DNA from: Gammaproteobacteria bacterium
GTDB lineage: Bacteria; Pseudomonadota; Gammaproteobacteria; Pseudomonadales; Halieaceae
Direction: 5' to 3'
Assembly: GCA_030426545.1 (NCBI GenBank)
Contig: JAUHYL010000001.1
Location: forward strand, 62,001-126,000
DNA length: 64,000 nucleotides
Positions 1-64,000 of this stretch are shown in pieces. The position numbers and the translations under genes were made by a program. Below the pieces are notes generated by a model, which saw only the letters and a list, made by a program, of their open reading frames with translations, had not been told where the DNA came from and searched no databases. Positions within the stretch are counted from its first letter, which is position 1. Each line of letters opens with the position of its first letter.

Positions 1-318
1 AAATCCCTGCAGGAAGCTGGCCAATTGCGCCCGACTGCCAAGCATGTCGCCGATACATACTGCCAGTGCCATCAGGCTCGCTGCCGAGCGAGCAGCAGAA
101 ACTGAGCCCAGCAACTTCTCGAAATACGTCAACGCCTGTTCGCTGAGCGTACGCTTCAGGGCTTCTACCCCTTCAAAGCGCTGGATGATCGCCGCCCGGG
201 AGATGTCCAACTCGCGCGCCAGCTCAGAGAGGGTGAACTGTTGATGACCACGCACCATGTACAAGTGCTGTGCAGTACTGAAAAGCGTTTCATCGGTAAC
301 CTGCTTGGGTCTCGCCAT
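1..318 (-). CDS. TetR/AcrR-family transcriptional regulator, truncated by the left window edge
   Basis: Manual reverse-strand translation from ATG at 318: MARPKQVTDETLFSTAQHLYMVRGHQQFTLSELARELDISRAAIIQRFEGVEALKRTLSEQ..., a TetR-like N-terminal HTH. Open to the edge, so missing from the ORF track. Confidence 0.75.
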   Translation of the reverse strand, partial: MARPKQVTDETLFSTAQHLYMVRGHQQFTLSELARELDISRAAIIQRFEGVEALKRTLSEQALTYFEKLLGSVSAARSAASLMALAVCIGDMLGSRAQLASFLQGF

Positions 319-344
319 TCAATAACACCTTGTGTTGCCACAGC

Positions 345-358
345 GGCCAATATTGGCC
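345..358. promoter_or_regulatory. Perfect 14-bp palindrome GGCCAATATTGGCC, candidate TetR operator
   Basis: Read directly; lies between the divergent TetR gene (start 318) and the DUF1592 gene (start ~593). A further AACAC-CTT-GTGTT dyad lies at 324-336. Confidence 0.5.
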
Positions 359-592
359 TTTGCTGGCTTGCAGTTTCTTACAGGGGTGTTATATTACATT
401 CCATCGGCACAGGAAGCCAGCACCAAGGGAAGCCAAATTGCTGGATTTGTCCGCACTGGTACTGGGCAACGCTTGCAGGTCTTGAACTTTGGTCTCAATC
501 AATGATGCGGCGATGGTCTCCGACCAAGCCACGCAAACACTGGGCCTATTGTCCTGCTACCCATCAACCTGACGCCCAGGGAGCGCGAAAAC

Positions 593-2299
593 TTGAAGCA
601 CACGGTATGTACAATCACGAATTCGAGACCGCTTATCCAGGTGCGGTGCCTGGCCGTCCTGTTGGTGGTCACACTCGCCACGGCGCCTGAATCCCTGGCC
701 AGGGCAGAGCCTGAACTCAACAGCGCGGGCGGCCCACCAAAGGTGCGCAGGCTGACGGAAGCCCAGTACCGAGCAACAATTGCGGACATTTTTGGGCCCA
801 ACATTGCAGTGGTCGGCCGCTTCGAGCGCGCATTGCGCTCCGATGGCCTGATAGCGGTCGGCACGAGCGAGGCGGGCCTCTCCCCCTTCAGTATTGAGCA
901 GTACAACATCAGCGCCCGTAACATCGCCTCGGTGGTGATGAGTCAAGAGCGGCGCGACGCATTTCTATCCTGTCATCCCGCCGCGGCGGACACCTTCGAC
1001 AAGACATGCGCTCGTCGCTTTATCGGGGAATACGGGCTGCGCCTTTTTCGCCGTCCATTGAGCGACGCAGAAATTGATCTGTTCCTGTCCCTCGCAGAGG
1101 CTGGTCACGACAAACTGGGCAACTTCTACAGCGGGCTACAATTCGCACTTACCGGCATGCTGGTGGCGCCCGACTTCCTGCTCAGAATCGAGCGCTTCAT
1201 GCCGGATTCGGCGCGCCCCGGCAGCTTCCGTCTGGACAACTATTCCAGCGCGACGCGGCTAAGTTATTTCCTGACCGGCTCCGCGCCCGACGCCGAACTT
1301 CTCGCCGCGGCGGCGGCTGGCCAACTCTCCAATAATGTGGAGCTGGCGAAGCAGGTAGATCGCCTGATGGCCTCGCCCCGCTTCGAGACGGCCATACGCG
1401 ATTTTTTTGCGGACATGCTCTACTTCAATTTATTCGCAGACCTGGCGAAGGATTCGGAGATCTACCCCGCCTTCAACTCCGCTGTGGCCGCTGACTCACG
1501 AGAGCAGACGGTTCGCACCATTACCCATCACCTGCTCGAAAGCGGGGGTGACTACCGCGAGTTGTTCACCACGCGCAGCGCGCCACTCACGCGCTCGCTC
1601 GGTATCCTGTACCGCATGCCCGTCGCCACACGCCACGGCTGGAGCATGGGAGAGTTCTCCGAGTCCAGTGGCCGCGCGGGTATCCAGTCCCAGGTTAGCT
1701 TCCTCGCGCTGCACTCACACCCGGGCCGCTCCTCACCCACGCTTAGAGGCAAGGCGATCCGCGAAATCTTCCTCTGCCAACACGTGCCTGACCCTCCCGC
1801 CGACGTCGACTTCACCGGGATCAATGACATCGCCAACCCCGAACGTCCAACGGCGCGGGACAGGCTGGAGGCACATGGCACGAATCCAGCCTGCGTAGGC
1901 TGTCACACGCTGATGGACCCGCTGGGGCTAACTCTCGAAAACTTTGACGGACTGGGTGTGTTCCGCACGCGCGAAAACGGCGCGGAGATCAATGTCAGCG
2001 GCTCGCTGGACGGCACGGAGTTTGTTGCGGCGGCCGGGCTCGGCCAGGCACTATACGACTATCCCCAGACCACAAGCTGCCTGGTCGACAAACTCTACCG
2101 CTCCGCGGTCGGCGGGAGCATTTCTTCCTCGGAACGGCCTTTTTTTAAATATCTAAATCAAGTATTTGCCGACAACGGCTACCGCTTGCCAGAGCTGATC
2201 CGCACCATTGCAACCAGTCCTGGCTTTTACACCATCACGCCAGATCCCCAGCATCAGGAATTAACAAATGCTTATGTGGCGCCGGGAGATAGATCATGA
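593..2299 (+). CDS. DUF1592/DUF1588-type exported protein with CxxCH motif (planctomycete-type cytochrome-like)
   Basis: N-terminal hydrophobic segment, VRRLTEAQYRATIADIFGP (DUF1587-like), ACVGCHTLMDPLGLTLENFDGLG (DUF1588-like, CVGCH). TTG start, so the exact start is uncertain. Confidence 0.75.
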   Translation: MKHTVCTITNSRPLIQVRCLAVLLVVTLATAPESLARAEPELNSAGGPPKVRRLTEAQYRATIADIFGPNIAVVGRFERALRSDGLIAVGTSEAGLSPFSIEQYNISARNIASVVMSQERRDAFLSCHPAAADTFDKTCARRFIGEYGLRLFRRPLSDAEIDLFLSLAEAGHDKLGNFYSGLQFALTGMLVAPDFLLRIERFMPDSARPGSFRLDNYSSATRLSYFLTGSAPDAELLAAAAAGQLSNNVELAKQVDRLMASPRFETAIRDFFADMLYFNLFADLAKDSEIYPAFNSAVAADSREQTVRTITHHLLESGGDYRELFTTRSAPLTRSLGILYRMPVATRHGWSMGEFSESSGRAGIQSQVSFLALHSHPGRSSPTLRGKAIREIFLCQHVPDPPADVDFTGINDIANPERPTARDRLEAHGTNPACVGCHTLMDPLGLTLENFDGLGVFRTRENGAEINVSGSLDGTEFVAAAGLGQALYDYPQTTSCLVDKLYRSAVGGSISSSERPFFKYLNQVFADNGYRLPELIRTIATSPGFYTITPDPQHQELTNAYVAPGDRS

Positions 2300-3627
2300 A
2301 GAAATTTAATCGCAGGAGCATTCTCAAGGGATTACTCAATGGCTCGGCAGTTGGGGTTGCCCTGCCCGTCCTCGACATGTTCCTCGACGACAACGGCAAG
2401 GCCTTCGCCGCGACCGGGCAACGCATTCCGGTGCGCTTTGGCACATGGGTCTGGGGCTGCGGGCACATCCCTGAGCGTTGGATTCCCACCACCACCGGCT
2501 TTGACTACACCATGCCCGCGGACCTCGAGCCGATAGCACCCTACCGCGACAAGATCGCCCTGTTCAGTGGCTTTGACGTCAAGCTGGACGGAGTTCCAAA
2601 TAAGCCGCACATCACCGGTTGCCTCGGATTGCGGACAGGGATTCCAGTGCCCAGCGAGAAAGTCGAGGCTCCCACCCTCGATGTGTTGATCAGCGATGCC
2701 ATTGGCCAGTCCACACGCTTCCGCTCAATCGAAGTCAGCACCTCTGGCATCCAGCGCTCCTACTCGTTCCGCGCTGCCGGCTCTCCCAACCCCAGTGAGG
2801 TGTCGCCCCTAACACTGTACCAGCGCATCTTCGGCGACGGCTTCCAGGACCCGAATGCCACGACATTCACGCCCGATCCGGCCACGATGGTGCACAAGAG
2901 TGTTCTATCCGCCATAGCAGAGGAACGGCGACACCTGATGCGCCAGGTGGGCGCGGCGGACCGCAGGCGCCTGGACGAGTACTTCACGTCCATCCGCCAG
3001 CTCGAAAACCAACTTGCGCTACAGCTTCAGCCACCGGCCCCGGTAGAAAACTTCACCATGCCCGAACCGCCTCCGGAACTGGAGCTGGACTCTGAGATGG
3101 ATAACGTGTTGGTGACACACCGGCTCATGTCCGACCTGTTGGCGAAGGCGCTGCAGTGCAACCAGACCCACGTCATCAATGTGCTGCTGTCAGATACCAC
3201 GTCCAACCTGCGCCGCAGGGGGTCGACCACCACCCACCACACGCTGACCCACGAAGAGCCGGTCAATCCCGAACTGGGCTACCAGGAGCAGGTCGGTTGG
3301 TTTGCCACACAGAGCATGCTGGCCTGGCGCGATTTTCTCGATTCACTCGCCAAAATCCCCGAAGGGGACGGCACGTTGTTGGACAACTGCCTGATCCTTG
3401 CCCACTCGGACTGCTCCATAGCCAAGTCACACTCCGTGGAAGGTATCCCTACCATGGTGGCCGGTGGCGCAGGCGATCGCATTCGCACCGGCTACCACAT
3501 GGCCGGGCGGGCGGACCCTGTTTCCCGCATCGGCCTCACCATTCAGCAAGCAATGGGCCTGCCGGTTGAGCGCTGGGGCACCAATTCTATGGAGACTAAC
3601 CGCAATATTCCCGAGCTACTGACGTAG
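2296..3627 (+). CDS. DUF1552 domain-containing protein with Tat-like signal
   Basis: MKKFNRRSILKGLLNGSAVGVALPVLDMFLD (RR motif); 443 aa; ATGA overlap with the upstream DUF1592 gene; same length as and highly similar to the 60395-61726 product. Confidence 0.8.
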   Translation: MKKFNRRSILKGLLNGSAVGVALPVLDMFLDDNGKAFAATGQRIPVRFGTWVWGCGHIPERWIPTTTGFDYTMPADLEPIAPYRDKIALFSGFDVKLDGVPNKPHITGCLGLRTGIPVPSEKVEAPTLDVLISDAIGQSTRFRSIEVSTSGIQRSYSFRAAGSPNPSEVSPLTLYQRIFGDGFQDPNATTFTPDPATMVHKSVLSAIAEERRHLMRQVGAADRRRLDEYFTSIRQLENQLALQLQPPAPVENFTMPEPPPELELDSEMDNVLVTHRLMSDLLAKALQCNQTHVINVLLSDTTSNLRRRGSTTTHHTLTHEEPVNPELGYQEQVGWFATQSMLAWRDFLDSLAKIPEGDGTLLDNCLILAHSDCSIAKSHSVEGIPTMVAGGAGDRIRTGYHMAGRADPVSRIGLTIQQAMGLPVERWGTNSMETNRNIPELLT

Positions 3628-3675
3628 GGCCGACATTTCGGACTCACATTTTTCAATCACTACAGGATTTTATTT

Positions 3676-3993
3676 GTGGCACAGATTAATTTAACCGATA
3701 CGAATGGACGTAAGACAACGCTCAATTTCAATGAAGGCGGCACGCTAATGCAGACCATCACGGATGCAGGATTTGACGACTTGCTCGCAATTTGCGGCGG
3801 CATGTGCTCGTGTGCGACCTGCCACGTGTATATCCACGAAAGCCAACTGGCGGACCTACCGGACATGAACGCGGACGAAGCAGATCTGCTCGCCATGTCG
3901 GAGCATCGCGAGGACAGTTCCCGCCTCGCCTGCCAGCTGCGCATGAGCGCAGCACTTGACGGACTCAGGGTAACCATCGCCCCCAGCGAATAA
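3676..3993 (+). CDS. [2Fe-2S] ferredoxin (P450/adrenodoxin-type)
   Basis: [13 protein letters not shown] Cys cluster and later LACQL; GTG start; directly upstream of a P450. Confidence 0.88.
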   Translation: MAQINLTDTNGRKTTLNFNEGGTLMQTITDAGFDDLLAICGGMCSCATCHVYIHESQLADLPDMNADEADLLAMSEHREDSSRLACQLRMSAALDGLRVTIAPSE

Positions 3994-4040
3994 ATTTTAT
4001 TGATGGCAAAAGCGCCAGGCAAAAACAGATTCCAGAGGAT

Positions 4041-5330
4041 ATGCAAATGACACAACCAATTAAGGAACGCGACTATTTCACCGACCCCGGGGTACTGCGG
4101 GACCCTTACCAGTACTTTGAGGAGATGCGCCCCCGCGGGCCGGTCTGTCAGCTGGAGACGCACGACTGCCTGCTGGTTACCGGCTTCGAGGAGTGTGTCG
4201 AGGTGCTGCGCAACCCTGCGGACTTCTCCTCCTTGAATTCACTCGCCAGTTCGGCCTTCCCGCTGCCCTTCACCCCCGAAGGTTCCGATATCAGCGCGCA
4301 ACTTGAGGCGCACCGTGACAAATACGTCGGGGGCGACATGGTAGTCACCTACGATGACGGGCACCACACAAACGTGCGCGCACTGATCAGCCTCATGTTC
4401 ACGCCTTCGCGACTGAAGGCCAATGCGGCGTTCATGCGCGAGTACGCCGGCGAGTTGGCGTCCAAAGCGATCGCCGATGGCAAGGTCGAACTGGTACACA
4501 CCATCGCCACCCCCTACGTGACCATGGTCATTGCCGACCTCATGGGCGTACCCCCCGAGGACCGCACACTCTTCGAGGCGAAAATTGCAGAGGGTCAGAC
4601 CGTGGGCAGCATAAATGACCCGGACAGCCCTACCGACATGTCGGTAGTCTACTTCATCGCCGAGTTCATGGGGCGGTACCTCCAGGAACGCGCCGCAAAC
4701 CCCGGGGAAGACCTGCTCTCGGAATTGGCGACGGCGAGCTACCCGGACGGGTCGAAGCCCGACCTGATCGAGCTGATCAGCCTGTCGACCTTCATGTTCG
4801 CTGCGGGCCAGGACACCAGCGCGAAGCTGCTCGCTAATGCGATGCGCTATGTCGTGGATGAGCCCGACCTGCAACAACAGCTGCGCGAAGACCGCTCACT
4901 CATTCCATGGATGCTGGAAGAGGTACTGCGCCTGGAGGGGTCTTCGAAGGCCACCCACCGCGTTGCCCGCCGAGATACGAAGATTGGCGATATCGCCGTT
5001 CCCGCGGGCAAGCAGGTTATTGTCGCCCTGGCCGCTGCGGGCCGCGACCCGAAGCGTTGGGGCGACGATGCCAACGAGTTCAAACTCAAGCGCCCCGGAA
5101 TCAAGCAGCACGTCAGCTTCGGCCGCGGCTCCCACACGTGCGCGGGTGCCCCACTGGCTCGTGCCGAGGTCGCGACTATGTTCAATGCCTTCCTGGACCA
5201 GACGGACAACATAGAGATCTCCGCGGCGCATCATGGCGCGAGGGGCGCACGCAATTACGAGTTTGAACCGTCCTTCATCATCCGCGGCATGGACAACCTG
5301 CACCTGGATCTGCAGGCGAAAACGAAATGA
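4041..5330 (+). CDS. Cytochrome P450
   Basis: I-helix FAAGQDTS, EEVLRLE (ExxR), heme loop FGRGSHTCAGAPLAR. Confidence 0.95.
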   Translation: MQMTQPIKERDYFTDPGVLRDPYQYFEEMRPRGPVCQLETHDCLLVTGFEECVEVLRNPADFSSLNSLASSAFPLPFTPEGSDISAQLEAHRDKYVGGDMVVTYDDGHHTNVRALISLMFTPSRLKANAAFMREYAGELASKAIADGKVELVHTIATPYVTMVIADLMGVPPEDRTLFEAKIAEGQTVGSINDPDSPTDMSVVYFIAEFMGRYLQERAANPGEDLLSELATASYPDGSKPDLIELISLSTFMFAAGQDTSAKLLANAMRYVVDEPDLQQQLREDRSLIPWMLEEVLRLEGSSKATHRVARRDTKIGDIAVPAGKQVIVALAAAGRDPKRWGDDANEFKLKRPGIKQHVSFGRGSHTCAGAPLARAEVATMFNAFLDQTDNIEISAAHHGARGARNYEFEPSFIIRGMDNLHLDLQAKTK

Positions 5331-6145
5331 CAGCCATCGCTGATGTCTCGGACCGCAGCATCGACCAGCTCCTCTCCCTCGCCGGGCGTACCTGCGTCAT
5401 CACTGGGGGCGCTCGCGGGCTGGGCCGGGCGATTGCCAGCCGGCTAATGGAGGCCGGCGCGAATGCACTCATCGCAGACCTGGAGGCGGCGACAGGCGAA
5501 ACCGCCGCCGTGGAGTTGACCAGCCAATTTCAAGGCCGCTGCCTCTTCAGCCGCACTGACGTCACCGATACCACGGCCGTTGAGGCCCTCGCGAACCTAG
5601 CCGTTGAGAGTTTTGGCGGCATCGACGTCTGGGTGAATAACGCCGGCGTATTCCCGTTCCGGTCACTGGACGAAATGGACGCCGACACCTGGGACACAGT
5701 TATGGCGGTGAATACCCGCGGGGTCATGCTCGGCGCGCGCGAGGCGGCACGACACATGACGGCGGCTGGCCGCGGTGGCACTATCATCAATATCGCCTCG
5801 ACAGCCGGCTTTCGGGGCGTGTCGCCCGGTCTGTCTGCTTACGTAGCCTCCAAGCACGCCGTGCGCGGATTGACCCGCCAGCTCGCTTTGGAACTTGCCC
5901 CCCACGCGATCCGTGTCCTGGGCATCGCACCCACCTACTGCGTTACGGAAGGCAACCTACTAGCAGCGCAGGAAATGGGTGGCACCGAGGTCACCGGAGC
6001 GGAGATCGCAGCGATGGTGTCGACCCCGCTGGGGCGGGTGGGCGTACCGGACGACGTGGCCCGCGCCGCGCTGTTCTGCGCCTCGGACATGGCCATGTTC
6101 ATGACGGGCAGCACACTGCTCGTCGATGCAGCGGAAACCGCTTGA
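5327..6145 (+). CDS. Short-chain dehydrogenase/reductase
   Basis: TGGARGLG cofactor motif, NNAG, YVASKHA; ATGA overlap with the P450 gene. Confidence 0.92.
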   Translation: MTAIADVSDRSIDQLLSLAGRTCVITGGARGLGRAIASRLMEAGANALIADLEAATGETAAVELTSQFQGRCLFSRTDVTDTTAVEALANLAVESFGGIDVWVNNAGVFPFRSLDEMDADTWDTVMAVNTRGVMLGAREAARHMTAAGRGGTIINIASTAGFRGVSPGLSAYVASKHAVRGLTRQLALELAPHAIRVLGIAPTYCVTEGNLLAAQEMGGTEVTGAEIAAMVSTPLGRVGVPDDVARAALFCASDMAMFMTGSTLLVDAAETA

Positions 6146-6245
6146 AATTGTTTCTCAGGTTACTTCTTTCCCCGCGGTTATTCTCCACAACGCTTGACGG
6201 ATGCTGTGATGACTAGGGTGCAGTAAACACCATTGCCAGCGCCGT

Positions 6246-6383
6246 GCCGAATTCCTGGTTACAGCCGCAGCCGTCGGGGGATGCGGCTCTGGCGGTTCGC
6301 GCTACGAGGTTCCGAAGTATGAATACGAGGAGCGGGAATTGTTCTTCGAAGGCACCCCCAAAACCTATCCGCCGGTCGGCTAA
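6246..6383 (+). pseudogene. Possible 3' remnant or very short lipoprotein-like ORF without a clear start
   Basis: In-frame ...EFLVTAAAVGGCGSGGSRYEVPKYEYEERELFFEGTPKTYPPVG* with a lipobox-like VGGC, in an otherwise non-coding 370-bp gap. Confidence 0.3.
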
Positions 6384-6515
6384 CCAGCGCTTCATGCGCA
6401 AAGCATCTGTTTCCAATATCGGTAGGCCGGAAAACTACTCAGCCTTGCCACAGTGCACCGGCGCGCAGGCGCAGTAAATAGAATCTCCCCGCGTTAGTCC
6501 TGTTACCAAAATCAA

Positions 6516-9290
6516 TCATTCAAAGCGCTTTCTGACGGCAAACTCAAAAAGCCGACCTAAGGTACTGCCATTGATATAGCCGTTGTTATTCAGGCTCACC
6601 GTATTGGTATTCCTGTATTCCGGCGGATCCTCGTCAAAAACGTTGTTCACATTGAACATCAACTCTAAGCCGGAGGCCAGGCCCTCACCCTCCACGTTGT
6701 AACGGAAGAACAGGTCTACCACCTCGTAAGAATCAACATCATCCTGCGGAGGGATGCCGATGGCTGCACCGAGGTCGTAACCCGCGGTGTGATACAGCGT
6801 CGCTGCGGCACGGAGCCGGCCGATATTGGTACCGACCGTCGCGCTGGCACGGAAACGGCTGTAGTCTGTTTGGAGCACATTGGTGAACGGTGCACCCGAC
6901 ACCGCGTTCTGCTCCCGGTTCAGCACGTACGATCCATTGAATCTGAAATCGATGGAGCCGAAACTTGTGTCACGCTCATAATACGTCACCAGGTCCAGGC
7001 CATCGGTGTTGAAGTCGCCGGTATTGTTCTTGCGACCATCTGTAATGATATATACACAGTCAGGCTGGGGGTCGCAGGTGCCCACAACGCTGTCCACTCC
7101 ACCGAGGGCTGTATCGATCTGAGCCTGGGTCGGGTTCACCGTCTTGAAAGAAGCGAATGTAACAAAGGACGGGATGGGCGAGAAAAAGCTCGGCAAGCTG
7201 ATGAGACCCGAGTACTCAATGTCCCACCAGGTCAGGCTCAGACTTAGACCCGGAATAAAGGGAGGTTCGATATCGATGCCGTAACTGGTGGTCTCGGCTG
7301 TTTGTGGTTCGATACCGGGGGAGGTGCCCTGCAACAGAATGGCTACCTGTCCAGCCTGGACCGGCGGATAAGCGCCACTGTCAACAAGATCCTGGGGCGG
7401 GTAGAGAAAGCCGGCGCTGGCAAAGGTTGCCGAGTCGACCGTCGTGGCGGAGTTGTCCGCCAGGCTTGGAGCAACGAACGACTCGCCCCAGGCGGCGCGC
7501 AGGGCAACCCACTCCACCGGTCGCCACGTGAGACCGTACTTCGGATTGGACACACTGCCGAAATCACTGTAATCGTCGTAGCGAACCGATGCCGACAGTG
7601 ATAGTTCCTCGATAGCGGTGACCGCATTCGCATCGCTGAATACCGGGACAACCAATTCGCCGAACACGGAGGTGACGTCACGGCTCAGACGCACCGTTTC
7701 CAATGGGTCCGAGGCGGGATACACCTCTACACCATCAATTGTCAGGCCGTCAAACCCGGCATCCTGAGTTCCGAAAACCACATCCCCCGCCTGTACATCG
7801 TAGTCCTGATCCTGGTATTGGCCGCCGAGGGCCAGCTTCACCGGCCCGCCCGGCAGGGAAAAAAGGTCGCCATCGAAAATAATGCTGGAGTCGAACAGGG
7901 CCTGTTCCGTATTCCCGTAAGTTCCGTAGTTAGACAGGGCACTCAGCGCTGCCGGATCGCTGTTGTCAATGTCGTAGGGATTGATCAACCCTCCGCGTAT
8001 AGCGCCATTCAAGGCGTTTGTGCTCGGGTTCGGATATTCGTTCTCAGTCGTGCTCTCACCGTAACCGAGTCGTGCACGCATTCGCCAAGTAGCAGGCAAC
8101 TCAACTGTCAGCGTCGGGTAGATGCCCCAGGTTTCCAGTTCAATCTCCTGGTCCAGGTTGCCGGGCAACAGGAAGTCCACAGCCTGTATCTCACCGGGGT
8201 CACCCGTAGCAAGATACTGGTCGCGAAACGGGCTGCCACCTGGGGTAATACTCGCCGTAACTGGCTCGGCGCTCTGATTGGACCTGGTGTCGCGGTTCAT
8301 ATAAAACGCGCGCGCCTCGAGGATAGCCTTCTCGCCGATCTCCTGAAAAATACCGAACATCACCGAATCCCTGGTCTGCTCCGGATAGAGGTCAACAAAA
8401 TCGGAAGCGTCACATTCGTTCACCGTGCCCGGCTCGGCATTGCCCGTTGTGTAGGGCAGTGCGTATGACTGGCCCCCGACCCTGACATTGCCGGGAGCGC
8501 AACCGAGATTTGTAACAGGCTGGTCCAGAACGGGGATATCCTGCCGAAAATTCGGGTACATTCTTACCCAGTCAAGGTCTTCTCCAGATAACGAATCACG
8601 GCTAATTCGGTTGTAGCCAAGATAGGTTGCGCCGGATTCCCATTTGAAGCCGCCGGTGACACTGACATCATACGCATCGTATTCCTCTCCCGCGCCGTAT
8701 CTGGCTTCCACTTCGACGCCTTCAAAGTCGCGGCGGGTTATGAAATTGATAACACCGGCCACGGCATCCGAACCATAGATCGCGGAGCCTCCGTCGGGAA
8801 CTACTTCGACACGCTGCAACAGTGCTGGCGGCACCACGTCCACGTCAGGACTGGTCGTGGTGACCCCCATGCCCACAACCCGGTGACCATTTAACAGCAC
8901 CAACGTGGATGAAGCACCAGTCGTTTGAGGTAGATCGCGCAGGTTCGGACGGTTGCTGGTAATAACGTTCGCCGCCGACGTGGAATATTGCAGGCTGTTA
9001 AACGAATTATTCTGCGGGAGCGTCTGCAACAGTTGCGTCGCCGACATTGCGCCGGTGGCCTGTATCTGCTGGGCATCCATGCTAATGAGTTGCGTGCCTA
9101 CCGGTGCTTCGAGTCCGCGCAACAAAGTGCCGGTCACAACAATTTCCTCGAGCAGCTTTTCATCTTTCTGCGCTGTACTGCCTGCATTTTCGTCTTGTGC
9201 TGCTGCCTGCAGCGACGCCAGCGTTGCTAAAGCGAGGGAACAGGACAAGCGCAAGCTATGGCGCAACGTCGCTATCATTTTATTATTCAT
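6516..9290 (-). CDS. TonB-dependent outer-membrane receptor
   Basis: Signal peptide, TonB-box-like EEIVVTG, plug motifs (LVLLNGHRVVG, VEVVPDGGSAIYGSDAVAGVINFITRRDFEG), C-terminal beta strand ending in F-rich residues. Start chosen at MNNKMIATL; ORF extends to 9347. Confidence 0.93.
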   Translation of the reverse strand: MNNKMIATLRHSLRLSCSLALATLASLQAAAQDENAGSTAQKDEKLLEEIVVTGTLLRGLEAPVGTQLISMDAQQIQATGAMSATQLLQTLPQNNSFNSLQYSTSAANVITSNRPNLRDLPQTTGASSTLVLLNGHRVVGMGVTTTSPDVDVVPPALLQRVEVVPDGGSAIYGSDAVAGVINFITRRDFEGVEVEARYGAGEEYDAYDVSVTGGFKWESGATYLGYNRISRDSLSGEDLDWVRMYPNFRQDIPVLDQPVTNLGCAPGNVRVGGQSYALPYTTGNAEPGTVNECDASDFVDLYPEQTRDSVMFGIFQEIGEKAILEARAFYMNRDTRSNQSAEPVTASITPGGSPFRDQYLATGDPGEIQAVDFLLPGNLDQEIELETWGIYPTLTVELPATWRMRARLGYGESTTENEYPNPSTNALNGAIRGGLINPYDIDNSDPAALSALSNYGTYGNTEQALFDSSIIFDGDLFSLPGGPVKLALGGQYQDQDYDVQAGDVVFGTQDAGFDGLTIDGVEVYPASDPLETVRLSRDVTSVFGELVVPVFSDANAVTAIEELSLSASVRYDDYSDFGSVSNPKYGLTWRPVEWVALRAAWGESFVAPSLADNSATTVDSATFASAGFLYPPQDLVDSGAYPPVQAGQVAILLQGTSPGIEPQTAETTSYGIDIEPPFIPGLSLSLTWWDIEYSGLISLPSFFSPIPSFVTFASFKTVNPTQAQIDTALGGVDSVVGTCDPQPDCVYIITDGRKNNTGDFNTDGLDLVTYYERDTSFGSIDFRFNGSYVLNREQNAVSGAPFTNVLQTDYSRFRASATVGTNIGRLRAAATLYHTAGYDLGAAIGIPPQDDVDSYEVVDLFFRYNVEGEGLASGLELMFNVNNVFDEDPPEYRNTNTVSLNNNGYINGSTLGRLFEFAVRKRFE

Positions 9291-9415
9291 CGCTATTTGC
9301 CTCTCTATCGTAATTCGTTTTTCAATTCGGCTTGTTGCGGACCTCAATCAAGCTTGTCCGAAAAGTCTTGAGGCCAAATGGATATCTGGGATCTTCTCTG
9401 TTGTTAATCCTTTCA

Positions 9416-10201
9416 CTATGGTCGCAGTACCCAACCCCCGTCCACATGCATCACCTGCCCGGTAATCCATGCGCCTGCCTCAGAGCAGAGCATCAGTAGA
9501 GTGCCCACCAGCTCATCTGGCGCGCCACGCACCCGCATGGCAACGCTAGCCTCCAGGAACTGGATAAACGGTGAATCTTCGGGTGTGAGCTGTATCCCTG
9601 CGTCGCTGGTGGTGTTACCGGGAGCGATAGCGTTGACATTAATATTCTCGCGACCGAGCTGTCGCGCCAACGTAGTGGTCAAGCCCACAAGGGCCAACTT
9701 GCTGATGCCGTAGATAGAAATCGCGGGAAACGCGCCACCGGAGACCTGGTTGACAATTTTGCCACCGCCGCGTTTGCGCATCAGGGGCACCATGGCTTGT
9801 GCACAGTTCAGCGCTCCCGTCACATTCACCCTCATGATGCGGTTCCATTCGTCCAGGGAAATGTCCACTGCTTGCTCGGATTTCAGCTCCGCCATAAGGC
9901 CAGCGTTATTGACTAGAATGTCGACACCTCCGAAGGCAAAGGCGGCCTCCGCCGCCAATTCCTGTACCGAGTCGGGCGCCGCGATGTCGACTTGCACGCC
10001 AAGGGCGCTTCCACCGTTCTCCCCAATTTCGTCCGCAACCGCCGCCGCGCCCTCCCCGTTCAGGTCCGCCACGACCACGGATGCGCCAGCAGTTGCCAGG
10101 CCCAGGGCGTACGCGCGGCCAATGCTGTTGCCACGACCACCGGCGCCCGTCACCACGGCAACCTTGCCGTCCAATCGATACTGATCTAACGAAAAACTCA
10201 T
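9416..10201 (-). CDS. Short-chain dehydrogenase/reductase
   Basis: TGAGGRGNSIGRAYA, NNAG, YGISKLA motifs. Confidence 0.9.
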   Translation of the reverse strand: MSFSLDQYRLDGKVAVVTGAGGRGNSIGRAYALGLATAGASVVVADLNGEGAAAVADEIGENGGSALGVQVDIAAPDSVQELAAEAAFAFGGVDILVNNAGLMAELKSEQAVDISLDEWNRIMRVNVTGALNCAQAMVPLMRKRGGGKIVNQVSGGAFPAISIYGISKLALVGLTTTLARQLGRENINVNAIAPGNTTSDAGIQLTPEDSPFIQFLEASVAMRVRGAPDELVGTLLMLCSEAGAWITGQVMHVDGGWVLRP

Positions 10202-11034
10202 AGTTCTTGCCCTTCTCTCAACAAAGTGTCATCAGGCGATTGCAGGGCCGCGTTGAGGAACCGGCCGGCCGTATCTCGCAAAGCCGCGTAGTCAGCAGTG
10301 TTCCCTACTGTCCCGCCCAATAGGTGTACGTCCTTGGCGAGCAGCTCAGCGCCGTGGCGGAAATCAGTGGGGCTAGACATTCTGGCCCGCACGTCAAAGC
10401 TGAAGCTGTGCCCGCTGCTGGCGGCCACAAGTTTCCCGAAAGCAAGGGCGTCAATGCCCAGCGCCTGCGCTGTTTCGATGGCGTGGTGCGCCACGGCGAG
10501 GTTCGCCGCCATCAGTGTGTTATTCACCAGTTTGGTGGTCTGGCCAGCACCGACATCACCGAGATGAACGATGGTGCGAGCGAAGGTTTCGAAAACAGGC
10601 CGGGCGCGAGCCTCAGCATCGGCAGCGCCACCCACCATCACGGTGAGCCGACCTTCGGCAGCTGCGGGGCCGCCGCCACTCACCGGGGCATCGAGCAGTT
10701 CGATACCCTTTTCCCTGGCCCGACCGGCCAGTTTTCTGCAGAGTTCTGGATTCACGGTAGAGTGAATTACAATTAATGCACCGGCGCGCATATCGGGTAT
10801 CATCGCGTCGCAGACCTGCGTTACACCAGCGTCGTCCACCACGCACAGCGCGCAGTAGTCCACCTGTGCGGCAAGTGCCTCGACACTGTCGGCAATGAGC
10901 GCTGGCGTGTCCCCAAACTCCTCTAAAGTCTGTGGCCGTCGCGCCCACAGCACCACATCCAGACCAGCGTCGATCATGCGGCGCGCCATCGGCGCGCCCT
11001 GACTGCCAAGTCCTATAAACCCAAGTTTTCCCAT
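10198..11034 (-). CDS. NAD(P)-dependent oxidoreductase, 3-hydroxyisobutyrate dehydrogenase-like
   Basis: GFIGLGSQGAPMARRMIDAG, DAPVSGGGPAAAEGRLTVMVGG, GQTTKLVNN motifs. Confidence 0.9.
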   Translation of the reverse strand: MGKLGFIGLGSQGAPMARRMIDAGLDVVLWARRPQTLEEFGDTPALIADSVEALAAQVDYCALCVVDDAGVTQVCDAMIPDMRAGALIVIHSTVNPELCRKLAGRAREKGIELLDAPVSGGGPAAAEGRLTVMVGGAADAEARARPVFETFARTIVHLGDVGAGQTTKLVNNTLMAANLAVAHHAIETAQALGIDALAFGKLVAASSGHSFSFDVRARMSSPTDFRHGAELLAKDVHLLGGTVGNTADYAALRDTAGRFLNAALQSPDDTLLREGQEL

Positions 11035-11055
11035 GACTGTATTGACTCTCCTGGC

Positions 11056-11820
11056 CTAACCCGCGGTTATGCCCTTGTCGATGCTGATGCAGGCGCCGTG
11101 ATAGCCGCGGGCGGCATCAGAGGCGAGAAAGGCAATGAGGTCCGCCACGTCCTCCACCTCCACCATGCCACGCAGTGGCTTAAAGCGCTCCATCAGGCTG
11201 CCGTCGAGATCCTGCGGCAGGTTCATCATGCTCGACACGATGCCCGTCATCATGCCTCCGGGCGCTACAGAATTGATGCGAATAGGCTTGTACATGTATT
11301 CCATCGCCAGCGCCTTGGTGAGATGGGTAAGCCCCGCCTTGGAAGCGCAGTAAGCCGCGGCATAGGCCTCTCCTATATAGGTGGCGGAGGAGGAGACGTT
11401 GACGATAGCCCCTTCGCGCTCCAGCAAATGGGGAATTGCAGCCTGAGACAGGAAAAACGGCGCGCTCAGGTTAACGGCAATCGTCTTATTCCAGTCTTGC
11501 GGAGGCATGTCGGTGGAATGGTTGAAATAAATAACACCCGCGACGTTGCACAGCGCATCCAAGCCGCCGAACTCAGCGACGGCGCCCGCCACGACCTCAG
11601 CACAACTCTCTGGCTGTGAGAGGTCAGCGGTCTGCGCATAGCACTGTGCGCCATCTGCCTGTACTGCTTCGACGGTCTCCGCCAGGCCGTCCGGGTTTAC
11701 GTCCACCACGCAAACAGCGGCGCGCGCTCGGCCCAGCGCCATGGCGGTGCTGCGCCCGAGCCCTGAAGCCGCGCCGGTCACCAACGCCACCCGGCCGTTC
11801 ATGTCACTTGCCTTGTTCAT
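11056..11820 (-). CDS. Short-chain dehydrogenase/reductase
   Basis: TGAASGLGRS, CNVAG, YCASKAG motifs. Confidence 0.9.
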   Translation of the reverse strand: MNKASDMNGRVALVTGAASGLGRSTAMALGRARAAVCVVDVNPDGLAETVEAVQADGAQCYAQTADLSQPESCAEVVAGAVAEFGGLDALCNVAGVIYFNHSTDMPPQDWNKTIAVNLSAPFFLSQAAIPHLLEREGAIVNVSSSATYIGEAYAAAYCASKAGLTHLTKALAMEYMYKPIRINSVAPGGMMTGIVSSMMNLPQDLDGSLMERFKPLRGMVEVEDVADLIAFLASDAARGYHGACISIDKGITAG

Positions 11821-12625
11821 TCACCGCTTCTCCTTTTTCCTTGCCGTCCCAGGTCAGGCCGCTGCGCAGTTTCTCCGCCATTTCGAGCACAACGCCCTGA
11901 ACGAATGAAGCCCGCGGCCAGCCGCTATGGATGGCGTATTGCAGGACAAATTCGTCCATTTCCTCGTAGCTCGCGTTGCCGCTGGCCATGGCGCCGTAGA
12001 TATGCGTGCGAATCGGTGTATCCGCGGACGAATCTGCCACTCCGACCAGGGTTACCCAGCGCCGACCGCGCTGGTCCAGACCGGGCCGCGCCCAAATTTC
12101 GCCGAAAACGAAGTTCAAGATGCCGCCCTCGAAATAGGCGGTGGCCGGTGGCGGCCCGCTGAAGGTCATCACATTTTCGAAACTTCTAGCACCGTCCTGC
12201 AGACGTGTCTGCTCATCCCAGGGCGCCTCGCGAACCGGTGCAAAGCGTTCCTCCTGTAGACCCCGCGATGCGACTACCCGGGAGACAGCATTGTCCAACA
12301 CCGCCGCTCTCGACCAACCGGCGTAAATGGCAAGGTGAGCCGCTGCTTCACGTAGTTCCAGCAGGCTAAGTTCGCCGGTGGCAAGCGCGCCATGCACGTA
12401 ACCGTCGAGGATCTCGTCGGGTGTGTCGCTGGTTGCGGCACCAGCGAGACTAATGAGATAGCGCGAGCGCAGGTCCAATCGCGGGCGGGTCCAGACCTCT
12501 GCGAATATGAAGTCGCGCCAGGTCGATTGCAGCAGGGTGGCGGGCTCAGGGAGTGGCGCGCCGAGCAGTTTCTCCGCCGCCCGCGTGCCCTGTGCCGAAC
12601 GTTCAGCAGGATCGAGCTTACTCAC
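11804..12625 (-). CDS. Carboxymuconolactone decarboxylase-like protein with two tandem repeats
   Basis: Two internal repeats: FIFAEVWTRPRLDLRSRYLISLAG...HGALATGELS...YAGWSRA and FVFGEIWARPGLDQRGRRWVTLVG...YGAMASGNAS...HSGWPRA. GTG start at 12625 overlaps the upstream ALDH stop. Confidence 0.8.
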   Translation of the reverse strand: MSKLDPAERSAQGTRAAEKLLGAPLPEPATLLQSTWRDFIFAEVWTRPRLDLRSRYLISLAGAATSDTPDEILDGYVHGALATGELSLLELREAAAHLAIYAGWSRAAVLDNAVSRVVASRGLQEERFAPVREAPWDEQTRLQDGARSFENVMTFSGPPPATAYFEGGILNFVFGEIWARPGLDQRGRRWVTLVGVADSSADTPIRTHIYGAMASGNASYEEMDEFVLQYAIHSGWPRASFVQGVVLEMAEKLRSGLTWDGKEKGEAVNEQGK

Positions 12626-14106
12626 GCCTGCTGCTCCGGGGTGAGGTTCATCCACACGTTCTTAACCTGCAGGAACTCCAACAGCCCCTGCTCTCCCCCA
12701 AGGCGCCCGTAGCCGCTGCGCTTATAGCCGCCAAACGGCGCGAAGGGCTGCATGCCCTCCCCGGAGGCGTTGACCTGCACCATGCCCGCCTGCATACAGC
12801 CGGCAACATGGTGGGCCCGGCGCAAGTCGCGCGTGTGAATATATGCACCCAGTCCGTAGTCAGTGTCGTTGGCCAGAGTGATGGCCTCCTCCTCCGTATC
12901 AAATGGGGTGACTGACAGGACCGGACCAAACACTTCTTGCTGCGCCAACGAACTCGCGTGATCCACATCGGCAAACACAGTGACGGGCAGGTAATAGCCT
13001 GCGGCGCAATCACCGGTGAGACGTTCGCCGCCCGTCACCAGCCGGGCGCCATCAGCTTGTGCTTTTGCAATGACTGCCTGGATACGTTCGAGCGATGCCT
13101 CGGAAATGATCGGACCCATGACAGTGCCCGGATCTAACGGGTCGCCCACCGGGATGTGTCCGGCAATGCCCTCAAGCACACCAAGGTACTGTTCATAGAT
13201 CGCGCGCTCCACCAACAACCGCGTGCCATTGACACAACCCTGGCCGCTGACACTGATAGCGCCAGCTAGGCCCCTGCGGCCCGCCTCTGCCAGGTCAGCA
13301 TCGGCAAACACAACCACTGCGGATTTTCCACCGAGTTCCAACCCGCATGGCTTCAAGGTCTGCGCCGCTGATTGCAGTACCTTTTTTGCGGTTGCGCCGC
13401 TGCCGACAAACTGCACTTTGTCGATTCCCGGATGAGACACGATGGCCTCGCCTACAGCGGCGCCCCCCGCAAGTGTATTCACTACGCCCGGCGGGAAGCC
13501 CGCTTCGAGAAACAACTCCCCCAGTCGCATTACCGAAAAAGGCGAAAGCTCTGGTGCCTTAAGCACCACGCAATTGCCCGCCGCCAGTGCAGGCGCCAAG
13601 ACCATGATCGCAGCGAACAAAGGACCGTTCCAGGGTATGATGGCGCCCACGACTCCGTAGGGCTCATAGTTAACGTAGTTATGCGCCGGACCGTTCCAGG
13701 CGTCGAGCGTCTCACCGCGAACCTTATCCGCCCAGCCCGCGTAGTAGCACAGCCGCTGTGCGATCACTGCGGGAATGTGGCCAGCCATCATGCTGGAGGT
13801 GCCGTTGCCGAACGTCTCCAGCAAGTGCAGTTCCTCGCAGTGCTTTTCAATCAGGGTTGCCATTGCCAGCAGGAGTTTGCGGCGACGATCCCCAGGCGTG
13901 TCACGCCAGGCCGGAAATGCCGCGCGCGCTGCGGCCACTGCATCGGCCACATCTGCGGTCCCCGCCAGTACCAGTTCCGTGCTGACTTCCCCATTGGCGG
14001 GATAAATATGCCTCCAGACTTCACCCCCGGCTCGTGTGCGCCTGTCGTCACCTACTATGACCGGGTACTGTGGAAGGATAGACCTGTCGGGCAGTGGAAA
14101 CGCCAT
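12622..14106 (-). CDS. Aldehyde dehydrogenase family protein
   Basis: PWNGPLFAAIMVLAPALAAGNCVVLKAPE, LELGGKSAVVVFADAD, GQGCVNGTRLLVE (catalytic Cys), EVFGPVLSVTPF. Confidence 0.95.
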   Translation of the reverse strand: MAFPLPDRSILPQYPVIVGDDRRTRAGGEVWRHIYPANGEVSTELVLAGTADVADAVAAARAAFPAWRDTPGDRRRKLLLAMATLIEKHCEELHLLETFGNGTSSMMAGHIPAVIAQRLCYYAGWADKVRGETLDAWNGPAHNYVNYEPYGVVGAIIPWNGPLFAAIMVLAPALAAGNCVVLKAPELSPFSVMRLGELFLEAGFPPGVVNTLAGGAAVGEAIVSHPGIDKVQFVGSGATAKKVLQSAAQTLKPCGLELGGKSAVVVFADADLAEAGRRGLAGAISVSGQGCVNGTRLLVERAIYEQYLGVLEGIAGHIPVGDPLDPGTVMGPIISEASLERIQAVIAKAQADGARLVTGGERLTGDCAAGYYLPVTVFADVDHASSLAQQEVFGPVLSVTPFDTEEEAITLANDTDYGLGAYIHTRDLRRAHHVAGCMQAGMVQVNASGEGMQPFAPFGGYKRSGYGRLGGEQGLLEFLQVKNVWMNLTPEQQA

Positions 14107-14292
14107 AGCGCCGCTCCAGTTAGGGTAATCTCGTGGGATTAATTATATACCTGTTTTATGTGTTATCAACAGATTTTTGCCGCTATACCATCGGAAAAAG
14201 GGAATATACATGCTTATAAATGACATATCATTGGAATTTGGTTAATCTTCCCACAACCCACTCACAGGTTCGAGGGAAGCTCCCGCACGCCT

Positions 14293-15000
14293 GTGGTACA
14301 ACTGAGGAACCAATTGGTGGAAAAGAAATCGTCCGGCAACGGGCTCGTTACAGAAAGTGCCAACCACCTGCGTGACCTGATCCTCGCCCGCCCCGCCGGA
14401 GAGCAGATTGGCTCCCTGAGCGAAGTAGCCGCAGAACTCGGCGTCGGTATCGTCACTGTGCAGCAGGCCGCACGCATTCTTGAGCACGAGGGCCTGCTGT
14501 CAGTGAAGCGTGGCCCCGGCGGCGGCTACTACGGTGCGCGGCCGGACCACGAAGCTATCGAACGCGCCTTTGCCACTTACATGCGCGTGCACAACATTGG
14601 GTACCGCGAAGCATTCGAACTAACTGTGTTGCTGGACTGCGACATCATCTGTGCCGCTGCACGCGAACTGCCAAAAACTCGACTGGGCGTAATTACCCGA
14701 CTCATTGAAAGGCTCGATAATATTGAAAATGCCGAAGACTGCATTCGGTTTGAGATTGACTTCAGGGAATCGCTGTTTGAACTGTTCGAGCGCCCATTGC
14801 TAGAGCTGTTATCACACGTAGCAATGCAGCTATACACTGCCCAGTCCGACCCGGCAATTTTCGCCCAGGCCGTACCACTGCAGGAGTGGAAGCAAGGAAG
14901 ACGCAGGATCCTGGAGGCCATACATTGTCGAGACGAGGAACGGGCGAATTTTGAGGCGCACCGATTCCGACGCATGGTGCTGAGGTGGTCGACCGCCTGA
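14293..15000 (+). CDS. GntR-family (FadR/FCD-like) transcriptional regulator
   Basis: N-terminal winged-HTH segment LRDLILARPAGEQIGSLSEVAAELGVGIVTVQQAARILEHEGLLSVKRGPGGGYYGARP and a helical C-terminal domain. Confidence 0.82.
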   Translation: MVQLRNQLVEKKSSGNGLVTESANHLRDLILARPAGEQIGSLSEVAAELGVGIVTVQQAARILEHEGLLSVKRGPGGGYYGARPDHEAIERAFATYMRVHNIGYREAFELTVLLDCDIICAAARELPKTRLGVITRLIERLDNIENAEDCIRFEIDFRESLFELFERPLLELLSHVAMQLYTAQSDPAIFAQAVPLQEWKQGRRRILEAIHCRDEERANFEAHRFRRMVLRWSTA

Positions 15001-15223
15001 GCATTGGTAGAGATCAACGGATCATATTGCAGACCCTGTGGGAGGCAAGAAATCAGGGACGAAAGGCAGGTCCATAGACGACATCAAAGCGATCGTGAAG
15101 TGAAGCAGCGCAATCTACTCTCAGCAGGCCGCTTATTTTTCCCAAACTTGAAGGCTATCATTACCGATTCGATCGGCCAGACACTCATCACGGAAGCTGC
15201 TGGCCCGATGACTAATCTGAGTT

Positions 15224-16267
15224 TTATTTGATGATGAAACGTTCGATGCTCGCACTGGTTCCCCGCGTAGCAACCTCCGTCGCTCCGCCAATTGCGTAAA
15301 GCGCCAAGCCGTCACTCACCACCCCGAGGCCGTGGCGAGGTGTCGGCATGGGCGACAGCATTGACCAGTAATCGACCTGGGGTTCGTACCGCCAGACTTC
15401 CGAATAAACGCCATAGCCATTTGAACCAAAGTATTCTCCACCCAGGGCAATTAGATGACCGTCCAGCGCTGCGGCGGCGAGCCCGCCCTGTGCCTGTGGC
15501 ATGGGAGAGGCTTCCCGCCAGCGATCCTCTTTCGTATCGTAAACTTCCAGCTGCGCCATGTTGCCACTCTTTACTCCGCGCCCACCGACAACGAAGAGAT
15601 TGCCGTCTATGGCCGCGCCTGCAGCGCTGTTGCGGGCATACGCTGGTGGCGCGAGCGTCAACCACTTTTTGCCAGCACTGTCTAATACCAGGTGACGCTT
15701 ACTATCGGTGTGATCCATCCAGCCAGCATTGTTTTCACCTTTAGGGGTTCTGCCGCCCACAACGTGAATGAGTCCGCCTGCGGCCAGGGTGACCGCTTCG
15801 GCATAGGGCTCGGGCGCGGATGGCAGGGTTTGCCAGCGATCTTCCTCGGGGAAATACCTCCAGCTATGGTCACACATGGACCAATCCCCCGCCGCTTCTT
15901 TGCGGAACCCACCCAGCGCGTAAATATGTGCGCCGCTGGCAGCGAGAGCGAGATGATGGCGGGCCTCTGGTAGCGCGGCGCGGGTTTGCCATTGATCTTC
16001 AGCAATGTTGTATTGCAGGTGAACATCCGAAGGTCGCACTCGCCCCTCAGCGACAGGGGTCAAACCACCGGCCACATGGATCAGTTCACCCCTGATCGCG
16101 GGGTATATTTCCTGCAACGCCAGTGGCATTCCAGCCCTTGCAGACCACCGGCCCAGCTGCCCGGAATTGGCAACAACGCTGGGAAAAAACGGTGCAGCGG
16201 CTGCCGCGAGGGATAGCTGGAATAAACGGCGCCGCTTGATCATTTTAGGCTTTTCCTGCGCTGGCAA
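15224..16267 (-). CDS. Kelch-repeat exported protein
   Basis: Signal peptide (MIKRRRLFQLSLAAAAAPFFPSVVA), repeated kelch strands (IYALGGFRKE, IHVVGGRTP, LFVVGGRG, LIALGGEY, LYAIGGA). Confidence 0.85.
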   Translation of the reverse strand: MPAQEKPKMIKRRRLFQLSLAAAAAPFFPSVVANSGQLGRWSARAGMPLALQEIYPAIRGELIHVAGGLTPVAEGRVRPSDVHLQYNIAEDQWQTRAALPEARHHLALAASGAHIYALGGFRKEAAGDWSMCDHSWRYFPEEDRWQTLPSAPEPYAEAVTLAAGGLIHVVGGRTPKGENNAGWMDHTDSKRHLVLDSAGKKWLTLAPPAYARNSAAGAAIDGNLFVVGGRGVKSGNMAQLEVYDTKEDRWREASPMPQAQGGLAAAALDGHLIALGGEYFGSNGYGVYSEVWRYEPQVDYWSMLSPMPTPRHGLGVVSDGLALYAIGGATEVATRGTSASIERFIIK

Positions 16268-16326
16268 TGAATATCAGGCGACTGTGGGCAGCTTCGTGGC
16301 CCCCAGTAACACTGATCCTGGAAGTT

Positions 16327-17481
16327 TCACTCCGCCCCACAGGACGCCAAGCCCTCGCCGGCGGCCCACGCCAGAGCGTTTTCCAGCAGCGCCAGGTTCT
16401 GCACATTGTCGTAAACCTCGGGCAAGTGCCCGATCGCGGTATAAAAGGCGCGGCCGGCGCCGACGCAGCGGCTCCAGGCGATGGGATGATCCTCGCCCAT
16501 GCGCAGGCTGATTCCACTCATTTCCGCTTTGTAACTGTTTTCGTCCACGGTAAGCACCACGTCGGCACCGCCCTTGCGCGGGTTTTCCGCAAAGGAATAC
16601 CACTCGTCATGGACGGTCCACTCCGCGTCGATACCCTGGCTTATCCCGCTGGCCGCCACTGCCGTCCGCACCGTTGCATCCTGATAGTGCGGCGCCATGG
16701 TATGCCCGATAAACAGGGCTCCGATCAACGATTCCAGATACCAGTCCCAGAGGTACATGAAGTCGCCGCCGGAGCCGTGAATACCCAGGAAACCACCGCC
16801 CTGCTCCACGAAATCCCTGAAGGCCTCACGCTGGCTCAAGGTGAGCACGTCACCGCTGACATTGTTCCAGACCACCACATCGAACTTGCTCAGGCTTTTG
16901 GCATTGAACGCCCCCGCCCGGTCAGTGAGCGTTACACCCCAACCATTTTTCTCGCCCATTGCCTGGATCGCGGCGGCAGCCGCGGCGCCTCCCTCCTCAT
17001 GGTCGTAACCGTTGACTTTCTTGAATACCAGCACCTGCACTGAGGCGTCTGAAAGAGCGAACTCAGGCAACTCGTTGTCATAACGCGCACAACGTGTGCG
17101 CTTTATCTCTTCGGTGATCGCCAGTGTGCCGAGCTTGCCATTCAGTGCCGCGATGGCCTCATCCGGCATGGGCATACGCAGCAATTCGGTGGAGCCACGC
17201 AAGGTCATGATCGCACTCAATGCTGGCGCCTCGGTGGCGAGAAACATAGCTGGTATCCGCTGCATCAGTTCAGGAACAGATGCGTCGAGCACCGCCTTCG
17301 CCTCCGGGCTGGCCGCCAGGTCCATCATCGGCATATCCACTGAAAAAGGCGTGTCGCGAAGCGGGCAATCGAGAATGTCATCAGCGGCCGCGACGGCAGG
17401 TGGCAATCCAGCCAGTACTGCCGCAATTATGGCATTGAGAAAAAACCCGTGATTGTAAAGTCTGGCGGAATTGATAGGCAC
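16327..17481 (-). CDS. ThuA-like exported protein
   Basis: WNNVSGDVLTLSQREAFRDFVEQGGGFLGIHGSGGDF and GRAFYTAIGHLPEVY are ThuA-like. Start placed at GTG 17481 because AGGAGG precedes it by 5 nt; ORF extends to 17682. Confidence 0.82.
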   Translation of the reverse strand: MPINSARLYNHGFFLNAIIAAVLAGLPPAVAAADDILDCPLRDTPFSVDMPMMDLAASPEAKAVLDASVPELMQRIPAMFLATEAPALSAIMTLRGSTELLRMPMPDEAIAALNGKLGTLAITEEIKRTRCARYDNELPEFALSDASVQVLVFKKVNGYDHEEGGAAAAAAIQAMGEKNGWGVTLTDRAGAFNAKSLSKFDVVVWNNVSGDVLTLSQREAFRDFVEQGGGFLGIHGSGGDFMYLWDWYLESLIGALFIGHTMAPHYQDATVRTAVAASGISQGIDAEWTVHDEWYSFAENPRKGGADVVLTVDENSYKAEMSGISLRMGEDHPIAWSRCVGAGRAFYTAIGHLPEVYDNVQNLALLENALAWAAGEGLASCGAE

Positions 17482-17711
17482 AAGTACCTCCTTTGTCATT
17501 CTGTTGGTGCACTGCTTGCAATGCGGCATGCCTGTCGGCTGGCTCTGATCTGTCACCCGGCACCAGAGAAACGGGTTCCGGGCAACGGATACTTGACGAA
17601 AACTCGAACTTGATGACGCCTTCGCCTGAGGCTCACACACAGGAGAAAACCCCAGCGAACGGGGCCAACAGGACGCTACCAACTACGCCTGCAGATGGGT
17701 CAAAATCAGAG

Positions 17712-17738
17712 CTTTATGATACAGTGTGTATCATAAAG
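17712..17738. promoter_or_regulatory. Perfect 27-bp inverted repeat CTTTATGATACA-GTG-TGTATCATAAAG, candidate operator
   Basis: Read directly; 12-bp arms with no mismatch, in the divergent ThuA/TetR intergenic region. Confidence 0.75.
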
Positions 17739-17816
17739 TGTGCTTCTACATATAGCAAGCGCTGGTGTTCAGCATAAATCCTTTCATAGCTAGTCCTCAT
17801 GAAAATTCCTTCATAT

Positions 17817-17844
17817 TTGAGCCAAAAAATGATTTGGGTATAAT
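17817..17844 (+). promoter_or_regulatory. Sigma70-type promoter for the TetR gene: TTGAGC-16 bp-TATAAT
   Basis: -35-like TTGAGC at 17817-17822 and consensus TATAAT at 17839-17844, 16-bp spacer, upstream of the ATG at 17881. Confidence 0.6.
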
Positions 17845-17880
17845 CGATCCGCTGCACAAATACGCATAGAACGATATATT

Positions 17881-18471
17881 ATGTCTCAAGTTCAAAAATT
17901 GACCACAGCTTCCCTGCACCGACCCGGGAAAAAGCTCACCCGCACCCATGCTGCACTCCTAAACGCCCTACTCGAACTATTGGACGAAAAGAGTTTCGAG
18001 CAGATTACCATCCGGGAAATCACTGCCAAGGCGGGTGTCGGATATGCGACATTTTTTCGCCGCTATCAAGACAAGGAAGAACTTCTTCACGATCTCGCAG
18101 CACAAGAAATCCGCCGCCTGCTAACCATGACATTGCCGATAGTTCACGCGGCTGACACATATGCGTCGACTTTGGCATTGTGCTCGTTTATCTGGAAACA
18201 CAAGAAACTGTGGCATGCTTTACTTACTGGCGGAGCTGCCGCCATCCTCAAGGAAGCTTACTTGCAGGAAGCGCTGGCTGCCTGTAGAGATCAGGCCGAC
18301 CCCAGTGCATCACTACCAATAGACCTTGCCGTGAGCGTTGCCATTGCCGGAATCGTCGAAACGCTTTCCTGGTGGCTGAGACAATCCAATCCGCCAGATG
18401 TTGAGGCCATGGCGAAAACAATCAACAGGCTGGCAATTCGGCCTGTTTTTGAGCAGGACGACCTACTCTAA
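17881..18471 (+). CDS. TetR-family transcriptional regulator
   Basis: RTHAALLNALLELLDEKSFEQITIREITAKAGVGYATFFRRYQDKEELL. Confidence 0.92.
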   Translation: MSQVQKLTTASLHRPGKKLTRTHAALLNALLELLDEKSFEQITIREITAKAGVGYATFFRRYQDKEELLHDLAAQEIRRLLTMTLPIVHAADTYASTLALCSFIWKHKKLWHALLTGGAAAILKEAYLQEALAACRDQADPSASLPIDLAVSVAIAGIVETLSWWLRQSNPPDVEAMAKTINRLAIRPVFEQDDLL

Positions 18472-18762
18472 ACCAGCTTTAAAGCAAGCTCTGCAATCGC
18501 GAGGCGGGGCTTGAAAGCAGTGAGTCTACCAGTTCGTCTTGTGCACGGGGTATGCGCATCGCAACCGTTGCCAATCAAGTAAGGAAGGCGCTACTCCTGC
18601 GCAGCCTGGTTGCGACAATTTCAACAGACTGAACGACTACCGATGAAAGAAACACTGCCGCGGGTTATCTCAGCCGTCGCTCGCTGCTTGAAGCAGGAAT
18701 TCTCCATGCACAACTGGGTTGAAAACACCGCCAAACCTTTCCATCAGCCCTAACGGGCGACC

Positions 18763-20022
18763 TCAAAAACCGCGACAGGATGCTTGAAAGGCGAGTTCCA
18801 TCCGATCGACCTCAACAGACGAAAGACCAACCCGGGTCGCCCTATGCCTCCACGTGGCAACTACCGCGATTACTTCCTCTTTAACCGCGAGCGCTTCTCG
18901 ACTCCTCAAGCGAAAATACTCAGACACAGACATAACCAGCTCAATATCGAGCGCATTACTGGTCCCGTCAATGTTCAGCGTTAATCCCGACGGGCCCTCA
19001 GGGTTCGGGTTAACGTCATACGCCGGTGACAACACCCATCCACCCGGAGTAAGAAGGAATCCATGATTCCTGAGATGATCGTCAGTATTGGAGACCAGTA
19101 CATTGAAGAGAATGCGACGCCAGAGTTGTTGCAGGTCTTGCGTGACATTCCCACCGCTGCGGGTCAGGAATTCCGCTATTTCCAGGTAGCTGGCGCCATC
19201 TGCACGGCCGTCGTAATACCCGAGTTGGGTCATGGCCGATGTGAAGTGGACCCTGGACTGAGCTGTGCGATCAAAACGCCGCGTCAGGAAGGTCTTGTAT
19301 TGGTTTCCAAGCTTACGCGCTTCGCAGGGCGCCATGATCACCCCGGCCTCCACTGCAAGCTCGTGAGTAAGCTGCTCCCAGCCGGCGACATCGTAGTCAT
19401 CTTCCCGCCCCGGGAACTTGGCAATCCAAAGTTCGTCGTTATTCACCGTTACCGATGCCTTGGGACGCGCACCACCCAACGACGAACCGGGCGATATCAA
19501 CATACCCAGCCAGCGAGCCACTTCCGGATCCTTATCGTTGCGAGGGTCCTGAATGTGCCAGGCCGCCTGTTCCAATTCGCGCAGCGAGGTTGCCGGCGGT
19601 ACCGCTAACTCCATCGCGTCATTCAAGAACGGTCCCTGTGCAGCCTCCTTGAATCGCAACGCGCCCATGCGATGGGTATCGTGTACGCCCAAAAGATAAT
19701 CCAGCTCAGTGAGGCGTAGGCGCTCCCTGTCTTCTTCGCGCGCGAGAATGGCTTCCCGGCGTTGCATCAGGGTTCGTCCCCAGCGATCCGGTGATGAGTC
19801 CAGGAACGTGCGGAAGTTATCATCCCCGGCTGCGTGGTGTTCACCCGAATACAAAGCGAGGTCCGGGTCTATGGCAAAAGCGTGGTCGGAACTCAGCCAT
19901 TCATCGGCGTAAACGAAGCTGAAGTGCTCCCTGCCGCGCGGCGTTTCCTGGCGAAGCGTGCCAACCAACTGCGGCGGGTCTAACTCTTCCCAGTCCGCAT
20001 AGACCAATACCTCCCGGGTCAT
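18763..20022 (-). CDS. hipA: HipA-like serine/threonine kinase (type II toxin family)
   Basis: LGGARPKASV, WIAKFPGREDDYDVAGWEQLTHELA, NVLVSNTDDHLRNHGFLL, LSPAYDVNP kinase motifs; overlaps an XRE gene. Confidence 0.88.
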   Translation of the reverse strand: MTREVLVYADWEELDPPQLVGTLRQETPRGREHFSFVYADEWLSSDHAFAIDPDLALYSGEHHAAGDDNFRTFLDSSPDRWGRTLMQRREAILAREEDRERLRLTELDYLLGVHDTHRMGALRFKEAAQGPFLNDAMELAVPPATSLRELEQAAWHIQDPRNDKDPEVARWLGMLISPGSSLGGARPKASVTVNNDELWIAKFPGREDDYDVAGWEQLTHELAVEAGVIMAPCEARKLGNQYKTFLTRRFDRTAQSRVHFTSAMTQLGYYDGRADGASYLEIAEFLTRSGGNVTQDLQQLWRRILFNVLVSNTDDHLRNHGFLLTPGGWVLSPAYDVNPNPEGPSGLTLNIDGTSNALDIELVMSVSEYFRLRSREALAVKEEVIAVVATWRHRATRVGLSSVEVDRMELAFQASCRGF

Positions 20023-20357
20023 TTTCCACGACCCAGAGTTTCAATATCCTGTAACTTGCGTCCGAGTTCGTCATCAAGCGCTACGCGCGCGAGCTCCTCT
20101 CCCATCGATAACGCGCCCAGCACACGCAGGCAATGACCGATAGCCACACCAGGATCACCCTCCTCCAATTTTCGCAGCGTCTTTCTGTTAATGCCCGCAC
20201 GATCCGCAAGCGCACTCTGGGAGAGACCGCGCCGCTTGCGGGCCAAACGCAGGTTTTCACCCAAAGTCTCCAATGTGCGCTGTTGTTCGGGAAAGAGAAC
20301 CGCACCTTGCTTGCCGGTTCTGTGTGACGTGTTCACACGTGTTACTCCACATAGCAC
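20019..20357 (-). CDS. hipB: HipB-like XRE-family antitoxin/regulator
   Basis: LGENLRLARKRRGLSQSALADRAGINRKTLRKLEEGD HTH; ATGA overlap with hipA-like ORF. Start uncertain; true start may be internal. Confidence 0.82.
   Translation of the reverse strand: MLCGVTRVNTSHRTGKQGAVLFPEQQRTLETLGENLRLARKRRGLSQSALADRAGINRKTLRKLEEGDPGVAIGHCLRVLGALSMGEELARVALDDELGRKLQDIETLGRGK
20322..20338. promoter_or_regulatory. Inverted repeat GTGTGA-CGTGT-TCACAC at the hipB 5' end
   Basis: Read directly; perfect 6-bp arms, 5-bp spacer. Confidence 0.4.
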
Positions 20358-20552
20358 TTTGGCGTTGAATCTACGTCCAACTGATCATAATTTCAACTTA
20401 ATGAGTATATAAATGGGCATTAATACCAACTATTGTCCTTTTTTATACTCAAATATTATAATTTCTCAATTGGCGCGGAGGTGTGCGACTGCGATAAAAA
20501 AGTGACTGAGTCAGCACGCTGTGTGAGCTTTACCAGCGCTTGCATTACCCCT

Positions 20553-20765
20553 CTAGCCGGACTCGGAATCAAGGGAATCAGTGAGCGATATCGCACTCGA
20601 CGGGCACTGGCTCACGGCCTTGCGCACTGCGTCCTCTAACTCCGACGGCACCTCGCTGGTCCGCACAACGGCGTAGCCATTGTCGTGCAGTTCGAACACT
20701 TCGGGGGCCAGCCCCAGGCAGACGCTGAATCCAGCGCATATTTGTGCATCGACCTGCACCTTCAT
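20553..20765 (-). CDS. Small P450-associated ferredoxin, [3Fe-4S]/[4Fe-4S] type
   Basis: VDAQICAGFSVCLGLAPEVFELHDNGYAVV...AVSQCPSSAISL; overlaps P450 gene. Confidence 0.9.
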   Translation of the reverse strand: MKVQVDAQICAGFSVCLGLAPEVFELHDNGYAVVRTSEVPSELEDAVRKAVSQCPSSAISLTDSLDSESG

Positions 20766-22084
20766 TGCGCACCGCCCGCCGCTACCGGGTTGAATTCCAG
20801 GTTGAGATGAGTCAACCCGCGCAGTATGAAGGTGGGCAGGTAGCTGTAGCGTCGTGCATCGGGCGGCCCGTGAACTTTTTCTGAAATCCGGATATCGCTG
20901 GTCCGATCGAACATACGATTGAGGCTGATGACCGCCTCGGCCCGTGCCAACGGAGCTCCAGGGCAGGCATGGCGACCGCGACCAAATGCCACGTGCAGAC
21001 GGGCATTCTCCCGATCCACCTGAAATTCACCGGGGTTGTCGAACTGGCGCGAGTCACGATTGGCGGCGCTGTTGGCGATATACAGGAAGGAGCCAGCAGG
21101 AATATCCACCCCGCCCACTTGCGTCGGCATTTTCGCCAGTCGGAAGTCGCCCTTAACAGGGCCCTCAAAGCGCAGGCACTCCTCCACAAAATTGGGGATG
21201 AGACTGCGGTCCTCACGCAGGCGTTGTTGAATGTCCTGGCGCTCACCGACCATCTGAAAGGCGTAACTCAGCAATCGCACCGTGGTCTCCTGACCAGCAG
21301 CAAACAAATTGGAAGCGATGCGAGCCACGTCCAGAGGGTCGGGCACCGACCCGTCGGGAAAGGTTGCCGCCGCGAGTCCCGAGAGAACATCCTCTGTAGG
21401 GTTGTTACGGCGGTCTGCGATGTACGCCGAAAAGGTCTCGTACAGCCATTCCAGCGGTGAGTGCTCGACCTCTTTGTTTTCCACACCGCCTACCCCGGCA
21501 CCACCGCGCTCCTGTTCCTGCCGTATCAGTTTTTTCCGGAACTTGATGCGGTCATCGGGCGGCACGCCCAACAGGTCGGAAACGGCGAGCACTGCGAAGG
21601 GCTGGGCGAAGTCGCCCATGAGCTCACATTCGCCGTTGGCAATAAACGTGTCGATCTGCTGATCGGCCTGGCTCCACATGTACTCTTCATTTTGCTTGAG
21701 ACGCACGGGAGTAATGAGTCGCATCAGCAAGGCGCGGTGGTCGGTGTGCACCGGCGGGTCCAGGGTCGGGAGCTGGTCGCTGAACGGCGTCTGGTCGCGG
21801 TACTGTTCGATCAATTCGGAGATATCGTCGTTTTCACGCCCTTCCAGGGGAATGGGGCAACCGGCGAACGGCCCCGTGGTCGACATGCACGAGGAAAATC
21901 GATCGGGGCTGTTGTAGATATCCAGGGCTTCATCGTAGCCCGTAACCATAAAAATACCCTGGTGCGGTTCACGCACCACCGGCGACTGCTCGCGCAGATA
22001 ATCGAAGTATGCGTAAGGATCGTCGACAAATCGGTCGCTGCGAAAGAAATCGTGCGCTTCGAATTCATGGGAATTTTCACTCAT
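20762..22084 (-). CDS. Cytochrome P450
   Basis: LFAAGQETT, EECLRFE, heme loop FGRGRHACPGAPLAR. Confidence 0.95.
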   Translation of the reverse strand: MSENSHEFEAHDFFRSDRFVDDPYAYFDYLREQSPVVREPHQGIFMVTGYDEALDIYNSPDRFSSCMSTTGPFAGCPIPLEGRENDDISELIEQYRDQTPFSDQLPTLDPPVHTDHRALLMRLITPVRLKQNEEYMWSQADQQIDTFIANGECELMGDFAQPFAVLAVSDLLGVPPDDRIKFRKKLIRQEQERGGAGVGGVENKEVEHSPLEWLYETFSAYIADRRNNPTEDVLSGLAAATFPDGSVPDPLDVARIASNLFAAGQETTVRLLSYAFQMVGERQDIQQRLREDRSLIPNFVEECLRFEGPVKGDFRLAKMPTQVGGVDIPAGSFLYIANSAANRDSRQFDNPGEFQVDRENARLHVAFGRGRHACPGAPLARAEAVISLNRMFDRTSDIRISEKVHGPPDARRYSYLPTFILRGLTHLNLEFNPVAAGGAQ

Positions 22085-22096
22085 AGCAGTTCCTTT

Positions 22097-22537
22097 TTAC
22101 CTGGCTTCTATCACTTTCCAGATTCCCTCCGCGCTTGCCACCGTGCGGTCGCCGGAGAGAATAAGGCCACGCACGAACACCAAACTATTTGTACGACGCA
22201 CAACCTCACCTTCGCAGTACATAAACTCGCCGACTTTTGCGGCAGAGACGAAATGGGTCTGCAGGGAAATGGTCACGCAATGCAGGCCATCAATAGCGTG
22301 AGTAACAGCGGCGCCCAGGCCGTTGTCTGCCAGCGTCATCACCATACCGCCGTGCACCGTGCCAACGTTCTGGTTACCGTGCTGCTCTGCGAGGCGCAGG
22401 CCCATTACGCGACCGCTGTCGGTACTGCGCACCCACCAGGGTCCGGCCAGTTCGGTAAAACCGAAGCCACCCGACATTTCCCGCCAGCCTAAGCTCTCAA
22501 GTGTCTTGTCGTCGATGTCGGGTGGAATTACGGCCAT
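22097..22537 (-). CDS. PaaI-type hotdog thioesterase
   Basis: NVGTVHGGMVMTLADNGLGAAV, GEVVRRTNSLVFVRGLI. Confidence 0.85.
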   Translation of the reverse strand: MAVIPPDIDDKTLESLGWREMSGGFGFTELAGPWWVRSTDSGRVMGLRLAEQHGNQNVGTVHGGMVMTLADNGLGAAVTHAIDGLHCVTISLQTHFVSAAKVGEFMYCEGEVVRRTNSLVFVRGLILSGDRTVASAEGIWKVIEAR

Positions 22538-22539
22538 GG

Positions 22540-23457
22540 TCAGTACGGATTGTCCGCAGTGAAACAGTCGTTCGCGACGCTGGCGGCCTGTGCGCCGAGA
22601 CCGCCCAGTTCAGAGGACAGCGCTTTCATGCGGTAGGTCCACAGGTGCAGCGACATCTCCAGCGTCATGCCCATTGCGCCGAACATCTGGTGCAGGTCAT
22701 AGGTGATCTTGCTCGCGCTGTCCTGCGCGTGGAACGCGGCCAGCGCGGCGTCGCCCGCGTCTCCGCTCCAAGCTGCTTGCAGCGCAAGGCGGCGCACACC
22801 GGCTACCAGCACGGCGCACTCGGCCATGCGGTGGCGCAGCGCCTGGAAGGTACCCAGTGGACGACCGAACTGTTTGCGCACACTGGTATGTTCCACCGTT
22901 GCGTCCAGCGCGGCCTGCATAAGGCCTGCCATTTCGGCGGCGCAGGCAACGCGCAGCCAGTTGCGGGCCTTCGCAGTTTCCTCCGCAGAGAGCGGCCGCA
23001 CATCCGGGGCGCCAGTCAGGCGACCCATGGGGTAGGCGTACAGGGATTCCACCGTCTCGGTGTCTCCCGCTGCAGGGTGAGCGATGCCGATGCCGTCGCC
23101 ATCCAATACAAGCAACGTGCCTGCGCCCGCAACGAAACGCCCGGGTCGACCGTTCTCCAACAGCGCGAACGGCCGCGGCAAGTCATCGCCGACCTGTGGC
23201 CTGACCAGCATGGACAAGGCAATCTCCGCCGTGCACGGCAGGCGCGCAAGACGCTCCACGGCAAGCGCAGCACAGATCGGTCCCATCTCCGGTACCGTCG
23301 AGATGTCGAAGTAGCCGCCCGCCTCCAATTCCTGCTCCAGTGCTTCGCCCGGCAAGTGAAAGCCGTCGAACTCTGTGGGTATAGAGTCAAAGCCCTCGGC
23401 GATACGGTCGATGGCGCCGGTGAGCGCGGCCTGGTCGTCGGTCAGCGTAAATTGCAT
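22540..23457 (-). CDS. Acyl-CoA dehydrogenase-like subunit (short, lacks obvious catalytic Glu region)
   Basis: RKQFGRPLGTFQALRHRMAE, DLHQMFGAMGMTLEMSLHLW; 305 aa. Confidence 0.88.
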   Translation of the reverse strand: MQFTLTDDQAALTGAIDRIAEGFDSIPTEFDGFHLPGEALEQELEAGGYFDISTVPEMGPICAALAVERLARLPCTAEIALSMLVRPQVGDDLPRPFALLENGRPGRFVAGAGTLLVLDGDGIGIAHPAAGDTETVESLYAYPMGRLTGAPDVRPLSAEETAKARNWLRVACAAEMAGLMQAALDATVEHTSVRKQFGRPLGTFQALRHRMAECAVLVAGVRRLALQAAWSGDAGDAALAAFHAQDSASKITYDLHQMFGAMGMTLEMSLHLWTYRMKALSSELGGLGAQAASVANDCFTADNPY

Positions 23458-24593
23458 CAGCGCGGCTCCCTTGGCAGTTGCAGGAGCTCGGTGGCGATCA
23501 GATTGAGCTGTATTTCGGCGGCGCCAGAGGCAATGCCCGCGACAATCGCGCGTTGGTGGTGCGCGAGCATCACCGGGTCGCCGCCCGAAAGCGCTTCGGG
23601 CAGGTGCTCCACCACAAAGTCAGACACCAGACGTTCGGCGTTCACGGTACCGAAGCGCACCAGGCTGGCCTCCGGCCCGGGTATCTGGCCGTTACAGCGG
23701 GCGTCGATGATACTGTAACTGCCGAGGCGCGCAGCTTCGCATGCAGCTTTCGCGCGCGCGGCCTGCACCTGCGCACTGTGGTGAAAGCGACTTTCCTTGC
23801 GCAACGTGTCCACGGCCCGGTGCAACATCTTCGTGGCCAGCGCGAAACGCGGAATGCCCACGCGCTCCAGCGCCAACGCCTCGCGCACAATGCTCCAGGC
23901 CTCCCCCTCACCCCCCAGCATGGCGGTGGCGGGCACCTCAACGTCGTCGAAGAACACCTCGTGGATATCGCCCTCGCCTATGATGCTCGGTATCTGGCGC
24001 ACGGTAATGCCCGGCGTATCCATGGGCAGCAGGAAAATCGAAATACCGCCCTTGCCCTCGGAGGTACGCGCCAGCAAAAAGCAGGTGTCTGCAAGGCCGG
24101 CGTAGGACGTCCAAATCTTCTGGCCGTTTACCCTGTATTTGTCATCAACCAGCTCTGCACGAGTGCGCAATGCGGCGAGGTCTGAACCTGCCTCGGGTTC
24201 GGAAAAGCCCTGGCACCACAGCGTCTCACCGCGCGCCATAGGCCCGATATAGCGCTGCCGTTGTTCCAGCGAGCCGAAACGCATCAGCGTCGGGCCAATC
24301 CAGTTAACGTTCATGTACTGACCGCCACGCGGTTCACCCGCGGCCCACATCTCCTCGGCGAGGATGAAGGAAGTCCACGGATCGGCGTCGCGGCCACCCC
24401 ACTCCGCGGGCCAGTGCGGTACCAACAGGCCAGCCTTGGCCAGGGCAGCGCAAAACTGTTTGGAAAAATGCGATTGGGCAGATGAGCCCGGACCGTGAGC
24501 AAGCGCTTCCCAGTCGGGTGGTAGATTGTCGTTGAGAAACGCGCGCACGGTGGCGCGGAATGTACGCTGCTCGTCGTTCCAGTCAAACTCCAT
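23457..24593 (-). CDS. Acyl-CoA dehydrogenase
   Basis: GLLVPHWPAEWGGRDADPW, QGFSEPEAGSDLAALRTRAE, NGQKIWTSYAGLADTCFLLART. Confidence 0.93.
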   Translation of the reverse strand: MEFDWNDEQRTFRATVRAFLNDNLPPDWEALAHGPGSSAQSHFSKQFCAALAKAGLLVPHWPAEWGGRDADPWTSFILAEEMWAAGEPRGGQYMNVNWIGPTLMRFGSLEQRQRYIGPMARGETLWCQGFSEPEAGSDLAALRTRAELVDDKYRVNGQKIWTSYAGLADTCFLLARTSEGKGGISIFLLPMDTPGITVRQIPSIIGEGDIHEVFFDDVEVPATAMLGGEGEAWSIVREALALERVGIPRFALATKMLHRAVDTLRKESRFHHSAQVQAARAKAACEAARLGSYSIIDARCNGQIPGPEASLVRFGTVNAERLVSDFVVEHLPEALSGGDPVMLAHHQRAIVAGIASGAAEIQLNLIATELLQLPREPR

Positions 24594-24637
24594 GTTGGCA
24601 GAATCCTGGTTTAACCTTGCAGTGAAGGCAGACGCGG

Positions 24638-25438
24638 TCAGTCTTCATCCTTTTTTCCTATGCTGCCGATGTGCCGCTGGATACCGGCGAGGTAATGCGG
24701 GTTGAGCATGAGCACACTGTTGGCCAACCGCTCCACGTTGCGCGCCTGCGCCAGGCCGACATCATGAGCCATTTCGATAGCGATCTTGGCGGTACCCATC
24801 TGCTCCGCGTTCTGTTCGGCGAGATGTTCGCAGAACGCCATCGCCTCGGCGTCAAACGTGTCATCCGGGTACACCTCGTGGACCAGCCCCATAACCAGTG
24901 CACGCTCGGCGTCCGCCTGGCGGTTCGCCATAATCAGGTAGCGCGTCCAGTGCGTGCCGATGATGCGCGCAAGGCGGCTGACACCGTTGGACGCCGGTAG
25001 CACACCGAACTTGCCCTCGGGAAACGCGTAACTCGCGCTCTGCGCGGCCAGGCGAAAGTCGCAGGACAGTGACAATTCGAGGCCACCGCCCACGCAGGGA
25101 CCCTGGTGCGCCACTACGATCGGCTTCTCGATGTGCTCCATCTCGTCGTAGATGCGGTGCATACCCATATTCTGGCGCCGGTGCTGTTCGCGCACTTGTG
25201 AGCCGCTCTCGTACAACGTGGGTTTACCGCTACGCAAGTCTACACCCGAGCAGAAGTAGCGGCCGGTCGCGCGAACCAGCATGACCCTCAGTGCCGGCGT
25301 GTCGCGAAAGCGGTGCAACGCGGCCTCGAAAGCTTCCATGATCGCGGGGGTCAGGGCGTTGAGTTTATCTGGACGGTTCAGCGTGGCGACAAGAATGGCG
25401 CCGTTTTCCTCGACCAGTAGTTGCTCTGCATCGGACAT
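24638..25438 (-). CDS. Enoyl-CoA hydratase/isomerase family protein
   Basis: ATLNRPDKLNALTPAIMEAF, GRYFCSGVDL, GPCVGGGLELSLSCDFRLAAQSASYAFPE. Confidence 0.93.
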   Translation of the reverse strand: MSDAEQLLVEENGAILVATLNRPDKLNALTPAIMEAFEAALHRFRDTPALRVMLVRATGRYFCSGVDLRSGKPTLYESGSQVREQHRRQNMGMHRIYDEMEHIEKPIVVAHQGPCVGGGLELSLSCDFRLAAQSASYAFPEGKFGVLPASNGVSRLARIIGTHWTRYLIMANRQADAERALVMGLVHEVYPDDTFDAEAMAFCEHLAEQNAEQMGTAKIAIEMAHDVGLAQARNVERLANSVLMLNPHYLAGIQRHIGSIGKKDED

Positions 25439-25452
25439 TACTCAATCCTCCG

Positions 25453-27657
25453 TTAGCCGCGCGTGCGCGGCAGGCCCAGGTTGCGCTCGGCGATCTGGCT
25501 GCGGTGTACCTCGCTGGTACCGCCGTAGATCGTAGTACCCTGCGCATGCCGGTAAGCAAGATTAAGTTCTCCGAAGCCACCCTCGCGCTTGGAAAGGGAA
25601 TGCGGGGCGGTCAAATCCAGCAGATCGCGCGCGTCCGACAGGAATTTTTCGGAGGAGAACAGCTTCGCCATGGGGCCGTAGCCCATGTTGGGCATATTCT
25701 GCACACTCGCCCACAGCGCTCGATTTTCTATTACTTCCGCGACCTGCGCATGCAGCACTGTGCGGGCCAGACGCTTTTGCGCGTCGGCGCGTTCAATAAG
25801 CGGTGCGCCTCCGTTTGTTATCGCGCGACAGGCGCGCTCGCCCGCTTCCGCCAGCGAAAACTGATTGCGCGCAAAGCCGCCGCCGTGCTCCATCTCCAGC
25901 GCGGCTGCCATGACCTTCACACCGGCATCTACCTCGCCCAGCCGAAAACTGTCCTTGACCCTCACACCGTCGTAGTACGTAATGTTCGTGCGTTCGTCCT
26001 GGAAAGTGTGCACCGCCTGCACCTCAATGCCATCCGCGTCGAGGGGTACAACAAACAGTGTCAGACCCTTGTGCTTGGCAACGTCGGGATTAGTACGTGT
26101 GAGCATCAGCACATACTGCGCAATGTTGGCCCCGCTGGTGAACATTTTTGAACCGTCGATACGCCAGTCGTCTCCGTCGCGGGTCGCGCGGGTCTTTGCA
26201 GCAAACACGTCAGAGCCGCAGCCGGGTTCGCTATAGCCGAGACTGCAGATCACATCGCCAGACACAATGCGCGAAAGTACCTCTTCCTTGAGCTCGTCAC
26301 TGCCAAACTTCTGGATCATGGTACCCACCAGCATCGTGGTGCTGTTGGCGTGGGTGGACCAGTTGTACTTTTCCCACACTCGGCGCAGCGCGCTGACCGT
26401 GTAGGGCGCGGCCTCCCGGCCGCCATATTCCTCGGGCCAGGCGGGAAACAACATGCGCGCCTCGGCCAGCTTCTTGTGCATGCCCGCGTCGAAACCGTCA
26501 AATGAGTAGTGGGCCTTGGCCTTCAGTTCCGGTGTCAGGTTGGTGTCGAAAAACGTATCCAGTTCTTCCGCCAATGCGCGCGCCTCATCTCCAAGGTCGA
26601 AGTCGATTGCAACCTGACCGACCTCGGGCAACGCTGCCTCCTCACCGCCATAAAGCCGCCTGCCCGCCTCTTCAAGCAATAGCTCGGTATCGCCATAGAC
26701 CAGCGGCCAGTCCTTCGCGCGCAGATTGTATAAATGTATATCGTACTCGGTGGAAAGTCCGTAGCCGCCAAAGGTGTGCAGAGACTGCGCCACAGACTGC
26801 GCCGCGGTGCGAGCAGCCCACCAGAGGGCGAGTGATATCTGGGCGCCTGCGTTCTCTGCTCCGCCCGCGATATCGTGAATCGTCTTCCAGGTGTAATACT
26901 TGCCGCCGTCGACATCGGTAATGAGATCAGCCAGTGGGTGGGATATACCCTGGTAGGTACCGATGGGCTGGCCGAAGGCCTCGCGCTCGCACGCGTATTC
27001 CGCGCCCTGGCGCAGTGCGTCGCGCGACAGGCCGGATAGCGCGGCGGCAACCAGCAGTTTCCACTCTTCCACGGCCTGTGCGATTACCTTTAGCGCGCCA
27101 GCGCCTTCACCCAGTAACCGGCCCCCACCGGATAAATCCAGCTCGGCCAGCGGCGTACCCGCCAGGTTCTCCTCGCCGCGCTCCGCGCTGTCGAATTCAT
27201 AAATTGCCACCCCGTCACCACAGCGCGCCAGCACCACATCGGCAATCGCGCCTCCCGCCACCCACTGTGTAGGATTCACCTGGGCATCATAGAGTGCGAG
27301 CGTCAGTACGCAGTCTCCATCGAGTACACGGCCAAGCAATTCGCCTTCGCGCTCTCCAGCGAGCAGTGCGAACGTTCGTGTTGCAACGAGTGTCTCGGCG
27401 ATGGGGCCAGCGGCCAGCGTGCGACCCACTTCTTCCATCAACACGGCGGCATCCATCAACCCAAGCCCGAGGCCACCACAATTTTCAGGTACGCGCAGGG
27501 TGAAGGCCCCTAACTGGGCCAAGCCGCGCCAGAGATCGCGATCAAAACCGCCCTCGTTGCCTGCGGCACGCACCCGCTCTGAGCTGCTTTTCTCGTCCAG
27601 GAAGCGCGCAAAGGATTCACGCATCAGGCGTTGATCTTCAGAGAGATCAAAATTCAT
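25453..27657 (-). CDS. Fused tandem acyl-CoA dehydrogenase (two ACAD domains)
   Basis: 734 aa; N-terminal ACAD half (EDQRLMRESFARFLDEKSS...FGGYGLSTEYDIHLY) and C-terminal half (MLFPAWPEEYGGREAAPY...LGYSEPGCGSDVFAAKTRA...YGGTSEVHRSQIAERNLGLPR). Confidence 0.92.
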   Translation of the reverse strand: MNFDLSEDQRLMRESFARFLDEKSSSERVRAAGNEGGFDRDLWRGLAQLGAFTLRVPENCGGLGLGLMDAAVLMEEVGRTLAAGPIAETLVATRTFALLAGEREGELLGRVLDGDCVLTLALYDAQVNPTQWVAGGAIADVVLARCGDGVAIYEFDSAERGEENLAGTPLAELDLSGGGRLLGEGAGALKVIAQAVEEWKLLVAAALSGLSRDALRQGAEYACEREAFGQPIGTYQGISHPLADLITDVDGGKYYTWKTIHDIAGGAENAGAQISLALWWAARTAAQSVAQSLHTFGGYGLSTEYDIHLYNLRAKDWPLVYGDTELLLEEAGRRLYGGEEAALPEVGQVAIDFDLGDEARALAEELDTFFDTNLTPELKAKAHYSFDGFDAGMHKKLAEARMLFPAWPEEYGGREAAPYTVSALRRVWEKYNWSTHANSTTMLVGTMIQKFGSDELKEEVLSRIVSGDVICSLGYSEPGCGSDVFAAKTRATRDGDDWRIDGSKMFTSGANIAQYVLMLTRTNPDVAKHKGLTLFVVPLDADGIEVQAVHTFQDERTNITYYDGVRVKDSFRLGEVDAGVKVMAAALEMEHGGGFARNQFSLAEAGERACRAITNGGAPLIERADAQKRLARTVLHAQVAEVIENRALWASVQNMPNMGYGPMAKLFSSEKFLSDARDLLDLTAPHSLSKREGGFGELNLAYRHAQGTTIYGGTSEVHRSQIAERNLGLPRTRG

Positions 27658-27685
27658 TTCAGGTGCTCCCGCGCTACCAAAGAGG

Positions 27686-28669
27686 CTACTTGTTTACGTC
27701 TACGACCAACCGACCCTTGATCTTGCCGGCAAGCAAATCAGCAGCCACGCCAGGTGCATCACCTAAGGCGATGTCACTCGCGACGCTTTCAAGTGTGTCT
27801 GCGCCAAGATCGCGAGCCAGCCTCGCCCAGGCGCGCTCGCGCGGCTCCAGCGGCGCCATCACGCTGTCGATTCCATACAGCGTTACGCCGCGCAGGATAA
27901 ACGGTGCAACACTGGCGGGAAAGTTCATGCTCTCGGCGAGACCGCAGGCGGTCACGGCACCACGGTAACGGGTCTGTGCACAGGCGTTGGCAAGTGTGTT
28001 GCCGCCCACGGCGTCCACGACACCCGCCCAGCGCTCCCGCTGCATGGGCTTGCCTGCCTCGGACAACGCGGCGCGATCTATGACTTCCGTCGCGCCGAGA
28101 CCCTTGAGGTAAGCCTCCTCATTCAGCTTGCCAGTGGAGGCGACGACGGTATGACCGGCCTTGGCGAGCAGTGCAATCGCGATGCTGCCCACACCTCCGC
28201 TTGCTCCAGTTACCAACACCTCACCGTCACCGGGTGTAACACCGTGGTCAGCCAGTGCGTCGACACACAGGCTCGCGGTGTAACCCGCGGTGCCGATGAT
28301 CATGGCCTGGCGGGCATCAAACGCATCGGGAAGGCGCACCAGCCAATCGCCTTTAAGGCGCGCATACTGGGCGAGTCCTCCCCAGTGACTTTCGCCGACA
28401 CCCCAGCCATTGAGCACGACCTTGTCGCCAACCTGCCAGCGCGGGTCGGAGCTTTGTTCCACCTCGCCCGCCAGGTCGATGCCAGGTACCATGGGGAAGC
28501 TGCGCACCACCGGTGACGCTGCCGTGATGGCCAGGGCGTCCTTATAGTTGATAGCGGAATAGCCTACGCGCACAAGAACATCGCCCTCGGGAAGCGCGTC
28601 TGATTCCAGTGCAGTCATGGCCACGTTCTGACCTTCGTCGTTCTTGTCGATAACAATCGCGTTAAACAT
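27686..28669 (-). CDS. AcuI/YhdH-type zinc-independent MDR oxidoreductase (acrylyl-CoA reductase family)
   Basis: MFNAIVIDKNDEGQNVAMTALESDALPEGDVLVRVGYSAINYKDALAIT, VTGASGGVGSIAIALLAKAGHTVVASTGK. Start set at MFNAI; ORF extends to 28765. Confidence 0.88.
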   Translation of the reverse strand: MFNAIVIDKNDEGQNVAMTALESDALPEGDVLVRVGYSAINYKDALAITAASPVVRSFPMVPGIDLAGEVEQSSDPRWQVGDKVVLNGWGVGESHWGGLAQYARLKGDWLVRLPDAFDARQAMIIGTAGYTASLCVDALADHGVTPGDGEVLVTGASGGVGSIAIALLAKAGHTVVASTGKLNEEAYLKGLGATEVIDRAALSEAGKPMQRERWAGVVDAVGGNTLANACAQTRYRGAVTACGLAESMNFPASVAPFILRGVTLYGIDSVMAPLEPRERAWARLARDLGADTLESVASDIALGDAPGVAADLLAGKIKGRLVVDVNK

Positions 28670-28755
28670 GTTGGGTATGAATCCTTTTTGTCTGCTGGAC
28701 CAGGCCGATTGCCCGACCCGGACGGTGCCCTGCACATTATCAAGCATGGGAGCGT

Positions 28756-28777
28756 TAATCAACACTGATGATGATTA
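28756..28777. promoter_or_regulatory. 22-bp palindrome TAATCAACACTGATGATGATTA (site 1 of 3)
   Basis: Read directly; imperfect dyad upstream of the AcuI-like gene; matches sites at 30350 and 44045. Confidence 0.6.
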
Positions 28778-28894
28778 GGGGCTTGCACATACCTCCGGCG
28801 AACCTTTTTCGCCCGCACCGCGGGCTATCCGGGTTCCCGCCTCGCCAGGACAAGAAAGCCGTGCCGCCAGATAACCCTCTCGACAACCCTCTCG

Positions 28895-29644
28895 CTAGGA
28901 AACTACGCGGCCACCGTTAACGCCAATCGTCTGGCCGGTCACGTAGCTGCTGTCCGCATGGCACAGCCAGGCGCAGGCGTTGGCTATGTCATCGGGCTCT
29001 CCCACCCGACGTACCGGAATTGTGGCCTTGAGCTGGTCATCGGAGATATTGAACTTCTCTCGATTACCCTCTGCCATGATCGTTCCCATCACCGATCCTG
29101 GCGGAATGTTATTGACGGTAATGCCCAGCGGGCCGAGCTCCTGCGCGAGGGATCGAGTTAGCGTGATCACCGCGCCCTTCGAAGAAGAGTAATGCACCAT
29201 GTTGACTGCGCCAGTCTGGCCGCTGGACGAGGAGATGTTAACGATGCGGCCCCAGCCTGCCGCTTTCATGTCAGGCAACGCCTCCTGGCACAACGCGAAT
29301 ACAGCGCGCACATTAATGCTGTAAATAAAATCCCACTGCTCGTCGGTGATCTTAGTGAACGGGGTAAACGCTGTAACGCCCGCGTTGTTGACCACAATGG
29401 TGACCGGGCCGAACGCGCCGCGCAGCTCATCCAGTGCAGCGCGCAGCTGCGCCCTGTCCGACACATCGGCACCGAGTGCCAGGGCGCGGCCACCGGCCGC
29501 CTCAATCGCCGCTACCGTGTCGGCACAACGCGCGGCGTCCAGGTCAAGTGCGCCAATGGCAATGCCGTCTTCTCCCAGGCGTTTTGCGCAGGCTGCGCCG
29601 ATACCGGCGGCGGCGCCCGTTACGATTGCTACCTTGTCACCCAT
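28895..29644 (-). CDS. Short-chain dehydrogenase/reductase
   Basis: TGAAAGIGAACAKRLG, NNAG, YSSSKGA, VNGGRVVS. Confidence 0.92.
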   Translation of the reverse strand: MGDKVAIVTGAAAGIGAACAKRLGEDGIAIGALDLDAARCADTVAAIEAAGGRALALGADVSDRAQLRAALDELRGAFGPVTIVVNNAGVTAFTPFTKITDEQWDFIYSINVRAVFALCQEALPDMKAAGWGRIVNISSSSGQTGAVNMVHYSSSKGAVITLTRSLAQELGPLGITVNNIPPGSVMGTIMAEGNREKFNISDDQLKATIPVRRVGEPDDIANACAWLCHADSSYVTGQTIGVNGGRVVS

Positions 29645-29673
29645 GTCTTGTCCTCCTGATTATGATCGGTATG

Positions 29674-30303
29674 TCAGCGCTGCGCATGCATGCGCTCAAG
29701 CAGTTCAGCATCCAGTGGTGGCACACCTTCCTCGAGGGGGATGGCCAGGCTCTTCATCATCATCGCGACAGTCTCATAGCAACCCACGAGGAAGATCATG
29801 TCCATCATTTGCTTTTCGCTGTAACGCGCCGCAAGGCGCTGCCAGGTGTCCTGCGCAATACAGGCGTTGGCGTACAACTCGTCTGCCACCCTTACCAGGT
29901 CCGCGTCCTCCGCGCTCCAGCCGGACGCGTCCGGCCCGTCGGGGATCCGCGCTACCTCGGCCTCGGTCAGGCCCGCACGCAAGCCGAGAATAACGTGCTG
30001 CAGGTACTCGTACTCCGCCTTGCGCAACCAACCGATACGCAGGATCAGCAGTTCGCGTTCGCGCGCCGACAGGGTGCTGCCGGTGGCCACGTGATTGTTG
30101 AATGTGAGAAATGCCCTGGCGAGTTCGGGATAGTGCGCAAAACAACCGAGGACATTGCGCCCGCGGGGGTCCCCGTCCTCGCTCTCGAACTGGGTCTGTA
30201 CAAACTGCAGGCCGCGGGGGAATGCACCCAGCGCCTCCAGGATCTCGTCGTTCCACTGCGGCGGTTCCAGGGGCGCCAAACGCGCCGGTTGTTCTGTGGC
30301 CAT
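29674..30303 (-). CDS. Carboxymuconolactone decarboxylase family protein
   Basis: NNHVATGSTLSARERELLILRIGWLRKAEYEYLQHVILG, AHYPELARAFLTF. Confidence 0.83.
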   Translation of the reverse strand: MATEQPARLAPLEPPQWNDEILEALGAFPRGLQFVQTQFESEDGDPRGRNVLGCFAHYPELARAFLTFNNHVATGSTLSARERELLILRIGWLRKAEYEYLQHVILGLRAGLTEAEVARIPDGPDASGWSAEDADLVRVADELYANACIAQDTWQRLAARYSEKQMMDMIFLVGCYETVAMMMKSLAIPLEEGVPPLDAELLERMHAQR

Positions 30304-30349
30304 GCACTACCCTCCTCTGGGCCTGACACCTTACCGTGCTGGTCCTTTA

Positions 30350-30371
30350 TAATCAACATTGGTGTTGACTA
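30350..30371. promoter_or_regulatory. 22-bp palindrome TAATCAACATTGGTGTTGACTA (site 2 of 3)
   Basis: Read directly; between divergent CMD-family and TauD-like genes. Confidence 0.65.
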
Positions 30372-30427
30372 AGAAGCAAGCTTCCATTACCGTGATTGGG
30401 TAATGCTGCAAGCGCCACGGAGGCCCC

Positions 30428-31243
30428 ATGGCACTCGACATCAAGGATCTCAAGCCGCGCATCGGCACCGAAATCCGTTGCAATAAGGACGAACTGCTGA
30501 GTGGCGAACACGCCGCCCGTTTGCGTGAACTGCTTGAGCAGCGCGGCGTACTGGTGTTCCCCGAAATCGACCTGGACGACAGTGAGCAGGTGGCATTTAC
30601 GCGGTCTCTGGGCAAGCTTGCGCCTGAAATGCAGGGACAGGAGATCTACAAGGTCACGCTTGATGGAGGCGCCAATGCCCGCTCCGCCTACCTGAAGGGC
30701 TCCATGTACTGGCACATCGACGGCACCATGAACGATGTGCCCATACTGGCCTCCATCCTCTCTGCCAAGGTGCTGTCAACGGAGGGCGGCCAGACCGAAT
30801 TCTGCAACACCTACGCCGCATACGATGATCTCGATCCCAAGGACCAGCAGGCTTACGAAAAGCTACGCGTGACGCACTCCGCATGGAACTCGTTGTTCTA
30901 TTATGAGCCCGAGCCACCCCTTGAAATGCTCGAGCAGATGATGACAATTGGAGACAATGAGCTGCCGCTTGTGTGGAAGCATCGCTCTGGACGCAAGTCA
31001 CTCGTGCTTGGCTGCACGGCGTACGACGTGGCCGGCATGGACCCGAAGGAAAGCGCGCGATTACTGGTAAAGCTGCGCGACTGGGCAACACAACCAGACT
31101 TCGTTTATCGACATGAATGGCAAGTGGGTGACTTGGTGATCTGGGACAACACCGGCACCATGCACAGGGCGACACCCTATGACCCGGCCTCCGGCCGTAT
31201 GATGCATCGCACCAAGCTGGAGGGCGAGGAAACCTTCGCCTAG
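30428..31243 (+). CDS. TauD/TfdA-family Fe(II)/2-oxoglutarate dioxygenase
   Basis: MYWHIDGTMNDVP (HxD), GDLVIWDNTGTMHRATPYDPASGRMMHRT (distal His/Arg). Confidence 0.9.
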   Translation: MALDIKDLKPRIGTEIRCNKDELLSGEHAARLRELLEQRGVLVFPEIDLDDSEQVAFTRSLGKLAPEMQGQEIYKVTLDGGANARSAYLKGSMYWHIDGTMNDVPILASILSAKVLSTEGGQTEFCNTYAAYDDLDPKDQQAYEKLRVTHSAWNSLFYYEPEPPLEMLEQMMTIGDNELPLVWKHRSGRKSLVLGCTAYDVAGMDPKESARLLVKLRDWATQPDFVYRHEWQVGDLVIWDNTGTMHRATPYDPASGRMMHRTKLEGEETFA

Positions 31244-31719
31244 TCCAGTGGCAGCCCCGCCCCCAGGTCTCCCAAACCAGGCGAGTCCGCCGCTGGCGGG
31301 ATCACATCAATATGCAGCCGCGTCAGCCGCAGGGCCGCGAGGCACCAGTCGTCGCCCACCCGGCGCCACCGTTCGTGGTAGTGGCCGTAGCCTGATATGG
31401 AGGGCTGCTCAGCGCTCCACACCACCCTGTCCTGCATGGCCCATGTCACCTGCGCTTTGTCTCCTTCAAGCACGATCTCCGGCGAGTGCACCTGGTGCGC
31501 CGTGACGGCCGTTTCGATGGACCCGCGAATCTGCGCCACGACTTGTTCCCGCCCGTTCGTTACGGGCACGCCGGTACCGTCCGACACATCCAGTTCTATA
31601 TCGTCCGTCATCAGATCACCGAAGGCGGTCCAGTCCTTACTGTCCAAAAAGCGGCAGTAGCGCGCCTTGGCCTCGGTAAGTGCAAGCCAGTCGTCGAAGT
31701 CGACCCCACTCTTTGCCAT
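31240..31719 (-). CDS. SnoaL/NTF2-like family protein
   Basis: DDWLALTEAKARYCRFLDSKDWTAFGDLMTDDIELDVSDGTG..., ~159 aa; start set at MAKSG. Confidence 0.82.
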   Translation of the reverse strand: MAKSGVDFDDWLALTEAKARYCRFLDSKDWTAFGDLMTDDIELDVSDGTGVPVTNGREQVVAQIRGSIETAVTAHQVHSPEIVLEGDKAQVTWAMQDRVVWSAEQPSISGYGHYHERWRRVGDDWCLAALRLTRLHIDVIPPAADSPGLGDLGAGLPLD

Positions 31720-32089
31720 CAGTTTTCTCCCTGTCCTCGTTAAGGTCCCCAGTGCGAACCCGGGTAATCCTATCAAACCCTCGCGCTATGTGGGTTTCGG
31801 TATAACAATCACATTTATGTAAGGTAAAGCGAAAAGGATTGTTGATAGGAATAGACTGACCGAACGCGAGCTTTGTGAGTGAACCGGTGATCTAGCGCAA
31901 TACTTCCCGCGCAGACGAATCTGTAAATCGCTGCAGATGGGCTCCACTCTCCTCTTTTTTGTCACCCTCCTCCAAGTGCGTGACCGGCTCGATCATCAAG
32001 AGCGATGATGGGCAGTTGGAGCGTTAATCGGGTGTGGCTGTTCGATTTACGGCTAGAGTCGAAAACGCCTGCAGTTCGATACGTGACAT

Positions 32090-33244
32090 TCAGCGGACCC
32101 TTGCCAGGTGATCAGAGTCAAGCTCTTTCACCGACGCACAGCCCAGCAACGCCATCGACCGGGCAAGCTCCCCCTGCAATAGCTCCAACGCACGTTCAAC
32201 ACCGGCCTGGCCACCGCTGGCCAGGCCGTAGAGGTAAGGCCTGCCGATAGAGCATGCGTTTGCACCGAGAGCCAATGCTTTGATGATGTGCGTGCCGCGC
32301 CGAATACCGCCGTCGACAATCAATTCCAGGTCATTGCCTATCGCATCGCGCAGTGCGGGGATACAATCCACCGGCGCGGGAACCCCGTCGAGTTGCCTGC
32401 CGCCGTGGTTTGATACCATCACGGCGCTAGCGCCTACTTCGTTTGCACGGCGCACGTCCGCCACTGACTGGAGGCCCTTAATCACGAAGGGACCGTCCCA
32501 CTGATCTACCAGCCAGGCGACATCGTCCCAGGTGACCGTGCGATCGAACTGGCTGTTCACATAGTCAATCAAGCCCATGGCGCCCTTGCCCAGCGCGTCT
32601 ACGCGGTGGGCGACGTTAGCCAACTTGAAGTCAGGGTCGCGCAGTAGGTGAAACAGCCAGTGCAAGCTCGTGCCATAGCTAAAGAAATTACGCGGCGTGA
32701 TTTTTGGCGGCATGGTCATGCCGTTGTACAGGTCGCGCTCGCGGTTGCCGGCCAGTGGTGTGTCGACGGTCAGGCAGAGGGCGTTGTAGCTGGCCGCCTT
32801 GCAGCGTTGCACGAATTCCCGGGTGAGCTCCCTGTCCTTCAGGATGTAAATCTGGAACATCCGCGGGCCTTCTGAACAGGCTGCTACATCTTCCAGGCTA
32901 GTGGTTGCCAGTGTCGAAAGGCTATAGAGCGTGCCGTACTTGTGTGCGGCGCGGCAGGCTGCCGGTTCCTTTTCGTGGTTGAACAGGCGTGACATGCCGG
33001 TGGGGGCGAGGAAAAAGGGCAGGTCGAGTTGCGCGCCCAGCACGTTTACACCGAGGTCAACGTGCTCGATATTGCGCAGGTAGTTGGGTACCAGCTGGTA
33101 CTCGTCAAAGGCGCTGGTATTGCGTCTCAATGTCCACTCGTCATCGGCGCCGCCGTCGATGTAGTGGAACATAGGTGCGGGCAGGCGGCGTTTTGCCCGC
33201 AGGCGTAGATCCGCCACGTTGTGGCACTTGTTCAGGGCGGACAC
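32090..33244 (-). CDS. FMN-dependent alpha-hydroxy acid dehydrogenase (L-lactate dehydrogenase LldD-like)
   Basis: PMFHYIDGGADDEWTLRRNTSAFDEYQLVP, VSNHGGRQLDGVPAPVDCIPALRDAIG, DGGIRRGTHIIKALALGANACSIGRPYLYGLA. Confidence 0.92.
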   Translation of the reverse strand: MSALNKCHNVADLRLRAKRRLPAPMFHYIDGGADDEWTLRRNTSAFDEYQLVPNYLRNIEHVDLGVNVLGAQLDLPFFLAPTGMSRLFNHEKEPAACRAAHKYGTLYSLSTLATTSLEDVAACSEGPRMFQIYILKDRELTREFVQRCKAASYNALCLTVDTPLAGNRERDLYNGMTMPPKITPRNFFSYGTSLHWLFHLLRDPDFKLANVAHRVDALGKGAMGLIDYVNSQFDRTVTWDDVAWLVDQWDGPFVIKGLQSVADVRRANEVGASAVMVSNHGGRQLDGVPAPVDCIPALRDAIGNDLELIVDGGIRRGTHIIKALALGANACSIGRPYLYGLASGGQAGVERALELLQGELARSMALLGCASVKELDSDHLARVR

Positions 33245-33246
33245 GG

Positions 33247-34539
33247 TCAGACGATACCCGAGCCACTGCCCCCACTGTCGGGTCGCTCCTTTGCTATCTG
33301 CGCGCGGTAGTCGCTGGCGCGGTACGTGGCGATGGGGTCTATGGCGCCACCCTGGCGCAGCCGCGCCATGGCGAGAATAGGTGACACGTCGGTATTGAAG
33401 GCGGCCTTCAACGTGTTGCTCGCCATGATCGCATCGTTGCTGTCCTGGAAGCCTTCCAGCACCGGCCTGTCGATGAGCAGTGCCTTGATGAATGCACGTT
33501 GCACCTCGATAGCCGAGTTCATGAGGCTCTCGATCGGGTCGGTCACATTGTGCGACTGGTCCAGCAGGTAGCGCGGGCCGAAGCCTTCCTGTTGCCGGTA
33601 CTCGGCATCCACCAGTTCGTTGAAAATCAGGAACTGTTGGTAAGGGTGGATGGAACCGCTGTCGAGATCATCGTCACCGTATTTGCTGTCGTTGAAGTGG
33701 AAGCCGCCGAGTTTCCTGAACTGGATGAGGCGCGAGACGATCATCTCGATATTACAGTTGGGCGCATGGTGGCCGAGGTCTACGAGGGATTTGGCACGCT
33801 CGCCCAGTTCCATGGCTGCAAGTATGTTGCTGCCCCAGTCCTGTATGACAGTAGAGTAGAACGCCGGTTCGAACATCTTGTGTTCGATGTGGATTTCCCA
33901 GTTGTCCGGCAGCGCCGCGTAGAGCGTCTTCATGCTGTCCAGGTAGCGTTCGAAAGCGCGTTGGAAATGCGCCTGACCCGGGTGGTTTGAACCGTCTCCT
34001 ACCCAGACGGTTAGCGTGTTGGAGCCCAGCTGTTGCCCCCATTCGATGCACTGCAGGTTGTGGGCGATGGCCTGCTCCCGTGTCGCCTGGTCGGTGTGAC
34101 TCAGGCTGCCGTACTTGTAGGAGTGTTCTTGACCCGGCTGGTCCTGGAAGGTGTTGGAGTTGATGGAATCCCATGTCAGTCCGAGATTCTCGGACTTCTC
34201 TACCAGTGCCGCGAAATCATCGACCGCATCCCAGGGAAAGTGCGGCGATATTGACGAGGTCTGTCGCGAGAGGTCGTTGATCACCGCGCAGTCATCGAGC
34301 TTCTCGAACACATCGCGTGGCTCGCCCTGCCCGGGGAAGCGAGCGAAACGTGTGCCCCCTGTGCCGACACCCCAAGAGGGCACCGCCACCTCGAAGTCGA
34401 TAGCGCGCGCGGTGATGGCCTCGATATCCATGCCATGGCGCGCGAGTTTGTTGCCAAGCGCGGCGTAGTCCTCGTCGAGCCCGGCAGTGAGCTTGCCGTT
34501 CAACTCGTCGATCAGTGCGGTATTGATGCGAATACTCAT
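33247..34539 (-). CDS. rhaI: L-rhamnose isomerase (RhaI type)
   Basis: IDFEVAVPSWGVGTGGTRFARFPGQGEPRDVFEKLDDC, EHKMFEPAFYSTVIQDWGSN, GGFHFNDSKYGDDDLDSGSIHP; operon context. Confidence 0.9.
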   Translation of the reverse strand: MSIRINTALIDELNGKLTAGLDEDYAALGNKLARHGMDIEAITARAIDFEVAVPSWGVGTGGTRFARFPGQGEPRDVFEKLDDCAVINDLSRQTSSISPHFPWDAVDDFAALVEKSENLGLTWDSINSNTFQDQPGQEHSYKYGSLSHTDQATREQAIAHNLQCIEWGQQLGSNTLTVWVGDGSNHPGQAHFQRAFERYLDSMKTLYAALPDNWEIHIEHKMFEPAFYSTVIQDWGSNILAAMELGERAKSLVDLGHHAPNCNIEMIVSRLIQFRKLGGFHFNDSKYGDDDLDSGSIHPYQQFLIFNELVDAEYRQQEGFGPRYLLDQSHNVTDPIESLMNSAIEVQRAFIKALLIDRPVLEGFQDSNDAIMASNTLKAAFNTDVSPILAMARLRQGGAIDPIATYRASDYRAQIAKERPDSGGSGSGIV

Positions 34540-34560
34540 GCTAATTCTCCGGGTGGGGGC

Positions 34561-36753
34561 CTAACGCAGGAACGCTTCGTGCAGTCCACCGTCCACACTC
34601 AGTACCTGGCCGGTGGTCTTGGCCAGCTGTCCCGAGACCAGCAGGAAAGCGGCCTCGGCCTGGTCTTCGGGTGTAATGGCCTGACGGGTCAGGGTGCGTT
34701 GGGCATAGAACTGCGCCAGCTTGTCGCGTAATGCGTCGTCGCTCTCATTGTCATCAAATTCGATTGCGTACTTGTCCAGTGAGGCCATGACCCGGTCACG
34801 GGGGAACATGGTGCTGCCTTTTACCACTGTCGCGGGAGCGAGCCCGTTGACGTTGACCAGCGGTGCGAGTTCCATCGCCAGTTCGCGCACCAGATGGTTG
34901 GCTGCTGCCTTGCTGGTGTCGTACGCCAAAGAACCTTTCTTTGACACTGCAGCGTTAACGCTGGTCGTCAGCACCATGGCGCCGCGCATGCCCTGCGCCT
35001 GCCATATACGGTTCGCTTCGGAGGCCACGATGTAGCCGCCTTTGACGTTAACGGCGAAGCTCACGTCAAACATGGTGTCAGCGTCCATACCAGCCTGGCC
35101 TGGGGCCAGGAAGACGCCGGCAGTAATGATAACTTTGTCGATACCGCCGTAGGCCATCACCACATCTCGAAACAGGTTTGCGACACTCTCGCGGCGTGTG
35201 ACATCAACCGCGAGGGCGATCGCCGGGCCGCAGGCGGATAAGCCTGTACCCGCAACGCCGATGCCCAGCCCGTGGCGACCAGTGAGTTCGCCCGCAGTGC
35301 GCTCGGCAGCATCTTTGCGCAGGTCGGCACAGACCACGTGCGCGCCCTCGGCGGCAACACGGTGCGCGGCGGCGCGCCCGATGCCGTCACCCGCGCCGAT
35401 AATGACGACTACCTCGCGGGCCAGGGGTTTTTCCAGTGGCATGCGCCGCAGTTTCGCCTCTTCCAGCTGCCAGTATTCGATATCGAAGGCCTCCTGTTGC
35501 GGCAGCGCCACGTACTCGTCGATGGCTTCCGCACCGCGCATGACCTCCACAGCGCAGTTGTAAAACTCCGCGGTCACGCGCGATTCACTTTTATTTTTAC
35601 CCCAGGCGATCATGCCGACGCCCGGTATCAGGCACACGGTCGGGCTGGCGGGGCGCAGTGCGGGGGAGTCGGCCCTGCGGCAGTTGTCGTAGTAGGCGCG
35701 GTACTCGTCGCGATACTGATCTACGCCGTCTGACAGCAGTGCCCTGAGTTGCTCGATGGAATCTCGTGCGGGGTTCCAGTCCACATACAATGGCTGGATC
35801 TTGGTGCGCAGGAAGTGGTCCGGGCAGGACGTGCCGAGCGTGGCAAGTCGCGGAGCGTCCACCGAATTGACGAAGCGCAGCATGGCGTCGTCCGCCTGCA
35901 GGGTGGCGATCATCTTCGCCTCGGTGGAGACGAGGCCGCGAAGATAGGGCAGCACCTCGCGCAACACAGTGTAGCGCTGTTCTTCGGCCAGTGCGTCGAA
36001 CTTCGCGCCGCCGAAGGTTGCGCTGCCCCTGTCGCGCTCCTCAATGTAGCGCGCCGCGCGCTCGGTCAGGTCGAGTGAGAGTGTATAACAGCTTTTGCTG
36101 TCATCCGACCAGTTGATGACGCCGTGACCGCCCAGCAGTACGCCCTTTGCCTCGGGGTGTTGTGTGCAGAGTTCCTGCAGTGTCAGGCCCAGGTCAAAGC
36201 CTGGCCGCTGCCAGGGGGTCCATACAAGTTCATCGCCCCAAATCTCGCGCGTTAATCGTTCCGACTGCTTGCAGGCGGCCACGGCGATGACGGCGTTGGG
36301 GTGCATGTGGTCCACGTGGGCGTGAGGAATAAAACTGTGCAGCGGAGTGTCGATGGAGGTGGCGCGCGGATTCAGGTTGAAGGTGGCGTGCGGGTACATT
36401 GCCACCATGTCGTCTTCCACCTGGCTCTTCACGCCCTTTTCGGGTGCGGCGTGGTAGCGCGATTGCAGTGCAAGCAACTTGTCCTGGTACAGGGAGGCAA
36501 AATGTTCTTTTGCGGCGGTGCGCAGGTCGCCGCCCGAGCCCTTCACCCACAGGACCTCCACCTGCTCGCCCGTCAGGGGATCGGTCTCTATAAGCTTGGC
36601 GGAGGTATTGCCGCCGCCGGTATTGGTGATGCGCTGGTCACTGCCCAGCAGGTTGGAGCGGTAGACCAACTGCTCTACTGGATTCAACCGGTCAGCAGCA
36701 GCGTCATCCCAGAGGTAATTCACATGCCGATAGTCGTCGGACTGGTAGTTCAT
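34561..36753 (-). CDS. rhaD: Bifunctional rhamnulose-1-phosphate aldolase / short-chain dehydrogenase
   Basis: N-terminal class II aldolase (TNTGGGNTSAKL, HPNAVIAVAA, GGHGVINW), C-terminal SDR (VIIGAGDGIGRAAAHRVAAEGAHVV). Start set at MNYQSD. Confidence 0.93.
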   Translation of the reverse strand: MNYQSDDYRHVNYLWDDAAADRLNPVEQLVYRSNLLGSDQRITNTGGGNTSAKLIETDPLTGEQVEVLWVKGSGGDLRTAAKEHFASLYQDKLLALQSRYHAAPEKGVKSQVEDDMVAMYPHATFNLNPRATSIDTPLHSFIPHAHVDHMHPNAVIAVAACKQSERLTREIWGDELVWTPWQRPGFDLGLTLQELCTQHPEAKGVLLGGHGVINWSDDSKSCYTLSLDLTERAARYIEERDRGSATFGGAKFDALAEEQRYTVLREVLPYLRGLVSTEAKMIATLQADDAMLRFVNSVDAPRLATLGTSCPDHFLRTKIQPLYVDWNPARDSIEQLRALLSDGVDQYRDEYRAYYDNCRRADSPALRPASPTVCLIPGVGMIAWGKNKSESRVTAEFYNCAVEVMRGAEAIDEYVALPQQEAFDIEYWQLEEAKLRRMPLEKPLAREVVVIIGAGDGIGRAAAHRVAAEGAHVVCADLRKDAAERTAGELTGRHGLGIGVAGTGLSACGPAIALAVDVTRRESVANLFRDVVMAYGGIDKVIITAGVFLAPGQAGMDADTMFDVSFAVNVKGGYIVASEANRIWQAQGMRGAMVLTTSVNAAVSKKGSLAYDTSKAAANHLVRELAMELAPLVNVNGLAPATVVKGSTMFPRDRVMASLDKYAIEFDDNESDDALRDKLAQFYAQRTLTRQAITPEDQAEAAFLLVSGQLAKTTGQVLSVDGGLHEAFLR

Positions 36754-36792
36754 CGAGGGTTCCAACAGGTTAATGGGCAGAAAGTATAGTCG

Positions 36793-36833
36793 CAAAACGA
36801 TCAAAATCAATCATAAAGTTGCAAATATGATCA
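36793..36833. promoter_or_regulatory. Helically phased repeats CAAAACGATCA / CAAAATCAATCA / CAAATATGATCA, candidate DeoR operator
   Basis: Three direct repeats ending at 36803, 36813 and 36833 (10- and 20-bp steps) in the rhaD/deoR-type divergent intergenic region. Confidence 0.55.
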
Positions 36834-36900
36834 TTGCGGTCTACAGTTCGATGTCAGCAAGGGCCATTTCCACGGCCCTGTATCACTGCGAGGAACGCCA

Positions 36901-37719
36901 ATGCTGGAGCGCCAGCGGCACCAGTTGATCCTGGACACCCTGGAAGGGGGCGGGTACGCCAGCGTGCGTGAGCTGACCGACCTTACCGGCGCTTCCGAGG
37001 CTACGCTACGCCGGGACCTGAACAAGTTGGCTGGCGCGGGCCGCTTGCATAAATTACACGGGGGAGCACAGGCGCTGTCGGCGCAGGAACGGGTGCTGGA
37101 GCGACCGCGACTGGCCGGTTATTCGTTTCTAGCCAGCCGCGAAGTGCACGCGAGCGAAAAACAGTGGATCGCGCGCCGTGCGGTGGACCTGTGCACTGAC
37201 GGTGACGCCATCATCATCAACGGCGGCAGTTCCACGTTCATGATGGCCGAGGCGCTGCGGGAGCGGCAGCTCAACATCCTGACAAACTCATTCCCGTTGG
37301 CCATGGAACTGGTGGACTCCGACAATCGCGTGAGTGTCCCCGGTGGCGAGATCCATCGCAAGCAGAACATTATCCTGAGCGCGTTCGACGCCGACGGCAC
37401 TGCCAACTACGTTGGCAGCCGCATGTTCATGGGCACGCCCGGCATCACGCCGTTCGGTGTAATGGAGTCCGACCCCTTGCTGATACAGGCGGAACGCAAG
37501 CTGCGGTGCCAGGCAGAACAACTCGTGGTGCTGGCGGACAGCTCGAAGATCAGCAGCACGAACGACGCAAGCGGCAATCTGGTGTTCTGCCCGCTCGCCG
37601 ACATCGACATATTGGTCACGGATGCCGGGCTCGATGTGCAGTGCAGGGAAATGCTGGAGTCCGCGGGTATCGACGTGCTGCTCGCACGCAGCGGCAGGGC
37701 CATTGCCGCCAACGAATAA
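36901..37719 (+). CDS. DeoR-family transcriptional regulator of the rhamnose operon
   Basis: MLERQRHQLILDTLEGGGYASVRELTDLTGASEATLRRDLNKLAGAGRLHKLHGGA. Confidence 0.92.
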   Translation: MLERQRHQLILDTLEGGGYASVRELTDLTGASEATLRRDLNKLAGAGRLHKLHGGAQALSAQERVLERPRLAGYSFLASREVHASEKQWIARRAVDLCTDGDAIIINGGSSTFMMAEALRERQLNILTNSFPLAMELVDSDNRVSVPGGEIHRKQNIILSAFDADGTANYVGSRMFMGTPGITPFGVMESDPLLIQAERKLRCQAEQLVVLADSSKISSTNDASGNLVFCPLADIDILVTDAGLDVQCREMLESAGIDVLLARSGRAIAANE

Positions 37720-37741
37720 CATAATTAAGTGAGGTACGACT

Positions 37742-39415
37742 GTGTCTGCACAGGAATTTGAAACAACACCGGTAACACCGCAGCAGTTACAACCGGCGCG
37801 CTATTTCGCGGCCAGTTACGCAGGCGAGCACGTGGCCGGTACAGAGTTCGTGATCGGCGCGATGTTCGTGGCGTGGGGCGTACCCACCATGGATATCCTC
37901 TGGGGCCTGTTGTGGGGCAACCTGCTGGCGGTGCTGACCTGGGCATTGGTTTGTGCGCCCATCGCCACTGACACGCGACTGACACTCTATGCCTACCTGG
38001 AAAAAATTGCGGGTCCCGGCACCATTCGACTCTACAGCGTGGTGAATGGCGTGCTGTTTTGCGTGCTGGCGGGCGCGATGATCACGGTCTCCGCCTCGGC
38101 GGTGCGCATCCTGTTCGATATTCCGCCGCAGGTGCACTGGTATCCCACCAGCGCAGGGTTTGTTCTCGTGGCCGCCGCCGTGGGCGCCGTGGTCGTGACG
38201 ATTGCCGCGTTGGGCTTTCGCCGCGTCGCCCAGTTCGCGGAAGTGTGTGCGCCCTGGATGATCCTCATGTTCATCGTGGGCGCGCTTGCGCTGCTGCCCT
38301 CGCTGGTCGCGCAAACCGCCGGAGTGGACGGCATCGGTAGTTTTGCCGACTTCAAGCAGGTTGCCGATGCCCACATCTGGCGCGGCGACGGTTCCCAGCT
38401 GAATGTTTGGCACGTCGCAGCATTTGCCTGGGTCTGCAATCTTGCCATGCACGGCGGGCTCGGTGACATGACGCTGCTGCGTTTTGCTCGCAGCAGTCGC
38501 TACGGTTACTTCTCGGCCCTCGGTATGTTTATCGGTCACTACCTCGCCTGGGTGTGCGCGGGCATCATGGGTGCGGGCGCGGCGCTGGCACTGCAGACCT
38601 CGATCACGCAGCTGGACGCGGGCGCCGTGGCCTACCAGGCGCTCGGTGCGGCCGGCATCGTGGCGGTCATTATCGCCGGGTGGACGACCTCCAATCCCAC
38701 CATCTACCGCGCCGGCCTCGCCTTCCAGTCGCTTAACCCCAATTGGGACAGGGTGCGCGTGACGATCGTTACGGGCGCCGTGACAACGGTGATCGCCTGT
38801 TTCCCCTTCGTGTTTAGCAAGCTGATGGATTTTGTCGGCCTGATGGGACTCATTCTCTCTCCCATTGGCGCTGTCATCGTGACGGAGCACTGGTTGTTCC
38901 CGCGTCTTGGGCTGACGCGCTACTGGGCAAGTTACAGTGAACAGCGCACGAACAAAGCGGCGGTAATCGCCTGGGGGACGGCGCTGTTGGCCGCCTTCCT
39001 GCTCAACCAATTTGGCCTGCACCTGTTCTTCCTGCTGTTACCGACCTGGATAGTTGCGACAGTGGCTTACATCGTGCTCGCCCGCGCCATGGGTGCGCAG
39101 GAGGCGCACGCCGAGAAAGCCCGGGCCGAGCGGCAGCAAACCGAAGAGCGGCAGCGCGCCGAGGCGGCTTACCTCGCCGCGCCCGTGGCGGACCACGGTG
39201 CGTCAACGAGCGTTGGCGGAGCGAAATTGCCGGTGTACCGCGCCATCGCGTTGCTCGCGCTTGCTACCTGTACGCTTATGGGCGTGGCCGTCCTGCTGGG
39301 CAGCGATCTTGCGTTCCTGCGCCAGTGGTTACTGTTGCCGTCTTTGCTGTACTTTGTTTTCGGCACGCTCTGGGCGCGGGAGAAAGAAAGCGGCGCGCCG
39401 GCAAACTCCACCTGA
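37742..39415 (+). CDS. NCS1-like (purine-cytosine permease family-like) transporter
   Basis: Multiple TM segments; GTEFVIGAMFVAWGVPTMDILWGLLWGNLLAVLTWALV; co-directional with DeoR and FGGY kinase genes. Confidence 0.7.
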   Translation: MSAQEFETTPVTPQQLQPARYFAASYAGEHVAGTEFVIGAMFVAWGVPTMDILWGLLWGNLLAVLTWALVCAPIATDTRLTLYAYLEKIAGPGTIRLYSVVNGVLFCVLAGAMITVSASAVRILFDIPPQVHWYPTSAGFVLVAAAVGAVVVTIAALGFRRVAQFAEVCAPWMILMFIVGALALLPSLVAQTAGVDGIGSFADFKQVADAHIWRGDGSQLNVWHVAAFAWVCNLAMHGGLGDMTLLRFARSSRYGYFSALGMFIGHYLAWVCAGIMGAGAALALQTSITQLDAGAVAYQALGAAGIVAVIIAGWTTSNPTIYRAGLAFQSLNPNWDRVRVTIVTGAVTTVIACFPFVFSKLMDFVGLMGLILSPIGAVIVTEHWLFPRLGLTRYWASYSEQRTNKAAVIAWGTALLAAFLLNQFGLHLFFLLLPTWIVATVAYIVLARAMGAQEAHAEKARAERQQTEERQRAEAAYLAAPVADHGASTSVGGAKLPVYRAIALLALATCTLMGVAVLLGSDLAFLRQWLLLPSLLYFVFGTLWAREKESGAPANST

Positions 39416-39425
39416 GGATTGACCC

Positions 39426-40805
39426 TTGCACCAGGTCACCGCGATCCTCGATGTCGGTAAGACAAACGTAAAACTGTGCCTGCTCGACGAGTCGGGTAAA
39501 ACGATCTCGTCCCAGTCACGTCCCAATGATGTGACGCAGTCTGGCCCTTATCCGCACTTTACCATCGAGGCGATATGGTCCTGGTTGCTCGAGTGTCTGG
39601 CGGCGGCTGCGGTCGAGTTCGACATCAGGGCGATTAACATCAGTACGCACGGTGCCTGTGCGGTGCTGGTCGATGGCGACGGTGCATTGGCGCTTCCGGT
39701 CCTGGACTACGAATACGATCAGGTCGAGTCCTGCGCCGAACACTACAGCGCCGTCAGGCCGGCTTTCGAGCATTCCTTTTCTCCCGGTCTTCCCGCGGGC
39801 CTGAATCTGGGCCGCCAGCTGTTCTGGCTCAAGCGGCAATTTCCCGCTGAATTCGCGCAAGTCGTACAGGTATTCATGTACCCGCAGTACTGGGCGTGGC
39901 GCTTGTCCGGCGTGGCGGCGACCGAGGCGACCTCGCTGGGTTGCCACACGGACCTGTGGTACCCCGACGAGGACGACTACTCCCCCCTGGTGGATCAACT
40001 CGATATCAGGCGCAGGCTACCCCCGTTGGTGCCGGCGACGGCCGCGCTCGGCAGTGTGACGGATGAGGTAGTAACAAGCACGGGACTGCCGCCGGACTGT
40101 CTCGTGTATGCCGGCGTGCACGATTCCAACGCTAGTTTCGCGCGGCACCTGGCGGCCGGACTAGCGGAGCCCTTCACCGCGGTATCGACCGGTACCTGGG
40201 TGATCGCCATGGCGGCCGGGAGTCCGCTCGCCGTGCTCGATGAGCGTAGCGATACGCTCGCGAACGTCAGCGTCCAGGGCAAACCGCTGGCCTGTGCCCG
40301 GTTTATGGGCGGGCGGGAGTTCGAGGAAATCTGCCGCCTGACGAACGCGCGACTGGACGATGACTGCGAGGACAAAGATATTGCGGTAATTGTCAGCGAC
40401 CGGGGTTTAGTCCTGCCAGCATTCGCGAGCGCCGGAGGCCCCTTTGCCCGCAGGCCAGGGGAACTGCCGCGGGACGTTGCCAATGGTAAGGCGCTTGCCA
40501 CTCTGTACCTGGCGTTGATGATCGATTACGAACTGGACCTCCTGCAGGCGCAGGGAGACATCGTGTTCGGCAGCGCCGCCAGCAAGAACCCGCTGCTGTG
40601 CCGATTGCTGGCGCAACTGCGCCCTGGGCAGCGGGTACTACAGTCGGGCGATGACGCGAGCACGGTACGCGGGGCGTGGTGTCTCACCCGGCCCGGGTAT
40701 CCAAACGTGCCGGGTATGCACAAGTTCGGAACCGCGCTGCCGACAGGCCTTGTTGGATTGGATGCTTACCGGGATGAGTGGCGGATGAAGGCCTTACTCA
40801 AGTGA
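39426..40805 (+). CDS. rhaK: FGGY-family carbohydrate kinase, probable L-rhamnulokinase
   Basis: AILDVGKTNVKLCLLDESG, STHGACAVLVDGDG, ATEATSLGCHTDLWYP, YAGVHDSNASFARHL, STGTWVIAMA; TTG start. Confidence 0.85.
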   Translation: MHQVTAILDVGKTNVKLCLLDESGKTISSQSRPNDVTQSGPYPHFTIEAIWSWLLECLAAAAVEFDIRAINISTHGACAVLVDGDGALALPVLDYEYDQVESCAEHYSAVRPAFEHSFSPGLPAGLNLGRQLFWLKRQFPAEFAQVVQVFMYPQYWAWRLSGVAATEATSLGCHTDLWYPDEDDYSPLVDQLDIRRRLPPLVPATAALGSVTDEVVTSTGLPPDCLVYAGVHDSNASFARHLAAGLAEPFTAVSTGTWVIAMAAGSPLAVLDERSDTLANVSVQGKPLACARFMGGREFEEICRLTNARLDDDCEDKDIAVIVSDRGLVLPAFASAGGPFARRPGELPRDVANGKALATLYLALMIDYELDLLQAQGDIVFGSAASKNPLLCRLLAQLRPGQRVLQSGDDASTVRGAWCLTRPGYPNVPGMHKFGTALPTGLVGLDAYRDEWRMKALLK

Positions 40806-40906
40806 GATACCGGCAGCTCCCCGCATTGTGAAGAGCCGTTCCAACGCCATCAGGAAAACCGTGTTATCTGGCCTTTCCTTGACAGGGTTGCGCTGCAATG
40901 GGCGTC

Positions 40907-41677
40907 TCAGCTTATCGAGAACCCGCCGTCCACGGCGACTGCCTGATTGGTAATGCGGCTCGCCGCTGGCGAGGCAAAGAAGAGTACCGCCGCAGCGATG
41001 TCCCGGGGTTCGCACAAGCCGAGCGGCACCGGTCGCGTGGCCGGACCCTCCGGCGCGGGTCCGGTTGCATTGATGGCGCCGGGCGTGGCCACCCCGCCGG
41101 GCAACACAGTGTTAACGGTGATGCCGTGCTCAGCCAATTCGAACGCACTGGCCTGGCTGAGCCCTTGCAGCGCCCCCTTGGACCCGGCATATGCCGCGAG
41201 CCCCTTGACGATACTGCCGCGCAGCGCGGCCGAAATGATATTAACGACGCGCCCACCCTCACCCGCCGCGACCATGGCACGGGCGATTTCTCGCGTCATG
41301 AGGAAGGCGCCGCGCGCGTTGACATTGTGCATGCGATCCCAATCGTCAGCGGAGCATTCGAGAAATGCCTGGCGATCCTGCAGCCCCGCATTGTTCACCA
41401 GCGCCCAGGGCGTACCGTGTTCCCCAAGCACTTGTGCACAGGCGGCAACGACAGAGGATTCATTTGCGAGATCAACAACAACTGACTCCGCCCGTTTGCC
41501 TTCGTCTCGCAGTGCACCAGCGAGTTCTCCAGCGGCGACCGCATTCACGTCGGCGATAATGACCTGCGCTCCCGCGTCCGCGAAGGCGCGCACAATACCT
41601 TCGCCTATGCCGCTCGCGCCGCCCGTTACCAGGGCCAACTTATTCTCTAGGCTCAACAAACCTGCAGCGGTGTTCAC
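40907..41677 (-). CDS. Short-chain dehydrogenase/reductase
   Basis: TGGASGIGEGIV, NNAG, YAGSKGA, VDGGFSIS. Confidence 0.92.
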   Translation of the reverse strand: MNTAAGLLSLENKLALVTGGASGIGEGIVRAFADAGAQVIIADVNAVAAGELAGALRDEGKRAESVVVDLANESSVVAACAQVLGEHGTPWALVNNAGLQDRQAFLECSADDWDRMHNVNARGAFLMTREIARAMVAAGEGGRVVNIISAALRGSIVKGLAAYAGSKGALQGLSQASAFELAEHGITVNTVLPGGVATPGAINATGPAPEGPATRPVPLGLCEPRDIAAAVLFFASPAASRITNQAVAVDGGFSIS

Positions 41678-41730
41678 GGTTGCAACTCTCCTCGCGTCCG
41701 GGTATTCACGTTACATCCTGCTATTATCGC

Positions 41731-41750
41731 GTAACGCGCCAACGCATTAC
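41731..41750. promoter_or_regulatory. Inverted repeat GTAACGC-N6-GCATTAC, candidate operator
   Basis: Read directly; one mismatch in 7-bp arms, flanked by TATTAT (41722-41727) and ATAATA (41753-41758), between divergent SDR genes. Confidence 0.4.
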
Positions 41751-41773
41751 CAATAATATTAAAGGCAATCACT

Positions 41774-42586
41774 ATGGCTAGCTTCGCTCAATGCTACGGC
41801 CCCTGGGCCGTCATACTCGGCGCGTCCGACGGTACCGGCGCGGCCTTCGCGCGCGCCATTGCGGCGGCGGGCATACATTGCATACTCGTCGCGCGCCGGG
41901 AGCAACCGCTGGCCGACCTGGCCGCGGAGCTTACCCGGGAGCACAGCGTCGAGTGCATTACCGCCCCGGTAGACCTAGCCGACGCAGACGCATCCGTTCA
42001 GGTTATAGCCGCTGCCAGCGACCGCGAGGTGGGCCTGCTGGTTACGAACGCCGGCGCCGACCCCCACGGCGCCCTGTTTCTCGAACAAACGAGCGCGGCC
42101 TGGGAGTCGCTGCTCGCAATCAACATCACCAACACCCTGCGCTGCTGCCATCACTTCGGCGGACTGATGCGCGCGCGGCGTCGCGGCGGACTGCTGCTTG
42201 TGGGTTCGGGCGCCTGCCGCGGCGGCGCCGCTCGCCTGGCGACCTATTCCGGCGCCAAGGCTTTTGTGCGCTGCTTCGCGGAATCGCTGTGGCAGGAAAT
42301 GAAAGACGACAACGTACACGTGCTACACCTCGAACTCACCACGACTGACACACCCTCGTTCCGCAAACTACTCGCCGAGAAAGGACGCAAGCCGCTGCGG
42401 GGAATGACCAGTCCCGAGGATGTCGCACGCGTCGGCCTGGCGCGCCTGGCGCGCGGACCAAACTACTTCTGGGGCCAGAAACTCGGCCTGCGCGCGAGCT
42501 TGCGCCGCACACGCGTGCGACTGGTCACACACCTCAGCGGTAAATTCATTCTCGAGCCCGCGCAGGCAGATGGGCAACGCCTGTGA
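41774..42586 (+). CDS. Short-chain dehydrogenase/reductase
   Basis: ILGASDGTGAAFARAI, TNAGADPHG, YSGAKAFVRCFAESLW. Confidence 0.88.
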   Translation: MASFAQCYGPWAVILGASDGTGAAFARAIAAAGIHCILVARREQPLADLAAELTREHSVECITAPVDLADADASVQVIAAASDREVGLLVTNAGADPHGALFLEQTSAAWESLLAINITNTLRCCHHFGGLMRARRRGGLLLVGSGACRGGAARLATYSGAKAFVRCFAESLWQEMKDDNVHVLHLELTTTDTPSFRKLLAEKGRKPLRGMTSPEDVARVGLARLARGPNYFWGQKLGLRASLRRTRVRLVTHLSGKFILEPAQADGQRL

Positions 42587-43524
42587 CAACATCGAAAACG
42601 CACTGGAGTGAGTACTGGCGACAGGGCAACCTGACCTCCCTCCCCCGCGGCTTCGCGAACAACTATGACGGGGAGTTTGTCAGCTTCTGGGAGGCAGAAT
42701 TCGCCCGCCTGCAGGCAGGAAGCCGCGTGCTGGACGTATGCTCCGGAAACGGATCGATCGCATTACTGGCGCAGGACTATTCCTCGCGCGAGCATCTCAA
42801 TTTTCAAGTAAAGGCCTCCGATGCCGCGCAGACCGATGTATCCGCGTTGATCCGCAGCCGCCCGCACTTCAGGGAACACATAGAGGCAATCGAATTCATA
42901 CCCGACAGTCGAGTAGAGATTCTACAGGAAGCGGCGGCGTCAGTTGACCTGGTATCGAGCCAGTTCGGCATTGAGTACACAGACTGGCGGGTGTCGGCGG
43001 CGAACATCCACCGCATGTTGAAACCGGGCGGGCACTTCGCAATGGTTTGCCACAGTTGCGACTCGAAGATCCTGCGCGAGATGGAACTGCAACAGGCCCA
43101 GTATGAGCAGATTGCGCACATCGCACTTTTTTCAGCGGTGCATACGGATGTGAAAGCGCCAGGTTTTGCCGCTGATTTTCCGCAAAAGCTTGAGGCCACC
43201 CTGGACGAACTTTACCAACTGTTCCAGAAAAGGCGCGCCTCACAACTCCTGTCGACCGCGGGTAAAAAACTCGAGCAAATCCGCTCCCTGGCGCTGCGGC
43301 AGCCCGACGACGGGCTGCGCGAATTCGTCCATTTCAGGGACGCAATCAACACAAGCCGCGGCGTGGCGGCAGACTTGTTAGCTGTGAATCACGCGCTGCG
43401 TGGTTCCCCACATTGGCACGATGCATTTACTGATGCGGGGCTGGAGCTGCTCGACTCGGGCACGATACGCTATCGTACGGGCGAGATCGCGGGCTCGAGC
43501 TACCGGTTCATCAAACCCGGCTGA
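42583..43524 (+). CDS. Class I SAM-dependent methyltransferase
   Basis: RVLDVCSGNGSIALLA, VDLVSSQFGIEY, LKPGGHFAMVCH; GTG start overlapping the upstream stop. Confidence 0.88.
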   Translation: MTTSKTHWSEYWRQGNLTSLPRGFANNYDGEFVSFWEAEFARLQAGSRVLDVCSGNGSIALLAQDYSSREHLNFQVKASDAAQTDVSALIRSRPHFREHIEAIEFIPDSRVEILQEAAASVDLVSSQFGIEYTDWRVSAANIHRMLKPGGHFAMVCHSCDSKILREMELQQAQYEQIAHIALFSAVHTDVKAPGFAADFPQKLEATLDELYQLFQKRRASQLLSTAGKKLEQIRSLALRQPDDGLREFVHFRDAINTSRGVAADLLAVNHALRGSPHWHDAFTDAGLELLDSGTIRYRTGEIAGSSYRFIKPG

Positions 43525-43593
43525 GCGCCATCACACCGAGAGATTTGCACGTGCTATCGAATCTGATGTCCGAAGCGCTTTCGGACTTCGTGG

Positions 43594-43884
43594 CTAGAGT
43601 CCGTCAACAATAAACATGTCGTAGTCGGCAGCCTGCTGCCGAAAGGGTACGGCGTCCTGGTATTCGGGGTTGTCATACCACGCCCTGGCTTCCTCCGCAG
43701 TGGGAAACTCCAGCAGGATCACGCCGTCTGGCGGGGCGCCTTCGAGTGCTTGTACCTCGCCGTAAACAACACGCGGGACCATATCGAAACTGGCCTTGAT
43801 CTCCCGCGAGCGGCGCTGGTATTCGGCCATCGCATCCGGGTTTCTCACGGCTTCCTTGCGCAGGGCAATGAGGTAGGCAGGCAT
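43594..43884 (-). CDS. DUF1330 domain-containing protein
   Basis: MPAYLIALRKEAVRNPDAMAEYQRR...EGAPPDGVILLEFPTAEEARAWYDNPEYQDAVPFRQQAADYDMFIVDGL. Confidence 0.85.
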   Translation of the reverse strand: MPAYLIALRKEAVRNPDAMAEYQRRSREIKASFDMVPRVVYGEVQALEGAPPDGVILLEFPTAEEARAWYDNPEYQDAVPFRQQAADYDMFIVDGL

Positions 43885-44044
43885 GGCGGTTCCTCGCTTA
43901 GCAATGATCGGGAAGGTCGACACCCTTCTGTAGCCAACAAATTCTTGGATGAGGGGCGTGAGATAAAACAACAGGCCAGAGGCCGGTCGCATTCCTCCAC
44001 TCAGCCTGGTTTAAACTTGTGCAGCAAGGGTGTAGAATTCCCCT

Positions 44045-44066
44045 ATATAAACATCAGTGTTGATTA
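44045..44066. promoter_or_regulatory. 22-bp dyad ATATAAACATCAGTGTTGATTA (site 3 of 3)
   Basis: Right half AGTGTTGATTA is the exact reverse complement of the left half of site 1 (TAATCAACACT); left half degenerate; abuts ATG at 44068. Confidence 0.55.
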
Positions 44067-44067
44067 T

Positions 44068-44934
44068 ATGCAATTAGGTATCGCTTACCCCACCCGTGAA
44101 GTCGAAGCCTCTGCAGGGTCCGTGCGCAAACTTATCAGAGCGGCGGAGGAACTTGGCTACCAGCACCTGCTAGCCTACGACCATGTCGTGAAAACCCCCC
44201 TCGAAGGCCGCGAACCGAAACTAACTGGACCCTACACCGAAAAGGATGCCTTCCAGGACCCTCTCGTATTCTTCGCGTTTGCGGCAGCGGTAACCGACAC
44301 GCTGGAGTTCGCCACCGGCGTGCTCTGCCTGCCACAGCGCCAGACTGCGCTCGTGGCACAACAGGCTGCTGATGTTGATCTACTATCGGGCGAACGCCTG
44401 CGGCTGGGGGTGGGCATCGGCTGGAATTATGCGGAGTTCGAGGCGCTGGGCGCCGAGTTTCGCGCCCGCGGCAAACGAACCGACGAGCAGGTCGAACTCC
44501 TGCGCCAGTTGTGGACCGGTGACGTACTGGATTACACGGGGCAGTTTCACCGCATAGATCGTGGCTGCATCAATCCCGCGCCAAGGCGGCAGATTCCCCT
44601 CTGGCTGGGCGGCTACACCGAGCCGGGCTTCGTGCGCGGTGCGCGCCTGGGCGACGGTTTTATTTTCGCCGCCACCGGTGACAACGCGGTAGAAGGATGG
44701 CAACGCGTCAGGTTCCACCTCGAGGCGCTGAGCCGCGACGTCGACGCGTACGGGCGGGAGTTGATCACACTGTTTGCCCGCGACGCGCAGGAGTCCGTCG
44801 ACCACCTGCGCCAGTTCCGTGACGTCGGCGGCACCCACGGCTGTTTTCACTCGATGGACAAGGGTCTCGGCAACAACATCGACGCACATATCGACTACAT
44901 CGCCGAGACCCGCCGACTCTGGGGCGACGGCTGA
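44068..44934 (+). CDS. LLM-class flavin-dependent oxidoreductase
   Basis: MQLGIAYPTREVEASAGSVRKLIRAAEELGYQHLLAYDHVV, ATGVLCLPQRQTALVAQQAADVDLLSGERLRLGVGIGWNYAEFEALG. ORF extends upstream to 43750. Confidence 0.9.
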   Translation: MQLGIAYPTREVEASAGSVRKLIRAAEELGYQHLLAYDHVVKTPLEGREPKLTGPYTEKDAFQDPLVFFAFAAAVTDTLEFATGVLCLPQRQTALVAQQAADVDLLSGERLRLGVGIGWNYAEFEALGAEFRARGKRTDEQVELLRQLWTGDVLDYTGQFHRIDRGCINPAPRRQIPLWLGGYTEPGFVRGARLGDGFIFAATGDNAVEGWQRVRFHLEALSRDVDAYGRELITLFARDAQESVDHLRQFRDVGGTHGCFHSMDKGLGNNIDAHIDYIAETRRLWGDG

Positions 44935-44983
44935 GACAAACCAGCCACAGTTCGAACCGGGCCACTGCAATAGGACTACAACT

Positions 44984-46495
44984 ATGCTTAGCAAAACACT
45001 GACGAGAATTGCCGCACCGCTTGCAATAGCATTGGCGCTGTCGCTTGGCGCCGCCTCAGGCCACACAGAGACTGCCGCTGCAAGCATAAAGGGCTCGGTC
45101 ACTGTCGATTTCAGCCAGTCCCGTGGCGAGCGACTCGCGGTGGAGAGGATCAATAATCTGACCCGTGCGCATCGCTATGCTGAGCAACGTGACGCCGATG
45201 TTTCCTTCTATAACGAACAGGGGCTGCACGGTGAAATCTACCGGGTATGGGTTGATGCCCACAAACTGCGCGACCCGGAAAACCCGCAGGACGGCTACGA
45301 TTACAGCAGCGTCGTCGACTACCTGTCAGATGCCAGCCGCCTGTCCGACTACCTGCTGGTCGTAATGGATACGCGCGTGGAGGTGCGCGATCACGATTAC
45401 ACCCCCGCGCAGATCAAGCCGGTGGTCAAGCGCATCCTGACCGACCTGAAAATCCGCTTCCCCCAGATCAGGTACATCGAAACCTTTAACGAACCGGACC
45501 ACAACATGGTCACGGCGGTGAAAGCGGAAGACCTGTACGACTATTACGTGCCCTATTACGAGGCGGTCAACGAGATTAACGATGAACTGGAGCCACTGGT
45601 TCCGCTGGAAGTGGGCGGACCATCCCTGACCACGTACAGCGAAGAATGGATGAACGCGTTCCTGGACGACTACGCGGCAGATCCCGCGCCTGGCAAAAAG
45701 CTCGATTTCATCTCCTGGCATGCCTACGGCAAGTTCACCCAGGGCAGTCCGTACACCGAGGGGCCGCGGGCGTATCACTTCTACAAGGGTGACCCCAGCG
45801 AAGTCGCCAATGAGCGCGATCTGCTGGAGGCCGCATTGCGCAGCCGCGGTATCGACGACGACATTCCCGGCTTCATCACCGAAACGGGAATTTATCCCGG
45901 CCCCTCCTTTGACCACAAGGACGACCCGCACGCTGACTATGTCATCCAGGCAGCCGGCGTGCCCTCGCTCCTGTACTGGTACATGGAGCAGGACCATATC
46001 GTGCCGTTCAACTGGGTGGTACGCCACAAGTCGGAGAAGCGCAAGGATCAGTTGATTACCCACGTCAAGGATAAACCAATGCCAACCGGCATATTCTCTC
46101 CCTACGGCAATTCGATGGTGATGATGTCGACGCTAAAGGATGAGCGCGTGGCAGCCGAATCATCAACCCTGGAAAACGGTCGTGGAGTCTATGCCATCGC
46201 CACGCGCGACAATACGGGCGTGGCAGTTATGCTGTGGAACTACCAGAGTACGGACAGCCACACGCATGTCATGACCATCGACATGAAAAAACTACCGAAG
46301 CACCTGCGCGGCAAAAAGGTCCGCCAGCGCCAGTACCGGATTGATGCCGAGACGAGCAACTACTGGGCGGACCCTGAAACCGCTGATCTGCAAATGGTAT
46401 CTGAGACGATTATTGAACCGGGTAAGCACTACAGCCTGCCGGTTACTTTGACTGCCAATGCGCTGGAGCTTGTTTTGCTTGAGCCACTCAAGTAG
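44984..46495 (+). CDS. Exported clan GH-A glycoside hydrolase-like protein (GH39-like)
   Basis: Signal peptide; IRYIETFNEPDHN (acid/base NEP) and FITETGIYPGP (candidate nucleophile Glu); DFISWHAYG. Confidence 0.65.
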   Translation: MLSKTLTRIAAPLAIALALSLGAASGHTETAAASIKGSVTVDFSQSRGERLAVERINNLTRAHRYAEQRDADVSFYNEQGLHGEIYRVWVDAHKLRDPENPQDGYDYSSVVDYLSDASRLSDYLLVVMDTRVEVRDHDYTPAQIKPVVKRILTDLKIRFPQIRYIETFNEPDHNMVTAVKAEDLYDYYVPYYEAVNEINDELEPLVPLEVGGPSLTTYSEEWMNAFLDDYAADPAPGKKLDFISWHAYGKFTQGSPYTEGPRAYHFYKGDPSEVANERDLLEAALRSRGIDDDIPGFITETGIYPGPSFDHKDDPHADYVIQAAGVPSLLYWYMEQDHIVPFNWVVRHKSEKRKDQLITHVKDKPMPTGIFSPYGNSMVMMSTLKDERVAAESSTLENGRGVYAIATRDNTGVAVMLWNYQSTDSHTHVMTIDMKKLPKHLRGKKVRQRQYRIDAETSNYWADPETADLQMVSETIIEPGKHYSLPVTLTANALELVLLEPLK

Positions 46496-46512
46496 CAGGC
46501 TCGCCGCCTGCT
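46494..46512 (+). terminator. GC-rich hairpin AGCAGGC-TCGCC-GCCTGCT over the stop codon, no U-tract
   Basis: Read directly; 7-bp perfect stem, 5-nt loop. Confidence 0.25.
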
Positions 46513-46552
46513 GTCATCGCGTCAACTCGATCCTGAAGCTCAAAGGCCGACT

Positions 46553-47314
46553 ATGACAACCAAGATCAATTTTGCGTTTCTGCATGGCGGAGGACAAGGC
46601 AGCTGGGTTTGGCAGGAAACTATTGTCCAGCTGCGCAAACGGGCCGATGGCAATTTGGGAAGCGTTATCGCATTGGATATTCCAGGCTGCGGCCATAAAC
46701 GCGACAGGGACAGCAATGACCTGGATTTTGGCGCGATAGTAACCGAGCTGATGAGCGACCTGGCCAATGCTGAAACGCAGGATGTGGTGCTGGTTGGCCA
46801 CTCACAGGCGGGAACTGTAATGCCGTTCATGGCCGCAAGAAATCCCGACCTGTTTCGTCACCTGGTGTACATCACGTGCTCAATACCTCTGCCCGGGCAA
46901 ACGCTACTCGGAATGATCGGAGATCAGGTACACGGCAGTAACGACGAACAGGTTGGATGGCCCATTGATCCGCAAACAACCAGTCTGCAGGAACGCTTTG
47001 AAATTATGTTTTGCAATGACATGAATGAACAGCAGGGCCGTGACTTCATGGGCAAGCTGGGCAATGACCAGTGGCCGCAATCTACTTATACAGAAACGAA
47101 CTGGCAGTTCGAACCGCAGGAATCATTGCCTTCTACCTATGTCGTGTGCCAGCAGGACAATATCCTGCCAGTCTCCTGGCAGGAAAAATTCGCCAGGCGT
47201 TTTAATGTGCGAGAAATACTCCGGGTCGATGCCGGACACCAGGTGATGATTACCGAGCCCAACGCCATCGCCGAACTCCTGCTTGCGCAGATGATGTTTC
47301 TTTCCGGCCAATGA
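46553..47314 (+). CDS. Alpha/beta hydrolase
   Basis: FLHGGGQGSWVWQE, VLVGHSQAGTVMPFMA (GHSxxG), DAGHQVMITEP. Confidence 0.88.
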   Translation: MTTKINFAFLHGGGQGSWVWQETIVQLRKRADGNLGSVIALDIPGCGHKRDRDSNDLDFGAIVTELMSDLANAETQDVVLVGHSQAGTVMPFMAARNPDLFRHLVYITCSIPLPGQTLLGMIGDQVHGSNDEQVGWPIDPQTTSLQERFEIMFCNDMNEQQGRDFMGKLGNDQWPQSTYTETNWQFEPQESLPSTYVVCQQDNILPVSWQEKFARRFNVREILRVDAGHQVMITEPNAIAELLLAQMMFLSGQ

Positions 47315-47341
47315 GTCGGCAACGATAAAGGGAAAAGAACG

Positions 47342-48358
47342 ATGCTGAAAATCGAACGCAGGCGCTTTAATCAGATGGTAATGGCGGGCGCGCTGTCTGC
47401 ACTGCCGGCAGCGCCCGTACTCGCTGCCCTTACTTTGAAAGACGGGGAGGCTGGATTCCCTCTATACGACATCGCCTTCTCCAGTTGGTGCTTCCACATG
47501 CCGCTGTGGCGCGGTGAGATGAAGGCGCATGACTTGCCGGGTATCGCGCGTGACGTGGGCGTTGATGCGCTGGAATGGACAGCGAAGACGCTCCGCGATC
47601 TGCGTGGCGGCCGGGGTTTAATGTTCGAGCCGCCTCCAGATCGCTTTTTTCACACGCTGCGCGACGCGGCTGATGACGCCGGTATACAGAGCAAGGTGAT
47701 GAACTTGGGAGGCCCCTTTTTCCTCGCGAGTGTGGACAAGGCCACCCAGAAAAAGGCTTTGGATTACATCAAGCCTTATATTGAACCGACCCAGATTCTA
47801 GGCAGCAAAATTCTGCGCACGGAGCTTTACTACGATGGCGGACGCAGCCCGGGCTGGCAGCAGGAGGCCAGAAAACATGCGGTAGAGGGTATACGGCGCT
47901 TACTGGATATGACCGCCGATTCAGGCCTGGCGATCCACGTTGAAAACCACCACGGTATATCTTCCCACCCGGACTGGCTGGCAAGCCTTGTCAATACGGT
48001 AGACAGCCCCAGGTTTGCGCTGACCGTGGATACCAATAATTTCCGCATCGACCAGGATAACCCCTATGACCAGGATTCTTCATCACTACCCGCGTACGTG
48101 AACAGGTATGAAGGCCTGCAGACACTGATGCCATTTGCGAGGTGGGTCAGCGCCAAATGCTATGCTTTTGACAACACCGGTTACGAGCTTTCCATGGATT
48201 ATCCGCGCATCCTGGACATCATCCTTGCCAGTGATTACCGCGGGTACATCAGCGTGGAATACGAAGGCGCAGGCGATCCCCTGGACGGGGTGCGGCAGGG
48301 CGTGGAGATGTTCAGGGCCTTGAGATCACATTTTGCGACCATGACTAAGGCTCAGTAG
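47342..48358 (+). CDS. Exported sugar phosphate isomerase/epimerase-like TIM-barrel protein
   Basis: KIERRRFNQMVMAGALSALPAAPVLA (Tat/Sec-like signal), LAIHVENHHGISSHPDWLASLVNTVDSPRFALTVDTNNF, YISVEYEGAGDPLDGVRQG. Confidence 0.85.
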   Translation: MLKIERRRFNQMVMAGALSALPAAPVLAALTLKDGEAGFPLYDIAFSSWCFHMPLWRGEMKAHDLPGIARDVGVDALEWTAKTLRDLRGGRGLMFEPPPDRFFHTLRDAADDAGIQSKVMNLGGPFFLASVDKATQKKALDYIKPYIEPTQILGSKILRTELYYDGGRSPGWQQEARKHAVEGIRRLLDMTADSGLAIHVENHHGISSHPDWLASLVNTVDSPRFALTVDTNNFRIDQDNPYDQDSSSLPAYVNRYEGLQTLMPFARWVSAKCYAFDNTGYELSMDYPRILDIILASDYRGYISVEYEGAGDPLDGVRQGVEMFRALRSHFATMTKAQ

Positions 48359-48411
48359 GCTCATCAGCCACACGTTCCTTCGAAGGCGAGCCGGAGCACA
48401 GCCCGCTAGTG

Positions 48412-48732
48412 TCACACCTGCTTTTCGGGCAGGCGCACGACAAGGCCGTCAAGGTCGTCCGTAATCGTGATCTGGCAGCCCAGCCGACTATTGGGCTGCG
48501 GGTCGCACACTTCCTCCAGCAGGATCTCTTCGGTTGCACCAATCTCGCCGACTTTGTCATACCACTGTGGATCGACATAGACATGGCAAGTGGCGCAGGA
48601 ACAGGCGCCACCGCAGTCGCCGATAATCCCCTGCAGCGCGTTGTCTACCGCACCGCGCATAACCGTGCTGCCGCGCTCGACATCGAGGACCAGGGTCTCA
48701 CCATCGCGGGCAATGTACGTGATTTTTGCCAT
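48412..48732 (-). CDS. [2Fe-2S] ferredoxin
   Basis: [26 protein letters not shown]; start set at MAKITY. Confidence 0.9.
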
Positions 48733-48748
48733 CTTCGTGCCGCCGCGC

Positions 48749-49954
48749 CTATCCAACAAACACGGGCATCGTGTCCCACCCTCGCGTCGACGAGGAGGAA
48801 GACAATTGCGCGTTGTCGGTATCGACTGTCCAGTCCGGGAAGCGCTTGAGAATTTCTTCCATTACAACGCGGCCTTCTACCCGCGCCAGCGCCATGCCCA
48901 GGCAGGAGTGGATACCGCGGCCGAAGGTCATATGTGGTGGGTCCCTGCGATGGATGTTGAACAGTTCCGGATCGGTGAACCGCGACTCGTCGCGGTTGGC
49001 CGAGGCGATCAGGTTCAGCATCACGCTGCCGGCCGGCACGACCTGGCCCAGCACTTCCACATCTTTTGCCACGTAACGTGCTACCGAGGGTCCGGGCGGC
49101 TCAAAGCGCAGGATCTCCTCTATGGCGGCGGGCACCAGAGAGCGGTCAGCGGCGATCTCGCGGCGCTGGTCCGGGTGTTCGCCCAGTATCTTGCCCATCC
49201 AGCCAATTAACTTGGAGGTAGTCTCGTTGCCCGCCCCGGCCAGCAGCATGACGAAAATCAGCACCTCCTCCTTGGTCAGCTTGCGTACCGTGCCGGTGGC
49301 GTCCTTGAACTCGGTGTTGAGGAGCTCCGTCATCAGGTCGTCTGAGGGGGTTTTCATGCGCCAATCGATGTACTCTTCGTAGTTTTCACCCGTGAGGTTC
49401 GCCTGCTCCAACTCCATAGGCTTGCCTTCTTCTGTGCGCAGTGAGGCCTCGACCTGGTCGCGCACCGCATCGCGGTCCTCGTCGGGTATGCCGAGCAACA
49501 TGCCGATCACGCCGCCCGGTAACTGTCCGCCGAGATCGGCTATGAAGTCGATGCGGTCATTTCCTGCAATGGGATCGAGACAGCGCACACAATAGTCTCG
49601 AATCATGCCTTCAAGCGCGTTCATACGCTTGGGCGTGAATACGCGCATAACCACGGCGCGGTAGGCCGTATGCTCCGGCGGATCCTCCCAGATAAACATG
49701 CCCTTGGGCACTTCCATGTCCTCGCGCATGAACTCCATAATGTCACTGCGGCCCGAGATGAACGTCTCGTGATTGCCGAGGCAGGCCTCCACGTCGGCAA
49801 ACCGGCTCACTGCGTAAAAGTCGTACTCCGCGTTGTAGTAAAGAGGCGCCTCCTCACGCAGTCGCTTGAAGGTCGGGTACGGGTCCTTGCCCAGGTCAGG
49901 ACGGTACGGGTCCCAGTAAACAACGTCGCCGCCAGTTGCTGCTGATGTGCTCAT
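48749..49954 (-). CDS. Cytochrome P450
   Basis: [25 protein letters not shown], heme loop [15 protein letters not shown]; start set at MSTSAA. Confidence 0.95.
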
Positions 49955-49977
49955 GTCATACTGCTCGCAGATTTTAA

Positions 49978-50003
49978 ATTGGTGTCGCGACATTGTCACC
50001 AAT
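49978..50003. promoter_or_regulatory. Inverted repeat ATTGGTG-N12-CACCAAT containing the palindrome TGTCGCGACA (49983-49992)
   Basis: Read directly; in the short divergent P450/DapB-like intergenic region. Confidence 0.5.
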
Positions 50004-50040
50004 CTGGCATCATGTCAATAAACAACAAAGGTGACTCGTT

Positions 50041-51114
50041 ATGACTGAAACTCAACAGCTCCAGAGTGGAGATCGCGCCCCTCCCTGGCGGGTCGTCCAA
50101 TGGGCCACGGGTAAGGTCGGTAGCGGCAGCCTGCGGGCGGTGGTGGGCCATCCCGATCTGGAACTCGTAGGACTGCGCGTACACTCCGCCGAGAAAGCAG
50201 GCCGTGATGCGGGTGAGCTGTGCGGCATCGATTCGGTCGGCATCAAGGCCACGCGCAGTCTCAAGGAAATCCTCGCGCTCAAGCCGGACTGTGTGCTGTA
50301 TATGCAGGAGGGCTACGACGCGGACGATCTCTGCGCGCTGCTCGAAGCTGGCATCAACGTCATCACCACCCGCGGCGAGTTCTTCAATCCGCACCGCATG
50401 CCGGCTGAACTTCGCGATGCCATCGAGGCCGCCTGCCAGCGCGGCGGCGCCTCGCTGCACGCCACCGGCTCCAGCCCGGGATTCATCACCGAGGCATTGC
50501 CGCTGGTGCTCACCTCCATCCAGCGCCGCCTCGACTGCCTGACGATCGACGAGTTCGCCGACATACCCGCTTCCTGCTCCACGGAAATGATTTTTGACGT
50601 CATGGGTTACGGCCGCCCGCTGCAAGACGCGTTGGACCCCGGCCTGCTCATGCACATGGCGCAGTGTTTTGAGGATTCGCTGACAACACTGGCCGACGCC
50701 CTGTCGATCACGCTGGACGGCTTCGACGTCTTCGGTGAAACCGCCGCGGCCAAGGAACGCGTGCTGTTAGCCGACGGCGCGGCCATTGAACAGGGCACTG
50801 TGGCGGCGCTGCGGGTAACCGTGGCGGGACTGCGCGATGGTAAGCCCGTGTTGCGCTTCCGCTCCAACTGGTATTGCAGCCAGGACCTCGAGCGAGACTG
50901 GCAACTGGGCGACAACGGCTGGCGTGTACAGGTAGAGGGCAATGCCCCGCTCGACATCTGCATTGGCATGCCGCTCACCGGCGAGCCGGTGGCGGAGCAG
51001 ATGTCGGGCTACACTGCGTTCGGCGCGGTCAACGCCATCCCCTTTGTCTGTGCAGCGGAGCCGGGAATACGCACGATCATGGACCTGCCCCGGATCACGG
51101 CGCGGTTGGGATAG
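50041..51114 (+). CDS. Dihydrodipicolinate reductase-like NAD(P)-binding protein
   Basis: RVVQWATGKVGSGSLRAVVGHPDLELVGLRVHS, INVITTRGEFFNP, HATGSSPGFITEALPLVL. Confidence 0.85.
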   Translation: MTETQQLQSGDRAPPWRVVQWATGKVGSGSLRAVVGHPDLELVGLRVHSAEKAGRDAGELCGIDSVGIKATRSLKEILALKPDCVLYMQEGYDADDLCALLEAGINVITTRGEFFNPHRMPAELRDAIEAACQRGGASLHATGSSPGFITEALPLVLTSIQRRLDCLTIDEFADIPASCSTEMIFDVMGYGRPLQDALDPGLLMHMAQCFEDSLTTLADALSITLDGFDVFGETAAAKERVLLADGAAIEQGTVAALRVTVAGLRDGKPVLRFRSNWYCSQDLERDWQLGDNGWRVQVEGNAPLDICIGMPLTGEPVAEQMSGYTAFGAVNAIPFVCAAEPGIRTIMDLPRITARLG

Positions 51115-51146
51115 TTGCTGCAGGACGCCGGCACACCATGCAAGCG

Positions 51147-52859
51147 CTAGATCACGCCCTCGCCGATTTGCTGCACCGCATAATCGCAGGCCCGGGCAGT
51201 AAACGCCATGTAGGTGAGTGAAGGGTTAACGCACGACGCCGACGTCATAAAGGAACCGTCGGTCACGAACAGGTTGGGCACGTCGTGGGCCTGGTTGTAA
51301 CGATTTAGCACCGACTCGCCCGGGTCGTCGCCCATGCGCGCGGTGCCCATCTCGTGTATGCCTGCGCCCGGCACTGACAGCGTTTGCGCATCGCCAATCG
51401 GCATGGTGAAGGCAGCGCCGGCCGCCTCGAGAATGCGCAGCCCCTCCTGCTGGATATCCTTGCCCATGGCGCGCTCGTTGTCACTCCACTCGAAATCAAA
51501 GGCCACCTGCGGAATCCCGAAACGGTCTTTCTTGCTCTTGCTGAGATACAGGTGATTGCGCTTGCGGGGAAGGCACTCGCCGAAACCGCCCATGTAAAAC
51601 GTCCAGGTTGGTGGAATTGCGCTGAGTTGGCTCTTCAGTGCCCCGCCGAAACCCTTCGCATTGAGTTGGCCCATCCAGTTGGAGCTGTTGATCATGGTCT
51701 GGAAGCCGTAACCGCGGATAAAATCCGTGTCGTCGTCCTGTTTGCCGACATTGCGAAAGCGTGGAACATAAAGCCCGGTCGGTCGATTGCCATAGAAATA
51801 GCTGTCACTGTGTTCACTGAACATACCAACCGCGCCAACACCGAGAAAATGATCCATCAGGTAACGGCCCAACACCCCGCTGCGATTGGCGAGCCCGTTG
51901 GGAAACGCCGCGCTGGAGGAATTTAACAGCAGCTGTGTACTGCCAACGGTCGACGCACAAAGAAAATAGACCCGCGCCCTGTAGGCGCGGCGCGCGTTCG
52001 TCTGCGCATCGATCACGTGGATCGCACTGATGCGACCGGTGCCCTCGTCGTACTGCAGCCGTTCCACCACGCTGTCGGGCTTGAGCGTCATCTTGCCGGT
52101 GGCGCGCGCGGCGGGCAGTGTGGAACTCTGTGAGCTGAAGTAACTGCCCGTGGAACAGCCATTTTCACAGGGGCCGCAGTAATGGCACGCAGCGCGGCCA
52201 GGCAGGTCTTCCGTCAGGATCGCCGTGCGCGCATTGGTCAGTGTGATATCAGGAGCGCTTTTGCGCAGGCGCTGCTGAATCGTCTTCTCTATCGCGAACC
52301 ATGGCATTGGTTTCTGGAATTCGCCGTCGGGCAGTTGCGCCAACCCTTCCTTGCGGCCGTTCACGCCAATGAATTTTTCGACACGGCTATACCAAGGTGC
52401 AACGTCGTCGTAGCCCACTGGCCAGGGAATGCCGTGGCCGTCGGTCGCATTGGCCTTAAAATCCTCGGGGCTGAAGCGATAGGTCTGCCGCCCCCACAGC
52501 AGCGACCGACCGCCGACAACGCCGCTGCGAAACCAGTCAAAGGGCTTCCCTTCCTCGGTCGCGTAGGGATTCTCCCTGTCATTGTTCCAGAAGTGCCGGT
52601 TGGCGGTGCTGAACGCGTAGACTTTTCTCTGTACCGGGTAGTCTCGCTCCTCCAACGCGCGGTCTGGCTTGCCGTGAAAAGGCTGTTTGTAGCCCGGTGC
52701 GTGCTCGCCGAGGTAACCGCTGCCGTGCTGGAGGTCTTTGCCGCGCTCCAGCACCAGCACCTTCAGGCCCTTTTCAGTGAGTTCCTTTGCAGCCCAGCCC
52801 CCTGTGATACCGGAGCCGACCACTATGGCGTCAAAATCGTATTTGTGTTCAGTTTTCAT
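51147..52859 (-). CDS. GMC-family FAD oxidoreductase (glucoside 3-dehydrogenase / gluconate 2-dehydrogenase large-subunit-like)
   Basis: DFDAIVVGSGITGGWAAKELTEKGLKVLVLERG, GGRSLLWGRQTYRFSPEDF, CHYCGPCENGCSTG Cys cluster, MGTARMGDDPGESVLNRYNQAHDVPNLFVTDGSFM. Confidence 0.92.
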   Translation of the reverse strand: MKTEHKYDFDAIVVGSGITGGWAAKELTEKGLKVLVLERGKDLQHGSGYLGEHAPGYKQPFHGKPDRALEERDYPVQRKVYAFSTANRHFWNNDRENPYATEEGKPFDWFRSGVVGGRSLLWGRQTYRFSPEDFKANATDGHGIPWPVGYDDVAPWYSRVEKFIGVNGRKEGLAQLPDGEFQKPMPWFAIEKTIQQRLRKSAPDITLTNARTAILTEDLPGRAACHYCGPCENGCSTGSYFSSQSSTLPAARATGKMTLKPDSVVERLQYDEGTGRISAIHVIDAQTNARRAYRARVYFLCASTVGSTQLLLNSSSAAFPNGLANRSGVLGRYLMDHFLGVGAVGMFSEHSDSYFYGNRPTGLYVPRFRNVGKQDDDTDFIRGYGFQTMINSSNWMGQLNAKGFGGALKSQLSAIPPTWTFYMGGFGECLPRKRNHLYLSKSKKDRFGIPQVAFDFEWSDNERAMGKDIQQEGLRILEAAGAAFTMPIGDAQTLSVPGAGIHEMGTARMGDDPGESVLNRYNQAHDVPNLFVTDGSFMTSASCVNPSLTYMAFTARACDYAVQQIGEGVI

Positions 52860-52880
52860 GGGATATACCAGTGAGGTGCG

Positions 52881-53513
52881 TTAGCGATAAAAAGAAAATG
52901 GCGCCCAGGTCGTGTCTCCGGGGGCGCGCGCGTATTCGCCATTGAATTTCATGGGCATCGGGTTGTAGCGCAAGACCTGCTTCATCCCGGTCTCGGAGGT
53001 GAAGAAGCCCCATATAGTGAGTTCCTTTAGCTGGCAGATGAACGGCGCGTCGCTGATAAACGCGCGACGGACATTACCCGGCTGGTACCAGGGGGAATCT
53101 TCCGCGGCGGCTTCCATGCGCTCAAGCACAGCGACCTGCCCGGCGCTATCCAGTTCATCGTAGGGCTTGCCGAATTCGGCCGGTATCCGCGCAGAAAGAT
53201 CTTCCAGGCCCGCCATAAAGATGGCGCGCTCCTGCTCGTTAAACCAATCCGCCACCATCAGTTCAATGAAATCCGGTACCCCGGCATCGATAGCGCCGGG
53301 TGTGTCGGTGCGCGGGATAATCGCCTCGGCGACAGCCGCGACTATGCGCCGTTGTGCTTCGTTAAGCAGGTTCGCCGGCCGGCTGGCATAGTCATCGGCC
53401 GTTGCGAGGTATTGCTGCTGCTCTTCATTCAGCGCAAATGCGGGTGCTTGTATAACGGTGCCGCTGACCAGCAGCGCCGCACATTCCAGAAATTCCCGTC
53501 TATTCATTTCCAC
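52881..53513 (-). CDS. Gluconate 2-dehydrogenase subunit 3 family protein (Tat-exported small subunit)
   Basis: MEMNRREFLECAALLVSGTVIQ (RR motif), VAAVAEAIIPRTDTPGAIDAGVPDFIELMVADW. Confidence 0.88.
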   Translation of the reverse strand: MEMNRREFLECAALLVSGTVIQAPAFALNEEQQQYLATADDYASRPANLLNEAQRRIVAAVAEAIIPRTDTPGAIDAGVPDFIELMVADWFNEQERAIFMAGLEDLSARIPAEFGKPYDELDSAGQVAVLERMEAAAEDSPWYQPGNVRRAFISDAPFICQLKELTIWGFFTSETGMKQVLRYNPMPMKFNGEYARAPGDTTWAPFSFYR

Positions 53514-53542
53514 TTACTCCCACAGCGGCGCGCGCCGCCTCC

Positions 53543-54697
53543 TTATTGAGTGATTTCACAGGCGCCACCCGCAGCCCACAGCACGCCGTCCCCAAGCAGA
53601 CGCTGGTGTCTCTCGTCTGCATACACTTCCGGTCTGTGGCCGATGGCAGAATAGAACGAGCGGCCCTGGCCAATACAGCGAGTCCACACGATAGGATGAT
53701 CACCCATGCGCAGGTTCTGGCCGCCCCTGCCAACCGGGGTATAGCTCCTCTCATCGAGAGTCGCAATCACCGTGGCGCCGGTCTCGCGCGGGCTGCTGGC
53801 GAAAGAGTACCACTCCTCGTGCAGAGTCCAGTCGGGCGCGAGGTCTGCGGCGATACGTGTCGAACTTGGTTCTACAACAATTTTCGCGTCCTGAAACTGG
53901 GGGTCCGACGGGTGGCCGATGAAGCGTGCGCCCAGCAATGTGTCAACGTACCAGTCCCAGTAGTACACGAAGTCACCGCCGGCGCCGTGGATTCCTACAA
54001 ATCCGCCGCCTGCCTCAATGTACTGCCTGAACGCCGCACGCTGCGACAGTGTGAGCACGTCTCCGCTTGTATTGTTCCAGATCACCGCGTCAAAGCGTGA
54101 GAGACTCTCGGGGGTCATTACGCCCGCGCGGTCTGTTTCGACGAGGCTCCAACCGTGCGCATCCGCGAGCTCATACAGCGTGGCAGTAGCTGCTGTCACG
54201 GAGGGCTCGTCGAGGAAACCCGTGATTTTCTGGAACAGCAGTAGACGCGGCGTACCTGCGGGAATCGTGAGTTCGGGCATCTCGTCGTCGTAGCGTTCAC
54301 AGCGGGCCCCGCGTTCGGCGTCAGTGAGCCCGAGTTTGGCCAGCTCCGCATCCAGGGCGGCAAGCACGTCAGGGGACAGACCCGCCATACCGGCAAGCGC
54401 CTTTAAATCCAGTATCGCACTGAACGAAGGGGCCTCCGTACTGGCGAACTGCGGCGGCAACTTCTCCAACACACCGCCCATGTGCCGGTTGACGATGGCA
54501 CTGGCGCGGGGGCTCAACAACACATCCATGAGTGGCGTCTCTACCGACCAGGGTGCATCGCGCAGGGGGCAGTCAAGCACGGGAGCCTCGCTTGTCTCAG
54601 TGACTGCAGCGCTTACGGCGCCGCAGTGAATAAATCCCAACAACGCGTACGTCGCGACAACGAACCGTGCGCATCGGCGTAGCAAATATTTCATCAA
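53543..54697 (-). CDS. ThuA-like exported protein (paralogue of 16327-17481)
   Basis: VLDCPLRDAPWSVETPLMDVLLSP, WNNTSGDVLTLSQRAAFRQYIEAGGGFVGIHGAGGDF, GRSFYSAIGHRPEVY. Confidence 0.85.
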   Translation of the reverse strand: MMKYLLRRCARFVVATYALLGFIHCGAVSAAVTETSEAPVLDCPLRDAPWSVETPLMDVLLSPRASAIVNRHMGGVLEKLPPQFASTEAPSFSAILDLKALAGMAGLSPDVLAALDAELAKLGLTDAERGARCERYDDEMPELTIPAGTPRLLLFQKITGFLDEPSVTAATATLYELADAHGWSLVETDRAGVMTPESLSRFDAVIWNNTSGDVLTLSQRAAFRQYIEAGGGFVGIHGAGGDFVYYWDWYVDTLLGARFIGHPSDPQFQDAKIVVEPSSTRIAADLAPDWTLHEEWYSFASSPRETGATVIATLDERSYTPVGRGGQNLRMGDHPIVWTRCIGQGRSFYSAIGHRPEVYADERHQRLLGDGVLWAAGGACEITQ

Positions 54698-54710
54698 CGA
54701 ATCCTCTCAT

Positions 54711-56843
54711 CTACTTCACTACCACTCTGGTCCGATCCAGGTTACGTATCCGCGCAAAGGGCGCATCTGCATCACCATCGCGCTGGGACTCAGCCCGCAG
54801 CGTGACAAAATAGGTGCCCGGCTTATCGAAGCGGTGTGTACGCGCGAGTTGCAGTTGCGTCCTCTCGCCGCCATTTAGTTTCTGCGTCGCAGTAAAACGC
54901 CGGGCACCGCCAAAATCCCAGGCCAGCGCCACAACTTCACCTGTACCGGGTGGCACCTCCACCGTCGCGGTCAGTGCAACGGCCTCCCCCGCGGCGACGT
55001 CTGCACGTTTCGTACCGTTCGCGAAAACCTCGACAACGGGCTGGATACCACCACGCTGGGCGGCACTGCCCTCAAGATGCACCTGCCCGCCGGTAATGCG
55101 GTAGCGACTGGTGGGCGGCGGCGCAAAGCCCTCCTCTACCCAGGCGCTGACATCGCGCAACGCCTGCTGTAGAACACCGAGGTAACTCACGGCCCGCGTG
55201 GGCTCACGTTGATTCATCCCGTCACCGTGGGTAGCGCGGTCGGTATACCAAAGCCGCAGGCGATCATTGAGTTCATCGCCGTGATGCCTTCGCGCCGCCT
55301 GCAAATACCAATCGCCCTGCCACGGATACGCTTCGGTGTCGTGCAGGTTGGACAATACGATCATCCGCCCCTGGAACGTTCCGCTGGGCACGGAGCCCGC
55401 CGCGCCGGCGGCGAACAGGGGAGCCAGAAGCCGCTCGCGCTGCGGGTAGAGGGGCTTGCCGTTGTCGTCGCGCAGGTAGTCGTAGACAGGGTAACCTGCG
55501 GGCGGCACCTGGTGACGGTGGTAGGTCTGCGAAGCGAGGTAACTGCGGTTGTCGATATGCAGCGTATCACCGTGTTTCAGTCCAGCCAGGGCAGCGGCAC
55601 TGCGGCCTAGCATGACGGTGCTGCCATTGTAGTGGCTGACCAGGAATGTCGCGCCCTGCGCCGCACCGGAAGTCACGCTGATTTTTGTCCCGAGCAGTGA
55701 TTGCGCAGGGACGCTCGCCAGCTCCAGTGCAACGGTCTCTTGTGCCGCCTGCGGGCCGAGAAATGCTTCGAACGCACTGTCGGCGCGGCCCGCGGTATCG
55801 TTCCCGGGCAGCAATTCATCCTGTTTGGCGACCGCAAGATCATCCGCGGTCAACAGTTGCTTGACGCGCGTGGGATGATCGATCAGCGCAGCCTTGAGTG
55901 ACGCCGGTGGACGATAGCCCTCATGACCGGGTTTCTCCCAGAAATCCCCGGCAAAATATTGTGGGTCCACCGCGAGCATTGCTGGAAATAACAGTGCGTA
56001 ACCGTGCAGGTCCAGCGACCCGTGCGCGTACCAGGCGTCGCGCGGGAAACCCATCGCGGTAACCTCGGCAAACGCGGCGGCCTCTTCCGCATCCAGTAAA
56101 GAACTGAGGTCGACGTTGGAGCCCGCGTCCAGCGCATCCGCGATAGCAGGAAGTTTGTCGGCCAGCACGCGCAGGGCGTACATGCGCACCGTGAACACAT
56201 TGGGCGCCGCCATGGGCGAGCCGATGACGAAGGGTACCGCACCGTCCCACGCACCCTGCGTATTCTCCATGCCCCCGATGGTGCGAAAACCGCCACCACT
56301 GCCGCCGTAGGCGTAACCGTAGGGGCGCCGGCACCCATACATCTGCATGGCAACAATGCGTGAGTACCGGGCGGCCGCCGCGTTGGCCCGGTAGCCCGCG
56401 ATCGTCGGATCTACCTGGAAGCCTGGACCGGCGGTGGCTTCCCTGCCACCGCCGTTGGTCTCGATGAAATAGGCGCCGCTGTCCAGCGCGAAACCGATGC
56501 GGTCCTCCTCACCGGTCGCACCCTGTGACAGGTATTCGCTATCCGGCACCGGGGTGATGTACTGAAAAAACCGGCCGCCGTAGTCAGGCTTAGGTGGCAG
56601 GTAGTAGGAAAAGCGCATGCTGGTTCCGGTGAAACCGCCGTGCACGTAGCGGTGTCGCACCGGCGTTTCACGCCATTCGTCCACATCCACGTACGGCTCA
56701 GTGAATAGGCTGTCCTGTTGCAGCGCAGCAAGTTCCTCGTCTGCGTTGCGGCATTCATTTCCCAGAGTTGGCGCGGCGTACAGGCCCAGGACAACGAGCA
56801 ACAGCCTCGCTGCGTACATACCCAACCACGAATACCACCTCAC
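54711..56843 (-). CDS. Secreted serine esterase-like (tannase-like) protein with C-terminal PKD-like region
   Basis: YGYAYGGSGGGFRTIGGMENTQGAWDGAVPF nucleophile elbow; C-terminal AGEAVALTATVEVPPGTGEVVALAWDFGG...HRFDKPGTYFVTLRAES. Start uncertain (GTG 56843 or ATG 56819); ORF extends to 57011. Confidence 0.6.
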   Translation of the reverse strand: MRWYSWLGMYAARLLLVVLGLYAAPTLGNECRNADEELAALQQDSLFTEPYVDVDEWRETPVRHRYVHGGFTGTSMRFSYYLPPKPDYGGRFFQYITPVPDSEYLSQGATGEEDRIGFALDSGAYFIETNGGGREATAGPGFQVDPTIAGYRANAAAARYSRIVAMQMYGCRRPYGYAYGGSGGGFRTIGGMENTQGAWDGAVPFVIGSPMAAPNVFTVRMYALRVLADKLPAIADALDAGSNVDLSSLLDAEEAAAFAEVTAMGFPRDAWYAHGSLDLHGYALLFPAMLAVDPQYFAGDFWEKPGHEGYRPPASLKAALIDHPTRVKQLLTADDLAVAKQDELLPGNDTAGRADSAFEAFLGPQAAQETVALELASVPAQSLLGTKISVTSGAAQGATFLVSHYNGSTVMLGRSAAALAGLKHGDTLHIDNRSYLASQTYHRHQVPPAGYPVYDYLRDDNGKPLYPQRERLLAPLFAAGAAGSVPSGTFQGRMIVLSNLHDTEAYPWQGDWYLQAARRHHGDELNDRLRLWYTDRATHGDGMNQREPTRAVSYLGVLQQALRDVSAWVEEGFAPPPTSRYRITGGQVHLEGSAAQRGGIQPVVEVFANGTKRADVAAGEAVALTATVEVPPGTGEVVALAWDFGGARRFTATQKLNGGERTQLQLARTHRFDKPGTYFVTLRAESQRDGDADAPFARIRNLDRTRVVVK

Positions 56844-56869
56844 GTTTTCCCGCTTCCTCCAGTGCACGC

Positions 56870-59800
56870 TCAATGCCCGCCGACCAGCAGTGTGACGGGA
56901 CCCAACAATCCCGACGGTCGCAACGGCGCCTTTGGTAGGTAGACCGGCGTACTCGTCCAGGTCACTTTCTCCGCTTCCGGTTGCGCGTCGCCGATCAGCC
57001 GGTTCACCCACAGGTTGGCCACCCGGATTTCAACGGTATTTGTGCCGGGCTGCACATGTGCCCCAATGCTTACACGATACGGCGCGCGCCACGCGGTGCC
57101 CGCGAGTGCACCATTTACATACACCTCCGCCACATCACCAATTTCACCCAGGTCGAGTTGCAATGGCGTTCCAGCCTGAACTCCCGCGGGCAGATCGAAG
57201 GACTTCGCGTAGGTTGTAACGCCGGAAAAATAGCGCACACCTGCATTCTCGTGTTCGTTCAGTGGGCCCAGCGCCGGTAATGCTATATTGTCGGGCGCTC
57301 CCCGCCCGGGCTGGAAAGCAATCGTCCATGGGCCGGTGCCGATGTCTGCCAAGGTTTCCCATTGGCCGGGTTCTACTGTTGCAGAGGCTACCTCCGTCGG
57401 CTGACCAAAGACGATGAAGAACGCGTCGTGGGGCGCCATCTCGAGATCGACCACCGTCACACCATCTTCAGTACGGTAAGACACAGGGAGCACCGCGCCC
57501 GTATCAGCCCGCCAAACCGCGGGAGTCCTGCCATTCACACGGAAGCGATACTCACCTGAGGCGTCGTCGCCCGAGCGGTTGGACAAAAAGTAGAGCTCAC
57601 CATCGGTGAGGCGGCGGTGATTAAACAGTACCTCGGCATCCGAATCGTGAGCAAAGTCAGGTACGAAACCCTGCGCGGCAAGTACCGCTTCCACATCGAT
57701 CGAGGCAATCACCCTACCTTTTCCGTACTCGCCGCCCGCACCGCCACGCCAGAGCTTGTCGACGAGCACCGCGAAGGCCGCACTGTCGTCTGCCAGTGAG
57801 GGTGTCGCCTTGGGCGCTTTACCAACAACTGTGACGCCCTGCGCCGCCAACTCCGCTATGCGCCGTAGCGTAGGCAACGTCATGTAGTGGCTGTTTCCAC
57901 CCAGGTACAACACGCGATAACGCGCGCCGCCCTCCGTTACAAGTTCCGCGTCCTCTACCGACGTCATGTCGCGCAGGGCATCAGCATTAATAAAATCAAA
58001 CGCGTAGCGGGTGGGCGCGTCGGCCGGAAGCCCTTCCCTGAAAAGCATAGTGAGAGGAGCCTCCTCACCGTAGAAATACGCTACGTCGGCGTAATGTCGA
58101 CCCTGCTGCAACAGAAAGCTGGAGCGGGCCATGTAGTCCACCCAGGGTTTGGCCATCTCGGCCCACGTCTCGTGGCGGTTGAAGTATTGGCCGAAAATCA
58201 GCAAAGCCAGCCCCGGCACTTTGTCGTCCACCGGCTGGTGAACCGATGTGTGAATGACCGGCCGGTTCACGCCATGGGCAAAGATCAGGTCCATCATCGG
58301 CCGTAACTGTTCCGGGCTGTGCGCCCAGGGCTGCATGACCGAGGTCAGCGACTCGGCGGCCACCAGGTTCTGCCCATATATATGCGCTACCGAGGCCGCC
58401 CCGCGAATGTCAAGGATATAACGCTGGTCAGGCCCATCATTACTGTACGTCCACATTGCCGCCATCGGTACGTCCGCAGGCGCACGCATGGCCATGTCGT
58501 CGCCCAGTGTGGTGCGGATACTTTCTACCGCCTCACTGTAGTAGGTCATACCGAGTTCATTCGTGACCTGGGCGATAACACCATAGTGTTCACTTGCGAT
58601 CAGGTCCGCCAATGTGCGCCGGTAGTCATATAAGAAAGCGTCGCTTTGCGCACCTGAACCTACCACCACCCCGGCCAGTGTCGGCAGCCAGGGCGTGGGG
58701 TCGTAACCGCGCAAGCGCTTGAACTGCTCGATAATTTTGGGCGTCCAGTTGCTGGCGCCGACCTCGATGCTGTCGGTCAGCAACGCACGTAGGCCACGGT
58801 CGCCAATCAGGCGCTCCCCGGTAGCATCGCGATAGTTCCCCAGGTAGGTCTGCATATAGCGACGTACGGCATCGCCATCCAACTTGTCGACTTCCAGGCC
58901 CGTGGCCTCGGGAGGTGCGGGGTGGTTGGCTTTGCCTGTGAGGGAGTAACCCAGGCGCAATACCTGCCAGGTGCCCTCTTCAGGCGACCAGTCCAGGCGA
59001 CCGTCCTTGCCGAGCTTGTCGGTGAGATTGATGACGGCTTCCGGCGGCACGCTTTCGCTCGCCGGAACGTTTGTCGCGGGCAGCGCATAGTAATCCGGAG
59101 CCACGTAAAAGCCGGCTTTCTGCTCGAACTGGCTGACGAATGGCGCTGCGTGCAGGGACAACTCACTGATCTGGTGGTTTACAGCGGCGCCGGACAACTT
59201 GGCCAGGGTGGAATTGTCGGCATCCTCATCCGTGGCTGCAGCTGCGCCGTCAAACACTGCAATCATCGCGGCCGCATCAACGCCGAGGGAAAGGAATTCC
59301 ATGGATTGCAAGGGTGAGGTGGCCTGTTTCGGATGCAGCACCACACGAAACCGTTGCGCGGTCACCGGGGCGAACGAAACGGTACTCGGCGCTTCCGTCA
59401 GACCCACATCGGCAACGGCACGCCAGACTGCGCCATCGTCACTCGCCTCCAGCACCGACGCGAGGTTGGCCTCTCCCATCATGCCCGCGGCGCTCGGTAC
59501 GTGCAGCGTGAGTGCACGCACTGTCTGCGGTGCAGCATAAGTTATCTCGACAACAGTCGGCTGCTTATTCTTGCCCCTGGCCACCTCAACACTGGCGGCG
59601 TACAGCCCGTCGCTCAGCACGTCCGCATCCAGCGCCACACCGGCGCTGCTCAGTGAAGGTGCAGGCAAAACCTCGCGGGGTGGCGCCGGAAATGCGAGCA
59701 CCAGCGTATCGCGGGCAAGCTCCGGTACGTCGTGAGCTGGGGCCGAAAGGCCCTGGGTAGCGTGCCCGGACATATCCAGGTAACCGCCGCTGGCATGGGG

Positions 59801-60316
59801 CAGCGGTGGCAACACGGTCGCGGCGGGTGCGCCGCCCTCCACCAACGTAGAACTCCAGACGACCTTTTTCATGCCATCTTCAGCCGCGACCCACGGCCCG
59901 CCGGTTTCGCTCCAACCGGGCGAGCCCGCAATGGCCAACTCAAGATCCCGCTTGTCCGCTTCCCCGGCCGCGAACCGGAATGCATCCTTCCACTCCGGTG
60001 TCATATACACCAGCCGCTCGTCGACGAGTTGCGGCGTATTCAGGGCGGCGTCAAAATTCTGTAGGCCGCCGATGCCGATGCGGGACATCCACTCGATGTC
60101 CGCCTGGATTCCCGCCTTGCTGATGTTGCCATTCATCCAGTGCCACCAGACGCGGGGGCGAGCCTCTACGGGCGGACTTCGAAAACCCTGACGCAGTTGC
60201 GAAAGTGACTCAGCCTTAGGCGCGGAGAACTGTTGCACTCTCTCGCCATGAGTGCCCGGCGCTACAGCGACGAACAACACCGCTGCGAGAAGTGCTCGAA
60301 CTAACTGTCTGCTCAT
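56870..60316 (-). CDS. GH106-like alpha-L-rhamnosidase, exported
   Basis: Signal peptide; RPRVWWHWMNGNISKAGIQADIEWMSRIGIGGLQNFDA and AIAGSPGWSETGGPWV, characteristic of GH106-type proteins; ~1148 aa; C-terminal beta-sandwich-like region. Start set at MSRQL. Confidence 0.85.
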   Translation of the reverse strand: MSRQLVRALLAAVLFVAVAPGTHGERVQQFSAPKAESLSQLRQGFRSPPVEARPRVWWHWMNGNISKAGIQADIEWMSRIGIGGLQNFDAALNTPQLVDERLVYMTPEWKDAFRFAAGEADKRDLELAIAGSPGWSETGGPWVAAEDGMKKVVWSSTLVEGGAPAATVLPPLPHASGGYLDMSGHATQGLSAPAHDVPELARDTLVLAFPAPPREVLPAPSLSSAGVALDADVLSDGLYAASVEVARGKNKQPTVVEITYAAPQTVRALTLHVPSAAGMMGEANLASVLEASDDGAVWRAVADVGLTEAPSTVSFAPVTAQRFRVVLHPKQATSPLQSMEFLSLGVDAAAMIAVFDGAAAATDEDADNSTLAKLSGAAVNHQISELSLHAAPFVSQFEQKAGFYVAPDYYALPATNVPASESVPPEAVINLTDKLGKDGRLDWSPEEGTWQVLRLGYSLTGKANHPAPPEATGLEVDKLDGDAVRRYMQTYLGNYRDATGERLIGDRGLRALLTDSIEVGASNWTPKIIEQFKRLRGYDPTPWLPTLAGVVVGSGAQSDAFLYDYRRTLADLIASEHYGVIAQVTNELGMTYYSEAVESIRTTLGDDMAMRAPADVPMAAMWTYSNDGPDQRYILDIRGAASVAHIYGQNLVAAESLTSVMQPWAHSPEQLRPMMDLIFAHGVNRPVIHTSVHQPVDDKVPGLALLIFGQYFNRHETWAEMAKPWVDYMARSSFLLQQGRHYADVAYFYGEEAPLTMLFREGLPADAPTRYAFDFINADALRDMTSVEDAELVTEGGARYRVLYLGGNSHYMTLPTLRRIAELAAQGVTVVGKAPKATPSLADDSAAFAVLVDKLWRGGAGGEYGKGRVIASIDVEAVLAAQGFVPDFAHDSDAEVLFNHRRLTDGELYFLSNRSGDDASGEYRFRVNGRTPAVWRADTGAVLPVSYRTEDGVTVVDLEMAPHDAFFIVFGQPTEVASATVEPGQWETLADIGTGPWTIAFQPGRGAPDNIALPALGPLNEHENAGVRYFSGVTTYAKSFDLPAGVQAGTPLQLDLGEIGDVAEVYVNGALAGTAWRAPYRVSIGAHVQPGTNTVEIRVANLWVNRLIGDAQPEAEKVTWTSTPVYLPKAPLRPSGLLGPVTLLVGGH

Positions 60317-60394
60317 GTGAAAATTTTCCTTATTTGGTTCAACAATTCTGTAGGTGGCGCGGGCGCTGGACCCGCTCGGTTTTTCCTGCAACAG

Positions 60395-61726
60395 TCAACC
60401 AAGCAATTCGCGGATGTTGCGATCAGTGGCCATGGAGTTCGCTCCCCAGCGCTCCACCGGCAGGCCCAGCGCCTGCTGTAGAGTCAGGCCAATACGCGAG
60501 ATCGGATCGGCATTTCCGGCGAGATGAAAGCCGGTTCGCACACGCCCACCTGCGTTGCCTGCAACCATGGTCGGGATACCGTCAACGGCATGGGACTTGG
60601 CGATGGAACAGTCCGAGTGCGCGAGCACCAGGCAGTTGTCCAGTAGCGTGCCGTCACCTTCCGGTATCGCATCCAGCGCATCCAGAAAGTCGCGCCACGC
60701 GAGCATACTCTGCGTGGCGAACCAGCCGACTTGCTCCTGATATCCGAGTGCCGGGTTGACCGGCTCCTCGTGAGTCAACGTGTGATGCGTGGTACTGGAG
60801 CCTCGGCGCCGCAGATTCGACGTGGTGTCCGACAGCAGCACGTTAAAGACTCGTGTCTGGTTGCACTGCAATGCGCGTGCCAGCAGGCCAGCCATCAGGC
60901 GGTGGGTCTCAATGACGTGTTCCATCTCCGAGTCCACCGTCAGGTCTTCGGGCGGCTCCGGCAGCGTAAAATTCTGCACTGGCGCCGGCGGCTCAAGTTG
61001 CAGGGCGAGCTGCTGTTCGAACTGCCGCACGGACGTGAAGTACTCGTCCAGTCTGCGTCGGTCCTCGGCGCCCACACTGCGCATGAGCCGCTGCCGGTCC
61101 TCGGACACCGCCGACAAAACGCTCTTGTGCACCATCGTGCGCGGATCGGGAGTGAACTGCGCCGCGTTCGGGTTCTGGAAACCCTCACCAAACAGCCGCT
61201 GGTACAGCGCGAGCGGAGATGTCTCGCTCGGGTTGGCAGAACCGGCTGCGCGGAAGGAATAGGAACGCTGGATGCCCGAGGTGCTGACCTCCACCGAACG
61301 AAAGCGCGTGTCGCGGCCGATCACATCGCCGATCAGCACATCGAGTGTCGGCGCCGCTACCCGGTCATTGGGCACGGGAATGCCCGTGCGCAGGCCGAGA
61401 CAGCCAGTCACATGAGGCTTGTTGGGTACACCATCCAGCTTTACATCGAAGCCGCTGAAGAGCGCGAGGCGGTCGCGGTAGGGAGCGAGCGGCTGCAGGT
61501 CCGCCGGCAGTTCGAAGTCGGTGCCGGTAGCGGTGGGAATCCATTTTTCCGGCACGAACCCGCAACCCCAGATCCAGGTCCCGAAGCGGACCGGTATACG
61601 CTGGCCCGTGGCGGCAAACGCCTTGCCATTGCCATCCAGAAACAGGTCGAGCAGCGGCAGGCCCATACCCACCGCCGCGCCGCCGAGCATGCCGCGCAGG
61701 AAGCCCCTGCGATTACCGTTCTTCAT
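60395..61726 (-). CDS. DUF1552 domain-containing protein with Tat-like signal (paralogue of 2296-3627)
   Basis: MKNGNRRGFLRGMLGGAAVGMGLPLLDLFLD; 443 aa; long identical stretches with the first copy (NGKAFAATGQRIPVRFGTW, ALFSGFDVKLDGVPNKPH, GIQRSYSFRAAGS). Confidence 0.82.
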   Translation of the reverse strand: MKNGNRRGFLRGMLGGAAVGMGLPLLDLFLDGNGKAFAATGQRIPVRFGTWIWGCGFVPEKWIPTATGTDFELPADLQPLAPYRDRLALFSGFDVKLDGVPNKPHVTGCLGLRTGIPVPNDRVAAPTLDVLIGDVIGRDTRFRSVEVSTSGIQRSYSFRAAGSANPSETSPLALYQRLFGEGFQNPNAAQFTPDPRTMVHKSVLSAVSEDRQRLMRSVGAEDRRRLDEYFTSVRQFEQQLALQLEPPAPVQNFTLPEPPEDLTVDSEMEHVIETHRLMAGLLARALQCNQTRVFNVLLSDTTSNLRRRGSSTTHHTLTHEEPVNPALGYQEQVGWFATQSMLAWRDFLDALDAIPEGDGTLLDNCLVLAHSDCSIAKSHAVDGIPTMVAGNAGGRVRTGFHLAGNADPISRIGLTLQQALGLPVERWGANSMATDRNIRELLG

Positions 61727-63531
61727 GATGAATCTCCTGTCGCATCTTCATCGTGCCCGACTGCGATGCTCTTATCGGCATTTGGGACCACGCGATAAAA
61801 AGCGTCACTAAGCGCAATGGCGCGCATCAACGCCGGCACGCGATAACCGGCGGCGGCGAAGGTCGCATTCAGGTACTCAATATAGGCGTGCTCTCCCGGC
61901 AACTCCGCACGGCCGGTGGCAAAGCGGTACATACGGCGCACGAGACAGCTGGTCGCCTGCGGGTGTTCGGACAGTGCCTCCCCCAGTCCCGCGGCAGCAA
62001 CAAACTCCCTGCTGTCGAGTGCGCCGCTGACATCGATGGCTGCGCCGTTTTCCCGCGTCCGGAACGTACCCAGCCCGTCGTAGTGCTCCAGTGCCAGCCC
62101 CGCCGGGTCCATCAGCCAGTGGCATCCTTTGCACTGCGTCTCGGTGGCATGGGCGCGCAATCGGTCGCGCGCGGTTGGTCGCGCGGTGCTGGTGTCGTCA
62201 TTGATGCCAGTGAAGTCCACGTCCACTGGCGGGTCCGGCATGTGCTGACACAGGAACACCTCTCGGATAGCCTTCCCGCGCAGCGTCGGCGAGGAGCGGC
62301 CGGGGTGCGAGTGCAGCGCCAGGAAACTGACGTGGGACTGGATCCCGGCGCGACCGCTGCGCGCACTGAACTCACCCTCTTGCCAGTCGTTACGCATCGG
62401 CACGGGCTGACGGTAGACGATGCCGAGCGAGCGCGTGAGCGGCGCCGCCCGGGTAGTGAAAAGTTCGCGGTAATCGCCTTCGTTCACGAGCAGGTGATCG
62501 GTAATCGTCCGCAGCGTCTGTTCCTGCGCGTCAGCCGCGACAGTGGGATTGAAGGCAGGGTAGATAAGCGGGTCCTTCGCCAGGTCGTCGAACAGGTCAA
62601 AGCGCAACATGTCAGTGAAAAACTCCCGCACTGCGCCGGTATAGCGCGGACCGGACATCAACCGGTCAACCTGACGTGCCAGTTCTTCGTGCGCGTCCAG
62701 CGAGCCATCCGCTGCTGCTTGCAGGAGTTCCTCGTCCGGCGCAGATCCGGTGAGAAAGTAGCTCAGGCGTGTCGCCCGGGTAAATATGTCCAGCCGCGAA
62801 TGGCCAGCTTCCGCCGGTTGCCCCTGCACCTGCTCGATGCGCAGCAGGAAGTCCGGCGCCACGAGCATACCGACGAGCGTAAATTCCAGCGCCGCGTAAA
62901 AATCGTTGAGCCGCGCGTGCGCCGACCGGGCAACGTCGAGCAATCCCCCGACCTCCCCTGCCTCCAGAGTGCGGCGATACAGGCGGGCGCCGTAGCGCTG
63001 TACGAACTTCCGCGCGCAGTGAGCGTTGAACGCTTCCGCGACCACGGGAGCACAGGGCACGAAGCGCTGGCGCTGCTCTGCACTTAACACGACGGCAGCG
63101 ATGCTGCTGGCTGCCGTGTTGTACTGTTCCATGGCAAATGCCGAGAGACCCGCCTCGCTGGTACCCATGGCAATCAGCCCCTCGGCACGCAGCGCGCGCT
63201 CAAACCGCGCGGGAATAGGAATGTCGGGGCCGAACACGTCGGCTATCGTAGCGCGATACTGAGCCTCGGTTAGCCGGCGTAGCATTGCGGGCCCGCCGGA
63301 ACTCTGTGGTTCTGCCAGGAGTTGCGGCGCCGCATTTGACGCACCGGCACTGGTCGCCGCAATAAGCCACAGCGCGAGCGCCGCGCCCATAACGTATCGA
63401 GCGAATGTACCCACAGGCTTGACGAACACCTTAACGTCCCTCCGCTTCGGACGCCGGCCTGGCATCATAAACACCTGTGCGCCCGAAGCCAGCGGCATCC
63501 AGCTCGGCATTGCTACTCGCGGTCGCCTCAT
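61723..63531 (-). CDS. DUF1592/DUF1588-type exported protein with CxxCH motif (paralogue of 593-2299)
   Basis: LRRLTEAQYRATIADVFGPDI, CKGCHWLMDPAGLALEHYDGLGTFRTRENGA; true start probably downstream of 63531. Confidence 0.77.
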   Translation of the reverse strand: MRRPRVAMPSWMPLASGAQVFMMPGRRPKRRDVKVFVKPVGTFARYVMGAALALWLIAATSAGASNAAPQLLAEPQSSGGPAMLRRLTEAQYRATIADVFGPDIPIPARFERALRAEGLIAMGTSEAGLSAFAMEQYNTAASSIAAVVLSAEQRQRFVPCAPVVAEAFNAHCARKFVQRYGARLYRRTLEAGEVGGLLDVARSAHARLNDFYAALEFTLVGMLVAPDFLLRIEQVQGQPAEAGHSRLDIFTRATRLSYFLTGSAPDEELLQAAADGSLDAHEELARQVDRLMSGPRYTGAVREFFTDMLRFDLFDDLAKDPLIYPAFNPTVAADAQEQTLRTITDHLLVNEGDYRELFTTRAAPLTRSLGIVYRQPVPMRNDWQEGEFSARSGRAGIQSHVSFLALHSHPGRSSPTLRGKAIREVFLCQHMPDPPVDVDFTGINDDTSTARPTARDRLRAHATETQCKGCHWLMDPAGLALEHYDGLGTFRTRENGAAIDVSGALDSREFVAAAGLGEALSEHPQATSCLVRRMYRFATGRAELPGEHAYIEYLNATFAAAGYRVPALMRAIALSDAFYRVVPNADKSIAVGHDEDATGDSS

Positions 63532-64000
63532 TTACCACGAAAGCCGGAAGCGCGGAGATCTGATATTGCGTGGAGATGGAGCGACAGCGGCCCGTAGCGG
63601 GATCGGGGTCCGCATCGGCGAATTCGTATAGGGCCTGATAGGCCCCCTCACAGGTATATCCAAGGACAAACGCCTTGCCGATGGCCGAACCGGCGCGCAG
63701 CCGCAGCGGCGCAAGGTTGCCGGTGCCGTCAGTGCCGTTGCGAAAACTGTAATTGTAGTTGTAGAGGTCTTCGACATTGGTATACCCAGCGAGGTAACCG
63801 TCCATGACACCCTCATCATCGAGGATCATGTGCAGGCGCGCATCGTCCAGCGGCCTGTCGAGCCGGATGCTGTTGACCACCCACTCAATGCGCACATCTA
63901 CTGGATCGGTAGTAAGCACACCGCCGCTAATCCGCCCAGTTGTACGCGCCTGGAAGCGCGGGTCCTGATGCAGTGCGTAAGTAGCGTAGGGCAACGGCTC
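63431..64000 (-). CDS. Protein of unknown function, N-terminus cut by the right window edge
   Basis: Frame stays open to the edge (EP-LPYATYALHQDPRFQARTTGRISGG...); the listed start at 63994 is a TTG and probably internal. Confidence 0.5.
   Translation of the reverse strand, partial: EPLPYATYALHQDPRFQARTTGRISGGVLTTDPVDVRIEWVVNSIRLDRPLDDARLHMILDDEGVMDGYLAGYTNVEDLYNYNYSFRNGTDGTGNLAPLRLRAGSAIGKAFVLGYTCEGAYQALYEFADADPDPATGRCRSISTQYQISALPAFVVNEATASSNAELDAAGFGRTGVYDARPASEAEGR

Follow-up and report, generated by a model that had tools for sequence, protein, structure and literature searches.

The PSD/PSCyt3 protein and the DUF1552 protein encoded at the left end of the window (the whole stretch of 64,000 nucleotides analysed here) belong, together with an unnamed third protein, to a conserved exported three-part unit shared by many marine and soil bacteria. 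The complete minimal unit can now be named: three genes in one operon, as for example in NOR5-3, Mangrovimicrobium, Steroidobacter and Sphingobium. A preliminary description of the same DNA had proposed an exported redox module of two proteins, one bearing a c-type haem and the other a Tat-exported cofactor enzyme, tied to the chemistry of a cytochrome P450 in the same operon. The two proteins do recur in linkage, but the third exported protein, which is nearly obligate, had been missed.

Gene content of the copies

The first gene of copy 1 (593-2299, plus strand; the TTG at 593 is the first possible, putative start) encodes 568 amino acids with the domain order PSD3-PSD5-PSD4-PSCyt3-PSD2, equivalent to DUF1587/1595/1592/1588/1585, all above the Pfam cut-offs. 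This exported, predicted mono-haem c protein, called PSD below, carries a CVGCH haem c attachment motif at residues 434-438 (1892-1906, plus strand). It is followed on the same strand by the gene for the DUF1552 protein (2296-3627, 443 amino acids) and, according to Pfam, by three local accessories: a [2Fe-2S] ferredoxin of the Fer2 type (3676-3993), the P450 (4041-5330) and an SDR dehydrogenase (5327-6145). There is a 4-bp overlap between the PSD and DUF1552 genes and another between those for P450 and SDR, and the remaining gaps are about 47-48 bp, so that the earlier notion of one tight operon with these five genes is a fair one, borne out by open reading frames and Pfam matches, even though P450 and SDR lie beyond position 3993, the end given earlier. 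Two genes for the third protein, transcribed divergently from copy 1, lie upstream of it just outside the window (L004:7117-8436 and L004:8455-9693). A gene that looks by inspection like a TetR-like regulator (1-318, minus strand) separates them from copy 1, and a similar regulator adjoins the three genes in loci L042 and L057.

The second copy, noted earlier for its CKGCH motif, is real (60395-63531, minus strand). Its operon, all on the minus strand, extends from the third partner to a GMC oxidoreductase gene at 51147. The C-terminal part of the partner occupies 63431-64000, the whole gene (L005:4432-5700, minus strand) crossing the window edge. Then come the genes for PSD (61723-63531, CKGCH at 62119-62133), DUF1552 (60395-61726), a GH106 alpha-L-rhamnosidase-like protein (56870-60391), a secreted-type protein that has a PKD domain and weakly matches alpha/beta-hydrolases (54711-57011), a ThuA-family protein (53543-54697), a gluconate 2-dehydrogenase subunit 3 family protein (52881-53513) and the GMC oxidoreductase itself (51147-52859), all assigned by Pfam apart from the partner. 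Because the operon encodes GH106, ThuA, GMC and gluconate 2-dehydrogenase subunit 3 family proteins, it is plausible that copy 2 acts on its substrate before uptake. Between the two copies, at 39426-48358, the window contains genes for an FGGY kinase, a GH39-like hydrolase and a TIM-barrel protein that resembles xylose isomerase and may have a Tat signal, which suggests a sugar or glycoside catabolic region. A third PSD/DUF1552 pair is found on another contig (C123) of the same genome, and the partner gene of this copy is L006:10155-11312.

The third exported protein

The third partner belongs to an unnamed exported family of about 400 amino acids with the motif GIDNQxxRxxGC. It adjoins every PSD/DUF1552 copy in the genome, and a profile search of the genome returned exactly four partner genes. 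None of 59 members matches a Pfam or NCBIfam family, and the profile of the family found chance CheY matches and no relative in the PDB.

The same three-gene arrangement is seen in loci of related genomes. Each of the 43 loci flanked on both sides by 6 kb or more of sequence has the partner; they are a biased sample drawn from 79 loci of named genomes that make up the best-scoring part of the family. Where each gene occurs once (55 loci), all three lie on one strand, ordered either partner-PSD-DUF1552 (30 loci) or PSD-DUF1552-partner (25 loci), and the gap between PSD and DUF1552 is at most 50 bp in 50 of the 55. In these single-copy loci the three proteins show strongly correlated pairwise distances (Mantel r 0.81-0.91, with no correction for species phylogeny), and the third partner co-evolves with the pair.

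Among 118 related genomes, 27 contain both partner and DUF1552, one the partner alone, three DUF1552 alone and 87 neither (Fisher p 3.5e-22, genomes being treated as independent). The sole partner-only genome (G097, contig C22:16242-17073) has no DUF1552, and its partner gene is a broken remnant with three stop codons. As for the genomes with DUF1552 alone, the match in G075 is weak, and those in G001 (locus L069) and G017 (best match, locus L036) are of a longer, PVC-like type. These two genomes are of the same genus; their PSD proteins measure about 940-960 amino acids, their DUF1552 proteins are divergent and the third partner is missing, and the PSD protein of L036 carries an N-terminal CVKCH. 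In a sparse class-wide sample of 292 genomes, the partner was detected only in the genome to which the window belongs.

PSD as a probable haem c protein

The CxxCH motif is kept in all of 65 PSD homologues and in none of 24 DUF1800 proteins (the large proteins with which DUF1501 is paired in these genomes), which rules out that it occurs by chance. The protein combines this motif with an export signal (judged by sequence and pattern), and the genome encodes CcmF as well as TatC. Judging from the motif, binding of haem c is probable; a disulfide or zinc site at CxxCH, the alternative raised in the preliminary description, is possible. Since H428 is invariant (65/65) and H376 nearly so (62/65), and since no methionine except the start is invariant in the 65 homologues, the alignment suggests that the haem is five-coordinate or has His/His instead of His/Met ligation. 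Four further cysteines are invariant in PSD proteins and could form disulfides, which would leave the CxxCH pair free for haem.

The structure model is of high quality (pLDDT 92.3, pTM 0.89), and Foldseek found no matching fold for it in the PDB (best E 1.6), so that PSD, as modelled, matches neither a classical cytochrome c domain nor another known cytochrome c fold. Sequence searches of the PDB with single proteins and with profiles returned no relatives either. Alignments of the PSD profile by hhalign covered one column or the C-terminus only and were discarded, and some PSD proteins show weak DUF1800 matches.

The DUF1552 protein

DUF1552 (PF07586, now named HXXSHH) matches above the cut-off and begins with the twin-arginine motif NRRSILK, in which both arginines, R6 and R7 (2311-2316, plus strand), are invariant in 59 of 59 homologues. 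The 28 matches of its model (pLDDT 88.1) in the PDB at E <= 0.001 belong without exception to the sulfatase/alkaline phosphatase/LtaS superfamily. The best one, 1p49, has an E-value of 3.8e-7 and a probability of 1.00, with a TM of about 0.37. Fold is what DUF1552 shares with this superfamily, from which it differs in its conserved residues and by identities of 8-14%. Sequence profiles do not reveal the similarity: hhalign stayed below 8% (7% against DUF1501 and 4% against sulfatase profiles, neither significant), compared with 60% for DUF1501 against a sulfatase profile, and a profile search of the PDB found no relative. All 59 homologues share seven residues (H105, D129, H315, H319, D363, H379 and H401), and 58 of the 59 also have E321. 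Such a set is what one would look for in a metal site, although a one-to-one assignment of the ligands is not possible.

A Tat-exported enzyme with a Mo, FeS or flavin cofactor, as had been envisaged, finds no support in an alkaline phosphatase/sulfatase-type fold, and this candidate was rejected. The modelled fold speaks instead for a metal-dependent enzyme, and DUF1552 is probably the metal-dependent catalytic subunit of the unit. Export by Tat would fit metal loading ahead of export.

Neighbouring genes

Several exported or electron-carrying proteins recur next to the three genes. Secreted-repeat genes of the Lipoprotein_15 type (PF03640) adjoin them in 53 of the 79 loci, where they often separate DUF1552 from the partner (L049:10616-12322 is an example of such a gene); none was seen beside the copies in the window. 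A trihaem cytochrome c adjoins the three genes in 12 loci of the related-genome set and 18 of the 79-locus set, all 18 of the latter proteins having three CxxCH motifs, and a HiPIP does so in seven loci of each set. TonB receptors are further recurrent neighbours. GH106, ThuA, GMC and gluconate 2-dehydrogenase subunit 3 genes accompany several loci, mostly in the window's own family, and a Pfam tally of 98 further neighbours gave a mixed picture with no dominant substrate class. Trihaem cytochromes c are the kind of subunit used by dehydrogenases of the GMC/gluconate 2-dehydrogenase type. Whereas this subunit neighbours the three genes in many loci, the stretch examined contains no GMC subunit in most of them.

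A model for the three-part unit

Together, our data suggest a model in which the three proteins form an extracytoplasmic redox module, with DUF1552 as catalytic and PSD as electron-transferring haem c component, that has been reused in different catabolic clusters; we regard the chances for and against it as evenly balanced. PSD would be a mono-haem c-type protein with a fold not represented in the PDB, DUF1552 a Tat-exported, metal-dependent catalytic subunit with the alkaline phosphatase fold, and the third partner a Sec-exported protein practically always encoded with the other two. They would cooperate on an organic substrate in the periplasm or anchored to the membrane, and electrons would leave through the PSD haem to the trihaem cytochrome c, the HiPIP and perhaps the Lipoprotein_15 proteins encoded nearby. 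Copy 2, in its cluster with GH106, ThuA and GMC, might oxidise glycosides, and copy 1 would be the same module placed upstream of a cytoplasmic ferredoxin-P450-SDR set. The export motifs, the invariance of CxxCH, the DUF1552 fold, the linkage and co-evolution of the three genes and their linkage to electron carriers are well supported by sequences and models; haem binding, contacts between the proteins, catalysis by DUF1552, the direction of electron flow and the nature of the substrate are inferred. The earlier idea of an exported redox module is thus retained in part: export signals, the invariant CxxCH, CcmF and TatC, and the recurrent trihaem cytochrome c and HiPIP all speak for it, but DUF1552 is not a typical redox-cofactor enzyme. 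Two more points weigh against the model, namely that pairs of DUF1501 and DUF1800 do without CxxCH and that the fold matches of DUF1552 are of low TM.

The strongest rival takes the fold at face value. As members of the alkaline phosphatase superfamily mainly catalyse hydrolysis, DUF1552 might perform no redox chemistry at all and act as a metal-dependent esterase, of the sulfatase, phosphatase or a similar type, on esters of sugars or other organic compounds, with the PSD haem protein serving for binding, sensing or structure and not for electron transfer. The model of DUF1552 matches only hydrolases and their relatives, and sulfatase genes often adjoin PSCyt genes in Verrucomicrobia, according to He et al. 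(2017, PMC5615132). We nevertheless consider a pure hydrolase rather unlikely, as it would have no need of a CxxCH kept in 65/65 homologues, and as trihaem cytochrome c and HiPIP recur beside the unit. Sulfatases typically have an Asp-Asp pair in the first strand, and this pair is missing from DUF1552.

A second rival reverses the direction of electron flow. By published domain annotation, the PSD region corresponds to the CAZy domain X132 of Cbp2D from Cellvibrio japonicus and of TERTU_2913 and TERTU_3803 from Teredinibacter turnerae, a domain with no characterised homologue (PMC10916295). Cbp2D is important for growth on cellulose (PMC12542752). Strains lacking cbp2D do poorly on cellulose, and the X183 haem domain of Cbp2D can reduce LPMOs (PMC8981238). 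By analogy with what has been proposed for Cbp2D and LPMOs, the PSD haem might pass electrons outwards to an enzyme that uses oxygen, instead of collecting them from the substrate. This seems quite improbable, given that related X183 domains failed to activate their cognate LPMO (PMC10916295) and that neither LPMOs nor other exported oxygenases were among the families recurring beside the three genes. The X132 proteins do share with PSD the DUF1587-headed region, a single CxxCH, secretion and a link to redox chemistry. They differ in that X132 forms part of large secreted proteins that also contain CBM, FN3 and X183 haem domains, while PSD stands alone and is paired with DUF1552.

A bolder version of the redox module is that the unit represents a new kind of extracytoplasmic oxidoreductase, in which a metalloprotein of the alkaline phosphatase fold, a haem c protein of new fold and a third subunit attack sugars or other oxygen-rich organic compounds oxidatively and pass the electrons to trihaem cytochrome c or HiPIP. 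We think this unlikely, but if it were true, the X132 proteins required for the use of cellulose and the many PSCyt proteins found in Planctomycetes would rely on the same chemistry.

Relation to known systems

PSCyt/PSD proteins are common in Planctomycetes and Verrucomicrobia, and marine Proteobacteria have them too. The gene pair of PSD/DUF1552 type and a role in carbohydrate use have been noted before: in the available sections of He et al. (2017, PMC5615132), PSCyt2 and PSCyt3 genes usually adjoin two different unknown gene families, a carbohydrate role is proposed, and DUF1501 and DUF1552 occur as terms. The Pfam domains of those PSCyt3/PSD proteins are the same as here, and the same sections describe neither a third partner nor a fold or conservation analysis of the pair. 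PVC-type PSCyt3/PSD proteins carry extra domains, unlike the protein studied here. What is new is the near-obligate third protein, which we did not find described, as well as the fold class of DUF1552 and the absence of a known fold for PSD. Our literature search found no haem, metal or redox measurement on PSD, DUF1552 or partner proteins and no PSCyt/PSD member with a fully known reaction. With the three-gene unit and these results on fold at hand, function becomes directly testable by joint expression of three proteins, not one or two.

Pairs of DUF1501 and DUF1800, whose operons have been noted (PMC5122149), resemble the PSD/DUF1552 pair in that a Tat-type protein adjoins a large protein in related genomes. 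DUF1800 proteins lack the CxxCH, unlike PSD, and these pairs look like distant analogues. An adjacent DUF1800-DUF1501 pair in the same genome (G000, contig C63:8950-11893) is a possible haem-free analogue.

The P450 of copy 1

P450 and ferredoxin genes lie beside the pair in 2 of about 110 loci, namely in the window and in the orthologous locus L057 of the same genus (86% identity for the P450 and 70% for the ferredoxin), and they are missing from the closely related L042. The P450 link is therefore local, the P450 is no recurrent partner of the three genes, and a generic tie of PSD and DUF1552 to P450 chemistry, as claimed earlier, was rejected. The P450 and the ferredoxin of copy 1 both appear to be cytoplasmic (no export signal was seen in the ferredoxin) and would therefore not be expected to exchange electrons with the exported pair. 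That the pair serves the P450 system of its own operon is thus highly unlikely, in spite of the tight gene order shared by the window and L057, since the P450 and ferredoxin have no export signal and their genes adjoin the pair in none of the other loci examined. A second P450 is encoded at 48749-50002 (minus strand), about 1.1 kb past the end of the copy 2 operon, with an opposite-strand gene in between.
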